A DNA stretch of 40,733 bases, taken from the IMG/VR virus record IMGVR_UViG_3300047546_003137, positions 1 through 40,733 of that record. One strand, written 5' to 3'. Position 1 is the first letter of the stretch. Every line of letters starts with the position of its first letter. The translations under genes and the position numbers were made by a program. A model generated the notes under the pieces. That model was not told the origin of the DNA. It saw only the letters and a program-made list of their open reading frames with translations, and did no database searches. Source of the DNA: a virus. This document shows, piece after piece, positions 1 through 40,733 of this stretch.

Positions 1-77
1 ACCAGCTTCACTTTACATAAAAGACCAGTCACCTTAACAAAAGATTTCTCAGCCTCACTAGAAATAGGGTCATCCAT
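1..77 (-). CDS. Partial small protein, runs off left edge
   Basis: The first 25 codons of a minus-strand gene are open to the window edge, starting MDDPISSEAEKSFVKVTG. The ATG at 77 has an AGGTG ribosome binding site upstream. That site overlaps the TGA stop (82-84) of the preceding gene, so the two are probably translationally coupled. Function cannot be read from this fragment. Confidence 0.6.
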   Translation of the reverse strand, partial: MDDPISSEAEKSFVKVTGLLCKVKL

Positions 78-81
78 ACTT

Positions 82-318
82 TCACCTACTCTTAACCGGG
101 GCTCTTTCCAAGATACAACCAGTCAACCTCTCAAACATATTAGGGTTGCACGTCAAGTTGCCGGAAGGCGAGGTATCACAGCTGCAGGTTAGATAGTAGG
201 ACATGCAAGACAACCTTCTGGTTTCAAGCACTCTCCCTGGCGACTCTGTTCCAAGCTCAGTCTGGCAAAGAAGAGCAATGGCCTTAATAAGCTCAACCAT
301 TTGGAGCTGATAGTTCAT
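82..318 (-). CDS. Small hypothetical protein, 78 aa, Cys-containing
   Basis: The ATG start has an AGGAG site 7 bases upstream. The N-terminal part (MNYQLQMVELIKAIALLCQ) looks helical. The rest has six further-spaced cysteines (CMSYYLTCSC, CNPN, TGC), so a metal-binding or disulfide fold is possible but unproven. The stop overlaps the ribosome binding site of the next gene, as in an operon. I do not recognise the family. Confidence 0.6.
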   Translation of the reverse strand: MNYQLQMVELIKAIALLCQTELGTESPGRVLETRRLSCMSYYLTCSCDTSPSGNLTCNPNMFERLTGCILERAPVKSR

Positions 319-377
319 AGCAATACTCCTGGGATGTTAGGCTTCTACCAAATAACGGTCTAAGCAACAAACTCTTG

Positions 378-563
378 TTATATGTCCTCAAGAAAGCGGT
401 AGCGATACGCAAGCGTAGCAGCAAGGGCGGCTCTCCAAGTCTCCTTATCGGAGATGGAGCACAAGCACCTCACGTTACCAAACTGGGGAGAGACGTGGGC
501 AAAAGAACTTTCAAGTTCTAAGAAGTGAACCATGCAGTTCTCGTCATAGCATCTAGCAGACAT
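378..563 (-). CDS. Small hypothetical protein, 61 aa
   Basis: The ATG is preceded by AAGGAT at a normal distance. The sequence has four cysteines and a C-terminal helix-like stretch (TWRAALAATLAYRYRFLEDI). The start lies 11 bases inside the end of the upstream ORF, consistent with tight packing of early phage genes. No known family recognised. Confidence 0.6.
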   Translation of the reverse strand: MSARCYDENCMVHFLELESSFAHVSPQFGNVRCLCSISDKETWRAALAATLAYRYRFLEDI

Positions 564-753
564 ATAAACATCCTTTTATGGGATAGGTAAAGAGAGACTT
601 CTCAGCTTTCCTAGCCGGGAAGAGTATCGCAATGGAAAAGTAGTCAAGCTTTCCACCCTGTCTTTGGGGCAAGTAGTATCTTCTAGGTTTAGAAGGTGCC
701 GATGGTTGTGTAGTGGAAAGGGGAGGGGTGTGGCGACGCCCACCAACCAACAA
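553..753 (-). CDS. Possible small protein, 66 aa, TTG start
   Basis: This frame is open between the 15-bp palindrome at 755-769 and the start of the next gene, with which it overlaps by 11 bases. It has only TTG/GTG-type starts and no convincing ribosome binding site. The second half (RRYYLPQRQGGKLDYFSIAI) looks protein-like while the first is proline/threonine-rich. The true start is uncertain, and it could be a non-coding leader. Confidence 0.4.
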   Translation of the reverse strand: MLVGGRRHTPPLSTTQPSAPSKPRRYYLPQRQGGKLDYFSIAILFPARKAEKSLFTYPIKGCLYVC

Positions 754-754
754 C

Positions 755-769
755 TTCCACTAAGTGGAA
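755..769. promoter_or_regulatory. 15-bp perfect palindrome, possible operator
   Basis: TTCCACT-A-AGTGGAA is a perfect inverted repeat with a one-base centre. It lies between the stop of the 38-aa gene at 773 and the ORF beginning at 753. It has no T tract, so it does not look like an intrinsic terminator. A dimeric repressor site is one reading. Confidence 0.35.
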
Positions 770-772
770 CAC

Positions 773-889
773 TTAATATTTCACTATGTCCAAACCTAGG
801 CGGGCCAGCGTGAAGAAGATCATCTTCAGGTGCGCCAGGTCATTTATCTCCTCAAGCTTCTTCTTGAGCAGATCGGTTCGGTCGTCCAT
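773..889 (-). CDS. Tiny protein, 38 aa, possible member of tandem paralog set
   Basis: An ATG at 889 follows an AGGAGAAGAG ribosome binding site. The protein begins MDDRTDLLKKKLEEINDL. Its C-terminal stretch KMIFFTLARLGLDIV resembles KFIMALHFLNLGIDI in the gene at 1362-1544, with K, I, L, LG and DI aligned. It is the last and shortest of five consecutive tiny genes that look related. Function unknown. Confidence 0.65.
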   Translation of the reverse strand: MDDRTDLLKKKLEEINDLAHLKMIFFTLARLGLDIVKY

Positions 890-897
890 CTCTTCTC

Positions 898-1005
898 CTA
901 GGGGAAGGGTTCTTGCTTAGCTAGCTTAAGGCCCTGGAGTAGATCCATAAACTTCTTGCAGATATAGAGTGAGTCTGAAGAGTAGTAGTGGTCGGCAAAG
1001 TCCAT
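898..1005 (-). CDS. Tiny protein, 35 aa, possible divergent paralog
   Basis: The ATG at 1005 lies shortly after the stop of the previous gene, with an AAGAAGGGAT site upstream. The product begins MDFADHYYSSDSLYICKKF. The pattern of tyrosine, helix, then LKLAKQ loosely parallels the neighbouring paralogs, but the match is weak. Its TAG stop is embedded in the AGGAG site of the next gene, suggesting coupling. Confidence 0.55.
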   Translation of the reverse strand: MDFADHYYSSDSLYICKKFMDLLQGLKLAKQEPFP

Positions 1006-1009
1006 CTCT

Positions 1010-1189
1010 CTATCCCTTCTTCAGGTAGTCCACCTTGGACCAGAAGTTCTTCCTCTCTACGGAGAGTAGGTGGAGGGTAAGCAGGAACTTCCTGGCTTCC
1101 TCTACTGGGGAGACGACGTAGATCAGGTTGCTGGGACCGCTGTGCAGCTTCTCCCTGGAGAATAGGGGCTTTGGGGTGCGGTTGCGCAT
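1010..1189 (-). CDS. Small protein, 59 aa, tandem paralog
   Basis: The ATG at 1189 overlaps the stop of the preceding gene as TGATG and has AAGGATAGGT upstream; a GTG one codon earlier is possible. The core NLIYVVSPVEEARKF..TLHLLSVER..F.KVDY matches the next two upstream genes: a tyrosine, then PV, a basic residue, F, LH, VE and DY recur in order. This frame, not the longer overlapping frame at 921-1220, is the coding one because the paralogs share it. Function unknown. Confidence 0.7.
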   Translation of the reverse strand: MRNRTPKPLFSREKLHSGPSNLIYVVSPVEEARKFLLTLHLLSVERKNFWSKVDYLKKG

Positions 1190-1365
1190 CACGACCTATC
1201 CTTCCGTTCCACGTAGTCAAGCTTGCAGAAAGCTTTCTGCTTTTCTACCCGAATACGGTGTAGGACTCGCATGAACAGTATAGCTTTGGGCACGGGTTTA
1301 ACCATGTATACCGTTTCTGTCCGACTGTGGCCGACTGCTTCTTTTTCGTATAGGTCAGGTTTCAT
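1189..1365 (-). CDS. Small protein, 58 aa, tandem paralog
   Basis: The ATG at 1365 overlaps the previous stop as ATGA and the TGA overlaps the next ATG as TGATG, so coupling at both ends explains the weak ribosome binding site. The segment TVYMVKPVPKAILFMRVLH followed by VEKQKAF and KLDY aligns with YVVSPVEEARKFLLTLH, VERKNFW and KVDY of the neighbour. The N-terminus (MKPDLYEKEAVGH) is unlike the others. Function unknown. Confidence 0.7.
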   Translation of the reverse strand: MKPDLYEKEAVGHSRTETVYMVKPVPKAILFMRVLHRIRVEKQKAFCKLDYVERKDRS

Positions 1366-1544
1366 GGTCGGGGTCTCTGGTCGACGACTTTTACTCTAGG
1401 TGCGTTCAGCGAGATATCTATACCGAGATTTAAGAAATGGAGCGCCATGATGAACTTGCGGACCTCCAGCACCGGCCTTATGGAGTATATCTTGTTGAAC
1501 TTAGTTCTGTGCACTAGTTCTTTGCGGTATAGCTTCGCGGCCAT
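1362..1544 (-). CDS. Small protein, 60 aa, tandem paralog
   Basis: First gene of the tandem paralog set in reading direction. I chose the ATG at 1544 because the AAGGA upstream then sits 10 bases away; from the ATG at 1553 the spacing would be only 1-2 bases. The core KIYSIRPVLEVRKFIMALH matches YVVSPVEEARKFLLTLH. The C-terminal RVKVVDQRPRP tail is unique to this copy. The stop overlaps the next ATG. Function unknown. Confidence 0.65.
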   Translation of the reverse strand: MAAKLYRKELVHRTKFNKIYSIRPVLEVRKFIMALHFLNLGIDISLNAPRVKVVDQRPRP

Positions 1545-1567
1545 AAGGTTCATATCCTTAGAAGGAG

Positions 1568-1594
1568 GGGAGGGAGAGGTTTAGTCTCCCTCCC
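1568..1594 (-). terminator. 10-bp G/C-rich hairpin after the 172-aa gene
   Basis: GGGAGGGAGA and TCTCCCTCCC form a perfect 10-bp stem around a 7-base loop, 9 bases past the stop of the gene at 1603. On the minus strand it is not followed by a T tract. It may therefore be a processing or stability hairpin, or a weak terminator. Confidence 0.5.
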
Positions 1595-1602
1595 TAGGAG
1601 GA

Positions 1603-2121
1603 TTAGACAGCCAGGTCCTTCAGGAAGTCGGGGAGGTTGTCTGGGTTGATCTCGATGGTGGGGGCTTCTGCTGCTTTGAGCTCGGCCACTCGGCTAGCGA
1701 TCGCCTCTTCGACTCGGGCGATTGACTCGGGGCGAGAGCCAGAAGTTTCTAGCTGGCGCTTGAGGAGATAGAGCTCTTTAAGCTGGGCGTCTTGGTTTCT
1801 TTTGCGCGAGCCGGGGTTCTTGGTCTCGTACTTGGTGCCGCCGTTGAGCTGAGGATCTTTGTTAAACCAGTTGGTGATGAGGCCGGTGACGTAGCTGCGG
1901 AGCTTCTTGGCGTCGCTGAGCTTGTCTTGGTTGGACTCGGTAGACTTGAACTCCACTTGGCCCTCTTGGAACATGGTCACGATCTTGTCTGCGATCTCCG
2001 AGCGGATGTCGGAGTTGACTACGTCCCGTACGTCGGTCGTAGCAGGCATGAACTCGATGCCTTTGGCGGCGAGGACTTCGGTGGTGACTTGGTAAACTGC
2101 TTCACGTTGCTTCATAGCCAT
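1603..2121 (-). CDS. Uncharacterised phage protein, 172 aa, NGGxKYExKNPGSR family
   Basis: The start at 2121 has AAGGAG 8 bases upstream; a GTG three codons earlier lies inside that site and is rejected. The protein has a variable N-terminal half, a TNWFNKDPQLNGGTKYE..KNPGSR core (about residues 83-107), a helical K/L-rich stretch and an acidic IEINPDNLPDFLKDL tail. The gene at 5183-5695 shares the core and tail closely (GSRPESIARV, VAEL, IEINP). I have the impression that similar proteins occur in other large phages, but I know of no assigned function. Promoter-like motifs precede it at 2165-2182 and 2221-2243. Confidence 0.85.
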   Translation of the reverse strand: MAMKQREAVYQVTTEVLAAKGIEFMPATTDVRDVVNSDIRSEIADKIVTMFQEGQVEFKSTESNQDKLSDAKKLRSYVTGLITNWFNKDPQLNGGTKYETKNPGSRKRNQDAQLKELYLLKRQLETSGSRPESIARVEEAIASRVAELKAAEAPTIEINPDNLPDFLKDLAV

Positions 2122-2164
2122 GGATAACACTCCTTGGTTGCTGGGGCAATAACATTTGCCCGAT

Positions 2165-2182
2165 GGTTAATAATCGATTCGG
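2165..2182 (-). promoter_or_regulatory. Degenerate CCGAA-type promoter motif
   Basis: CCGAATCGATTATTAAC resembles the left part of the promoter family, but the expected TATAAW at the 17-nt offset is CATCGG. It lies between the full motif at 2221-2243 and the gene starting at 2121. It may be a decayed copy. Confidence 0.35.
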
Positions 2183-2220
2183 AAGATTTTCACAGCAATC
2201 ATTTTAGTTTTCATCAACAA

Positions 2221-2243
2221 CTTATATACATAAGTAGATTCGG
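2221..2243 (-). promoter_or_regulatory. CCGAA-17-TATAAG promoter motif
   Basis: On the minus strand CCGAATCTACTTATGTA is followed directly by TATAAG. The offset of 17 nt from the first C to the TATAA box is identical to six other sites in the window. It reads toward the gene starting at 2121. Confidence 0.6.
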
Positions 2244-2262
2244 AAAAGAATGGAGTTGCTGC

Positions 2263-2279
2263 GGGCGTAGCAGTGTCGG
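2263..2279 (+). repeat. Copy of GGGCGTAGCAGTGTCGG repeat
   Basis: This 17-base sequence recurs exactly at 4038-4054. Its core GTAGCAGTGTCG is present in inverted orientation at about 6342-6355 and 7176-7189. All four copies sit in intergenic spots next to a hairpin. Confidence 0.7.
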
Positions 2280-2287
2280 AGCTGTTC

Positions 2288-2332
2288 GGGTGTCTTGGGA
2301 AGACACCCCGGGGACCGAGTAGATCCCCGGGG
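2288..2332 (-). terminator. Two overlapping alternative hairpins
   Basis: GGGTGTCTT/AAGACACCC (2288-2308, loop GGG) and CCCCGGGGA/TCCCCGGGG (2306-2332, 9-base loop) are both perfect 9-bp stems. They share bases 2306-2308, so they compete at the base. They lie 17 bases past the stop of the lipoprotein gene. No T tract follows on the minus strand. Confidence 0.5.
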
Positions 2333-2349
2333 TTTATCAGGAGGTCGCC

Positions 2350-2664
2350 CTAGCGAGCACGCTTGGGGTCGAATTTGTCTACTACTTCAAGCTTGTCAAA
2401 GAGATCCGAAGGGTCTTTGCCATAGCGGGCGCGGAAGCCGTCCAGAGCAGAGGTGACACAATGTGAGAAGTCATCGATGCACTTCTCCTCGTTCTTGCTC
2501 ACGAGGCCGCATACGAGCGCGGTGGTTCGGCAGGATTCGATCTGCACGTGGTAGCGCGTCTCGTCCAGGCGGAGGCGGGTCGTGGACAGCTCTGTTCTGA
2601 GCTGGTCTGCGTCTTTGGTCGTGGCGCAACCGCCGAGCAGCAGCGCGATAGCTAAGTATCTCAT
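2350..2664 (-). CDS. Putative phage lipoprotein, 104 aa
   Basis: The ATG has AAGGAG 6 bases upstream. The N-terminus MRYLAIALLLGGCATTK is a short lipoprotein signal with lipobox LGGC, so Cys13 would be lipidated. Alanine rather than aspartate at +2 would favour the outer membrane in a Gram-negative host (known Lol rule, inferred here). A helical, possibly coiled-coil stretch follows (about residues 18-42), then four cysteines. Phage lipoproteins of this size include superinfection-exclusion proteins and Rz1-type spanins. It is not next to the lysis genes, so exclusion is the likelier role, but this is a guess. Confidence 0.75.
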   Translation of the reverse strand: MRYLAIALLLGGCATTKDADQLRTELSTTRLRLDETRYHVQIESCRTTALVCGLVSKNEEKCIDDFSHCVTSALDGFRARYGKDPSDLFDKLEVVDKFDPKRAR

Positions 2665-2673
2665 GGTTGCTCC

Positions 2674-2910
2674 TTAGTCGATGTAGTCATCGTCGGTTTC
2701 GAAGTCGTCAAAGATTGTGGTAGTCAGGAGATCGACTGCCATCTCGTCGTCGTTCCAGATTTCGTCACTGATGTTGATACCTTCGGACTCGAGCGAGTAG
2801 ACAATCGAGTTGACGTGGTGCGGTTGAACATCCCTGCGGATCACTTCGCCGTCGAGGCGGACGACATACTTGAGTGAAGTATCGACGTTGTGGATGGATG
2901 AGTAAGCCAT
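2674..2910 (-). CDS. Acidic small hypothetical protein, 78 aa
   Basis: CAGGAGG lies 5 bases before the ATG. The middle has a short beta-like stretch (KYVVRLDGEVIRRDV) and the C-terminus is very acidic (FDDFETDDDYID). The promoter motif at 2925-2947 lies just upstream and overlaps the end of the preceding gene. It is followed after 9 bases by the lipoprotein gene, so the two probably share a transcript. Family not recognised. Confidence 0.75.
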   Translation of the reverse strand: MAYSSIHNVDTSLKYVVRLDGEVIRRDVQPHHVNSIVYSLESEGINISDEIWNDDEMAVDLLTTTIFDDFETDDDYID

Positions 2911-2924
2911 ATAACCTCCTGTTT

Positions 2925-2947
2925 ATTATACTTACTTATTGATTCGG
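2925..2947 (-). promoter_or_regulatory. CCGAA-17-TATAAT promoter motif
   Basis: CCGAATCAATAAGTAAG is followed by TATAAT on the minus strand. The motif overlaps the last codons and stop of the 34-aa membrane peptide gene (stop at 2932-2934). It points at the 78-aa gene starting at 2910. Confidence 0.65.
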
Positions 2948-3036
2948 ATGATCCTTATGGCGACGTTCGCGGTGGCGATAATCAGCAGCATAGTCGTGAT
3001 CACAGCGGTAGCTTTGATGATCTGCATGGCGAGCAT
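2932..3036 (-). CDS. 34-aa membrane peptide
   Basis: ATG at 3036 has AAAGGG 7 bases upstream and lies 4 bases after the previous stop. The product (MLAMQIIKATAVITTMLLII...) is one hydrophobic helix with a basic C-terminus (RIIRINK), so a single-pass membrane peptide is likely. A second such peptide lies at 7054-7122. Function unknown; small phage membrane peptides can be inhibitors or exclusion factors. Confidence 0.6.
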   Translation of the reverse strand: MLAMQIIKATAVITTMLLIIATANVAIRIIRINK

Positions 3037-3040
3037 TGCT

Positions 3041-3139
3041 TTACCCTTTCTTCGGTGGGGTTAGGAGAACTTCCCAGGCTGACTTGGGACGCTTGCCCTT
3101 GTAGATCTTCTTGAGTTCTGCGCTAGTTAACGCTTTCAT
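3041..3139 (-). CDS. 32-aa basic protein
   Basis: ATG at 3139 follows AAGGAGATCTAAT, a strong ribosome binding site that lies inside the end of the upstream gene. The product begins MKALTSAELKKIYKGKRPKS and ends in TPPKKG; it is lysine-rich. It is the fourth gene of a five-gene run starting at 3623. Function unknown. Confidence 0.6.
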   Translation of the reverse strand: MKALTSAELKKIYKGKRPKSAWEVLLTPPKKG

Positions 3140-3140
3140 A

Positions 3141-3317
3141 TTAGATCTCCTTGGAAAAGGTTCGAAGTTCTTTGCTGATCAAGATCTCGAGGCAGTTCCG
3201 CAGCGTCTCGAGTCTTTCGAGGATGTCGATACTTTTTGGACCGCGAGTCAGCATGAGTTCGTATTTGAGATGGGCGATACCGTTTAGCAGCAGCACTTTC
3301 TCTTGGTTGATGTCCAT
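3141..3317 (-). CDS. 58-aa helical protein
   Basis: ATG at 3317 begins one base after the previous stop (3319-3321), so coupling is likely; the ribosome binding site is weak. The product is almost wholly helical in character, with leucine-rich heptad-like stretches (DILERLETLRNCLEILISKEL). Its last codons carry the AAGGAG of the next gene. Function unknown. Confidence 0.6.
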   Translation of the reverse strand: MDINQEKVLLLNGIAHLKYELMLTRGPKSIDILERLETLRNCLEILISKELRTFSKEI

Positions 3318-3318
3318 G

Positions 3319-3462
3319 TTAGACGTCCCACTTGGTGGTGGTTAAGTAAGCGAGCCGCGACATCAGCTGCTTGAGATCATCTCGGTTCGGCTCCCGAGTC
3401 AGCGCGTCCTCGACGAGCTCGGCCATCAGCATCAGCTCGTCGTCGGTGAATACTACTTTCAT
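3319..3462 (-). CDS. 47-aa acidic protein
   Basis: ATG at 3462 overlaps the previous stop as ATGA and has AGGGGATC upstream. The product begins MKVVFTDDELMLMAELVEDA and is helical and acidic. It belongs to the run of five genes downstream of the promoter motif at 3636-3658. Function unknown. Confidence 0.65.
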   Translation of the reverse strand: MKVVFTDDELMLMAELVEDALTREPNRDDLKQLMSRLAYLTTTKWDV

Positions 3463-3623
3463 AGTGATCCCCTCTCGGTGTACTCGATGGTGTCGCGCAT
3501 GATGCGGTTGGCTTGGTCGCGTATGCCAGACAAATACTCGAAAGTGTCTGGGTCTTCGGCTATGTTGATCGAGTCGAGGTAGGCTAAGATCGACTTAAGA
3601 TTAGCTATCTGCGCGTTGTCCAT
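3459..3623 (-). CDS. 54-aa helical protein, first gene of a five-gene run
   Basis: ATG at 3623 is preceded by AGGAGGTCAAC. The promoter motif at 3636-3658 places TATAAA directly before that site, which would give an unusually short leader. The protein begins MDNAQIANLKSILAYLDSIN and looks helical. The stop overlaps the next ATG. Function unknown. Confidence 0.7.
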   Translation of the reverse strand: MDNAQIANLKSILAYLDSINIAEDPDTFEYLSGIRDQANRIMRDTIEYTERGSL

Positions 3624-3635
3624 GTTGACCTCCTA

Positions 3636-3658
3636 TTTATACCCTCTAATTGATTCGG
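3636..3658 (-). promoter_or_regulatory. CCGAA-17-TATAAA promoter motif
   Basis: CCGAATCAATTAGAGGG is followed directly by TATAAA, then AGGAGG. It lies between a TCCG-loop hairpin (3666-3685) and the first gene of a five-gene run. Confidence 0.65.
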
Positions 3659-3665
3659 AGGTAGT

Positions 3666-3685
3666 GGGACTCATCCGTGAGTCCC
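3666..3685 (-). terminator. TCCG-loop hairpin
   Basis: GGGACTCA-TCCG-TGAGTCCC is a perfect 8-bp stem with a tetraloop, about 20 bases past the stop of the gene at 3705. Near-identical hairpins occur at 5773, 6360 and 6790. There is no T tract on the minus strand, so simple intrinsic termination is not certain. Confidence 0.6.
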
Positions 3686-3704
3686 GCGAGCGCCCTCCGA
3701 AGGT

Positions 3705-3974
3705 CTAGTCAAAATCAACTAATTCAACTTTAAGGTTGGAGATCTGGTTTGTCGCAAGGTCAACATCATAGCTGACGTCTTGGTTATCGGCGACAGCAAA
3801 CAATTCGCACAGTGAGTCTAATTGTTCGGCTAGTTTGAGATCATGGTCGGCTACGTACTCATCGCAGTTAGGACCATCTGCGAAGCGGAATGACTCGTCA
3901 AACGCTTCAAAGCGGTGGCCGCCAAGAGTCACAATGCGGTTGATAGTGCCTTCAAGTTTGACATTCGCTATCAT
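3705..3974 (-). CDS. Acidic small protein, 89 aa
   Basis: I start at the ATG at 3974, which has AAGGAGG 6 bases upstream. The open frame extends further, but that extension would run through the promoter and hairpin region. The product has a beta-like N-terminal segment (VKLEGTINRIVTLGGHRFEAF) and a long acidic rest. The promoter motif at 3988-4010 and the hairpin at 3666-3685 make it a one-gene cassette. Family not recognised. Confidence 0.75.
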   Translation of the reverse strand: MIANVKLEGTINRIVTLGGHRFEAFDESFRFADGPNCDEYVADHDLKLAEQLDSLCELFAVADNQDVSYDVDLATNQISNLKVELVDFD

Positions 3975-3987
3975 TTTGACCTCCTTA

Positions 3988-4010
3988 ATTATATTTAATA
4001 ATAGTTTCGG
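3988..4010 (-). promoter_or_regulatory. CCGAA-17-TATAAT promoter motif
   Basis: CCGAAACTATTATTAAA is followed by TATAAT and then AAGGAGG. It is one of the three closest matches to the consensus, with 6305-6327 and 7707-7729. It points at the 89-aa gene starting at 3974. Confidence 0.7.
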
Positions 4011-4037
4011 AAAAGACCGGTACGCTGCAGCGTGCTT

Positions 4038-4074
4038 GGGCGTAGCAGTGTCGGTGCAGCTCGGAAGCTGCACC
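4038..4074 (-). terminator. Repeat copy plus 9-bp CGGA-loop hairpin
   Basis: The GGGCGTAGCAGTGTCGG repeat (4038-4054) abuts a perfect 9-bp hairpin, GGTGCAGCT-CGGA-AGCTGCACC (4053-4074). It lies 6 bases past the stop of the gene at 4081. The loop is TCCG on the minus-strand transcript. Confidence 0.55.
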
Positions 4075-4080
4075 GCAGTA

Positions 4081-4293
4081 TTAACTTCGGAGATTCTTAT
4101 AATTACTATGTTTTTGTATCTCTTTGACGCGCTCGCGGTCGGTCTTAAACTTTCTATCAGAAGACTTAATTGCTGGTTTAGATTCAGCATCGTAATCATC
4201 AGCGAAGTGGATATTTTTACGGATGTTAGTGAGATCGATTAAGTTGCCATGAGTGTGAAGATCGTAGATAACTTTTTTAGTTAGTGTTTGCAT
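4081..4293 (-). CDS. Basic small protein, 70 aa
   Basis: AAGGAGG precedes the ATG by 6 bases. The product begins MQTLTKKVIYDLHTHGNLID and its C-terminal half is lysine/arginine-rich (KSSDRKFKTDRERVKEIQ), unlike its acidic neighbours, so nucleic-acid contact is possible. It is the last of a run from 4758. Function unknown. Confidence 0.7.
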   Translation of the reverse strand: MQTLTKKVIYDLHTHGNLIDLTNIRKNIHFADDYDAESKPAIKSSDRKFKTDRERVKEIQKHSNYKNLRS

Positions 4294-4304
4294 GTTGTGC
4301 CTCC

Positions 4305-4565
4305 TTATTGTTGAGCTAAAAAGCTAGAGTGATATTCTTTCAGGTACGTATTGATCTGATTGCTTAAGGTTGTCATTTCAGAAGAGTCAACCAACTCAGA
4401 TATTTCTTTCAGCGCATCTGCCAGACTTGGTCCATAGTAGACGTGGACCAGACCATCAGAGTCAGTATCAGACAGCACGAGGATGTGGGATCTGTCGCTG
4501 TCATCGTAGCGGAGTACAGTATCAACTTTAATGACGTGACCACCAAGATCTTCACTCGTAAACAT
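4305..4565 (-). CDS. Small hypothetical protein, 86 aa
   Basis: CAGGAGG precedes the ATG by 5 bases. The N-terminal half reads as beta strands (GHVIKVDTVLRYDD, HILVLSDT, LVHVYYGP) and the C-terminal half as an acidic helix followed by a tail. It sits 11 bases upstream of the next gene. No known family recognised. Confidence 0.72.
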   Translation of the reverse strand: MFTSEDLGGHVIKVDTVLRYDDSDRSHILVLSDTDSDGLVHVYYGPSLADALKEISELVDSSEMTTLSNQINTYLKEYHSSFLAQQ

Positions 4566-4590
4566 GCTGACCTCCTGAGCGGTTGTGAGT

Positions 4591-4758
4591 CTAAACTTGA
4601 GTAGTTAACTCATCGCTATAAAAGTAAAGCATATCCCCAGAATCTAGTTGAACACAAATGTTGGGTCCTTCTTCGCTCTCAAACATATCATTGTCTATGG
4701 ACAAACTAACAACAACGCCATCACCTTCTGGAGTAGACACTCGATCATTGATTTTCAT
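4591..4758 (-). CDS. 55-aa protein with KOW/SH3-like look
   Basis: ATG at 4758 has CAGGAG 5 bases upstream. The sequence MKINDRVSTPEGDGVVVSL, then VQLDSGDMLYFYSDEL, follows the pattern of small SH3-like barrels: G-rich turn, VVV strand, then a strand ending before an EL helix start. That fold could bind nucleic acid or RNA polymerase, but the call rests on pattern only. Confidence 0.65.
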   Translation of the reverse strand: MKINDRVSTPEGDGVVVSLSIDNDMFESEEGPNICVQLDSGDMLYFYSDELTTQV

Positions 4759-4795
4759 AGCGTCTCCTGAGTGGTTGCTGGGTTTAAGAAGAGAA

Positions 4796-4817
4796 GCGAG
4801 CTCATCTTCGAGCTCGC
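4796..4817 (-). terminator. 8-bp hairpin after the 85-aa gene
   Basis: GCGAGCTC and GAGCTCGC form a perfect 8-bp stem around a 6-base loop, 7 bases past the stop of the gene at 4825. No T tract follows on the minus strand. Confidence 0.5.
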
Positions 4818-4824
4818 GACTAGA

Positions 4825-5082
4825 TCACTTGAAGAGATCGTTCAGCTTCTTAACAGTCTCAGCATCAGTCACGTAGTCGTAGTCATCGTCAGTGATGAAG
4901 AAGCGATATACGTGATCATCGTTGTTGAGATAGTAAGTCTCAGTATCAGTATTGATGAACTCAGACTTTGTAAACAGAGGGTCAACAAACTTACAGCGCT
5001 CGTACACAACGTCATCAACGATCTTGCAGTCAGCTTTAACGAGAAGATCACAGTTGTCTAAGATGTGCTGTGCGTTGCTCAT
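4825..5082 (-). CDS. Acidic small protein, 85 aa
   Basis: The ATG has only a weak GCGAGAT-type ribosome binding site. The product is acidic and aromatic (TDTETYYLNNDDHVYRFFI, TDDDYDYVTDAE). Upstream there is no CCGAA motif. Instead an inverted repeat ATCATAA/TTATGAT lies at 5112-5131 in an A/T-rich spacer and may hold a different promoter or operator. Flanking hairpins at 5148 and 4796 isolate it. Family not recognised. Confidence 0.7.
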   Translation of the reverse strand: MSNAQHILDNCDLLVKADCKIVDDVVYERCKFVDPLFTKSEFINTDTETYYLNNDDHVYRFFITDDDYDYVTDAETVKKLNDLFK

Positions 5083-5147
5083 GCTGATCTCGCTTTCGTA
5101 GTTAGTTGTTAATCATAAATATTATTATGATCGTAAGAAGCGAAGGA

Positions 5148-5167
5148 TGAGCTCACGGATGAGCTCA
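5148..5167 (-). terminator. TGAGCTCA-CGGA-TGAGCTCA hairpin
   Basis: Two copies of the self-complementary octamer TGAGCTCA flank CGGA, giving an 8-bp stem with a tetraloop. It lies 15 bases past the stop of the gene at 5183. On the minus strand the loop is TCCG. Confidence 0.55.
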
Positions 5168-5182
5168 CCCTGTAAGACGACT

Positions 5183-5695
5183 TTAGATCAAGTCGCGGAG
5201 GTTTTCAGGCAGATTCTCTGGATTGATCTCAATCGTATCGGCAGCCGCAGACTGCTCTCTGAGTTCAGCTACTCGGTTGGCAATCGCCTCATCAACTCGA
5301 GCGATCGACTCAGGACGACTGCCCGCAGCGGCTAGTTGCTTCCTGAGCAAGCGAAGTTCTTTCATCTGTGCATCACCTGCACCGGCTCTTGAACCAGGAT
5401 TCTTGGCTTCGTACTTGACTCCGCCATTCAGCTCCTTAGACTTGTTAAACCAGTTAGTGACCATGCCCACGACATACTTGCTGGTGAGAGTCTCGACTGA
5501 CTCGCCGTATTTAGCTCGGGCAGAATCGCTCAGTTCAACTTCACCTTCGATCATCATCTGTGCAACTTTGAGAGCGATCTCTTGCTTGTCCAACTTAGTG
5601 GCGATCTCTTTGACATCAGAGCCAGGTACGAGACGCTCACCGAAGTGGGCTTGGGTGACTTGGACGACTGCGGCGTGTTGTGATAGCTTGCTCAT
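5183..5695 (-). CDS. Uncharacterised phage protein, 170 aa, NGGxKYExKNPGSR family
   Basis: AGGAG precedes the ATG by 7 bases. The core TNWFNKSKELNGGVKYE..KNPGSR (about residues 81-103), the GSRPESIARVDEAIANRVAEL helix and the IEINPENLPENLRDL tail closely match the 172-aa protein at 1603-2121. The first 80 residues are much more diverged. This suggests a conserved C-terminal module with an adaptable N-terminus. The promoter motif at 5742-5764 and the hairpin at 5148-5167 make it a single-gene cassette. Function unknown. Confidence 0.85.
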   Translation of the reverse strand: MSKLSQHAAVVQVTQAHFGERLVPGSDVKEIATKLDKQEIALKVAQMMIEGEVELSDSARAKYGESVETLTSKYVVGMVTNWFNKSKELNGGVKYEAKNPGSRAGAGDAQMKELRLLRKQLAAAGSRPESIARVDEAIANRVAELREQSAAADTIEINPENLPENLRDLI

Positions 5696-5741
5696 GTTGT
5701 TCTCCTGATATTTGGTTGGTTGATTAACTTGATCATCATCA

Positions 5742-5764
5742 TTTATATTTAATGTTAATTTCGG
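5742..5764 (-). promoter_or_regulatory. CCGAA-17-TATAAA promoter motif
   Basis: CCGAAATTAACATTAAA is followed by TATAAA on the minus strand. Here the leader to the gene at 5695 is about 40 bases, longer than at most of the other sites. The TCCG-loop hairpin at 5773-5790 lies just upstream. Confidence 0.65.
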
Positions 5765-5772
5765 AGATAGTT

Positions 5773-5790
5773 GGGCTCATCCGTGAGCCC
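5773..5790 (-). terminator. TCCG-loop hairpin
   Basis: GGGCTCA-TCCG-TGAGCCC is a perfect 7-bp stem with a tetraloop, 7 bases past the stop of the gene at 5798. It matches the hairpin at 6790-6807 exactly. Confidence 0.6.
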
Positions 5791-5797
5791 GAGATAA

Positions 5798-5998
5798 TCA
5801 GCAGATAGTCAGTAGACTGTTTGGCGGCAAGATCTCACCCTCAGCGAGGTTGGCAAGTAGATCCTCATCGATGTAGAAGTAGACTTGATCGCGGACGCTC
5901 ATCACGTCGACCAGCATAATCTTGACAACACCGTCGCATGTGGGCCCGAACCCGATAGCAGTCTCATAGTCAGGAGAGCGGACATTCAAGATGTACAT
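5798..5998 (-). CDS. Small hypothetical protein, 66 aa
   Basis: AAGGAGG precedes the ATG by 6 bases. The product begins MYILNVRSPDYETAIGFGPT and alternates beta-like stretches with acidic turns (DQVYFYIDEDLLANLAEGE). It follows the 89-aa gene by 23 bases and probably shares its promoter at 6305-6327. Function unknown. Confidence 0.72.
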   Translation of the reverse strand: MYILNVRSPDYETAIGFGPTCDGVVKIMLVDVMSVRDQVYFYIDEDLLANLAEGEILPPNSLLTIC

Positions 5999-6021
5999 GT
6001 TGACCTCCTTAGTTGAGTTGG

Positions 6022-6291
6022 TTACCGTACAGACTCTTCAAGATCTAAGATCTTCTCGCTGGCTATCTCGAGCAAGCTCGCAGACAGCTCCAGCAATTGT
6101 GCATCAGTCATGGAATCGATCAGCGCGTTGCGCTCTGTGTCGTTGACACCCTCAGACTCTTCATAGATCGCACTGAACTCAGTATCAGGCACAGCGCGGA
6201 TGTGCTGCAGCACAAAGCAGCGAGCGCCAGGTGCTGAGTCGTTTGAGTCCAAGAACTGCTTGATCTGGGTGATAAGGTTTTGGTTGCTCAT
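6022..6291 (-). CDS. Acidic helical protein, 89 aa
   Basis: AAGGAG precedes the ATG by 7 bases, directly after the TATAAT of the promoter motif at 6305-6327. The product is helical throughout (MSNQNLITQIKQFLDSN, DAQLLELSASLLEIASEKIL) and acidic. No domain recognised. It heads a two-gene cassette that ends at the hairpin at 5773-5790. Confidence 0.75.
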   Translation of the reverse strand: MSNQNLITQIKQFLDSNDSAPGARCFVLQHIRAVPDTEFSAIYEESEGVNDTERNALIDSMTDAQLLELSASLLEIASEKILDLEESVR

Positions 6292-6304
6292 GTTGCATCT
6301 CCTT

Positions 6305-6327
6305 ATTATACTTGATAATAGTTTCGG
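6305..6327 (-). promoter_or_regulatory. CCGAA-17-TATAAT promoter motif
   Basis: CCGAAACTATTATCAAG is followed by TATAAT and then AAGGAG. It differs from the site at 3988-4010 in only two positions of the 23. Confidence 0.7.
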
Positions 6328-6340
6328 GGATGGCGAATGC

Positions 6341-6375
6341 GGGCGACACTGCTACAGAAGGCTCATCCGTGAGCC
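6341..6375 (-). terminator. TCCG-loop hairpin plus inverted repeat copy
   Basis: GGCTCA-TCCG-TGAGCC (6360-6375) is a 6-bp stem after the stop of the gene at 6384. Next to it at 6342-6355 is the inverted form of the GTAGCAGTGTCG repeat. Confidence 0.55.
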
Positions 6376-6383
6376 CACAAAGA

Positions 6384-6758
6384 TTACTTGACGATGCGCA
6401 GCCGGGTCGTGGTGTCGGTCAGAAACCGCTTGCGGTACTGGACTATGCCGTAGTAGAGTCCGCCGCCGCTGCCGTCGTTCTCGTGGATCATCTCGTACCC
6501 GAGCGAGTTCATCACCCGGTCGATCTGGATGTACAGCGTGCCGTTGTACCATTCGGCCAGCTCGTTCACGCCGTCGGTGTCGCCGGCGGCACACAGCTCA
6601 TCGTCATCGAAGTCGGGCGCGATCACGACGTCGCCGGGCAGAACGCTGTCGAGGCCCATTTCATCCGCCAGCGGGTCCATCACATGGATGCGGCCGCGCT
6701 GCGGGTGGGCGTTGAGGTCGTTCATGATCACTTGGATGATGTCGTTGTTGCTGCTCAT
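6384..6758 (-). CDS. Hypothetical protein, 124 aa
   Basis: CAGGAGG precedes the ATG by 5 bases. The N-terminal helix (MSSNNDIIQVIMNDLNAH) is followed by an acidic region (DFDDDELCAAGDTDG) and a C-terminal segment with beta-like character (GGGLYYGIVQYRKRFL, TTRLRIVK). Codon use is more G/C-rich than in neighbouring genes. No CCGAA motif lies upstream, so it probably belongs to the transcript from 7122. Family not recognised. Confidence 0.75.
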   Translation of the reverse strand: MSSNNDIIQVIMNDLNAHPQRGRIHVMDPLADEMGLDSVLPGDVVIAPDFDDDELCAAGDTDGVNELAEWYNGTLYIQIDRVMNSLGYEMIHENDGSGGGLYYGIVQYRKRFLTDTTTRLRIVK

Positions 6759-6789
6759 AATAACCTCCTGGTTGGTTGTTCGCCTCTAG

Positions 6790-6807
6790 GGGCTCATCCG
6801 TGAGCCC
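6790..6807 (-). terminator. TCCG-loop hairpin
   Basis: GGGCTCA-TCCG-TGAGCCC, identical to the hairpin at 5773-5790, lies 7 bases past the stop of the gene at 6815. The following CCCTAGAGGC on the minus strand also follows the hairpin at 7153. Confidence 0.6.
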
Positions 6808-6814
6808 ATAACAG

Positions 6815-7039
6815 CTACGCTACTTTCAGTATCTTCACCATAGTGCTGGAGTGCGGCACCTTGCGCCAGTCGCGCGTCTTAGCCCACAGGAACACGAGCT
6901 GCGACCTCGTGAGCACGATCACCCGCTCGTCGACCATGATGCACTCGAGCTCGTCGAACTGCTTGGACATCAGCTTCTCGAACGACTCGGCCGTGAAGGA
7001 GATGGTTGCCTCGTGCCTTGACTTGAACTGCACTCTCAT
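6815..7039 (-). CDS. Small hypothetical protein, 74 aa
   Basis: I start at the ATG at 7039, which has CAGGAGG 7 bases upstream; the longer frame would run through the upstream peptide gene. The product reads MRVQFKSRHEATISFTAESF, then helix and beta stretches (ECIMVDERVIVLTRSQLVFL), with a basic TRDWRKVPHSS segment. Function unknown. Confidence 0.72.
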   Translation of the reverse strand: MRVQFKSRHEATISFTAESFEKLMSKQFDELECIMVDERVIVLTRSQLVFLWAKTRDWRKVPHSSTMVKILKVA

Positions 7040-7053
7040 ATCGGACCTCCTGG

Positions 7054-7122
7054 TTACGCTGCGCGAAGCAGCAGGTTGCACACGATGATCGTCGCTATCG
7101 TCAGCGCTATCTCAATGATCAT
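7054..7122 (-). CDS. 22-aa hydrophobic membrane peptide
   Basis: ATG at 7122 follows AGGAGGGAGCT, a very strong ribosome binding site. The product is one hydrophobic helix (MIIEIALTIATIIVCNLLL, then RAA). The stop is followed directly by the CAGGAGG of the next gene. It resembles the 34-aa peptide at 2932-3036 in size and character, not in clear sequence. Very short, so moderate confidence. Confidence 0.55.
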   Translation of the reverse strand: MIIEIALTIATIIVCNLLLRAA

Positions 7123-7132
7123 AGCTCCCTCC

Positions 7133-7189
7133 TAGTTTCGGGTTGCCTCTAGGGGACTCGGATCCGTGAGTCCCGCCCGACACTGCTAC
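7133..7189 (-). promoter_or_regulatory. Truncated CCGAA motif, hairpin and repeat cluster
   Basis: Reading the minus strand from the stop at 7193 there is the GTAGCAGTGTCGGGC repeat (7175-7189), then a hairpin GGGACTC/GAGTCCC (7153-7174, loop of 8), then CCGAAACTA (7133-7141). The last is followed directly by AGGAGGG with no TATAA box at the expected offset. It is probably a decayed or non-promoter copy. Confidence 0.5.
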
Positions 7190-7192
7190 AGA

Positions 7193-7567
7193 TTACGCAG
7201 CTAGGAACTTCATGATCAGCTCTTGCGCCTGCTCCTTGCTCATCAACCCAGCGTCAACTGCCTGCTTGATGAGGGCGAGCTTGTCACCAGCAACCTCCCC
7301 ACTCTTCTCCTCTTTCTTCTTGGGATTCACCCAGGCTTGGATCAGGTCGGTCGGTCTGCGACCAGTTATGTACATCAGGGGTTCGGCAGCGGCGCGCGTA
7401 CCCTCCTTGATCGACCACAACCCCTGGTGCAGCCACGACAGCATCAATTGTCCCACGGCGGCACGCTGCTCGTCGGTGATGACTAGCTGACCCTTGACTG
7501 GCTCTGCCCCCAGAACTTGGGTGAGGGCTGCACGCAATGCTGCTTGTTGTGATTGGAACTTTTCCAT
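7193..7567 (-). CDS. Hypothetical protein, 124 aa, possible distant relative of the NGGxKYE family
   Basis: CAGGAGG precedes the ATG by 5 bases. The middle segment PLMYITGRRPTDLIQAWVNP resembles KYVVGMVTNWFNKSKEL of the 170-aa protein in the order of tyrosine, TG or VG, T, W and N. The upstream AVGQLMLSWLHQGLWSIKE resembles its helix and turn before that core. It lacks the NGG and NPGSR part and ends in a short helical domain (AGLMSKEQAQELIMKFL). The relationship needs a profile comparison. Its leader contains the A/T tract. Function unknown. Confidence 0.75.
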   Translation of the reverse strand: MEKFQSQQAALRAALTQVLGAEPVKGQLVITDEQRAAVGQLMLSWLHQGLWSIKEGTRAAAEPLMYITGRRPTDLIQAWVNPKKKEEKSGEVAGDKLALIKQAVDAGLMSKEQAQELIMKFLAA

Positions 7568-7590
7568 GGTGACCTCCTGTGTGTGTTGAC

Positions 7591-7722
7591 TTATATATAT
7601 AATTATATATTTATATATAATTATATATTTGGAAATTTATTAATATTAATTATTTAATTTTAATTAATATTAATTTTAATAATTAATTAATTTTAATTAT
7701 TAATTAATTATATTTATTAATA
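7591..7722. other. Almost pure A/T tract
   Basis: From 7591 to 7722 only two bases (GG at 7631-7632) are not A or T; 7633-7722 is 90 bases of A/T alone. It contains many TTAATTAA and ATATATAATTATATAT-type palindromes. It overlaps the right end of the promoter motif at 7707-7729, so the mRNA of the 124-aa gene would carry a leader of about 130 bases made nearly all of A and U. It could also be an unwinding element of a replication origin. Confidence 0.7.
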
Positions 7723-7729
7723 GTTTCGG
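7707..7729 (-). promoter_or_regulatory. CCGAA-17-TATAAT promoter motif
   Basis: CCGAAACTATTAATAAA is followed by TATAAT on the minus strand. It lies at the edge of the A/T tract and points at the 124-aa gene starting at 7567. Confidence 0.65.
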
Positions 7730-7895
7730 AAATACCCGGTAGCCTCCAGAACACTAAGGAATCCCTTGGAAATCGGGGCCCCGCGGCGATAACTATCTTT
7801 AATAGTGGAATTACTAAAAATATAGGCCCCAGCCCACACCCACCCGCTGCCCTTCCCAATAAAAGTCGGGGTCCCCTAGTATTCCATCTCAACCG
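7730..7895. other. Gene-free spacer
   Basis: With the A/T tract this makes a 328-base stretch without a convincing gene. The minus-strand open frame at 7704-7892 has a TTG start without a ribosome binding site and runs into the promoter motif, so I reject it. Short G/C palindromes (GGGGCCCC near 7778, GGGGTCCCC near 7870) are the only visible structure. Confidence 0.5.
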
Positions 7896-8012
7896 CTAAA
7901 GCACATCTGCAAAACCAGACATTAATTTAGCCACCCCCAGGGCGTCAACGATCCCCATCCTAATCGCCGCGTCCAAAAGGGCATCGAGATGCTCAAGATC
8001 ACGACCGCGCAT
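7896..8012 (-). CDS. 38-aa hypothetical protein
   Basis: The ATG at 8012 lies inside the end of the upstream gene in another frame, with a weak GGTGGA site. The product begins MRGRDLEHLDALLDAAIRMG and is helical, ending MSGFADVL. It is the last open frame of the lysis-associated operon. Function unknown; moderate support only. Confidence 0.45.
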   Translation of the reverse strand: MRGRDLEHLDALLDAAIRMGIVDALGVAKLMSGFADVL

Positions 8013-8175
8013 TGGTCCACCGCTTTATAAAATCTGCTTCCATAGCTATCAAATAGCCGTTAGCTGGATCAAACGCCGCAAAACGCAGCAATCTTACTGT
8101 TGTAATCCAGCGCCTAAGATGCCAAGTGCTCAGGCCTTCATTCATCAGGTAGTGGTGGACGTTACAGACGCTCAT
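7999..8175 (-). CDS. 58-aa hypothetical protein
   Basis: ATG at 8175 overlaps the stop of the HNH gene as ATGA and has AGGAAGAG upstream. The product begins MSVCNVHHYLMNEGLSTWHL and contains RRWITTVRLLRFAAFDP. It is basic and helical. It lies in an operon with the endolysin and HNH genes. No known family recognised. Confidence 0.6.
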   Translation of the reverse strand: MSVCNVHHYLMNEGLSTWHLRRWITTVRLLRFAAFDPANGYLIAMEADFIKRWTNARS

Positions 8176-8780
8176 GCTCTCTTCCTAACCATGAGGTAGC
8201 AATCGATCTCAAGCCTCAGCGCCTCTAAGATGCGCGGCGATGGATTAATCTTGTACAAGCGAGCAATCTCCAGCAAGACACTGGGCTCAATGCCCAGTGC
8301 TCGTCGCTCATCGCCCGGCTGATACCGGTGAAGCTTGGCCAGAGGCTCTACGGCGTAGACGCCGTTGATCATGGCCGTCATCTGCCGGTTTGCGCGGGCG
8401 ATTTTTTCGAGCTGAGGGTCGTTGAGTTTAACGATTGATTCTTGCTTATGGCGGTTGCAGGCCGTGCAGAGCGGCACCGCATTGTTTATTGCTTGGTTAG
8501 TAAGTTGATGCCGCAGCACGAGATTGCCCCCGTGAGACTTCGGGATCCAGAAGTGGTCTAGCTCAATGCCGTCGCGATCGTCGTCGCAGAGTGCGCACCG
8601 GCAGTCGTAAAGCCGCATCAGGGTTGGCCACCACTTAGTTTTGTATAGTCGCTCATCAGAGTTGCTGCGGGAATAGTCGCGGCGCTCTATCGTGTAGACG
8701 CTTGGATCGGTTGAGGGAAGCGATTGCGATATAGTTGCGATATTTTCTTGTCGTTTCTGCTGCAAACTTAAGCGCGACAT
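8172..8780 (-). CDS. HNH endonuclease, 202 aa
   Basis: A zinc-bound HNH nuclease domain lies at about residues 58-115. C62xxC65 and C105xxC108 would bind zinc, and the ELDHFWIP stretch (D75-H76) carries the catalytic histidine. Asparagines at 99-100 and H111 follow the usual order. Flanking helices give no known DNA-binding domain. HNH proteins in phages act as homing enzymes or packaging-linked nucleases. This one sits next to the endolysin, not the terminase, so a free-standing homing endonuclease is my preferred reading. The ATG has no visible ribosome binding site and follows an A/T-rich spacer, unlike its neighbours. Confidence 0.88.
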   Translation of the reverse strand: MSRLSLQQKRQENIATISQSLPSTDPSVYTIERRDYSRSNSDERLYKTKWWPTLMRLYDCRCALCDDDRDGIELDHFWIPKSHGGNLVLRHQLTNQAINNAVPLCTACNRHKQESIVKLNDPQLEKIARANRQMTAMINGVYAVEPLAKLHRYQPGDERRALGIEPSVLLEIARLYKINPSPRILEALRLEIDCYLMVRKRA

Positions 8781-8836
8781 AGTTATAAATAGTTAAAATT
8801 ATTAGATTAAAACGCAAAATAAAAACTAAAAACCGA

Positions 8837-9382
8837 TCAACCCGGGGTGAGGAAAAGGCGGCGCTCGGCTTCGCGTCTTCTGACCAGCCCCGGGAGCTCT
8901 TTGCCCTGCGCCTTGGTCCATTTGAGAAACTCGTTGGAGGCGTCAAGAAATTTTCTCTGGTTTACCAACCTGAGCAGAGTTGAGTTTTTCAAGTTGCCAA
9001 CCCCTGCGTTGTATGCAAAACTTACCAGTGCGGCAAACTGATTATCGTTTACCTCAACTTTTAGCAGCTTAGAAACATCTGAGCAAAACCTGTCGAGGTC
9101 TGCAGTTTTTCTTTCATCTGCTTGAGTTTGAGTCCATTTTGTCCCGGGGCCGATGGGCGTTGGCTTGCCGTCCGGGGTCAAATTAAACGTGTCTATGCCA
9201 GTTGATCCCCACCCGATGGTCCAGGGTGCTCCTGATAAATTTTCCCACTCATGTTTTCTTGCGTTGAGTGGTTTTCTCAACTCTATTGCCAGAGGAGATG
9301 CGGGATCGGGATATGCGTCTAGTTTACACCCTTCAAAAGATTTTATGAGCGTTAGACCGTTACCGTTTAATTTTCGCACCAT
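8837..9382 (-). CDS. Endolysin, GH24 lysozyme (muramidase), 181 aa
   Basis: Hydrolyses the peptidoglycan glycan strand for host lysis. The N-terminus has LIKSFEG (Glu17), DAYPD (Asp26) and APWTIGWGST (Thr55), the E-D-T catalytic order of T4/P22-type lysozymes. The spacing between Asp and Thr is about 23 residues longer than in short members, from an inserted loop (residues 28-50). The helical C-terminal part has the typical NDNQFAALVSFAYNAGVGNL and LPGLVRRREAERRLFL motifs. There is no signal or anchor helix, so it needs a holin. The start overlaps the upstream small gene. Confidence 0.93.
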   Translation of the reverse strand: MVRKLNGNGLTLIKSFEGCKLDAYPDPASPLAIELRKPLNARKHEWENLSGAPWTIGWGSTGIDTFNLTPDGKPTPIGPGTKWTQTQADERKTADLDRFCSDVSKLLKVEVNDNQFAALVSFAYNAGVGNLKNSTLLRLVNQRKFLDASNEFLKWTKAQGKELPGLVRRREAERRLFLTPG

Positions 9383-9515
9383 CTTGCACCGCCTTCATAG
9401 CGTCATGCGGCGCACTTTTATCCACCACCATCATTCGGTAAAGCGTGAACATAAAGTAAACCGTGTTAGACGCTTCTAAGTTAAAGATATCAGTTATCCA
9501 GTTTTTCCGCTTCAT
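9360..9515 (-). CDS. 51-aa membrane-like peptide upstream of endolysin
   Basis: This frame starts at ATG 9515 inside the end of the 87-aa gene and ends inside the start of the endolysin, so it overlaps both neighbours. The product begins MKRKNWITDIF and contains a hydrophobic run (NTVYFMFTLYRMMVV) followed by a charged tail. A position directly before the endolysin is where holins often sit. The hydrophobic run is short for a transmembrane segment, so this is only a candidate holin or antiholin. The ribosome binding site is weak. Confidence 0.5.
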   Translation of the reverse strand: MKRKNWITDIFNLEASNTVYFMFTLYRMMVVDKSAPHDAMKAVQDGAKIKR

Positions 9516-9753
9516 TATTTATAGCGCTCTCTATGGCCATCTCGATTAATTTGGCCTCAGCTGCTCTTTTATACTTTGCGCGAACATCGTGGAAGTCTGG
9601 TGCTGCAATGGCTTCAAAGCAGCTTAGCCAACCCGTACCGTCCGGGCGTTTTTTAAGCCTAGCAAGTGGGCATTTAGAGCAAGGATTCTCTCCTAAAAGC
9701 TCACAATCGCCCGTGTCTGCTATTTTTTGAAGTATATCTGTGCCTTTGTCCAC
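9490..9753 (-). CDS. 87-aa protein with four cysteines
   Basis: Starts at GTG 9753, near an AGGCG; no better start is visible. The pattern C17-x7-C25-x2-C28-x16-C45 around NPCSKCPLARLKKRPDGTG suggests a small metal site. The C-terminal half is a charged helix (VRAKYKRAAEAKLIEMAIES). It heads the minus-strand lysis-associated operon, directly at the divergent promoter region. Function unknown. Confidence 0.75.
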   Translation of the reverse strand: MDKGTDILQKIADTGDCELLGENPCSKCPLARLKKRPDGTGWLSCFEAIAAPDFHDVRAKYKRAAEAKLIEMAIESAINNEAEKLDN

Positions 9754-9797
9754 CGCCTAGTCCCAGTATAATTTATTAGAGACCTTAGGAGTATTTT
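9754..9797. promoter_or_regulatory. Divergent promoter region
   Basis: This 44-base gap separates the minus-strand operon from the plus-strand virion genes. On the plus strand it has TATAAT at 9767-9772, then TTAGGAG before the ATG at 9798. On the minus strand TATACT overlaps the same place. Both directions could start within a few bases of each other. Confidence 0.6.
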
Positions 9798-10616
9798 ATG
9801 TCGGAGACGATGTCAAAACCAAATCATGTGTTCACGCCGGGGGCGACGTCTACTCCTCCAATGTTTCCGCAAACTCTACCCGACCCCTCCAGCTATAAGC
9901 AAAACTTTGATCAGCTTTTAGTTGCGAGAGGGATAAGGTTCAGGCATTACAAAAGCTTACCTTGTCCAAACCTAAAAGTATTGGACAATAACTCCCATGA
10001 TCCAACATGCGAACAGTGTGACGGATCTGGAATCGTATATTACGATCCAAAGGAAATAGTTGGCATACTTACGTCTAACTCAGTAGAAAAGCAGTTTGAA
10101 TACCAAGGCGCATGGGAAATTGGCAGCGCAACGGTAACAATGCCTTCGGAGTATTCAGATGGCCAGCAAGCTGATTTCACCCTGTACGACAAACTTGAAG
10201 TTTTGGACTACACGGTTAGATTGTGGGAGCTCAAGGAATACGAGCCGCGTCCCGACAATCTTCAACAGTTGAGATACCCAATAGAAAAAGTAGGCTACTT
10301 AATAACTGCAACCGATAGTCAAATCACTGAATTTGTCCAAGGGGTGGACTTTACAATAGAAGACGGTCAAATTAAGTGGATTCCTGGTCGCACACCAACT
10401 TATGATCACATAAGTGATATTGGCCAAACGTATTCAGTTTCATATTGGGCAAATCCAGTCTACGTTGTTCTTCAGCCCATGCGCGAGTTGCGCGTCACGC
10501 AACAAATGCTACCAGACGGTACAAAGGTATCAATTAGATTGCCGCAGCAACTAGTTATAAAGAGAGACTTTTTAGTCAACAAGCCAGAAAAATTAGTAGC
10601 AGGTATAGGTAGTTAA
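9798..10616 (+). CDS. Virion/neck-region protein with CxxCxGxG motif, 272 aa
   Basis: AGGAG precedes the ATG by 6 bases. After a proline-rich N-terminus comes RHYKSLPCPN, then CEQCDGSGIVYY (C56, C71, C74, G76, G78), a zinc-knuckle-like motif. The rest reads as beta strands (TLYDKLEVLDYTVRLWEL, GVDFTIEDGQIKWI, YSVSYWANPVYVVL). From its place at the head of the virion operon, head completion or neck assembly is likely. It is not recognisable as a portal, capsid or terminase. The exact role is inferred from position only. Confidence 0.8.
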   Translation: MSETMSKPNHVFTPGATSTPPMFPQTLPDPSSYKQNFDQLLVARGIRFRHYKSLPCPNLKVLDNNSHDPTCEQCDGSGIVYYDPKEIVGILTSNSVEKQFEYQGAWEIGSATVTMPSEYSDGQQADFTLYDKLEVLDYTVRLWELKEYEPRPDNLQQLRYPIEKVGYLITATDSQITEFVQGVDFTIEDGQIKWIPGRTPTYDHISDIGQTYSVSYWANPVYVVLQPMRELRVTQQMLPDGTKVSIRLPQQLVIKRDFLVNKPEKLVAGIGS

Positions 10617-10629
10617 CTTTCTTACATTA

Positions 10630-10635
10630 TATAAT
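10630..10635 (+). promoter_or_regulatory. TATAAT box upstream of the Nudix-domain gene
   Basis: TATAAT lies 21 bases before the ATG at 10657, within a 40-base gap. No clear -35 element is visible. Three other plus-strand gaps (9767, 19416, 38807) carry the same box. Confidence 0.4.
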
Positions 10636-10656
10636 GACCCTAAGAGGTTGTAAAAT

Positions 10657-12174
10657 ATGCCCGCGTTTGCTTCAAAAAAACAATATCGCATGATGATGGC
10701 CATACTGCACGGTAAGGCTGGTCGAACGTCGCGTGGCGATAAGGGACCACCAAAGTCTATTGCTGAAAAATACTCTGGATCTGACAAAGATCTACCCGAT
10801 GACAAGGGCAAAGCTGGTCATGGTGGCAAATGGGATCACAAGGCCCATAAGCGCCACGCAGAAAAACATAAGAAAAAAGAAAAGAAATTAGAAAAGTCTA
10901 AAGGCGGAGCGGCTGTTGTTGTAGTTAATGATAAAGGGCAGCTTCTTATGGGCCGCCAAGTTAAAGACGATTACAAGTGGTCTTTTCCTGGCGGCCGCGT
11001 AGACGATGGCGAATCTTATAAAGAAGCTGCGATTCGTGAACTTGAAGAAGAAACCGGCGTCAAGGTTGACAAAGATTTGCTAATAGACCTACACGACGAC
11101 GGCAAAGATCGCACCTATTTGGTGAGACTGGGCCACACCCCTATTTTTCATGCAACCCCTGAGCTCGCCGACGTTGGATTCTACGACGTAGAGGATATCG
11201 ATTTCAATAGATTACGAGATTGTTGCGTAGACTCTATGGCGCACTATATGAAATCACGCCTAGTAAAAAATAATAAATCTATAAAAGATCTTCTTAAGAT
11301 AGAAGAATTAGAGCTTTTGGCTAAAAATATAGCTCATCCAGATCAAACTATCAATACGATATATGAATTTAGACATGGTGATGCTTTGCGCCTTGTTGGT
11401 AATGGCGCGTTCAGGATGCTGAGACGCGGCGTTGAAAACATGAGCGTCGACGATATTCGTGATATTCAGTTTGGAAACTATACGCTTCACGTTAGAAAAC
11501 ATGCAAACGATATTTATTCAGGTCGCGTTGACGATGGTTTAAAAACTATTCACCAGTTTGTAAATCGTTCACTTACCGAACTTACAAGTGAACTTATGAG
11601 CGTGTTTGAGTGGTACGACAACGAAAATGATCAAGACTCTAAATTTGAAATTCACGACGATTCAGCGCTTCCTGATGAAACAATATATGATGGAATAAAA
11701 AAACTTGTCAACAATTATCGCTCATACAATATCGCTGATATTTATGACGAGATGGAGTCCATCCGCGAAGAGATTCGTCACGGTAACGCTGTCGATCTAC
11801 AGCAGATCGAAAATCGAGTAATGGCTTTATTTGACAAACTTGAAGATCGTATAGATATCTTCAAAGAAAAACATAATTCGCTAGCTTCTAGATTGGGCGA
11901 CGAAATCGACGACATAGAGAAAAAGCTCTTAGCTCTTCAAGACTCTATTGAAAAAATGTCTAAAAAACCCTCTAAGATTGAAGCATTTTCTGTTGACCCG
12001 GCGAACCCCAAAGAAGTTCTGTCAGAATACTATGCATATCTTTCTAAACCTAGAGTGGTTATTAGCCCCACGGGACACATAACTATAGATTTTGGTTCTG
12101 ACTGGATGTCTAGTGATCGCGAGAACTTTTTAAAAGACATGCGAGCAAAAGTTGTTAAAAAGAGCAAGAAATGA
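10657..12174 (+). CDS. Nudix-domain protein in the virion operon, 505 aa
   Basis: A perfect Nudix box (G-x5-E-x7-REL-x-EE-x-GV) lies at residues 113-135, inside a Nudix fold of about residues 82-190. Such enzymes cleave a nucleoside diphosphate linked to another group. Before it is a basic region (residues 1-81) starting MPAFASKKQYRMMMAILHGK with a lysine/histidine-rich stretch, a start style I associate with phage proteins near the head genes. After it is a long helical region with coiled-coil heptads (about residues 360-440) and a compact C-terminus. The gene lies between two virion-region genes and overlaps the next. It may be a virion-associated enzyme; the substrate cannot be told. Confidence 0.85.
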   Translation: MPAFASKKQYRMMMAILHGKAGRTSRGDKGPPKSIAEKYSGSDKDLPDDKGKAGHGGKWDHKAHKRHAEKHKKKEKKLEKSKGGAAVVVVNDKGQLLMGRQVKDDYKWSFPGGRVDDGESYKEAAIRELEEETGVKVDKDLLIDLHDDGKDRTYLVRLGHTPIFHATPELADVGFYDVEDIDFNRLRDCCVDSMAHYMKSRLVKNNKSIKDLLKIEELELLAKNIAHPDQTINTIYEFRHGDALRLVGNGAFRMLRRGVENMSVDDIRDIQFGNYTLHVRKHANDIYSGRVDDGLKTIHQFVNRSLTELTSELMSVFEWYDNENDQDSKFEIHDDSALPDETIYDGIKKLVNNYRSYNIADIYDEMESIREEIRHGNAVDLQQIENRVMALFDKLEDRIDIFKEKHNSLASRLGDEIDDIEKKLLALQDSIEKMSKKPSKIEAFSVDPANPKEVLSEYYAYLSKPRVVISPTGHITIDFGSDWMSSDRENFLKDMRAKVVKKSKK

Positions 12175-12875
12175 TCTCTCAGCGACTAATATATTTAAAA
12201 TATAAATTAAGGTCCATGGGTCTTTCTTTTGACGAAATATCATCAATAATGAATGACGCTTCCAGCGAAATTCAACAAGCAACCCACTCTATAGTAGAAA
12301 AAGCAGTATACGAAGCTGAAGATTACGGTTCTTCAATTGGAGCTGAAGAATTTCTTGCACAGATAAAATTAGATGCAAGCTCGGGATACATAGAGATATC
12401 TACGGACTCTGGGCAGACTGATTTTAGTCAGCCGCCTTTTCCTATGCTCCCTTGGCTGTTAAACAACGCTAAAACATCTAAAGATGGCAGTAGGTACAAG
12501 ATCGTACCCATTGGAGGTGTTAGTTCTAAACCAAAGCCGACGCCCCAGGCTCGAGATATAGCTTCTGGATTAAATGCTATGGCTTCTGAAGTTGCGCCCG
12601 CAACAGCTATGGCTGAAACTATGGCTGCTGCCTTTGGACTGGGCGCTTCTTCTAGCGCAACAGAAAGACAGCGACCTGTTTCTACTGAAAAACCTGAATT
12701 CCGCACAGCGTCTAGTAAGCAGGACGCGTCTAGGCAATGGGTCTTACCTGCTAAAGACCTCGACATGACCGGCACTATTATGACCCTAAATGCCACTATT
12801 AGATCTGAAATAGATAAAGTCTGCGATGAAATAATTAACAAATACGAATCGGAGGCGAAAAAATGGCGTGGGTAA
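12171..12875 (+). CDS. Hypothetical virion-region protein, 234 aa
   Basis: The ATG overlaps the previous stop as ATGA. The N-terminal third is helical, followed by a short strand region (GYIEISTDSGQTDFS), FPMLPWLLNNAK, an Ala/Met-rich low-complexity linker (ATAMAETMAAAFG) and a C-terminal helix. It overlaps the next gene by 13 bases. From its place between the Nudix-domain protein and the sheath it is likely a head-tail joining protein, but no family is recognised. Confidence 0.72.
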   Translation: MISQRLIYLKYKLRSMGLSFDEISSIMNDASSEIQQATHSIVEKAVYEAEDYGSSIGAEEFLAQIKLDASSGYIEISTDSGQTDFSQPPFPMLPWLLNNAKTSKDGSRYKIVPIGGVSSKPKPTPQARDIASGLNAMASEVAPATAMAETMAAAFGLGASSSATERQRPVSTEKPEFRTASSKQDASRQWVLPAKDLDMTGTIMTLNATIRSEIDKVCDEIINKYESEAKKWRG

Positions 12876-13495
12876 TGCCAGAAGTTGCAGTTCAGCGTCT
12901 TGTCCAGCATGGAATACATCAGCTTCGTCAAGATAAAGCCTCGTTTGATGAAATCTTTTCTTATCAAAGATGCCACCCAATGCTTATAGAAGCCTACGGC
13001 GAAAGCTACGTGGATAAAATATGGACATGGTTTACTACAGAAAGAATACGCGTTGTTCAGGCTTGGATATTAAGCCCGCAAACTGTACCGTGTTTTAGTA
13101 TCCATCTTTCAAATGAAAACGAAGACGAATCAAAAGCTGCCATAAGTGATTATTATGGAGAGGGCGTAGACAGCGAAATCGGCATATCGTCAATGAATGT
13201 CTTAGTAGACATAGGGGTTCATGGCAGCAAGGCCGCAGACCAGGTGCTATGGATGTACTACATATTGTCGTATATACTTTTTAAGTATAAGCCCGTAGCA
13301 AGAAGTTTGGGTATAGAAATCCACACCTTTAGCGCCTCAGACTGGCAGAAAGATGCATCAAAAATGCCAGAAAACATTTGGACAAGATGGCTCAGAATGA
13401 GATGCACCGTGTTTAACACCTGGGCGGCGGATTCGTATACTATAGTTTCTGATCTTGAAACAGATCTAGAGTTTGAGTCAAACGTTAATACATAA
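12863..13495 (+). CDS. Putative tail completion/terminator protein, 210 aa
   Basis: GGAGG precedes the ATG by 7 bases. The product has an N-terminal helical part (AVQRLVQHGIHQLRQDK), a beta segment (VVQAWILSPQTVPCFSIHL), and a strand-helix part (NVLVDIGVHGSKAADQVLWMYYILSYIL). That order, and a place shortly before the sheath, fits a tail terminator or neck protein of a myovirus. The assignment rests on order and predicted fold only. Confidence 0.6.
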   Translation: MAWVMPEVAVQRLVQHGIHQLRQDKASFDEIFSYQRCHPMLIEAYGESYVDKIWTWFTTERIRVVQAWILSPQTVPCFSIHLSNENEDESKAAISDYYGEGVDSEIGISSMNVLVDIGVHGSKAADQVLWMYYILSYILFKYKPVARSLGIEIHTFSASDWQKDASKMPENIWTRWLRMRCTVFNTWAADSYTIVSDLETDLEFESNVNT

Positions 13496-13506
13496 GGGGC
13501 TTAGAT

Positions 13507-13782
13507 ATGTCGAACAAATACAAACCTAGAGTTGACATGAAGTCAATAAAAGAATACGAAAAATCCCTAAGACAAGATCTTAGCCCCCTTGCTGAACCTA
13601 AAGAGCCGGATTTAAAGCGTATAAGTTTTGATGAGTGGTGGCTTAACACGCTAGCCAACACGAGACTACACCCTTCTGCAAAAGAAATTCTTAAAGCTGA
13701 TGCAAAAGGTAGGGGTCTCGATGGTCTTCAGGCGGCAGATAAGTGGGACTGGGCAGCAAAACAATTTGGCCTAAACATTTAA
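13507..13782 (+). CDS. Hypothetical protein, 91 aa
   Basis: AAGGGG precedes the ATG. The product is charged, with a FDEWWLNTLANTRLHPSAKE segment and a C-terminal DKWDWAAKQFGLNI. It is the last gene before the 344-base gap upstream of the sheath. No family recognised; a small virion or assembly protein is possible. Confidence 0.7.
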   Translation: MSNKYKPRVDMKSIKEYEKSLRQDLSPLAEPKEPDLKRISFDEWWLNTLANTRLHPSAKEILKADAKGRGLDGLQAADKWDWAAKQFGLNI

Positions 13783-13800
13783 AAGGCTTTACGGCTTTTT
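13781..13800 (+). terminator. Weak terminator-like hairpin
   Basis: AAAAG and CTTTTT flank a 9-base loop directly at the stop of the 91-aa gene, with a T run. The stem is only 5 bp and A/T-rich. It could end the neck-gene transcript before the gap ahead of the sheath. Confidence 0.3.
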
Positions 13801-14029
13801 AAAAGAAATGTCCCGGTTTAAAGACTGAAACACTTTTTATGATGGGCATTGCTTTGCAAAAGTCTAACAATAACAATTTATTACAACATTGCAGTTGTTG
13901 AATTATACAAGATCGAGTGCCTACCCTTCTAAAATCAGGGATAAAATATTTTTCTTATATCAGGTTTTTTATTAAAAGATGCCACCGCAATTAAACAAAA
14001 GAACATTTAAGGCCTGATACTAAGGTAAA
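13783..14029. other. Gap upstream of the sheath gene
   Basis: No convincing gene lies here; the longest open frame from an ATG on the plus strand is about 19 codons. The stretch is A/T-rich with several T runs. It probably holds regulatory sequence for the strongly expressed sheath gene, but no clear promoter match was found. Confidence 0.45.
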
Positions 14030-14125
14030 ATGGATTATGTTCTGAGCGGAGCACCTGTGTTTTTAAATAAAACCTATTGCAAAGAACGACTTAAAAGAGC
14101 TAGGAATCATATAGGAAGGATCTAA
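14030..14125 (+). CDS. Possible 31-aa leader peptide before the sheath
   Basis: ATG at 14030 follows AAGG by four bases. The frame ends with TAA at 14123-14125, one base before the sheath ATG. The product begins MDYVLSGAPVFLNKTYCKER and is basic. The sheath ribosome binding site lies inside it. Translation could couple to the sheath, or the frame may be fortuitous. Confidence 0.35.
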   Translation: MDYVLSGAPVFLNKTYCKERLKRARNHIGRI

Positions 14126-14126
14126 C

Positions 14127-16301
14127 ATGGCGATCAGCGTATCATTTAACGGCGCTACGATTTACAAGCCCGGTGCGTACTCAAAAACCACCATCGACCT
14201 ATCTGGCAACGTCCCGCTCGGACCAGCCGGTCTGATTGCAATCTTCGGCGAAGCGGACGCTGGCGCCCCAGGGTCGGCAGAGACCAATATTGCTGATAAC
14301 TTTTTCACGTCAGACAGGCTGATTGAGGCTCGCAACAAATATAGATCTGGTCCTATTGTCGACGCTCTTAATTTCTTGTTCTCGCCCGCATCCGATGGCG
14401 CGATTCCTAGTGGCGCTCAGGTTGTTTGGGTTTATAAAACCAACGCTTCCACGCGCGCATCTTTAGCTCTCGCAGGATCTTATGGCTCAGTAAGAGCTAG
14501 AGAATGGGGGGTTGGCGGAAATCAATCTTCTCTGAAGATCCTAGCTTCTGCGGAAGTTGCCCCCTCTGCAACAGGTTCTGCTCCTGCGGCTTTTGGCGCA
14601 GCGTTGAACGGCGCATCTTTTTCAGTTAGAGCAAACGGCGGCGCTTCTACGGTTGTGACGCTCAGCACAACGGCTACAGATCATGATACGCTAGCAAACC
14701 TAGTGATCGAGTTAAATTCTTTACTGCCAGTCGGCGTTACCGCGTCGGCAGCAGGTAGCGCAGTTAAGCTTCAGATGGCTGCTGCTCCAAGCCAGTACGC
14801 AGAAGGTTGGGGACGCTCACTAGAGCTAATCGATTCCACCCTGGGCGATCTGGCAAAACTAGGACTAGTTGCAAATCTTTATTCCGCCGCTGCGGAGCCA
14901 AACTGCACCATTACGATCTCTCAAAAAAGAGATCTCTTGGTTGAAGAGGACACCGTTGGTGGACACGTTGTACTAGAGATTGGTCGCGACGCTACAGGGG
15001 GCGCAACTACAGCATCTGTAACTGTTAACGCAACCCAAGTAATTCTTACGGACTCCATCGGGTCAAATACCTTTGATAAAGCTGCTTTTATCACAATTAA
15101 ACAGCTAGCTGAGTCTATTTCTTTGTATTCAGGTTGGACAGCCAGCGTCAGCAGCCCTGTTTATAACCAGTTGGGACTTGATGCTCTTGATCATGTGACT
15201 GCCGTTGGAGCATTTAGCTCAACTGGTGAAAAACCAGCTCGTCTAAAAAAAGACGCAATGGAAGTTCAGGATCTTTTTGAACAATCTAACGTTGCTGAAC
15301 TTGTCTCCCCGGTTGCTAAGGGGCTTCCTGCCGCTCTCGCCGAAACACTTCTCGCTGGCGGCGCAAAAGGTGGAACTCTTACGACAGACGTCGTGAATGC
15401 GCTTTCTAAGTTTGAAAAATTTCACGTTAACTCCATCGTTCCTCTTTTTTCAAGAAATGCAACCGCGGACATTACAGACAGCCTGACCGACGCAAGCTCG
15501 ACATACACAATCGACGGAATTCATCAAGCTGTTAAAACGCACATCAGCTTGATGAAAACGACCAAGAAGAAAAGCGAACGACAAGGATATCTGTCTGTTA
15601 AGGACACATACTCTAACTGCAAAGATAAAATCGGCAACATGGCAGATGCCAGACTGCAGATGGTAATTCAGGACGTTCGTCAAACAAACGCTCAGGGCGT
15701 CATCAAATGGTTCCAACCTTGGGCATTGGCCTGTTTGATGGCTGGAGCACGAGGCGGCGCGTCTATCGGTCTCCCGCTTACCTTCAAGTTCCTTAACTGC
15801 TCCGGTATTCGCCAAACGTCTCAGTCGATGAACACCGCTGAGGCTGATATTGTTGTGGATTTCGATCCAGACATGCAGTACGATGACGCAATTCAATCCG
15901 GTGTGACGTTCCTCGAAGCGCCAAGAACAGGCGGGTTCCGTGTGGTCGTTGACAACACCACCTACGGCATCGACGATAATTGGGTATACAATCGCGCTAA
16001 CGTATTGTATGCTGCTGATATTGTTGCGTACAACTTCCGCAACACGATGGAGCTGCGATATGTCGGCATAAAGAATACCCTTAGGGCCGCTGAAGTGCAA
16101 AGCACCGCAGAGTCTGTTTTGACCACATTCTTGGCCCAAGGAGTAACCGTTAGCACTGCGGACGCCCCTAACGGGTTTAAAGGACTGAGCATCAGGATCG
16201 ACGGCAACACAATCTATATCTCTGTGACGATTAAGCTTGTTGAAGGTGTCGACTTCGTGCTGGCCGATATCACGCTGCAGCGCGCTAGTCAGACCGCTTA
16301 A
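14127..16301 (+). CDS. Tail sheath protein, 724 aa
   Basis: Forms the contractile outer sheath. The N-terminus (FNGATIYKPGAYSKTTID, then GLIAIFGEADAGAPG) and the C-terminus (GLSIRIDGNTIYISVTIKL, VEGVDFVLADITLQRA) match phage sheath proteins. Near residues 120-360 there is an extra region with strand-rich repeats (TASVTVNATQVILT), presumably a surface domain. AGGAAGGATC precedes the ATG. At 724 aa it is larger than a P2-like sheath (about 400 aa) and near T4 gp18 (about 660 aa). A strong terminator-like hairpin follows. Confidence 0.92.
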   Translation: MAISVSFNGATIYKPGAYSKTTIDLSGNVPLGPAGLIAIFGEADAGAPGSAETNIADNFFTSDRLIEARNKYRSGPIVDALNFLFSPASDGAIPSGAQVVWVYKTNASTRASLALAGSYGSVRAREWGVGGNQSSLKILASAEVAPSATGSAPAAFGAALNGASFSVRANGGASTVVTLSTTATDHDTLANLVIELNSLLPVGVTASAAGSAVKLQMAAAPSQYAEGWGRSLELIDSTLGDLAKLGLVANLYSAAAEPNCTITISQKRDLLVEEDTVGGHVVLEIGRDATGGATTASVTVNATQVILTDSIGSNTFDKAAFITIKQLAESISLYSGWTASVSSPVYNQLGLDALDHVTAVGAFSSTGEKPARLKKDAMEVQDLFEQSNVAELVSPVAKGLPAALAETLLAGGAKGGTLTTDVVNALSKFEKFHVNSIVPLFSRNATADITDSLTDASSTYTIDGIHQAVKTHISLMKTTKKKSERQGYLSVKDTYSNCKDKIGNMADARLQMVIQDVRQTNAQGVIKWFQPWALACLMAGARGGASIGLPLTFKFLNCSGIRQTSQSMNTAEADIVVDFDPDMQYDDAIQSGVTFLEAPRTGGFRVVVDNTTYGIDDNWVYNRANVLYAADIVAYNFRNTMELRYVGIKNTLRAAEVQSTAESVLTTFLAQGVTVSTADAPNGFKGLSIRIDGNTIYISVTIKLVEGVDFVLADITLQRASQTA

Positions 16302-16322
16302 TTTAATCAAATTAATCGAACC

Positions 16323-16366
16323 AACGCCCTCTATGAAGTAAAATACTGATAGAGGGTGTTTTTTTT
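16323..16366 (+). terminator. Intrinsic terminator that contains the next gene's RBS
   Basis: AACGCCCTCTAT (16323-16334) pairs with ATAGAGGGTGTT (16349-16360), a 12-bp stem with one G-T pair and a 14-base loop, followed by eight T. This is a classic intrinsic terminator after the sheath gene. The AGAGGG in its 3-prime arm is the only ribosome binding site for the gene starting at 16367, and the ATG follows the T run directly. Confidence 0.85.
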
Positions 16367-16957
16367 ATGGAAAGATTAAATATTAACCGCTATGGCCAGT
16401 GGTCTCTGGAGAAGGCTAATAAATTAAAATTTGATCCACGCGAGACGTGGCACTCTCCTGCAGGCAAAGCTATGGCGGATTGGGTTTCAGATGAAAGCGA
16501 GCCTTTAGCCGCCGCAACTGCCAAAGCTCAAATACCGCGCATGGAGGGCGCAGCTAGAACCAGGGCTTTATCTAAATTAACAGCTGCGACACAGCATAGA
16601 AGAAACCCTAACACTGGTAAATTAGAGTTTTTGCTTCATCGCGGGATGTCGACAGACGAAGCAGATACCCACATAAAAGACGGCAGCGTAGCTCATCCAA
16701 GCGGCACGAGAACATCTTGGACGCCAAATGCTAAGGTGGCACATCGGCAAGCATACTACGAGGAACCTAAAGGCAAAGTAATTTCAGCTTGGGTTCCAGA
16801 AGATGCGCTGCACTCCTCGATACGACAATATTCTGGATCCACAGAGCGCCATAAAATATTAGCCCGCCAAGAAGATGAATGGATAGTGCATCACGGATCA
16901 TCCGGCATGGCATTACATGGCATTGTGGATGGCGTAAGACCCAAAGACCTAAAATAG
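16367..16957 (+). CDS. ADP-ribosyltransferase-like protein, 196 aa
   Basis: The C-terminal 110 residues carry the R-S-E pattern of mono-ADP-ribosyltransferases. LLHRGMS holds Arg92, RTSWTP (115-120) stands for the STS motif, and QEDEWIV has Glu169-x-Glu171. Such enzymes move ADP-ribose from NAD to a target; an ExE motif usually goes with arginine targets. The N-terminal 80 residues are helical and may direct packaging or binding. The gene sits among tail genes behind a terminator that holds its ribosome binding site, so low or timed expression is likely. Injection with the virion is a possibility. The call is from motifs only. Confidence 0.7.
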   Translation: MERLNINRYGQWSLEKANKLKFDPRETWHSPAGKAMADWVSDESEPLAAATAKAQIPRMEGAARTRALSKLTAATQHRRNPNTGKLEFLLHRGMSTDEADTHIKDGSVAHPSGTRTSWTPNAKVAHRQAYYEEPKGKVISAWVPEDALHSSIRQYSGSTERHKILARQEDEWIVHHGSSGMALHGIVDGVRPKDLK

Positions 16958-17054
16958 ACACCTAATCTTGATCGTGATAGTATATTATGATGGTGCGGTC
17001 GCATAGTGCGCTGCAACCCTAACGTATATGGGCTCTAGGGTCCCGAGGTGAAAA

Positions 17055-17582
17055 ATGACGCAAGGTGTAGGCCTAATCACAGGCGCAAATGGAAAAATAA
17101 AAGTAAATAACGTAACACTTGGCTATGCGACTAGCTTAAATCTTTCTACCAGGGTTGATATGATTCCCGGCGAAACAATGGGTAGATATGAGGTGGTGAG
17201 TAACGAGCCCATTGCGTATAGCACAAATGGAAGCTTTACGATGCTTCGTTACACTGAGGGCGGAGTGAAAGCCGGATTACCCGGGGTAAATAAAACCAGT
17301 GAGAGTAATAGTATCGGCGCCATTGGACTAAGCGGCCAGGTAAACCCATCTGCAATCCTAAACTCCGGTACTTTTGAAGTCGAAGTATACCAAAAAACAA
17401 GCGGCGACCCTAAAAGTCTTCAAATATTTAAAGTTTCTAATTGCAGAATTACCTCTAGATCTGGCGGCGTCAATAAAAGAGGTATTTATGAAGAAACATT
17501 TAATTTTGTTGGGATTATATCTGAAGACGACAGACTATCTGTCGTTAAACAAAGCAGTGCAACCGGCGCAATCATAATCTAA
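17055..17582 (+). CDS. Tail tube-like protein 1, 175 aa
   Basis: First of four tandem paralogs. GANGKIKVNNVTLGYATSLN and NEPIAYSTNGSFTMLRY are shared with the next genes, as is the CRITSRSGGVNKRG end motif. Position between sheath and tail chaperone, with a size near T4 gp19 (163 aa) and P2 FII (172 aa), fits a tail tube. GAGGTG precedes the ATG. It may be the major tube protein as the shortest and first copy, but this cannot be decided from sequence. Confidence 0.75.
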   Translation: MTQGVGLITGANGKIKVNNVTLGYATSLNLSTRVDMIPGETMGRYEVVSNEPIAYSTNGSFTMLRYTEGGVKAGLPGVNKTSESNSIGAIGLSGQVNPSAILNSGTFEVEVYQKTSGDPKSLQIFKVSNCRITSRSGGVNKRGIYEETFNFVGIISEDDRLSVVKQSSATGAIII

Positions 17583-17595
17583 AGGAGACTTAGTC

Positions 17596-18180
17596 ATGGC
17601 TAATAAGAGACCCGGTATGATAACCGGTGCTAATGCTAAGATACAGGTCGCAGATACTACGTTAGCTTATGCTTCTGATGTTTCTTATACTTTAAATATT
17701 GATCACATTCCCGTTGAGGTGATGAACAAATATGAAGTTGTAAGTAATGAACCCGTAAGCATGACCCTAAGCGGATCGTTTTCCGTCGTAAGATATTCAA
17801 AAGCAGCCACAATAGAAGTGCCCTTGCTTGATGACAATGGCAACCCTGTAAGCCCACCTAAAACAACTACTAAATATGTTCCAGGCGAATCAAATTCGCC
17901 AAACGAATGGACGCATGACAAAAGTAAACTTAAACCCTTCTCGCCGGGCGATCTTTTAGCGTCTAAAACATTTGATATTACGATTACGCAGCGCTACGTG
18001 GACGCAAACGGCAAGGAACAGGACGTGAACTTCTTAAAGTTTAAAGACTGTAGAATAACGGGAAGATCTACCTCATTAAATAAAAGATCTGTTATGGTTG
18101 AAAGATTCGATTTTATCGGCGAGACAATGGACGACGATAAGATTACATCTGCAGGCTCCGGCGACGACGATCTTTCTTAA
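17596..18180 (+). CDS. Tail tube-like protein 2, 194 aa
   Basis: Closest to copy 1: GANAKIQVADTTLAYASDVS, YEVVSNEPVSMTLSGSFSVV, and CRITGRSTSLNKRS near the end. It has a 20-residue proline-rich insertion in the middle (PLLDDNGNPVSPPKTTTK). AAGGAG precedes the ATG. It may form tube rings or a special end of the tube. Confidence 0.75.
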   Translation: MANKRPGMITGANAKIQVADTTLAYASDVSYTLNIDHIPVEVMNKYEVVSNEPVSMTLSGSFSVVRYSKAATIEVPLLDDNGNPVSPPKTTTKYVPGESNSPNEWTHDKSKLKPFSPGDLLASKTFDITITQRYVDANGKEQDVNFLKFKDCRITGRSTSLNKRSVMVERFDFIGETMDDDKITSAGSGDDDLS

Positions 18181-18193
18181 TTAGGGAGTTTGT

Positions 18194-18775
18194 GTGGCTA
18201 GTGTTGCCCCATTCTTTATTACAGGAGCGAACTGTAAACTTAAGGTTAACGGGGTGACATTAGCTTTTGCAACAAATTTATCTTATTCAGTATCTATTCC
18301 GCACGCAAAACTTAGGATGCTCGGCTCCTACGAAGCAAACTCTTTAGAACCGTTAAGCTATGATGTTGGTGGATCTTTTACTGTTATAAGATATGTTAGC
18401 GATTTAAAAAAAATATATAGTAATAAGGGTTTAGGCTCTCCAAGCGGCATAAGCGATTTAGGCAATGGTGTTGGCTCTTGGACTCAGATAGGTGAAAAAA
18501 GCGCCGCATTTAAAACTTTTGGAAACATGACTGACGGGCGCGCCGATCAATCTCTAAACCCCGCTTCTCTTCAAGATGGGACGACTTTTGATATTGAAAT
18601 TTATCAAACACTCGCAGATGGTGAATCTTTAGGTATTGCGCGCCTGCGTAATGCTAGAATTGTTCAAGCAGGGTCTCAGATAAGCAAGCGCGGAAATATG
18701 CTTCAAACTTTTCAATTTTTTGCCCAGTACCTGGATGAAGATAGTTTTATAGCTGATCAATCTAGCTTTTTTTAA
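18194..18775 (+). CDS. Tail tube-like protein 3, 193 aa, GTG start
   Basis: GTG start with AGGGAG 7 bases upstream. GANCKLKVNGVTLAFATNLS, YEANSLEPLSYDVGGSFTVI and ISKRGNMLQTFQF correspond to the motifs of copies 1 and 2, but with lower identity. The central part differs. Probably a minor tube or tube-end protein. Confidence 0.7.
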   Translation: MASVAPFFITGANCKLKVNGVTLAFATNLSYSVSIPHAKLRMLGSYEANSLEPLSYDVGGSFTVIRYVSDLKKIYSNKGLGSPSGISDLGNGVGSWTQIGEKSAAFKTFGNMTDGRADQSLNPASLQDGTTFDIEIYQTLADGESLGIARLRNARIVQAGSQISKRGNMLQTFQFFAQYLDEDSFIADQSSFF

Positions 18776-18784
18776 GAGATTTTT

Positions 18785-19393
18785 ATGTCACGCAGAGGTT
18801 TTGGTAGGGAATCAGGTTCCTCTATTGCAACTAATTTTTCTAATAATTTTTTAGCGTCTCAGGGCGCTATCTTTAGCTTAAAACCTCAAGCAAAATACCT
18901 TACAGGCGCTAGAACTGTTCTCAAAATTAATGGAAATGCTGTAGCGTTTGCATTTTCTGTAACCTGGAGCGTTAAGACAGAGGTAACCGAAATCAATACT
19001 ATCGACGACCCAATGCCTTGGGAACTGGCACCTAGACGCATAGAAGTCACTGGAACCCTAGGTCTGTTCCAGCTTCCTGGGCAGTCGCCCCAAGCACTGC
19101 GATATCAGTCTGATATTGCTGCATTTTTAGCCAACAAATATATTTCTATAGAAGTTAGAGATTCTGCGAGCGATGCCGTTATTTTTCGAGCCGGAAGCGC
19201 AATGGTTACAGGACAGCAAAGCGAGGTCAATTCTGAGCAGGTTGCGCGAACACTTTTAACTTGGCGCGCAATCGGCTGGCAGGCAGAAAATGCTCCTGTT
19301 AAATTTACTAACGAAGAGCTCCAATCGGATCCAAACACTTTTCAGCCAGCGGGCGCTTTGGGCTGGGTCAAGAGCAAACTAAATATCAAATAA
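18785..19393 (+). CDS. Tail tube-like protein 4, 202 aa, most diverged
   Basis: Begins with a 40-residue extension (RGFGRESGSSIATNFSNNF), then TGARTVLKINGNAVAFAFSVT at the place of the shared motif, a TGTLGLFQLPGQS segment and RAIGWQAEN near the end. It is the most distant of the four copies. A tube-initiating or baseplate-tube adaptor role, like T4 gp54/gp48, is an inference. The ribosome binding site is weak (AAGAG). Confidence 0.65.
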   Translation: MSRRGFGRESGSSIATNFSNNFLASQGAIFSLKPQAKYLTGARTVLKINGNAVAFAFSVTWSVKTEVTEINTIDDPMPWELAPRRIEVTGTLGLFQLPGQSPQALRYQSDIAAFLANKYISIEVRDSASDAVIFRAGSAMVTGQQSEVNSEQVARTLLTWRAIGWQAENAPVKFTNEELQSDPNTFQPAGALGWVKSKLNIK

Positions 19394-19415
19394 TACTATT
19401 TAATGTTTAGGGTTG

Positions 19416-19421
19416 TATAAT
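19416..19421 (+). promoter_or_regulatory. TATAAT box before the tail chaperone gene
   Basis: GTATAAT lies 28 bases before the ATG at 19450, in a 56-base gap. No good -35 element is seen. The ribosome binding site is TAGGAG. Confidence 0.4.
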
Positions 19422-19449
19422 CCATAAGCGACACATAGGAGACGCGCTT

Positions 19450-19827
19450 ATGGACCTACCAAAGAAAGAAAGAACCTTTTCATTTTCGTACGTTAGTGAA
19501 GATAGTGGCCTTACTTATGAAGGCACGTTCACTATTAAGTGCAAACTTAATGTTGCAGAAAAATATCAACTTGAACTTGAAAAAAGCCGCCTAACGTCTG
19601 ATATGGCAAATCCAACCAATGGCCTTATGGGTATGGCTATTGCTTTAAGTACGCTGCGCGTCAAAATTGTTGATGGACCAAACTGGTGGACCCAGGGCAA
19701 AGGTCTAAACATTGAAGACGAAGACACACTCGTAGCTTTATTCGATAAAGTTGAACAAGAATCTTTAGGCTGGCGCAAAGAGCTGGAAGAAAAAGCAAAA
19801 GCAGCCCAGGTAGAGTTGGGAAAATAG
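19450..19827 (+). CDS. Tail assembly chaperone, short form, 125 aa
   Basis: This corresponds in position and size to lambda gpG (140 aa): just before the tape measure gene and with a slippery site at its end. The product (MDLPKKERTFSFSYVSEDSG..., ending KAAQVELGK) has an N-terminal beta part and a C-terminal helix. It should bind the tape measure during tail assembly and be absent from the virion. TAGGAG precedes the ATG. Confidence 0.85.
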   Translation: MDLPKKERTFSFSYVSEDSGLTYEGTFTIKCKLNVAEKYQLELEKSRLTSDMANPTNGLMGMAIALSTLRVKIVDGPNWWTQGKGLNIEDEDTLVALFDKVEQESLGWRKELEEKAKAAQVELGK

Positions 19828-20276
19828 AAGCCGACTATACGTCGGCATTTGAAGCCATAGATATCATAGTAGAGCGGGCGGCCAAAGAGGAATTAAATTC
19901 CGAGGCTGCCCAGATTCGTTTCCTTTCGTACTGGTGGTCAAAAACCTACTCCAGACCTCTTAAAGATCCTTTGTTACAGTCTTACACCCTGGAAGAGCTT
20001 TATTATGAATACAAAGAACACTCTGAAAGAGAAAAAGCTGCCAAAGAGCGAGTTGAGCAAGAAGCTGATAATATAGATAAAGCTAAAGAAGATGAAGCTC
20101 TTGCCTGGGCCGAAGCCGAAGAGAAAAGAGAGGCTGAAAGTTTAAAATCTGATCCAGATATAAAACCAGAATGGTCTCCCACCCCGGAAGACAAGGCGTG
20201 GATGGAAAATCAGATAAAACAAGGCAAAGAACTATACGGTGAAGATTTTGGCGAAGATATAAACGAGGATTTTTAG
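19450..20276 (+). CDS. Tail assembly chaperone, -1 frameshift long form, 275 aa
   Basis: GGGAAAA (19818-19824) lies in frame as G GGA AAA just before the TAG. A -1 slip there continues without a stop from 19824 to TAG 20274-20276, adding 150 residues. The extension begins IEADYTSAFEAIDIIVERAA and ends in a charged helix (DDK- and E-rich) up to the tape measure start at 20277. The long form is the gpGT-like product that links tape measure and tube. The extension has no ATG start of its own; TTG 19971 lies inside it. Confidence 0.85.
19818..19846 (+). promoter_or_regulatory. -1 frameshift signal: slippery heptamer plus stem-loop
   Basis: GGGAAAA (19818-19824), a 5-base spacer, then a perfect 6-bp stem GCCGAC (19830-19835) and GTCGGC (19841-19846) around loop TATAC. 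Slippery site, in-frame stop and downstream structure are arranged as in lambda G-T (GGGAAAG). A pseudoknot partner for the loop is not evident. Confidence 0.85.
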
Positions 20277-23200
20277 ATGGCTGACAACAACGATTCCACC
20301 ATGAATAAAAAGCCAAATTCTTTAGACCGTATCGGCACTGAAGAAGGCAATCGACCATCAAAATCCAAGATGGATGAGTACGCGTTATTTGAGCAACGCT
20401 CGCGATTCAAAACACAAGAGATACGACATTTAGAGCAGCAGCTGCGCGATAAACAAGCTCAGTATGACCGCGTGATGGCTGCAGTTGGTCGCGTTACATC
20501 TCAGCAACAAGATCCTACTGAGGGCTTATATAGAGCCCTTGGAATGACGGCCAATCAAGCCCGTGCCACTCTTAGTTCAAAAACCGTAGAACAGCAATAC
20601 GGCGTAATCGATGATTTGGTGATTAAATATGCCACTAAGTGGGCCGATCAGCAGCAGGTTGTGCGTCGACAGCTTCAAGAAAAACAAGCCGATCAGGCGG
20701 CTATTGCCGCCCGAATGTTTCAACAAAATGTTATAAGTCGCGTCTCTCATCCACGGTCGGGCATTAAAGCTGAAATACTAGCCAACCCAGAGGCGATGCA
20801 GCTAGCGCAAGAATATGCATCATCTTTGTCGCCAGAAGCTATTCAAAAATCTCTTGCCCGCCTTCAAAGATCTAGAAAAAAATACGGACTTGAAACAGCA
20901 GAGGCAGCGGGTCACATACAAGAACCGGGCGGAGCAGAAAAATATAAACAAATAAATACGCGCTACGAAGAACAACTTTACAAAGAGCATGTTTTAGAAG
21001 AATCTCGCCGCATTTCTGATAAGAAAATTAAAGACCACAAAAAACTTGCGGCTATTACACAAAGAACAATGGAAGATATCGCCGAAAGACGTGGCGAATC
21101 TTTTATCAAATCCGGCGTTAGCAGCGGTCAATTTGGCTCATTAAAAGACATCGAGAACTCCTTAAAATCAGCAGAAGAGCAATTCAAACAAGCCGGAAAA
21201 ACCTTTATTTCTGTAATGGGGCAAACCGGCGATGTTTCTGATAAAGCCGCAGAAGCTTTAAAACAAGCAAAAGATGAATTAGACGACTGGAGAATGATAT
21301 CAAGAGAAGCAGGCGGCGGTAGGCGCGGCGGCGGAAGATTTGGCGGCGCAAACAGAATCGCTTCTTTTGGAGATCTTGCTGGCAGAGGGGTCGATTTAGC
21401 GGGATACTTAGCGGTTGGTCTTCAGTCCGAGCAGATGGGTATGCGCATCGGCATGGCTGGCGCAATGAATCAAAGAAATGCAGATATATTCGCCGCAACC
21501 CAGGGCAACATGGCTGCACTGCGTCGTTTAACTGAAAATCAATTTGAAACAGCTGTGAATTTTTCTGGCGCGTATAGGACAAGAGCAAATACTGCGGGCG
21601 GACTTGGTAGTTTAATCGATATTGGAACCGGTGCAGCTGGGGCGGTGGCCACTGCGGGCGGCGCGTTTCCTTGGAGTCTTACAGGCGGCAACATTGCATC
21701 GAATTTACTGTCCGGCGCCAGAAGTGGAGCGAGAGTTTTATCTGGCGTAACTGGCGCAGAAACTCAATTACAATTTTTTCAACAGTTCAATCAATTAAAA
21801 GACGTAATCAACGACATACCTGATGCTTCTAAGCAAGCGTTTTTTGATTATAGGCAAAACGCATTGATGTCCATGCGCGGTGCCGGGCAAAGAACTTCTG
21901 CAATGTATGACGAAGCAGTATCAACGGCAACAATGATGCAGATGGCTGCAATGGGGGTGGCGCCAACTGAAACTAATCGTTTGTTTGGCGTTGGAATAAA
22001 TGCCATTGGCGCAAGTTTTGTTCGCGATCCATCTGCTGCTCGTCAAATGGTTGCGCGAGGAGCAGAGCTTCAAGCTGGCGGATATATGTCTGCCGAAGAT
22101 TATTTACAGCGCGTTGGTCAAGCTGCAGCTCTAGGCGGCGGTCAAAAAGACATTGAAGAAATTTTGGCTCGAGCGGTCACGAGAGGTGTGGATGACGCTA
22201 GATCTTTAAATAATTTGTTTAATGTCATCGGCTCTTTGGCTCGCGGCGGGACTAGTCCAGGCACGCCCTCTGTGGGGGCGGCAGCGAGTGCCATGTCATC
22301 CATGATGGACATGCTCAAAGATTTGCCAATAGACGAAACACTAAAGCAAACTCTAGCTGCATCAGAGATAGAAAAAGCAAATCAGCGCACGTCATTTTCC
22401 AATGTAGATATACCTAGCATGGTATACCTTCAAGGTATTCAAGAGCGTTTTCCAGGCATTAGCACGACCGGGCAGGCAAAACTAGCCAACGTTCCTCTTT
22501 TAGAACAGATTTCTAAACTTAAATTAGTTTCTGATTTAAAACCGGGGGAAGATGTGCCTCTTGGAAGAATCGCTGCGCTTGGTGGAACTAGAGGCGCCTT
22601 CCTAGAAGGTTTTAAGTTTCGTGGAGTTGGCGATTCTTTTTTTGATGATTTAGTTCTAAAAGCACTTGCAAGCAATGTACCAGAAATATCTGACATCTCT
22701 GGTAGAGATGCTGCAACTTTAAAGAAGTATTTGCGAACAGGCGATGAAAATCTCCTGTATAAAGAATTATCTAAAGAGGGTAAGGAGAGAATTGATGTAG
22801 GGCGAGTCATTGCTGATCGCGCATTAATATCAGCTGGATATCGAAAAGATCTACCGTCCGTGCCTCTTCCTGGCCTAACAGGCGAAGCAGCAGCTACGCA
22901 GGCTACATTCGGTATTCAAGCCGGCGGATTAGCTAAACAAGTACTAGCTGGCCAAAGCTTTTACGAACAATTAGGCGAACAAGCTAGATTGGCTGGCGGC
23001 GGCGGACCGTTGCAACCGCCTTATGCCGGCGCAATGCAATCACCGATGTCGTACGTTTCTACTATGATGGGCATGCAGCTAGAAGAATACTCGCCAGAAA
23101 AGGCAGGCAAGGAAGCTGCTCAGGCCGCAGAAAAAATGACCCTAGACTCTTCTGAGTTTGATAAAAGCGTAACTAACTTTAGCGCAGCGGTTGATAAATT

Positions 23201-23348
23201 AGTTAAGGCAGTACAACCATTAGGTACGAATTTAAGTTATAGCATAGATTACGGTTACAGCAATATGGGTCCTCTTGCAAATCCAGAAACCTACGGTGCA
23301 TATGTACAACAGCACAACCAGATTAGAAGAAATTTAAATGGCAGATAA
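20277..23348 (+). CDS. Tape measure protein, 1023 aa
   Basis: Starts right after the stop of the chaperone long form. The N-terminus is charged coiled-coil (EQRSRFKTQEIRHLEQQLRD), the middle has Gly/Ala-rich hydrophobic stretches (about residues 440-480, GGLGSLIDIGTGAAGAVATA) and the rest is helical. Order, length and composition are those of a tape measure, which sets tail length. At about 0.15 nm per residue the tail would be roughly 150 nm. No lytic domain is visible. Confidence 0.9.
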   Translation: MADNNDSTMNKKPNSLDRIGTEEGNRPSKSKMDEYALFEQRSRFKTQEIRHLEQQLRDKQAQYDRVMAAVGRVTSQQQDPTEGLYRALGMTANQARATLSSKTVEQQYGVIDDLVIKYATKWADQQQVVRRQLQEKQADQAAIAARMFQQNVISRVSHPRSGIKAEILANPEAMQLAQEYASSLSPEAIQKSLARLQRSRKKYGLETAEAAGHIQEPGGAEKYKQINTRYEEQLYKEHVLEESRRISDKKIKDHKKLAAITQRTMEDIAERRGESFIKSGVSSGQFGSLKDIENSLKSAEEQFKQAGKTFISVMGQTGDVSDKAAEALKQAKDELDDWRMISREAGGGRRGGGRFGGANRIASFGDLAGRGVDLAGYLAVGLQSEQMGMRIGMAGAMNQRNADIFAATQGNMAALRRLTENQFETAVNFSGAYRTRANTAGGLGSLIDIGTGAAGAVATAGGAFPWSLTGGNIASNLLSGARSGARVLSGVTGAETQLQFFQQFNQLKDVINDIPDASKQAFFDYRQNALMSMRGAGQRTSAMYDEAVSTATMMQMAAMGVAPTETNRLFGVGINAIGASFVRDPSAARQMVARGAELQAGGYMSAEDYLQRVGQAAALGGGQKDIEEILARAVTRGVDDARSLNNLFNVIGSLARGGTSPGTPSVGAAASAMSSMMDMLKDLPIDETLKQTLAASEIEKANQRTSFSNVDIPSMVYLQGIQERFPGISTTGQAKLANVPLLEQISKLKLVSDLKPGEDVPLGRIAALGGTRGAFLEGFKFRGVGDSFFDDLVLKALASNVPEISDISGRDAATLKKYLRTGDENLLYKELSKEGKERIDVGRVIADRALISAGYRKDLPSVPLPGLTGEAAATQATFGIQAGGLAKQVLAGQSFYEQLGEQARLAGGGGPLQPPYAGAMQSPMSYVSTMMGMQLEEYSPEKAGKEAAQAAEKMTLDSSEFDKSVTNFSAAVDKLVKAVQPLGTNLSYSIDYGYSNMGPLANPETYGAYVQQHNQIRRNLNGR

Positions 23349-23360
23349 TACGAACACTAT

Positions 23361-24953
23361 ATGTCAACAATAGCGAACCCAACAGCAGCAATAATTGTTT
23401 ATAGCTATCGAGATCGCGGTGGCAGTACGCCTATTAGCTCTTCTTTGACAGAGCAAATTACTATAACAAAATCAATAATATCAATAGATACAATCAAGCA
23501 TAAATCTAGGCCTGCTGGCTCATTTGATATAAAGCTAGCGCCAACAAAAAACTGGACCGCAATAATATCTCCAGGTAGCTGGGTTGAAATTCACATGTCT
23601 TCGCGCATAATTGGTCAAGACGACCTGAAGCAGTGCGGCGAGGACACACTCAAAATGATTGGAACGATTGATTCAATCAGGATGAACGTTTCGGTCGACC
23701 CGACCACCGGTGCACGCAAAACAGTTTACTCTCTTCAGGGAAGAGATTGGGGATCTGTTTTCGAATCTTTCTTGTATGTTGACACCGCCCTAACAAACGC
23801 TCAAGATAGCGCGCTAGTAAATGCGCTTAATTTTTTATCAACAGTCGACGTTGGCGCAAAAGAACTCGGCGTGGTTGGAATTTACTCCCCTAAGGAGATG
23901 GTTGAAAAAATCATAAATCTCTGGGGGAGAAATATGGCGGTATTAGCTAAAAATATATTTAAATATTCGCAACAGTCGAAGTACTCCATACCGATGGGGT
24001 TAGCCTTAAAGCTTTCTTCAAAAAGTCCCTACGCGGCAGACAATATCAATGTAATTTCTGGTAAGCTGATTAGTAAAGACGTATATGTGCCCGTTAAAGA
24101 GTCTCTAGGCGTACTTAATCCGTTAATGCTTTTAGGGCCTCACGCTGTTTGGCAGCTTTTGATGGCTCACTCAAACAACATACTGAACGAATTGGTTGCA
24201 GAACTTAGATGGCAGGGTCCTTTTCCGGATTTTGCGCTATACCACAGGATCAAACCGTTTCAAGTAAAATCAAACAAACCCGCGTATTTTGCCTCAAACT
24301 TTTTCAACATAAAACAAAACAAAATACCAACGTACGACATAATGGGGATTGAAGCGGGAGATAACACTCAAGATATCGTAAATTTTATTGAAATATTGCC
24401 AGATATGTCTCTTGCTTCTCTGCCGGCTAGTGTTTCTAACGGCATCATAGCCGCGTCTAAACCTGATAGTTCCATTATTGACCCAGCGTCTCTTGCGCGA
24501 CACGGATTAAAGCCACTTACATATAGTAGCGTTTTTGCGCCAAGTGCTGGCGGTTATTTAAACTGGCTCGGTGTAAAAGATTGGTTGCCGATATTGCGCG
24601 ATTGGTACTTCGATTGTCATAAAATGCTAAACGGCACAGTTGTTATATTAGGCCAGGAGAAGTATATCGGCGTCGGCGAAAACATTGTTCTAGATTCCTC
24701 AGTTTTTGGCAATGCAAACTTTGTTAATGCCGATAAAACTAAGTTTGTGGCACACGTTGAGTCTGTTAGTCACAGTTTTGCATATGAACCTCAAAGAGGC
24801 AGAACGTTTGTTACTAGGATAAATTTCGTGAGAGGCGTGTTTGCAGACAGCAGTGCCTCTAAGTTGGCAAACCCAAATGCTTTCGGCATAGAAACCGATA
24901 GTTCTGCCCTACCCGATTCCAAAAAAGATATAGACAACGTTTATTTAGAGTAG
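23361..24953 (+). CDS. Baseplate hub protein (gpD/gp27-like), 530 aa
   Basis: Follows the tape measure. The N-terminus shows beta strands with SIDTIKHKSRPAGSFDIKLA, WTAIISPGSWVEIHMSS and IGTIDSIRM, a pattern of the hub proteins of contractile tails. The C-terminal part has HVESVSHSFAYEPQRGRTFV, also typical of hub proteins (GRTFVTRINFVRG). It probably forms the trimer that seats the spike. The ribosome binding site is weak. The assignment is from pattern and gene order. Confidence 0.75.
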   Translation: MSTIANPTAAIIVYSYRDRGGSTPISSSLTEQITITKSIISIDTIKHKSRPAGSFDIKLAPTKNWTAIISPGSWVEIHMSSRIIGQDDLKQCGEDTLKMIGTIDSIRMNVSVDPTTGARKTVYSLQGRDWGSVFESFLYVDTALTNAQDSALVNALNFLSTVDVGAKELGVVGIYSPKEMVEKIINLWGRNMAVLAKNIFKYSQQSKYSIPMGLALKLSSKSPYAADNINVISGKLISKDVYVPVKESLGVLNPLMLLGPHAVWQLLMAHSNNILNELVAELRWQGPFPDFALYHRIKPFQVKSNKPAYFASNFFNIKQNKIPTYDIMGIEAGDNTQDIVNFIEILPDMSLASLPASVSNGIIAASKPDSSIIDPASLARHGLKPLTYSSVFAPSAGGYLNWLGVKDWLPILRDWYFDCHKMLNGTVVILGQEKYIGVGENIVLDSSVFGNANFVNADKTKFVAHVESVSHSFAYEPQRGRTFVTRINFVRGVFADSSASKLANPNAFGIETDSSALPDSKKDIDNVYLE

Positions 24954-24957
24954 CGAC

Positions 24958-25950
24958 ATGATAATACGAGACTCGTCTCTTTATGCCTCAGTAATGTCTG
25001 GCGTGCCGAGCACAGCCACTCCAAGCGGGGTGTTTGTCGGTATTGTAAAGTCTGCAGAATACGACTCAAGTCTTGATACTATGTTTTATAATGTTGAGGT
25101 CACTTTTTCAGGTTTTACCTACGCTCTAAACTGTAGGCAGATGGCCAAATTTGGTGATGTTTATAATTACGAAGAATGGGGTCTTAGGAACTTCAAGGCG
25201 CCATCTCTTACTAAGAAACCTGTAAGCTATAAAGCTAGGGTCGGCGAGGTCGTAATTGTTGCCCACATAGGCGGCAATGCGAATGACGGCATTATCCTTG
25301 GGAGTCTAAAGCACCCTGGGAGAAAAACTAAACTTACTGAAAAAAGTATAGAATATGTATCTGAATTCAATGGGTTGCGCACGACAATTGATGACGCCGG
25401 TGCCTATAAGGTCACGTTTAACGGCACTCCTACATCGGTGTCTAGTTTAAAAGCGGCGGCAGCAACTGGTGGAGTTATAGCGCCAGCAGTTTATGACCCT
25501 GTTAAATCCGGATCATATCTAACCTTTGAAAAAGACGGATCTTTTGAAGTCAGCGACAACCATCCGTTTGTTCAAACCGTTAGACTAGACAAATCTAATG
25601 GGTTAATTTCTATAGCTTCTGGAAATGTTCAAATATCAATCTCAAAAAAAGATGGCTCATTTGCCGTAAGCGCAATGGAGTCAAAAATCGATAGCACCAA
25701 ATCTTTAACAATATCCACGCTGAGTACCTCAATTGAATCGACTAAAGAGTTTAAGTTAAAATCGGCTAAAATAGCCATAGGTTTTGGAAGCGTAGAACTC
25801 ATAGACAGTATTTTAAAAGTAATTGACGCGATCGGTGGTCTAGTTATTAATTCGCCTAACGGCCCCTGCTCGCCAATAAAAAATGCACCAACCTGGACTC
25901 AGATAGAGCAAATTAAAACGAAACTGTCAACGATAAAAGGAAGCCTGTAG
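24958..25950 (+). CDS. Baseplate spike protein with OB-fold (gpV/gp5-like), 330 aa
   Basis: The N-terminal half resembles an OB-fold: SGVFVGIVKSAEYDSSLDTM, FYNVEVTFSGF, then GEVVIVAHIGGNANDGIILG, ending LKHPG. The C-terminal half has repeated strands (ISKKDGSFAVSAMESKID, SLTISTLSTSIESTKEF) that fit a beta-helix needle. No lysozyme domain is present, unlike T4 gp5. Gene order after the hub supports a tail spike tip. A metal-binding HxH tip is not seen. Confidence 0.8.
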   Translation: MIIRDSSLYASVMSGVPSTATPSGVFVGIVKSAEYDSSLDTMFYNVEVTFSGFTYALNCRQMAKFGDVYNYEEWGLRNFKAPSLTKKPVSYKARVGEVVIVAHIGGNANDGIILGSLKHPGRKTKLTEKSIEYVSEFNGLRTTIDDAGAYKVTFNGTPTSVSSLKAAAATGGVIAPAVYDPVKSGSYLTFEKDGSFEVSDNHPFVQTVRLDKSNGLISIASGNVQISISKKDGSFAVSAMESKIDSTKSLTISTLSTSIESTKEFKLKSAKIAIGFGSVELIDSILKVIDAIGGLVINSPNGPCSPIKNAPTWTQIEQIKTKLSTIKGSL

Positions 25951-25961
25951 GACAAAAAACG

Positions 25962-27008
25962 ATGCCATTGTTAGACGCAGTATACAGCAACACATCTCAA
26001 ATGATGCAGTCCACTCAAAACTTGCTTTCTCAAGTTAATGAGGGTGCAAAAAAACTTTCAAAAAAGAAAGAACCAGAGCTGTATCAAGAAAGACAAGAAA
26101 ACTGGTACAAGGCGCTACCTTATGCCTTTAGAGCTAAAATTAATGGCGAAATATACGTTTTTTATCTACCCATCAGTCCTAAAAATCTAAATATTACAAC
26201 CTATTTTGCTACAAACATGGTGGCAACGCTTTATAGCACCGTAGAGGAACATTCTGAACAGAGATACTTTGACATCACTATAAGCGGAACAACAGGATTT
26301 GCGCCTCAGTTTCACCAAGAATACGGTCCGTTTGATGACAACGGAGTAGCGCTTTCCTCATATGAAAGTGCTTTATATCTAACGCCATCAGCAGGACGAA
26401 AAAAGTACGAGATACAAAGCGAAATATTAAATGAAATTAGCGGCCTATTTCCTAAAACAGTAGGCAAACTGCAAAATGCACTAAATCAAGCTGGTTCTGC
26501 ATTTAATACCGTAAAGTCAAAATTTGGCGCGTCTAGTAATTATGAGGCTGGCGTATTCAACAACGCAAGTGGCTATAAAGCATTTCATGCGCTATATAAG
26601 TTTTTATTAAAACATAAGCAAAGTGCTGCTGCTGGTACGGCTGAAAAAAAGAAATTCTCTCTCCCTTTTGGAAAGGGGCACAGTGAATCAACCGAACAGG
26701 GTAAGGCTGAAGATAGCGTTTTACAGTTTGTAAACTATAAAGATAATAACCAATATTCCTGTGTGGTTAATAGATTTACGCTAGAGCGTAGTTCTGAAAA
26801 CCCAATGCTATATGATTACAATATCAGCTTAAGAGCATACAATCTTAGCCCCATAACAACAAGCAAAGCACCTGATTTAACGGATCGTTTTGAAAATTTA
26901 GGTTTAAACTCTAAAATGTCATATGCGACCACTGCTAAACTTGCTATAAAAAATGGTAAGAGTGCACTTTCTAATCTTCAAGGCGCAAAAAACTCTATGG
27001 GTGCTTAA
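25962..27008 (+). CDS. Baseplate protein, 348 aa
   Basis: The core VFYLPISPKNLNITTYFATN, then STVEEHSEQRYFDITISGTT, is a pattern I associate with tail/baseplate proteins of large phages. An N-terminal helical region (residues 1-45) and a mid-region helix precede a C-terminal segment with FTLERSSENPMLYDYNISLR. Its neighbour carries a LysM domain. A baseplate connector role is likely; the exact T4 counterpart is unclear. Confidence 0.72.
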   Translation: MPLLDAVYSNTSQMMQSTQNLLSQVNEGAKKLSKKKEPELYQERQENWYKALPYAFRAKINGEIYVFYLPISPKNLNITTYFATNMVATLYSTVEEHSEQRYFDITISGTTGFAPQFHQEYGPFDDNGVALSSYESALYLTPSAGRKKYEIQSEILNEISGLFPKTVGKLQNALNQAGSAFNTVKSKFGASSNYEAGVFNNASGYKAFHALYKFLLKHKQSAAAGTAEKKKFSLPFGKGHSESTEQGKAEDSVLQFVNYKDNNQYSCVVNRFTLERSSENPMLYDYNISLRAYNLSPITTSKAPDLTDRFENLGLNSKMSYATTAKLAIKNGKSALSNLQGAKNSMGA

Positions 27009-28616
27009 ATGAGTGCTGTTAGTAGGGCATACGAAGCCTATGCTGATTTAAATTTGTGGATTAAAATCCAATCAGGTGACACTCTTACGATCGCCGATGT
27101 GCCAGCTTTAATTCCGCTTAGATTTTCATACATAATTCAAAACTGGTCAACGTATAGACCAACAATCTTTCAAAGACTTTCAGAGTCGCCCGATTCCTCT
27201 AGGATGCTTGGGGAACTTGATTTATTTGATAAATTCGTTGCATTTTCTTTAACACAACCCCAAGCCGCTGTAAGTCTGGCCTTAAATAAGTCTTTATTAA
27301 CAAGATACTATACCGTAATAGATCAAATGTACATAAACGATCTCCCCTCCTCCAACAAAGAGGACGGCATCGTAGATCTTGAGATAAAAAGAGTCGGTCT
27401 TTTTAATAAAAGTTCTTTCTTAAAATTAAGAACAGATATAGTCGCCGGGCGAGATGCTATCGCTGACACGATTGGCGCAAACGACTCAACATATGACAGC
27501 ATATACGAGCGGGCACCACTACCTAAGCTGCTATCTCGCTCTATTTCTGAGTTACTTTCGTCTTTTGTGTTTCAAGGTGCGATTTATGTAATAGATTCTA
27601 TTTTGGCGAACGAGACATCGCTGTCTTCAGTCGCCACAATAGACCCGTTCGCATTCGCAAGAGCAAACGCAAATAACCCAGAAGTAGACATTGCCTCCTA
27701 TGCCGCAGGAAAACTCGTAAAAATTAATTACGGTGAAAATCTGCCAGCCTTAGCCCAGAGAACGATGGGCAACTCCGATAAGTGGATAGAAATCGCAATA
27801 GCTAATGGACTCAAGCCGCCATATGTTGATGAAATTGGTGAAAAAATATTTTTAACGTCTAATGGCAGCGGTAGCCAACTTGTTATTGGGGCAAGAAATC
27901 AAGTTGGAGAACTAAATAAAGAAAAAATATATTTAAATCAAATAGTTATATTGCAATCTAATACCGAAAGATCCCCAGATCAGCGCACTGTTGTAAGTAT
28001 TCAAGAAGTTCCCGTATCTGGGGATTTAGTTATCCAGCTAAGCGGCGAATCTGACTTATCAAAATATAAAATAGCAGATAGCTCGTATATGCGTATTTTT
28101 AAAAAAAATACCATTAATAGTAATTTCTTCATAGTTATTCCCTCTGACGAACCTCTGCCGCCAACTTTAAATAAACCAGAGCCTTGGTTTTTAAGATCAA
28201 AAAGTCAAGATGAAAAAAATGCTGGCGTTGATCTGCTTTTAAACAAAGATGGCGACCTAGAGATCACGAATTTTGGTGATTTAAAGTTATCGTATGGTGT
28301 TGAAAATGCAATACAGGCTGTTAAGTTAATTTTAAGCACTGCAAAGGGCGGTTTATCAAGGCACCAGGATTACGGGATTATTAATATAGTTGGGCTGCCA
28401 TTTAACCAACCAGACCAAATAAAAAATCAGTTATCAGAAAGTATTGCAAGGCAAATTCTAAGTGATTCTAGGTTCAGTAGACTAGACTATTTGACAGTAG
28501 AATACTTAGGCAGGGATCCGCTTTCTCCATCTGGTTATAAGGTAAATTTAGGTGTAGTTTTAGCGGGCGGATCCGATGCTGTCATCCCCATAGCGTTTGG
28601 TATTAATACACCATAA
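27009..28616 (+). CDS. Baseplate wedge protein, LysM plus gp25-like fusion, 535 aa
   Basis: Residues about 230-285 resemble a LysM motif (LVKINYGENLPALAQRTMGN followed by KWIEIAIANGLKPP). LysM parts in tail proteins may bind peptidoglycan or neighbouring hub proteins. From about residue 405 (LNKDGDLEITNFGDLKLSYG, then AIQAVKLILSTAKG) to the end is a gp25/gpW-like domain with GGLSRHQDYGI and a final AVIPIAFGI. The N-terminal 220 residues are helical and unassigned. It starts one base after the previous stop. Confidence 0.8.
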   Translation: MSAVSRAYEAYADLNLWIKIQSGDTLTIADVPALIPLRFSYIIQNWSTYRPTIFQRLSESPDSSRMLGELDLFDKFVAFSLTQPQAAVSLALNKSLLTRYYTVIDQMYINDLPSSNKEDGIVDLEIKRVGLFNKSSFLKLRTDIVAGRDAIADTIGANDSTYDSIYERAPLPKLLSRSISELLSSFVFQGAIYVIDSILANETSLSSVATIDPFAFARANANNPEVDIASYAAGKLVKINYGENLPALAQRTMGNSDKWIEIAIANGLKPPYVDEIGEKIFLTSNGSGSQLVIGARNQVGELNKEKIYLNQIVILQSNTERSPDQRTVVSIQEVPVSGDLVIQLSGESDLSKYKIADSSYMRIFKKNTINSNFFIVIPSDEPLPPTLNKPEPWFLRSKSQDEKNAGVDLLLNKDGDLEITNFGDLKLSYGVENAIQAVKLILSTAKGGLSRHQDYGIINIVGLPFNQPDQIKNQLSESIARQILSDSRFSRLDYLTVEYLGRDPLSPSGYKVNLGVVLAGGSDAVIPIAFGINTP

Positions 28617-28628
28617 TACGAGAAAAAA

Positions 28629-31600
28629 ATGGCCATAAGTCTTCAAAGTTACAATGAAATACTTGGCAAACTAGTACGAAAAATTATTGCAGATACGGCC
28701 GTTAATGACATAAACACAGGTTCTGTATTGCTAACCCTCCTGGAAGCTGTCGCTGCTCAAGATTTTGAAAATAACACAGCAATATTAAGTGTTTTAGAGA
28801 CTCTTAACGTTGATGCTTTAAAGAATATTGATCTTGACACCAGGGCGGCAGATTACGGGCTAGTTCGTCGCACGTCAGTTAGAGCAACTGGATCTATCAA
28901 GATTTACGACAGCAGTATTTCTAAGCGAGCAACAGCGCTTTACAGCCTAAAACCGGCTCCTATAGCCGGAGCAACAAAGATTTACGTAAACAATGCTTCT
29001 GGCTGGGATTTTAATTCTGGTGAGCTTTATATTGGGCGCGGAACGCTTCAGTTCGAGGGTCCTATTGGGTATGGTTCGCCGGACGGGGGAGTGACGCCAG
29101 GTATTGAGTTTAATGGTAGTTTTTACACAATACACCTAACCTCCACGTTAAAAAAAGATCACCTAATCTCTGATTCTGTAATTGATAGACAAGGCAAAGA
29201 AGATCGCCTTATACCCGCTGGCACTATTGTTAAAATCCCTTTAAACAACTTAACACCAGAAATCAGATATTTAACTCTTCGAGACAGCGTTCTACCCGCT
29301 GGAGAAGACCACGTTGATGGCGTGACTATTGTTGCCGACGAGGCAGGCACTCAAGCAAATAGCGGCATAAATACTATAGTTCAGTTTGATTCTCAGCCTT
29401 TCGAATTTGCAGCAGTAACAAACACGTCACCGGCTGTAGGTGGTCGAGACGTAGAGTCAGATGAAGAACTAAGAGAGAGAATCAAGAATTACGCTTCCAC
29501 CTTAGCTCGCGGTACTAGAGCCGCTATATTGGCTTCTGTTGTAGGAATTTCGGATTCAACGGATGGAAAGCAAGTTTCTTCTGCAGTTATAACAGAGCCA
29601 GCCAGCATTGGTGATCCATCTATTGCCTACATAGACGACGGCACAGGATTTCAACCATCGTTTGCTGGTCAGTCCGTTGATACTATTTTAGCTTCTGCAA
29701 CAGGCGATGAAGAGTTTTTACAACTATCTAATTTTCCATTACCACGCCCTCAGGTGATAAATCAAACATCTGGTCCGGTTGAATTAACAAATGGCATGTT
29801 CTTAAGGGTTAGGGTCGACTCGGTAGAAGAACAGGTTGTTTTTACGACTAAGTATTTTTTAAATATCGCAGCAGCCACTCTTCCTGAAATTGCCGCTGCA
29901 ATTAATTCCCAGGCCACAGACGGCGGTTTTGGTTTTAGGTGTAGATTGTCGGACAATTCAAGTCGACTTTTGCTATATCCAGTTTCGCATGACGCCGAGT
30001 ATATTCAAGTATCGCCTATTAGGCAAAACGACGATCCAACGCTTTATGCCAACACAATTCTAAAATTTCCCACAAATAAATATTCATATATCACGCTTTA
30101 TAAAAATAATACACTTTTAACGGAAAAGCAATTATCCGCCTCCTTAGAGTCAAAGCCGGCACCGTGGGGCATATCAACTGCAGGCGAGCTAACGATTCAA
30201 GTAGATGGGACGCCGCCACAAACCAATTCATTTAATCTTTCTGACTTTACTGCGTCGGTTTGGTCTGCCATTACTCTTCAAGAGTGGGCGAATGTTTTCA
30301 ATTCCAAATTCGCAGGAATAACCGCATCTGTAACGTCTAGCAATAGACTTCAAATAGTGTCCAACAGAACAGGCTCTTTGTCGTCCTTAAAAATTCTTAG
30401 CGGCGACTACATAAGTCAGATATTTGAAGATTCTTCGCTTGAGTCTAAAGGATCTGACTCGCAATTTGCATTAAATCGACAAACCGGCAATCTGCAATTA
30501 AAAATTAAGCTCTCTTTAGGAGACACGATTACTGCCGGCGCAGCAGATGCTAAAGGCAATATTCAATCTAACCCAACCAGCAGCGGATCTTACAACCTGT
30601 CTACGGACGCAGAAGGCCGCCCCGCAGAGCTTGTTGTAGTTACTGATGGAAACAACGTTTTTCCAAGAACAGATGTCAAACCAGTTGTTGGCGCTACTAT
30701 TACAGTTCCCGACCTGAGCTCTACGGCTCCAAACGTAATGCGTATTCTGTGCAGCAGCGTTGGTGTTTTTCAACAAGCTCAAGTTGACGATTATATCTAT
30801 ATTGCCCCCAAGACGTCATCGTGGCTTTCTGCTCAAAATACTGGTATTTTTAAAATTATTAAAAAGGGCAGCCATTTAGATAGCGCGACATCGTATATTG
30901 ACGTTGCAAATCCAAACGTTGTGGCAGAAGGCCCGTTCACTATTACAACAGATACAGACATTCAAGTTTTTTCTTCGGATGTGTATCCGCAGATATGGCG
31001 TGGATCTTATTTGCCAGCCCCTGCCACAGCATCTCTTAAAGACATTGCAACTTCGCTGAGCAATGATATTGTTAATGTCAAAAGCTCTATATTTAAAACA
31101 ACATCTTTAAAGACGACAAGCTCTACAGAAAATGGCGGGGCAATATGCACGCCTGTCTCTATAGGAAACGCGTCTTTGGCATTCCCGACGGCGAGAAGTA
31201 ACGAATTTGGCAATCAGTCACATATTGCGTCGTCTGTTAATGAGAAAGATTTATTTTCATTTTTTAAACGTACCCAACCCGTATCGCAAAATGTTTGGTT
31301 AGATCGCTTTAGCTATTCAAGTCAGAAAACCAACTTAAGCGACAACTCTAACCCTAATGTAGGCGAATACAGTGAAGTACTGACCTCCAGTCTATTTAAC
31401 GAATCGAATATCTCGTATGACGACATCGTTAAAGTGACATCTGGTTCCAATAAATCTCAGTTCAGGTCGATTAAAAATTTACCATCAGCAGATCAACTTG
31501 GCACTCAAGTATCGCTTCCGCGTACAGAGTTTTCTTATTCATCCGGTGATCAAATCGACGTGATGGAAAGCTTATCGATTGCTGCAGATGATTCGATTGT

Positions 31601-34600
31601 ATTTATTATAGACGGCGATGCTGTAAATAGCACTGTTAACGTCAATATGTGGCGAACCGGTAAGGTGAATAGCTCATATGCTCCATCCGGAGTTGCATTT
31701 TCTGCTGACGACGCAGACAACGAATCTGGCGTAAATTTTGGCACGCTTCAAGTTTGGTCTAAAGATACTGGAACTGATTTTAGCGATTATGCCGTATGGA
31801 TGAGGAGTCATAACTGGTACAGAACCGGCGGCGCGAATGCAACCAACGCAGCAACGATGATAATTCGTGCAAAAGAATACGGTCCGACCGGCGAAAAATA
31901 TAGATTCTCTATTGAATATCCATCGACACCAGATCAGACAGCGAGTGTAGAGCACGATGTAACGCCTGATTACTGTTTAACAACGTATCATTTTGCATCT
32001 GGATCTCAGCGTAGCACTGGAATTGTTGGTGGGACAACTTTTAAAGTAACTAGTGTTGGCGCCCCAAGCGACTACGTGTGGAGATATGCTTTTCAACAAC
32101 CTAGCGTAGATTTTTCGTCTGTTTTGACAGGAGACATCCTGTCGATATCGAGCAGTGGGGTTAGTGCGGCAAATAGCGGTACTTTTTATATTAACTCTAT
32201 CGATCTTGCAAATAGAAGCATCGACATATACAATCCCAACGGCGCAGAAACATCCGTCGGATCCCCAGAAGTCACTAATATTACTGCAACAGCGGACGTA
32301 CCGGGAACTGCGATGGAGCAAACGATTACGACTACCGCGCCTGGCGTTGCCGCAGGGCAGGTCTCAACGCAAGATTATTTTGTGTTATACGACGACGTTG
32401 GCAAAGTTGTATTTTGGTATGACGTCGGCAACACCGGCGCTCCTGCGCCCACTGTCTCTGGAGCATATAGATACGTTAAGATATCAACAATAGTTAACAG
32501 TGTGCCAGCGGTTCAAACAATAGCAACCACTGCACAAGGCGCAGCCGCAGGCCTGGTTGATAACGGCAGATATTTTATCCTTTATGACGACGTGGGTGCG
32601 GTTGTGTTTTGGTATGATATTAGCGGCTCAACACCAGAACCTTCAGTTCCTTTTAGCGCCCGGAAAGTAAAGATTTCAACCGTTGCAGCTAGCGATACCG
32701 CTGTTAATATCGCGGTTAAAACTGCTACCGCAATTGATAATGATTTAAAGTTTAGTGCGATTTCAGCAGGTAACACGATTGCTGTTACTAATTCATTTTT
32801 TGGCCCAAGTACCACGGGCTTAAATGGGCCTAATTTGGCATTTGTGTTTACGTCTGTTGTGGCCGGTGTGATTGGCGATACTGCTGACAGTGTGGCAACT
32901 AAAACCGCCACCGTAATTGATGGCGATGTAAAATTTAGTGCTACAACTTCTACAAACGTAATTACAGTTGTCAATTCTTTTGTTGGCCCTGTGACTGCAG
33001 GATCGGCTGGACTCGGTCTTTCTTTTGTATTTGCCACTACTGTTTCTGGCGTTACAGCCGCATCTTTGGGTGGAAAATACTTTAAGATATATGATCAATC
33101 TGGCAGCGTGGCCGTATGGTATAACACTGGTTTTAGTTCATTGCCGCCGCACGGATGCAACCGTGCAATACAGGTTTCCATACCGCCTGGCGCATCCGCT
33201 AGTATAGTTGCAGCAACAACAGCTTCTTTTGTAGGCGCAGATGCTGCATTTTCGGCGAGCGCAGTTAATGCAGTTGCCACTATTACAGACGCGGTTAACG
33301 GCTTGCGAAGCAGCGCCGCAGATGGCACAGCGCCATATGAGACGGGATTCGCAATTGCGTCGACAAAAGGCGTCGATGACGGTGTTGAAACAATTACGTC
33401 AACGCCTACGTGCTCAATTTTCCCTTTAACTGCAAACTCTGTAAGCGAAATATGCGAGACAATAAACACAAGTCAAACACTAACCGCTGTTCCCGTGGGT
33501 AACTCAAGTTTGACAATAGTTAAAGCAACTCGCGATGAAGTTTATGCACACGATGGCACAGATTCTAGCGCGTTGGGATATGGTCATGATCCCGACCCGA
33601 CGACAAATTTAAACACATATGTTGGAATGTTTGATGGCGAATCATTTGTTCAAACATTTTCAAATTCAAATCCACACTTCTTGCTTAAAAAAGAGCTGTT
33701 ACTGCCGGGGGTTGTACCAAGCATTTATTCAATGAATTCATGCCCAAATCCAGGTTCCGCAGAAACTGGCGAGTATTTTAAGCTGATTCCAAAGACCATT
33801 AATAACATTAAGCACCATTTCACTCAGAAAGCTTTAAGTCAGCTACCCATCGTCGCCGATGTCGATATAGCCAAGAACTTTAGAAGAATACAAATAAAAT
33901 CAAAAAAATTAGGCACAACCGGAGCTATTGAAGTTGTCGGCGGGCGCGCTAATATCGGTGAATTTTCTATTTTTGACGACGCAGCTGTTGAGCAAGGAAT
34001 AGATGGCACTCAATATCTGCAAATCAAAACGTCCGCGTACCCCGCAACCCTTAATAGTGGTGATTTAGTAGAGATCTATAACAATTTACCAGCAAAAAGA
34101 AAATCGCGACTAACTAATACTAGCACTATTAGCGTTGAGTCCGCTGGGGCCGGTGAATTTGATTACAAGTTCAACCCCAGAAAGACAAGAATAACCCCAT
34201 TTACTAATTGGACAATCACCGACGTATCTAGTAGTTATGGAAAAATTAGTGGAATAGTTTGGCGATGGACGCACACTAGTTCAGGCGGTAAGGTTTCTGT
34301 TTCTGCAAAGACAAATGGTTCTATTCCCGTTGCCCCTGGGGCGTATAAAAGCGATGGCAATATTGCAGACAACTCGCATGTCTATGAATACGAGCAGGGT
34401 GCCGTAAACAAAAAAATGCAATTTGCAATGGCTGTGTCAAGCACACCCTCGCAAGGCGATTACTTTTATTTTGCCGCTGTAGACGGATCTACGTATGCCG
34501 TATGGCTTAATGTGGACAATGACGACACCCCACCTGCAAGTAGCCAATTTAGCTCAGCAAATTATAAAATTGAAGTCAATATAACAAGTTCTGATTCTTT

Positions 34601-36320
34601 AAACTCAATAGCTGCAAAAGTGTACAACGAACTTAACACGCCATCAATTCCAGCCAATGAGGCGGGAAAAGATGCTTTTATGTCCGATTTTTCTTCCTCT
34701 AATGTGCTTGGGACAAGTTTGGACGACGTTAGAGAAGGCGACTTGCTGAATGTCTCCGGGACTCTTGATCCTAGTTGGAGTGCTGGAAACGTGTCCTCTT
34801 CTCCCGGCGAATCCAAGATATGCGGTTTTCCAGTTATAAAAGTAGATGCAGAAAACAAATACGTCGATGTAATCAACCCCGTTGGGCAGCAAATGCTTAC
34901 AGAGAATTTTTCAGGGGAAGATGGAACAATATCGATAAGTCCAACACCGTCTATTCGTTTTCGCTTAAGGCATGCAGCTAACTCCACAAAATACAGAATC
35001 GAAAGCCTTGGCGCATTAGATTTATTTAGGATTGTCTGGACAGACGGTCAAAAACCATACTTTGCAGACTGTGGTACTGCGGTTGACGATTTTGTTCTCT
35101 TGAGCGGCGATTCATTTAATTCAGCCAATTTGGGCAGATTCAGGATATTAGCTGTTGATAATGAATCTTTAACAATTCAACACGCAAAAGGCGTTGAAGA
35201 ACTACACACATATAAAAAGTTTTCCTCATCGGAAACCTTAACAACATGGACAGCTGGATCTACTATTGTTACGGGGGCTATTAATGCCTTTAGTAACGTA
35301 AACCCCGGGGACTGGATTAAGAAAAAAGAGGACACGGAAGATAAATTTGCTCAAGTTTACTCTGTGTCCGTTAGCAAAGATCAAGTTGTATTAGGTCAAA
35401 CCTATAGAGGCACTACGGGTCTTGCATACGGTGTCGTAACTAATTTTGAAAACGATGTAAATTTTGGCTCTTTGCTTTTAAATGCTGATGATTTGCAGAT
35501 ATTTGAAGGAGACTCAGTTGTCATTGGCGACTCTTTGGTTATTGATTCGTACACCAATCCAAACTGGTTTAACCAAGTAAATTCAGGCGTTCGCGCTGTA
35601 ACAGGCTGGGGAACGAAGACCCTTAGCGATACACCTTATTTATCGCCATACTTAAGAGTGTACAACCCAAATGGCATAGCTCAAGAAGACAGGCAGATAG
35701 GTCTGAAAAGCGACGGGTTTTATGTGTTAGAGTCAGAAAATAATAAATACAAATCCGTTCGCAAAATAGAAAATGCAGCAATTAATCAGTTAAATTTTGC
35801 GCAAAGAGTTCTTTACGCGACACCTGCGGACAGATCCTACAAGATGTCCAATTCTTATGAAACTAAAGTGCGATCTTTAGGAAAACTGGGCTTTCCGCTA
35901 GGGACGGTTACTGGTATAGATGGGTATCTATACTACACAGGTCTTATGCGCACGGTTCAAAGAACAATAGATGGATACGAACCCGACTCATCGACGTACC
36001 CAGGGCAGCGCGCTGTCGGTTCCGCGATCGAAGTTCTTCCTCCACTTATTAAGCAAGTTTCGCTAGCACTGCGTATCGTTACAAAAGACGGTGTCAACCT
36101 TACAGATATAACTAATGAGATTAAATCTGCTATTATAAACTACATTAGTACGCTAGGGGTTGGCGAGGATGTCATCCTTTCAGAAATAATTGCAAGAGTG
36201 AAAAACATTATTGGAATTGAAGCTGTTACGATTACCACACCCAATCCATCAGAAGAACGCATACCTGTTGCAGACGATGAAAAAGCACTAATTACGCCCG
36301 AGTTAATTAACTTATCTTAA
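28629..36320 (+). CDS. Giant baseplate J-like protein (gp6/gpJ-type), 2563 aa
   Basis: The first ~330 residues carry the J-type pattern (YNEILGKLVRKIIADT, TGSVLLTLLEAVAAQ, GGRDVESDEELRERI). The last ~130 residues carry its C-terminal part (SLALRIVTKDGVNLTDITNE, GEDVILSEIIARVKNIIGIE). J proteins form the outer baseplate wedge ring; P2 gpJ has about 300 aa and T4 gp6 about 660 aa. Between them lie nearly 2000 extra residues of strand-rich, Ser/Thr/Ala-rich sequence with repeated modules (see 32310-33400). The insertion probably projects from the baseplate. It follows the gp25-like gene, as J does in P2. Confidence 0.85.
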   Translation: MAISLQSYNEILGKLVRKIIADTAVNDINTGSVLLTLLEAVAAQDFENNTAILSVLETLNVDALKNIDLDTRAADYGLVRRTSVRATGSIKIYDSSISKRATALYSLKPAPIAGATKIYVNNASGWDFNSGELYIGRGTLQFEGPIGYGSPDGGVTPGIEFNGSFYTIHLTSTLKKDHLISDSVIDRQGKEDRLIPAGTIVKIPLNNLTPEIRYLTLRDSVLPAGEDHVDGVTIVADEAGTQANSGINTIVQFDSQPFEFAAVTNTSPAVGGRDVESDEELRERIKNYASTLARGTRAAILASVVGISDSTDGKQVSSAVITEPASIGDPSIAYIDDGTGFQPSFAGQSVDTILASATGDEEFLQLSNFPLPRPQVINQTSGPVELTNGMFLRVRVDSVEEQVVFTTKYFLNIAAATLPEIAAAINSQATDGGFGFRCRLSDNSSRLLLYPVSHDAEYIQVSPIRQNDDPTLYANTILKFPTNKYSYITLYKNNTLLTEKQLSASLESKPAPWGISTAGELTIQVDGTPPQTNSFNLSDFTASVWSAITLQEWANVFNSKFAGITASVTSSNRLQIVSNRTGSLSSLKILSGDYISQIFEDSSLESKGSDSQFALNRQTGNLQLKIKLSLGDTITAGAADAKGNIQSNPTSSGSYNLSTDAEGRPAELVVVTDGNNVFPRTDVKPVVGATITVPDLSSTAPNVMRILCSSVGVFQQAQVDDYIYIAPKTSSWLSAQNTGIFKIIKKGSHLDSATSYIDVANPNVVAEGPFTITTDTDIQVFSSDVYPQIWRGSYLPAPATASLKDIATSLSNDIVNVKSSIFKTTSLKTTSSTENGGAICTPVSIGNASLAFPTARSNEFGNQSHIASSVNEKDLFSFFKRTQPVSQNVWLDRFSYSSQKTNLSDNSNPNVGEYSEVLTSSLFNESNISYDDIVKVTSGSNKSQFRSIKNLPSADQLGTQVSLPRTEFSYSSGDQIDVMESLSIAADDSIVFIIDGDAVNSTVNVNMWRTGKVNSSYAPSGVAFSADDADNESGVNFGTLQVWSKDTGTDFSDYAVWMRSHNWYRTGGANATNAATMIIRAKEYGPTGEKYRFSIEYPSTPDQTASVEHDVTPDYCLTTYHFASGSQRSTGIVGGTTFKVTSVGAPSDYVWRYAFQQPSVDFSSVLTGDILSISSSGVSAANSGTFYINSIDLANRSIDIYNPNGAETSVGSPEVTNITATADVPGTAMEQTITTTAPGVAAGQVSTQDYFVLYDDVGKVVFWYDVGNTGAPAPTVSGAYRYVKISTIVNSVPAVQTIATTAQGAAAGLVDNGRYFILYDDVGAVVFWYDISGSTPEPSVPFSARKVKISTVAASDTAVNIAVKTATAIDNDLKFSAISAGNTIAVTNSFFGPSTTGLNGPNLAFVFTSVVAGVIGDTADSVATKTATVIDGDVKFSATTSTNVITVVNSFVGPVTAGSAGLGLSFVFATTVSGVTAASLGGKYFKIYDQSGSVAVWYNTGFSSLPPHGCNRAIQVSIPPGASASIVAATTASFVGADAAFSASAVNAVATITDAVNGLRSSAADGTAPYETGFAIASTKGVDDGVETITSTPTCSIFPLTANSVSEICETINTSQTLTAVPVGNSSLTIVKATRDEVYAHDGTDSSALGYGHDPDPTTNLNTYVGMFDGESFVQTFSNSNPHFLLKKELLLPGVVPSIYSMNSCPNPGSAETGEYFKLIPKTINNIKHHFTQKALSQLPIVADVDIAKNFRRIQIKSKKLGTTGAIEVVGGRANIGEFSIFDDAAVEQGIDGTQYLQIKTSAYPATLNSGDLVEIYNNLPAKRKSRLTNTSTISVESAGAGEFDYKFNPRKTRITPFTNWTITDVSSSYGKISGIVWRWTHTSSGGKVSVSAKTNGSIPVAPGAYKSDGNIADNSHVYEYEQGAVNKKMQFAMAVSSTPSQGDYFYFAAVDGSTYAVWLNVDNDDTPPASSQFSSANYKIEVNITSSDSLNSIAAKVYNELNTPSIPANEAGKDAFMSDFSSSNVLGTSLDDVREGDLLNVSGTLDPSWSAGNVSSSPGESKICGFPVIKVDAENKYVDVINPVGQQMLTENFSGEDGTISISPTPSIRFRLRHAANSTKYRIESLGALDLFRIVWTDGQKPYFADCGTAVDDFVLLSGDSFNSANLGRFRILAVDNESLTIQHAKGVEELHTYKKFSSSETLTTWTAGSTIVTGAINAFSNVNPGDWIKKKEDTEDKFAQVYSVSVSKDQVVLGQTYRGTTGLAYGVVTNFENDVNFGSLLLNADDLQIFEGDSVVIGDSLVIDSYTNPNWFNQVNSGVRAVTGWGTKTLSDTPYLSPYLRVYNPNGIAQEDRQIGLKSDGFYVLESENNKYKSVRKIENAAINQLNFAQRVLYATPADRSYKMSNSYETKVRSLGKLGFPLGTVTGIDGYLYYTGLMRTVQRTIDGYEPDSSTYPGQRAVGSAIEVLPPLIKQVSLALRIVTKDGVNLTDITNEIKSAIINYISTLGVGEDVILSEIIARVKNIIGIEAVTITTPNPSEERIPVADDEKALITPELINLS
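32310..33400 (+). repeat. Tandem domain repeats inside the J-like protein
   Basis: Two first-half units, YFVLYDDVGKVVFWYD (about residues 1230-1290) and YFILYDDVGAVVFWYD (about 1295-1355), are followed by two second-half units. These are IAVKTATAIDNDLKFSA (about 1360-1415) and VATKTATVIDGDVKFSA (about 1420-1475). A diverged full unit starts YFKIYDQSGSVAVWYN (about 1480-1595). A further copy lies at 34420-34640 (YFYFAAVDGSTYAVWLN). The unit is a roughly 100-residue beta-rich domain duplicated in a mosaic way. Confidence 0.8.
34420..34640 (+). repeat. Distant copy of the YF..VWY domain
   Basis: YFYFAAVDGSTYAVWLNVDN followed by YKIEVNITSSDSLNSIAAKV has the same order as the repeats at 32310-33400: YF strand, VWY strand, V-x-I strand, then an IA/VA helix. 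It is separated from them by over 300 residues. Confidence 0.6.
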
Positions 36321-36331
36321 GAGATATCAAA

Positions 36332-38794
36332 ATGGCTGAAAATAAAAAATCAGCAGATCACATACATGATCTATTAAATCCGTATTTTAATACGAGAGTC
36401 AACCCTAATTGGAAGGCCATTATTGAATCGATTGGCGAATCGGATGACGAGATATTAGACTTAATAGAGCAAGTAAGAAAGCAATTTTTTATAGCAACAG
36501 CTAGCAGGCCTTACATAGATCGACTAGCCGCTAATTACAAAATATCCAGACCAAAAGTCGTCGGCATGGATGACACCACGCTGCGACGGTATGTGCCCTT
36601 ACTGGCATACCAACCAAAACAGGTTAAAGGAGTTATTGATCAGCTGTTAGATGTTTTCTTTTTTAAAGAATCCACAACAGCTCTCACAGAATCTAGTCAA
36701 TTTGAGCCCTTTTACTTAGAGAACGGCTGGGAACTTGAATACACTATAGACGGCATCAATTTAGAGCAAATTATCTTTAAAGCAGAAGATTTTGCCGACA
36801 TATCAAACGCAACAGCAGATGAAATCGCATCTGCAATTAATCGTAGAGCTAAATATAGCTTTGCTATTTCGTTTGAAAACAGAATTACAAAAAGAAAGTT
36901 TGTTAAAATTTTTACAAAAACTATCGGCTCGAAAGGATCAATTGAGATAACCGGCGGACGAGCTGATATATCACTCCAATTTCCTGGTTTTATCGTTGGC
37001 GCTGGATCTGGCGACACTACTGAGTGGCTTATTACAAAAGTAGGGGATACGACTAGATTCCAATATTTTGGCGGCACCCCTGTGGGGCTGGGAGCTGTCC
37101 GCGTAGGCGACAATGTCGTGATCGACATTCCTGGCAACTCTGGAACATTTAAAGTTATCAATATAAACTTAAATGAAAATTATTTTGAGTTTAATAACTT
37201 GTTTTCTACGCCTGTTGTGTCTAGTGATACTTATTTAATTGCAGAAAGTTCTAACGATAAATGGATAATATCTGTTAACGATATTGGCCAGCTAATATCA
37301 ACTCAACTTAGTGAATCCGATCCGCGCTCGGCGACTCCGTGGATTTTTAGAAGAGACGATGGAACACCCGTGTCGATGACTGTAGCAGAAGACGGTGAGG
37401 TTATATCGTTAAGCCCGCCAGGCTATAGTGGAATTACTGTAGAAAAATTTTATTTAAAGAGCCCTTCTAACAACTTATTCCTTTTGGGGGTCGCGAACAG
37501 CGGAGAGTTCTATACGACACCAGAGACGCCTTCTTCACTTTTAGGTGTTTTTAGTCATCTGCTCAACCCAAACTCTTTTGTTAGGTTTGTGCGCCCTGAG
37601 CGATCTGTTGTGTATACTAGAGACAATAGATCCATAGTTTGGGAGGTTCGCCCAGGCGAAATAGTTATTGAAATGCCATCGACACCACCAGTCGTGCGAC
37701 GGCAGTTAAAAGGCTCTGCGCACTTAAATGGCATAGTTTCTACAGTTATTTCATCTCCTTCTGGTACGTCATTAATAGTTGACAACGCAGAGGATTGGCC
37801 TAATAGTGGAAAATTTGTTCTTGAAAAATTAGAACAAATAAAAACTAGAATAATTACACTATCTCAGGATACGCTTGAATCTCAAGACATAGATGGTAAC
37901 TTTGATGCTTTTGAGCAAACATACTCATATGAATCAAAGACTCTTGATATGTCTGGTAATTACTTGATAAGCGGCATATCGCCTCCTCTTCCAGTTGCCG
38001 CCGGCGTTGTGGAGCTGTCTATTAATTCAATATCGTGCGACACGAATGGTGTTGTTACGGTTGCCACGACCCAGCCCCACGGCTTGAAAAATGGACAAAC
38101 CGTACAGATTTATGACGTAACTGGTGGAAATTTTAATGGAATTTTTGAAGTAACTGAAACAATTGATGAATTAACTTTTAAGACGCAGACAAATGGTAGC
38201 ACATCTGTCGGTGCGGGTGGCAATATTCGCATAGAAAGAGTTGGATTAGCCAGCAGCGGATCTAAGCTTTATCTGACTACAGCTATCGCGAATGCTGGAA
38301 TAACTGGTCCATACATGTTTGATACAGCAGCTCCATTCGTTGTCTCATCCTATACTGGCAAAATTATTAATGAAATAAAAGCAGGCACAGTTGTTTTTAA
38401 TTTAAGTGTTGAAACGCCAAATAGTATACCAAATGAGCAAGGGTTTTTGATTTTTGATTATGGGCTAAGTACTCAAGAGGGACCTGTCAGATATTTATAT
38501 AAAGCAAACGAAGGGTCGATAACGCTAGATCCATCTTATATATTTCAATACGATCACGCCCCTAATTCAGCTATTGTCGCCATTAGACGAAAAGGTGCGC
38601 ATGTGATGAGCGGTCTGGGCAAAGAATATGCTTTTTACGCTTCGGATCCGTCGGCCGCAAGGGTGGTATTGCAAAAATTAATTGAAGAAGTTAAAAGTGC
38701 GGGTGTTTTTTTAAGGTATTTAATACGATACCCTTCAATATATTACTCTTCTTTTGACATATATTCTCAAACCACTGATAACCTATTGGACTAA
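36332..38794 (+). CDS. Baseplate wedge/tail protein (gpI/gp7-like position), 820 aa
   Basis: Directly follows the J-like gene, where P2 has gpI. The N-terminus (HIHDLLNPYFNTRVNP, LIEQVRKQFFIATASRPYID, RLAANYKISRPKVVGMDD) fits a tail protein I type start, and the C-terminus ends in a helix plus RYLIRYPSIYYSSFDIY. The middle has beta modules: SKGSIEITGGRADISLQF is shared with the J-like protein (TTGAIEVVGGRANIGEF), and HGLKNGQTVQIYDVTGGNFN is of a type also in the next gene. Like its neighbour it is much larger than the P2 counterpart. Confidence 0.72.
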   Translation: MAENKKSADHIHDLLNPYFNTRVNPNWKAIIESIGESDDEILDLIEQVRKQFFIATASRPYIDRLAANYKISRPKVVGMDDTTLRRYVPLLAYQPKQVKGVIDQLLDVFFFKESTTALTESSQFEPFYLENGWELEYTIDGINLEQIIFKAEDFADISNATADEIASAINRRAKYSFAISFENRITKRKFVKIFTKTIGSKGSIEITGGRADISLQFPGFIVGAGSGDTTEWLITKVGDTTRFQYFGGTPVGLGAVRVGDNVVIDIPGNSGTFKVININLNENYFEFNNLFSTPVVSSDTYLIAESSNDKWIISVNDIGQLISTQLSESDPRSATPWIFRRDDGTPVSMTVAEDGEVISLSPPGYSGITVEKFYLKSPSNNLFLLGVANSGEFYTTPETPSSLLGVFSHLLNPNSFVRFVRPERSVVYTRDNRSIVWEVRPGEIVIEMPSTPPVVRRQLKGSAHLNGIVSTVISSPSGTSLIVDNAEDWPNSGKFVLEKLEQIKTRIITLSQDTLESQDIDGNFDAFEQTYSYESKTLDMSGNYLISGISPPLPVAAGVVELSINSISCDTNGVVTVATTQPHGLKNGQTVQIYDVTGGNFNGIFEVTETIDELTFKTQTNGSTSVGAGGNIRIERVGLASSGSKLYLTTAIANAGITGPYMFDTAAPFVVSSYTGKIINEIKAGTVVFNLSVETPNSIPNEQGFLIFDYGLSTQEGPVRYLYKANEGSITLDPSYIFQYDHAPNSAIVAIRRKGAHVMSGLGKEYAFYASDPSAARVVLQKLIEEVKSAGVFLRYLIRYPSIYYSSFDIYSQTTDNLLD

Positions 38795-38806
38795 TTATAG
38801 GTAATG

Positions 38807-38846
38807 TATAATGCTATATATTGCTAAGTTTTACTTAGCAATATAT
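38807..38846 (+). promoter_or_regulatory. TATAAT box overlapped with a 13-bp hairpin
   Basis: TATAAT at 38807-38812 is followed by a perfect 13-bp hairpin: left arm 38816-38828 (core TTGCTAAG), loop TTTTA, right arm 38834-38846 (core CTTAGCAA). It is A/T-rich and no clean T run follows. It could end the J/I transcript, or fold in the leader of the next gene (start 38884). Confidence 0.55.
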
Positions 38847-38883
38847 TGATTTAATAAAGATATTAACAATATCAGAGGGTTAT

Positions 38884-40733
38884 ATGGCCGTTTTAGGAAG
38901 ACTGCTTGTCGGCTCACAGCAACGTATTGATTTGCCAGATTTTTTATCGTTGCAGTCTTACGTGGCATCTGATTTTAAATATCTAATTAAAAGCTTTATA
39001 GGCGATAGGGCTTTAATTTTAAAAGGCTTTGAAATAATTGACGCACCGCAGTCAATACAAAGCAACACAATTTCAATTAAAGTAGCAGATTCAGTAGTCT
39101 ACTATCCTTCTTCCTCGGCCGGTAGTTTCTTTTATGGTTTGCCAGAAGGGCAGGCTCTTTCGGCACCGCTAAGCCCCACACTAAAAGAAAATGCTACAAA
39201 TTATGTTTATGTTACGCTTACAACATCGGGACAGGGTCAAGATACACGCGCTTTTTGGGATGTTGACCTAAATGGTGGCGAAGGCGGAGAGTTTAATCAA
39301 GATATTAATACCGAGGGCGTTCTGGTTGCACAGGCCGGTGTCTCGACGTCAGGATTTCCTGACGGAACTGTTCCTATAGCCATCGTAGACATGGGTGTTG
39401 CGGCTATTAATAAAATCACCGATGCCCGAAATCTAATGTTTAGATTGGGCAGCGGGGGCGTGTCGCCAAATTCTAACGCAACTTTTCAATTTCCTCCGCT
39501 TCCAAGCGCTGAATACGCCAGAAATGAACCACCATCTACAATTCAATCAGCTGCCTCAGATAATCCGTTTTTTGGTGGAGATAAAAACATCCAATCGTTA
39601 AAAGATTGGATGGATGCTGTAATGACCAAGCTGTTAGAGCTTTCCGGTACTACATACTGGTACGAGACAACTCAAGCTCTTAACTTAGTAAATATATTCG
39701 ACGACGCACTAGGTTCAAGTGTTAAATCTAAAGGTCGCTGGAATCATGACGAATCGCAGCCAGGAATTATAACTTGGTCTGAAGACATCGTCTATAGAAA
39801 AATGAACGATAGACGGGATATTTTAATTAAGGCGAATCCAAACGACGGTGTTCAGTTGCAAAACGAACAGGTAATGTGGATTCAGCTAGAAAGAAATCAA
39901 CCTGTCAACCCGTTAGATACGCCATTAAAATTTTTACAAAATACAGCATATATTGACGCAGATCAAGCAGGCAGTTTTTCTAACATTAATATTGGCGACT
40001 GGATTAAGCGCCGCGGGGATAATGAAAACTTATATGTTCGTGTTAAAGGGTTTTTGGATTCAGATGGTCTAATTGCGACGCCCTCAACTGCTACTCGAGC
40101 AGTTTTAGAAAACGCATACCAGGGCGCAGAAGCAACCGAAAGTGCTGTTTACACAAAAGGTGTTTACAGTAATGCTGATATAAAGGTTAATAATAGAAAC
40201 GATGTAGCAGCATACGCCTCAGGGGGCGATTTTTATTGGCTTGCTAACCGTTCTGACACGGTTATGAGCATACAAAGTATTTCTCATCAGCTGGTTGCCG
40301 GTGTTCAGGTTGTAGAAGCGGATGGAAAAAAAGCAAAACTAAGATTTACATCTTCTCATGGCCTCGTTGACGGCGACAGGATTGTCGTCGCAGATGCACC
40401 CGCATACAACGGAACTTATCAGATTGATAAAATTAGCGATACAGAAATCAGCATTGAAACAACGGGAACTGGAAGTGCGACTGCCGTAGTTTCTTGGGCA
40501 ATAGTTACTACAAAAAGCACCGAAATAGGTATAGCTGGTTCACCAGATCAACTAGAGATTGAATCTGCAAACCATGGTTTTTCTAGCAATCAAACGATTT
40601 CTATATCGGGTACGGGTGTTTCTGCTTACGATACCTACGATGGCGGTGGCGGTGGCGCTGGAAAATACTTAATAAATACAAGAACAAACACTCAATTTCA
40701 AATACCTTTTTACAACAGCACTGCAGTAAACGC
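38884..40733 (+). CDS. Tail fiber/baseplate protein, partial, at least 616 aa
   Basis: ATG at 38884 with AGAGGG upstream; the frame is open to the window edge. The N-terminus (MAVLGRLLVGSQQRIDLPDF) is followed by a DTRAFWDVDLNGGEGGEFNQ segment and a virion-type IKVADSVVYYPSSSAG stretch, of the kind found in proteins that attach fibers to the baseplate. The C-terminal visible part has two HGL-type beta modules (SSHGLVDGDRIVVADAPAYN and SANHGFSSNQTISISGTG) resembling one in the previous gene. It may be a fiber or a distal baseplate protein. Confidence 0.75.
   Translation, partial: MAVLGRLLVGSQQRIDLPDFLSLQSYVASDFKYLIKSFIGDRALILKGFEIIDAPQSIQSNTISIKVADSVVYYPSSSAGSFFYGLPEGQALSAPLSPTLKENATNYVYVTLTTSGQGQDTRAFWDVDLNGGEGGEFNQDINTEGVLVAQAGVSTSGFPDGTVPIAIVDMGVAAINKITDARNLMFRLGSGGVSPNSNATFQFPPLPSAEYARNEPPSTIQSAASDNPFFGGDKNIQSLKDWMDAVMTKLLELSGTTYWYETTQALNLVNIFDDALGSSVKSKGRWNHDESQPGIITWSEDIVYRKMNDRRDILIKANPNDGVQLQNEQVMWIQLERNQPVNPLDTPLKFLQNTAYIDADQAGSFSNINIGDWIKRRGDNENLYVRVKGFLDSDGLIATPSTATRAVLENAYQGAEATESAVYTKGVYSNADIKVNNRNDVAAYASGGDFYWLANRSDTVMSIQSISHQLVAGVQVVEADGKKAKLRFTSSHGLVDGDRIVVADAPAYNGTYQIDKISDTEISIETTGTGSATAVVSWAIVTTKSTEIGIAGSPDQLEIESANHGFSSNQTISISGTGVSAYDTYDGGGGGAGKYLINTRTNTQFQIPFYNSTAVN

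Follow-up and report, generated by a model that had tools for sequence, protein, structure and literature searches.

The closest described counterparts of the element analysed here are hairpins that bury a ribosome-binding site. In long transcripts of phage T4, such hairpins conceal I-TevI, segB, mobE and gene e, which a late promoter located inside the hairpin releases (PMC2988022, PMC3014915); furthermore, I-TevI represses its own late promoter (PMC2988022). Hairpins of this T4 type are those of I-TevI, I-TevII, I-TevIII, segB, Aeh1 mobE, gene e and soc, and they are used for intergenic homing endonuclease genes. Two other kinds of known system are pertinent as well: intrinsic terminators, and the morons or free-standing homing endonuclease cassettes that place extra genes between conserved structural genes and leave remnants in sister phages.

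The locus studied here, which lies between the tail sheath and tail tube genes of an uncultured contractile-tailed phage, shares features with each of these systems. As in the T4 type, the ribosome-binding site is buried in long transcripts, the RNA expected from the candidate promoter lacks the 5' arm, and the element as found in relatives serves a homing-endonuclease-like gene. It differs from the T4 type in that the hairpin serves at the same time as a canonical intrinsic terminator, its eight T residues standing right before the ATG, in that the -10-like box sits in the loop and reads TAnAAT instead of the T4 late promoter TATAAATA, and in that the gene is ADP-ribosyltransferase-like (ART-like) and not an endonuclease. 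Since the loop box is not a T4 late promoter, we liken the element to the T4 system and do not class it there. With intrinsic terminators it has in common a GC-rich stem and a T run after the sheath gene, at a position conserved in all relatives read; unlike in the usual members of this class, the 3' arm doubles as a Shine-Dalgarno (SD) site and the loop contains a promoter-like box. Finally, the ART-like gene resembles a moron in its placement and in the remnants present in sister phages, but apart from the host terminator it has no expression signals of its own.

The analysed stretch of DNA, referred to here as the window, is IMG/VR record IMGVR_UViG_3300047546_003137 in its full length of 40,733 nt. 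Its relevant features are as follows.

14127..16301, plus strand: tail sheath gene, 724 aa (PHROG 279 tail sheath, E 6.4e-29)
16323..16366, plus strand: predicted intrinsic terminator of the sheath transcript (12-bp stem, 14-nt loop, T8)
16339..16344, plus strand: -10-like box TAAAAT in the hairpin loop (TAnAAT invariant in six elements; no -35)
16351..16356, plus strand: AGAGGG in the 3' arm, sole SD site for the ART-like gene; transcription is predicted to start at 16351
16367..16957, plus strand: ADP-ribosyltransferase-like gene, 196 aa (R92, TSWT 116-119, E169-D-E171)
16367..16414, plus strand: N-terminal tag MERLNINRYGQWSLEK of the ART-like protein, common to otherwise unrelated proteins of the phage group
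16975..16983, plus strand: extended -10 TGATAGTAT of the putative tail-tube promoter (TGnTA-type box at the same place in most relatives)
16990..17050, plus strand: structured 5' leader of the tube gene, with covariation across relatives
17055..17582, plus strand: tail-tube-like gene, 175 aa (by its position after the sheath gene; 38-41% identity to the homologous gene of relatives)

The name of the tube-like gene was given by position, as a PHROG search returned no match. The original prediction had the ART-like gene simply inside the tail operon; this description needs correction, because the gene occupies a gap bounded by the sheath terminator on one side and by a separate tube promoter on the other. 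The sheath stop codon (TAA, 16299-16301) is followed by a 21-nt gap and then by the order AACGCCCTCTAT-GAAGTAAAATACTG-ATAGAGGGTGTT, after which the ATG of the ART-like gene begins at position 16367. The end of the sheath gene (16279-16304) is also one copy of a 26-bp near repeat (85%), the other copy of which (23808-23833) lies inside an open reading frame at 23361-24953.

The two arms of the stem (16323-16334 and 16349-16360) form 12 base pairs including one G-U pair, or 11 without the closing A-T pair, which draws on the second T of the T run, and they enclose a loop at 16335-16348. Exactly eight T residues (16359-16366) precede the start codon (16367-16369) directly, and AGAGGG, a moderate SD site (GAGG) placed 10 nt upstream of the ATG, lies entirely within the 3' arm. 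When a second SD-like word was sought ahead of this ATG, AGAGGG alone was found. Folded as RNA, the hairpin has an energy of -24.6 kcal/mol against a mean of -14.1 for shuffled sequences (z -3.4). Its GC-rich stem with an immediate T run is that of an intrinsic terminator, and its position is conserved in the relatives read; from this anatomy and conservation we infer that the 44-nt hairpin terminates the sheath message in vivo. Thus, the claims that a sheath terminator with a 12-bp stem and eight T residues is present, that the sole ribosome-binding site resides in its 3' arm, and that the ATG stands directly behind the T run were all borne out.

The rarity of an ATG after a T run with an SD site in the arm was considered as an argument in its own right and then dropped, as the count is near chance level. 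Related phage DNA totalling 626 kb contains 32 terminators by strict criteria; four of them have an ATG 5-13 nt past the stem, which is about what base composition leads one to expect, and three of these four carry an SD-like word in the 3' arm. Because this geometry taken alone is near chance, the case rests on folding energy and conservation; what goes beyond chance in the compared sequences is that relatives conserve the arrangement in its entirety, with its stem pairing, compensatory changes and loop box.

The start codon of the ART-like gene is genuine, since the homologues in three relatives (L018, L022, L042) align from residue 1, and residues 1-16 form a terminal peptide that recurs in other phage proteins and there, too, begins with this Met. 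The arginine of an HRG motif (R92), TSWT (116-119) and EDE (169-171) are invariant in the four homologues. Their order R, S, E fits that of the R-S-E ADP-ribosyltransferases, and the 196-aa protein is thus a possible ADP-ribosyltransferase, an assignment made by motifs only; that the protein is toxic, as had been surmised, is a guess. The gene is under purifying selection (pN/pS 0.09-0.36). Searches of the protein against Pfam, PHROG, NCBIfam and the PDB yielded no match, and profile scans of viral contigs, a single scan of genomes, and scans of phage records, Pfam, PHROGs, NCBIfam, PADLOC and the PDB revealed no homologues beyond the four. AlphaFold2 models reached pLDDT values of 38 and 45, and a fold search with models of such low confidence came back empty and is uninformative. 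A candidate homologue in L085 was rejected as a chance match antisense to GC-rich genes. A distant, intact ART-like protein of 213 aa, equipped with the same terminal peptide, is encoded beside head genes in L028 (249-890; hhalign probability 85, E 6e-6, N-terminal half); it keeps HRG and SYS, and its ExE motif is less clear. Moreover, a decayed distant homologue is found at the same sheath-tube spot in L076/L077 (4263-4840), the L077 copy of which is interrupted by an in-frame stop codon and by a change of frame, with a C-terminal EEEVIV still readable.

The notion that the SD site is buried in read-through mRNA and would be exposed by a start inside the stem is supported by calculation. In upstream-initiated RNA of the window, the only ribosome-binding site is paired, and opening it is computed to cost 13.5-16.6 kcal/mol; in RNA starting inside the 3' arm, and hence devoid of the 5' arm, the site is free, at a cost of 1.8-2.2 kcal/mol (about 1.9). 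Over all seven loci that possess the element, the calculated cost in read-through RNA is about 12.5-18 kcal/mol, and it amounts to 2-6 kcal/mol in the relatives when the 5' end lies inside the 3' arm. A residual 5-6 kcal/mol persists at the SD site of the shortened RNAs of L018 and L022, where release would therefore be less complete. Other genes with the terminal peptide that were measured, including the ART homologues of L018, L022 and L042, each of which has its own SD site, cost only 1-4 kcal/mol. Hence, the lock is special to the position of the ART-like gene in the window.

The comparison with relatives covered 36 loci from a search with the sheath gene and 40 from a search with the tube gene. 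A terminator directly follows the sheath gene in all relatives read, and in many of them the tube promoter and its structured leader come immediately after it. GAGGG in the 3' arm with an ATG right after the T run occurs only in the window, L042, L044 (in which the arm reads GGGGG), L020, L084, L018 and L022. Six of these seven elements align gap-free over 38 columns with the stem 100% paired; two stem pairs have changed on both sides in a compensatory manner, and seven are invariant. In L018 and L022, the SD site of the element serves an endonuclease-like gene (MYKCHLCDL...), behind which the ART gene follows with an accessible SD site of its own, and L084 has the same endonuclease-like gene on the element together with an ART remnant. 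The element accordingly did not evolve for the ART-like gene alone. The endonuclease-like protein is Vsr-like with a P-loop-like C-terminus; that of L018 matches the PADLOC HEase family (E 2.4e-4, residues 178-251), and by sequence the cassette gene of L018, L022 and L084 encodes a homing-endonuclease-related nuclease domain with putative activity. Remnants of the endonuclease cassette are left in L042, L044 and L020, the last in the form of 'MYKT*' beside an HNH-type gene on the opposite strand. In the window the endonuclease is absent, and the start codon of the ART-like gene sits directly on the element. Among the loci compared, the form with the SD site in the terminator is specific to one putative cassette, a Vsr-like homing endonuclease plus ART, or to its remnants. 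More generally, the sheath-tube gap is, as judged from gene content, an insertion hot spot for homing-endonuclease-like genes (L018, L020, L022, L049, L054, L062, L074, L084); these are of the Vsr-like or the HNH-like kind, the C-terminal part being P-loop-like in several, and the HNH-like genes of L049, L054 and L062 are on the minus strand.

The loop of the hairpin adds a further element of conservation. Across six elements, 6 of the 16 loop columns are invariant, namely the T, A, A, A and T of TAnAAT and one G; all four bases are seen in the n column, and the columns flanking the box vary freely. That all five box columns fall among the six invariant ones has a hypergeometric probability of 0.0014 if columns are treated as exchangeable. 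The distance from TAnAAT to AGAGGG is constant in the six elements and makes the predicted +1 coincide with the first base of AGAGGG, and TAnAAT is found in the loop of none of 26 other sheath terminators. In L044, the endonuclease gene of which is truncated, the box has become TAAAAA, with its last T lost and the spacing changed. Of the six elements behind this conservation, four come from fairly close relatives, which leaves about three effective lineages; recency alone does not account for it, as silent sites are near saturation between the ART genes of the window, of L042 and of the L018/L022 pair (pS 0.76-0.82). The conserved -10-like box thus supports a candidate transcript start inside the stem. 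For the guess that a transcript begins there, the conserved TAnAAT, its fixed spacing and the +1 on AGAGGG speak in favour, but a recognisable -35 is missing (at 17-bp spacing, TCGAAC matches 3/6 positions). A promoter consensus scan did not call the site, a TG extension is absent except in L042, and the TCCGAA box of the early promoters was sought upstream and not found. With no -35 in sight, a promoter at this place could be of low strength, need an activator or be recognised by a phage factor. In three other relatives, a -10-like TATAAT or TACAAT stands just before the sheath terminator hairpin (L068 1287-1345, L074 2382-2440, L079 4193-4250), so placed that a transcript would begin at the base of the stem, and an inserted gene with an ordinary SD site lies downstream; this arrangement is a different solution to the same problem.

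The model to which we incline, with some reserve, assigns three jobs to the 44-bp element: terminator, SD lock and internal start. In RNA from the sheath promoter, the element would bring the sheath message to an end as an intrinsic terminator. Read-through is likely, because the stem starts only 21 nt past the sheath stop codon, and in an E. coli test system ribosomes repressed stems at distances below about 27 nt from a stop codon (PMC4824070). When polymerase reads through, the same stem would shut the SD site of the next gene, and the ART-like protein would hardly be translated. The -10-type box in the loop would, as the third job, allow polymerase to begin at the first base of the SD site, at about 16351; the resulting RNA would have a 16-nt leader and be translated, and as the 5' arm is missing from it, neither terminator nor lock could form. 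While the lock is based on calculated energy, we infer read-through, the start in the loop and its timing. The element would have belonged with a homing-endonuclease and ART cassette that settled between the sheath terminator and the tube promoter, with the endonuclease absent from the lineage of the window and the ART start codon brought onto the element. The outcome would be a weak, separately timed output of a cargo-like enzyme within the tail region.

It is possible, although we consider it unlikely, that the element is a terminator and lock only, with TAnAAT accidental or kept for another role and a trickle of ART-like protein made from read-through RNA whenever breathing, a helicase or a trailing ribosome opens the stem. 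The loop box that lacks both -35 and TG would then cause no surprise, and read-through is to be expected from the short distance to the stop codon (PMC4824070); however, loop conservation coincides with the -10 columns despite near-saturated silent sites, and the cost of opening the stem (12.5-18 kcal/mol) would leave a very low yield for a gene under purifying selection. An opening of the read-through stem by a trans factor (a small RNA, a phage protein or temperature), with no internal promoter, we regard as improbable: the architecture is like that of translational expression platforms, and the long AT-rich loop is a possible landing site, but no partner was seen, albeit without a systematic search, and the element has no match in Rfam. 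We deem it very improbable that TAnAAT is kept by protein binding, the loop and stem being an operator for the endonuclease or ART of the cassette; the window and L042 retain the box without an endonuclease, and the columns beside it vary freely, although the element does travel with the endonuclease gene or its remnants and autorepressors of the I-TevI type bind sites overlapping their own promoter (PMC2988022). A reading in which the ART-like gene is carried along in silence, and in which its arrangement has no effect, could draw on the decayed homologues at the same spot in L084 and L077, but it is very improbable for an intact reading frame that is under purifying selection and has kept its start codon and tag.

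The tag itself extends well beyond this gene. The peptide MEKLIKxxNGQWSLvK, referred to as NGQW, is present at 23 places in 8 of the 14 records examined (window 16367-16414; L018, L022, L042, L028, L093, L095, L096, L097, L100, L107, L108, L110, L117, L119, L123-L126), at the N-terminus, at the C-terminus or between domains of otherwise unrelated proteins. Its carriers include the ARTs and two GNAT-like proteins, one recognised by a weak Pfam match and one by eye. A matrix search gave 22 matches above 30 bits and none between 13 and 30, and shuffled open reading frames produced none above the reporting cut-off of 11 bits; with this short query, the peptide was not found in 50,697 phage records. 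Alt of phage T4 is a packaged ADP-ribosyltransferase. Internal proteins of T4 have a targeting sequence in common (PMC3012670), and by analogy with this capsid targeting sequence the NGQW peptide may be a mark for virion cargo. The two are alike in that a short terminal peptide is common to ART-like and other (GNAT-like) enzymes; they differ in that the peptide is here NGQW and may stand at either protein end. One may go further and picture a mobile three-in-one 44-bp element that came with a homing-endonuclease cassette and was captured by an NGQW-tagged ART, a virion-borne Alt-like effector that would be off in sheath read-through RNA and on via a start inside the terminator, NGQW being a previously undescribed cargo tag common to numerous enzymes and small proteins of the phage group; this fuller scenario is tentative, and we hold it to be doubtful as a whole.

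On the far side of the ART-like gene, the extended -10 and structured leader ahead of the tube gene (window 16975-17054) are found at the corresponding position in about 30 distinct loci; wherever the number per genome was checked, it was one. In the window, the leader comprises a hairpin (16995-17014), a helix (17016-17021/17036-17041) and a possible third pairing (17030-17032/17042-17044). Compensatory pairs, taken from a hand alignment only, are CCCUA/UAGGG, CUCUA/UAGAG and UCCUA/UAGGA in groups A and B; group C has GGU/ACC and a second helix with many different pairings. Rfam contained no match to the leader, and in an automatic pseudoknot search the leaders were individually not significant. 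As simultaneous formation of both helices looks sterically unlikely in the group of the window, these may be alternatives, and the leader may function as an antiterminator, a translational operator or a stabiliser. Other promoter-like units are present elsewhere in the window. Its minus strand bears, between 2219 and 7750, repeated early-promoter-like TCCGAAA-N12-TATAAT motifs, often beside hairpins of the form GGCTCA-TCCG-TGAGCC; TCCGAAA is possibly a phage-specific promoter box about 30 bp upstream of the start. Another possible promoter-leader unit is the stretch at 38805-38853, in which TATAAT is followed by a strong AT-rich hairpin ahead of a gene at 38884.

Taken as a whole, one small element probably both terminates a message and initiates the following one, in the fashion of the T4 homing genes, and the model predicts a 5' end at the A of AGAGGG. 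The T4 rule that homing genes are hidden by RBS hairpins and released by an internal start would thereby be extended to an uncultured phage group. With the lock merged into the terminator of a neighbour, the incoming gene and the tail genes would leave each other undisturbed, and the lock is seen here changing its owner, from an endonuclease to an ART-like gene. Two leads of wider interest came up besides the element: the terminal peptide that many proteins have in common, and the tube gene's RNA leader with its covariation.

Follow-up and report, generated by a model that had tools for sequence, protein, structure and literature searches.

What does a phage baseplate do with a J protein of 2563 residues, most of which lie between the two halves of the domain that builds the ring? 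The question is raised by a 40.7-kb virus contig (IMG/VR record IMGVR_UViG_3300047546_003137), the whole of which was analyzed and is referred to here as the window. Its J gene encodes a gp6/gp47-type baseplate wedge protein that carries roughly 2,100 residues between the halves of its ring-forming domain (Table 1).

Two J-type ends and their gene neighborhood

The Pfam family Baseplate_J (PF04865) is matched twice in the same chain. Residues 188-295 correspond to columns 30-132 of the profile and residues 2439-2522 to columns 179-254, together covering most of its 255 columns; the whole-protein match (E 4.7e-15) is above the cut-off, and the C-terminal half scores 24.3 bits against a cut-off of 21.1. 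Between the two matches lie ~46 profile columns but some 2,100 residues of J; the borders of this insertion fall within 295-343 and 2439-2472 and can be placed only to within some tens of residues. Fold comparison agrees at both ends. Residues 53-294 match J of phiCD508 (Z 14.6, rmsd 3.6 over 135 residues) and gp31 of A-1(L) (Z 15.6, rmsd 12.0 over 172), and residues 2472-2563 match the J proteins of phi812, Mu, phiCD508, A-1(L) and the pyocin protein PA0618 (Z 9.3-11.0), with the C-terminal domain of phi812 J at Z 11.0 and rmsd 1.8 over 87 residues.

AlphaFold2 models of residues 1-1200 (mean pLDDT 74, pTM 0.37) and 1370-2563 (mean pLDDT 73, pTM 0.55) agree with this split assignment. The N-terminal core (1-342) comprises helices at the putative position of the core bundle (8-75), a wing domain (~92-192) and the first part of domain III, which is the domain order of XM1 gp16 (PMC10457771); the helices are modeled at 8-22, 33-44, 46-63 and 67-75, where pLDDT is ~48-77. 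The first-pass annotation, made from the letters of the window, had called both J-type ends clear, and the paired Baseplate_J halves and fold matches bear this out, as does the structure prediction of segments that it had suggested, in which small beta domains lie between two ends with the J fold. Its statement that the insertion is three to seven times the size of a normal J is fair against solved J-type chains, which among the matches listed are mostly 290-660 aa long. The largest of these are PlPVC1 (887 aa), phiKZ (963 aa) and the Anabaena contractile injection system (1227 aa), the last being about half as long as the window J.

Table 1. Features of the J protein and of the tail genes around it in the window
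Feature	Positions	Strand	Basis and remarks
Tail sheath	14127-16301	+	phrog_279; 724 aa
1023-aa gene, tape-measure position	20277-23348	+	position
Upstream baseplate gene, 535 aa	27009..28616	+	phrog_975 baseplate protein, 2.3e-14; beside J in relatives too
Giant J-type baseplate wedge protein, 2563 aa, 273.5 kDa	28629..36320	+	single ATG ORF, no internal stop
J N-terminal core, residues 1-342	28629..29654	+	Pfam Baseplate_J, fold match; boundary after residue 294 approximate
Insertion, residues ~343-2438, ~2,096 aa, 224 kDa	29655..35942	+	gap between Baseplate_J matches; conserved in relatives
Flagellin-D2-like domain, residues 373-486	29745..30086	+	Vibrio flagellin matched by VIA-align at Z 9.8 (rmsd 2.6 over 93)
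XM1 sheath insertion domain / FliD D3-type domain, residues 500-611	30126..30461	+	VIA-align; model pLDDT 85-93
Variable slot 1, residues 1215-1580	32271..33368	+	~3 equivalents of the 'YF-LYD' module in the window; spans 116-570 aa among main-clade relatives
Conserved scaffold segment, residues 1581-1879	33369..34265	+	282-301 aa in all main-clade relatives except one
Variable slot 2, residues 1880-2100	34266..34928	+	module present/absent; main-clade relatives have 74-79, 209-229 or 285-286 aa
J C-terminal domain, residues 2472-2563	36042..36317	+	fold match; residues 2439-2522 match Pfam columns 179-254
gpI/gp7-like wedge partner, 820 aa	36332..38794	+	directly 3' of J; phrog_1160 baseplate, weak phrog_6 at N-terminus
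Fiber-like protein, N-terminal 616 aa	38884..40731	+	ORF open at contig end

The gene lies in a head-tail module that extends from 9.8 kb onward, where the long non-overlapped ORFs are all on the plus strand. Behind the sheath come the tube-region genes, the 1023-aa gene, several baseplate genes, J, the gpI-like gene and the start of the fiber-like gene, whose product is 1456-1703 aa long in complete relatives. Adjacency of J and the gpI-like gene is conserved in relatives as well, so that the gpI/gp7 partner of the J family is in its place.

Several other features of the window deserve mention in their own right. The sheath matches the phrog_279 profile (489) end to end but exceeds it by ~235 residues, and it is 82-86% identical in the contigs of relatives; an HMM search of the sheath for the insertion domains of J found none. 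A 530-aa gene at 23361-24953 resembles the family 'tail protein with lysin activity' (phrog_1015, 1.6e-8) and is a candidate hub lysin. In the head-gene region, a 505-aa protein (10657-12174) contains a NUDIX domain at residues 84-181 (PF00293, 3.8e-19), a stretch that is also matched by the PHROG portal family phrog_15528. The left quarter of the window (1-9797) is without long plus-strand genes, has a higher GC content and is of opposite AT skew; it resembles a block of small genes on the minus strand, such as lies left of the tail genes in Myxococcus phage Mx1.

Relatives and the sites at which J varies

Among 50,697 phage records searched with J by tblastn, only Mx1 (WNM70274.1, OR576727.2) has the insertion (E 3e-77), within a J of 1925 aa that is annotated merely as 'baseplate protein J-like protein'. 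Metagenomic virus contigs of up to 175 kb yielded 65 relative loci, with 36 complete main-clade J frames of 2250-2922 aa and two distant relatives of 1881 aa (L072) and 2338 aa (L080); in one relative (L076) there is a break near the C-terminal end of J. An assembly error or gene fusion on the contig is ruled out by the frame being intact at similar length in the 36 complete relatives. One scan of bacterial genomes gave no relative, and another gave two MAG contigs, assigned to Cyclobacteriaceae (L081) and Mariprofundaceae (L082). Both could be phage sequence that binning placed in the MAG, and we therefore claim no host from them.

The family has already been deposited by name: the BFVD/UniProt entry A0A6J5KUV1, 'Baseplate protein J-like' from an uncultured Caudovirales, is 48% identical over approximately the first 1200 residues. 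Literature searches for an outsized J in phages, or for baseplates with ice-binding domains, yielded nothing specific, nor was a description of the insertion found. That insertion is real and conserved, an extreme version of a known part and not a new kind of system.

Comparison of segment lengths over 33 main-clade relatives places the length variation in a few slots, chiefly slot 1, with slot 2 on the other side of a conserved scaffold segment (Table 1). Residues 1-1214 are near-constant in length (1199-1235 aa in complete proteins), and identity to relatives peaks at 1701-1750, within the scaffold segment. The window J is ~125 residues longer than its closest relatives (2436-2438 aa), and the excess falls in slot 1, which has 366 aa compared with 241-246 aa in those relatives. 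The exception to the constant scaffold is the largest J (L035, 2922 aa), with ~390 extra residues in the segment equivalent to window residues 1581-1879.

What occupies these sites differs among relatives. In one J (L067), slot 1 contains an ice-binding-like domain at residues 1372-1558 (PF11999, E 2e-36). In another (L012), it holds ~300 residues of propeller-like repeats (~1330-1640) that are likely to form a propeller, to judge from their sequence and a weak match to the KIB1-4 propeller just below the cut-off. A Kelch propeller is recognized by Pfam in the distant relative L080, elsewhere in J than slot 1, and Mx1 carries one in the gene at the gpI position. Taken together, these contents show that wedge proteins in this lineage acquire optional domains, of types often used for binding, at a few sites, and it is plausible that surface contact is made by a few variable slots with a putative binding role.

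Composition and rate of change of the insertion

The first-pass annotation had also spoken of mosaic domain repeats, and the insertion is indeed a mosaic of small beta-rich domains, which we estimate to number fifteen to twenty, with both tandem copies and recurrent domains. The tandem copies are those of a ~102-aa 'YF-LYD' module, repeated at 1232-1311, 1297-1400, 1408-1461 and 1467-1566, with a faint, distant copy inside slot 2 at 1932-2028. BLAST detects two partial tandem duplications within the 1231-1566 stretch, and because their copies are ~50% identical we consider them old. Copies of another small beta domain lie near 690-780, 1130-1210, 2095-2195 and 2290-2370. Domains are also held in common with neighboring proteins: that of residues 373-486 recurs in the gpI-like protein at ~124-213 (HMM iE 1.9e-12), and that of 2200-2295 in the fiber-like protein (HMM iE 2.6e-10).

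The best-defined of these domains resemble structures on the outside of tails and flagella. Residues 500-611 match residues 96-216 of the XM1 sheath (28% identity; Z 11.8 and rmsd 2.3 over 104 in VIA-align) and several FliD proteins (D2-D3, Z 7-9.6); the XM1 sheath insertion domain has itself been likened to FliD D3 (PMC10457771). The slot-1 module has a weak match to residues 118-172 of the Milano sheath (E 0.0058), which lie inside the external extension domain of that protein (91-203; PMC10811340). Since XM1- and Milano-sheath-type domains decorate the exterior of tails (PMC10457771, PMC10811340), the domain types support an exposed position, and by this analogy the insertion would be placed on the outside of the baseplate. 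Barrels resembling EF-Tu domain II are matched by ~1771-1850 plus 2330-2419 (Z 8-9); such small barrels are common, and we give these matches no interpretation. Among the Pfam and fold matches listed, no carbohydrate-binding or enzymatic domain was recognized in the window's own insertion.

The size of the insertion and its position inside a core domain would also be compatible with its being released or processed, with J acting as a polyprotein or as the carrier of an intein-like parasitic element. We regard this as highly improbable: Pfam scans of segments from 35 and 33 relatives revealed no intein or protease domain, and the insertion persists throughout the lineage, Mx1 included, and is built of domains of the virion-surface type.

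A probably exposed insertion with variable slots raises the prospect that it is the main receptor-binding, host-range organ of the phage. Its surface-type domains, the varying length and content of slot 1, and the ice-binding-like or propeller domains of relatives speak in favor of such a role. A test proposed at the outset was whether the insertion changes rapidly while the ends do not. Identity to the closest relatives is 75-80% in the ends and 58-60% in the insertion; the latter changes only moderately faster, within the range of other tail and baseplate genes, and the expected pattern did not appear. One informative pair (L004/L006) gave dN/dS values of 0.066-0.076 for the scaffold of the insertion and 0.081 for J overall, the highest value being that of slot 1 (0.18); the insertion is under purifying selection, with dN/dS ~0.07 in this one pair.

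Genes further downstream behave differently. Between L004 and L006, J has a dN of 0.016 compared with 0.14 and 0.94 for downstream genes, and between L008 and L010, J is identical while downstream genes have a dN of 0.21 and 0.63 and a portion of the long fiber gene has 0.15. The diverging fiber genes of both pairs sit 7-10 kb downstream of J, and the most divergent gene of L004 matches the tail-fiber family phrog_4492. With J constant while fiber genes diverge in close pairs, the host-range signal lies in the fibers and not in J as a whole. Between close relatives J does not change faster than structural genes, and the whole insertion as a hypervariable receptor protein is rejected on these grounds and that of purifying selection; as the main host-range organ in any broader sense, the insertion is an improbable candidate. 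The outward receptor- or surface-binding appendage envisaged by the first-pass annotation survives in part: the J ends, the gpI-like gene and the surface-type domains favor a large structure borne on the ring, but a general host-range role for the whole insertion is not supported, given the low dN/dS and the divergence of the fibers instead.

The fiber region has features of its own. Short genes 3' of the long fiber gene show extreme divergence between close relatives (L004:25876-26970, dN 0.94; L008:26603-27238, dN 0.63), and the 1703-aa fiber gene at L008:19545-24653 contains seven stretches of the avian adenovirus fiber N-terminal family (PF06536, E 6e-36).

A proposed baseplate skirt and its known counterparts

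What we propose for the function of the insertion draws on analogy and on domain types. We suggest that it forms a conserved peripheral skirt or cage on the baseplate, with exchangeable contact modules, that acts after the fibers, a proposal to which we give about an even chance of being correct. Scaffold lengths that are near constant while the slots vary, and the domains common to the gpI-like and fiber-like genes, lead us to it. Contractile tails have two J and one gpI per wedge and six wedges, as established on T4 and XM1 (PMC10457771). If the copy number of these other phages applies, J would be present in 12 copies as (J)2-gpI wedges, and its insertion of 224 kDa, taken 12 times, would surround the iris with a further ~2.7 MDa. 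The insertions would form a fixed structure, whose placement relative to the ring is presumed, given the pTM of the segment models (0.37 and 0.55). Primary host recognition would be left to the separate downstream fiber genes; the skirt would then contact the envelope at close range, hold the fibers, or both, and would couple contact to iris opening and sheath contraction, with the exchangeable slot modules tuning what it touches.

The chief rival to this proposal is a purely structural role, in which one chain fuses what in T4 are separate peripheral proteins, giving a rigid skirt and fiber socket without cell contact of its own. Conserved scaffold lengths, purifying selection and the domains common to the adjacent gpI-like and fiber-like proteins would fit this, as would the T-even-like virions of Mx1 (PMC6070905); by itself, however, it leaves the gain of adhesin-like and propeller domains in relatives unexplained, and we consider it possible but on the whole unlikely. 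A more far-reaching form of the contact skirt is doubtful in our view: a 12-fold, ~2.7-MDa cage or skirt whose slots swap adhesin, propeller or ice-binding-like domains might constitute a second receptor sensor, one able to license contraction independently of the fibers, as a phage counterpart of the AlgoCIS cage.

Among solved structures, enlarged J proteins are known up to ~1200 residues, mostly from injection systems, in which they form cages around the spike. This phage lineage inserts ~1,500-2,500 residues, which are conserved while single slots gain adhesin-like domains. If the contact skirt is real, a contractile tail can use its own trigger ring as a contact surface. Mx1 can be propagated on Myxococcus xanthus in the laboratory, and the proposal is therefore directly testable.

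Mx1 is also the nearest named system. As in the window, its J has both J-type ends and a large insertion, much of which is homologous to the window's, and is followed by a gene at the gpI position, but it is shorter (1925 aa), ~27% identical and without several of the window's modules, and its Kelch propeller is in the next gene. Mx1 virions have been described by electron microscopy as T-even-like, a giant skirt not being reported there (PMC6070905). A0A6J5KUV1 belongs to the same family as the window J and carries its annotation by name only. The XM1 sheath insertion domain shares fold and 28% identity with residues 500-611, and the Milano sheath extension domain has a weak sequence match to the slot-1 module; both are on the sheath and not on J.

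Enlarged J-type proteins provide the functional parallels. Gp31 of cyanophage A-1(L) (PDB 8KEA) is among the best fold matches to the N-terminal part of the window J, with the highest Z. An insertion domain of gp31 holds the long tail fiber (PMC10966104), but this insertion is ~100 aa long and located at the wing (81-180). Cis11 of the Anabaena tCIS (PDB 7B5H; PMC8894136) is a J-type protein with three extra domains, one in contact with the tail-fiber-like Cis13 and one making the cage; it differs in its size (~1227 aa) and in belonging to a thylakoid-anchored cell machine. Alg11 of AlgoCIS (PDB 7AEB), like the window protein, is a J-type wedge protein with a massive insertion, and the very large J insertion characteristic of spike-cage J proteins is present in the window at ~2,096 aa. 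Alg11 domain IV (278-643, 366 aa) is the spike cage, with putative carbohydrate-binding modules (PMC8894135), and opening of the cage after fiber binding has been proposed as the trigger of iris expansion and firing (PMC13314943). Alg11 differs in having an insertion of 366 aa, in pairing as an Alg11-Alg12 heterodimer and in coming from an eCIS, not a phage. Its insertion also seems to occupy another site in the J fold: the ranges of eCIS J chains in the fold matches point to a site other than the window's, and no Alg11-cage-type match is among the matches listed. Because of this apparent difference, we draw the analogy as a functional one and claim no homology to Alg11; on our best reading, its spike cage is the known structure that comes nearest in function to the insertion of the window J.
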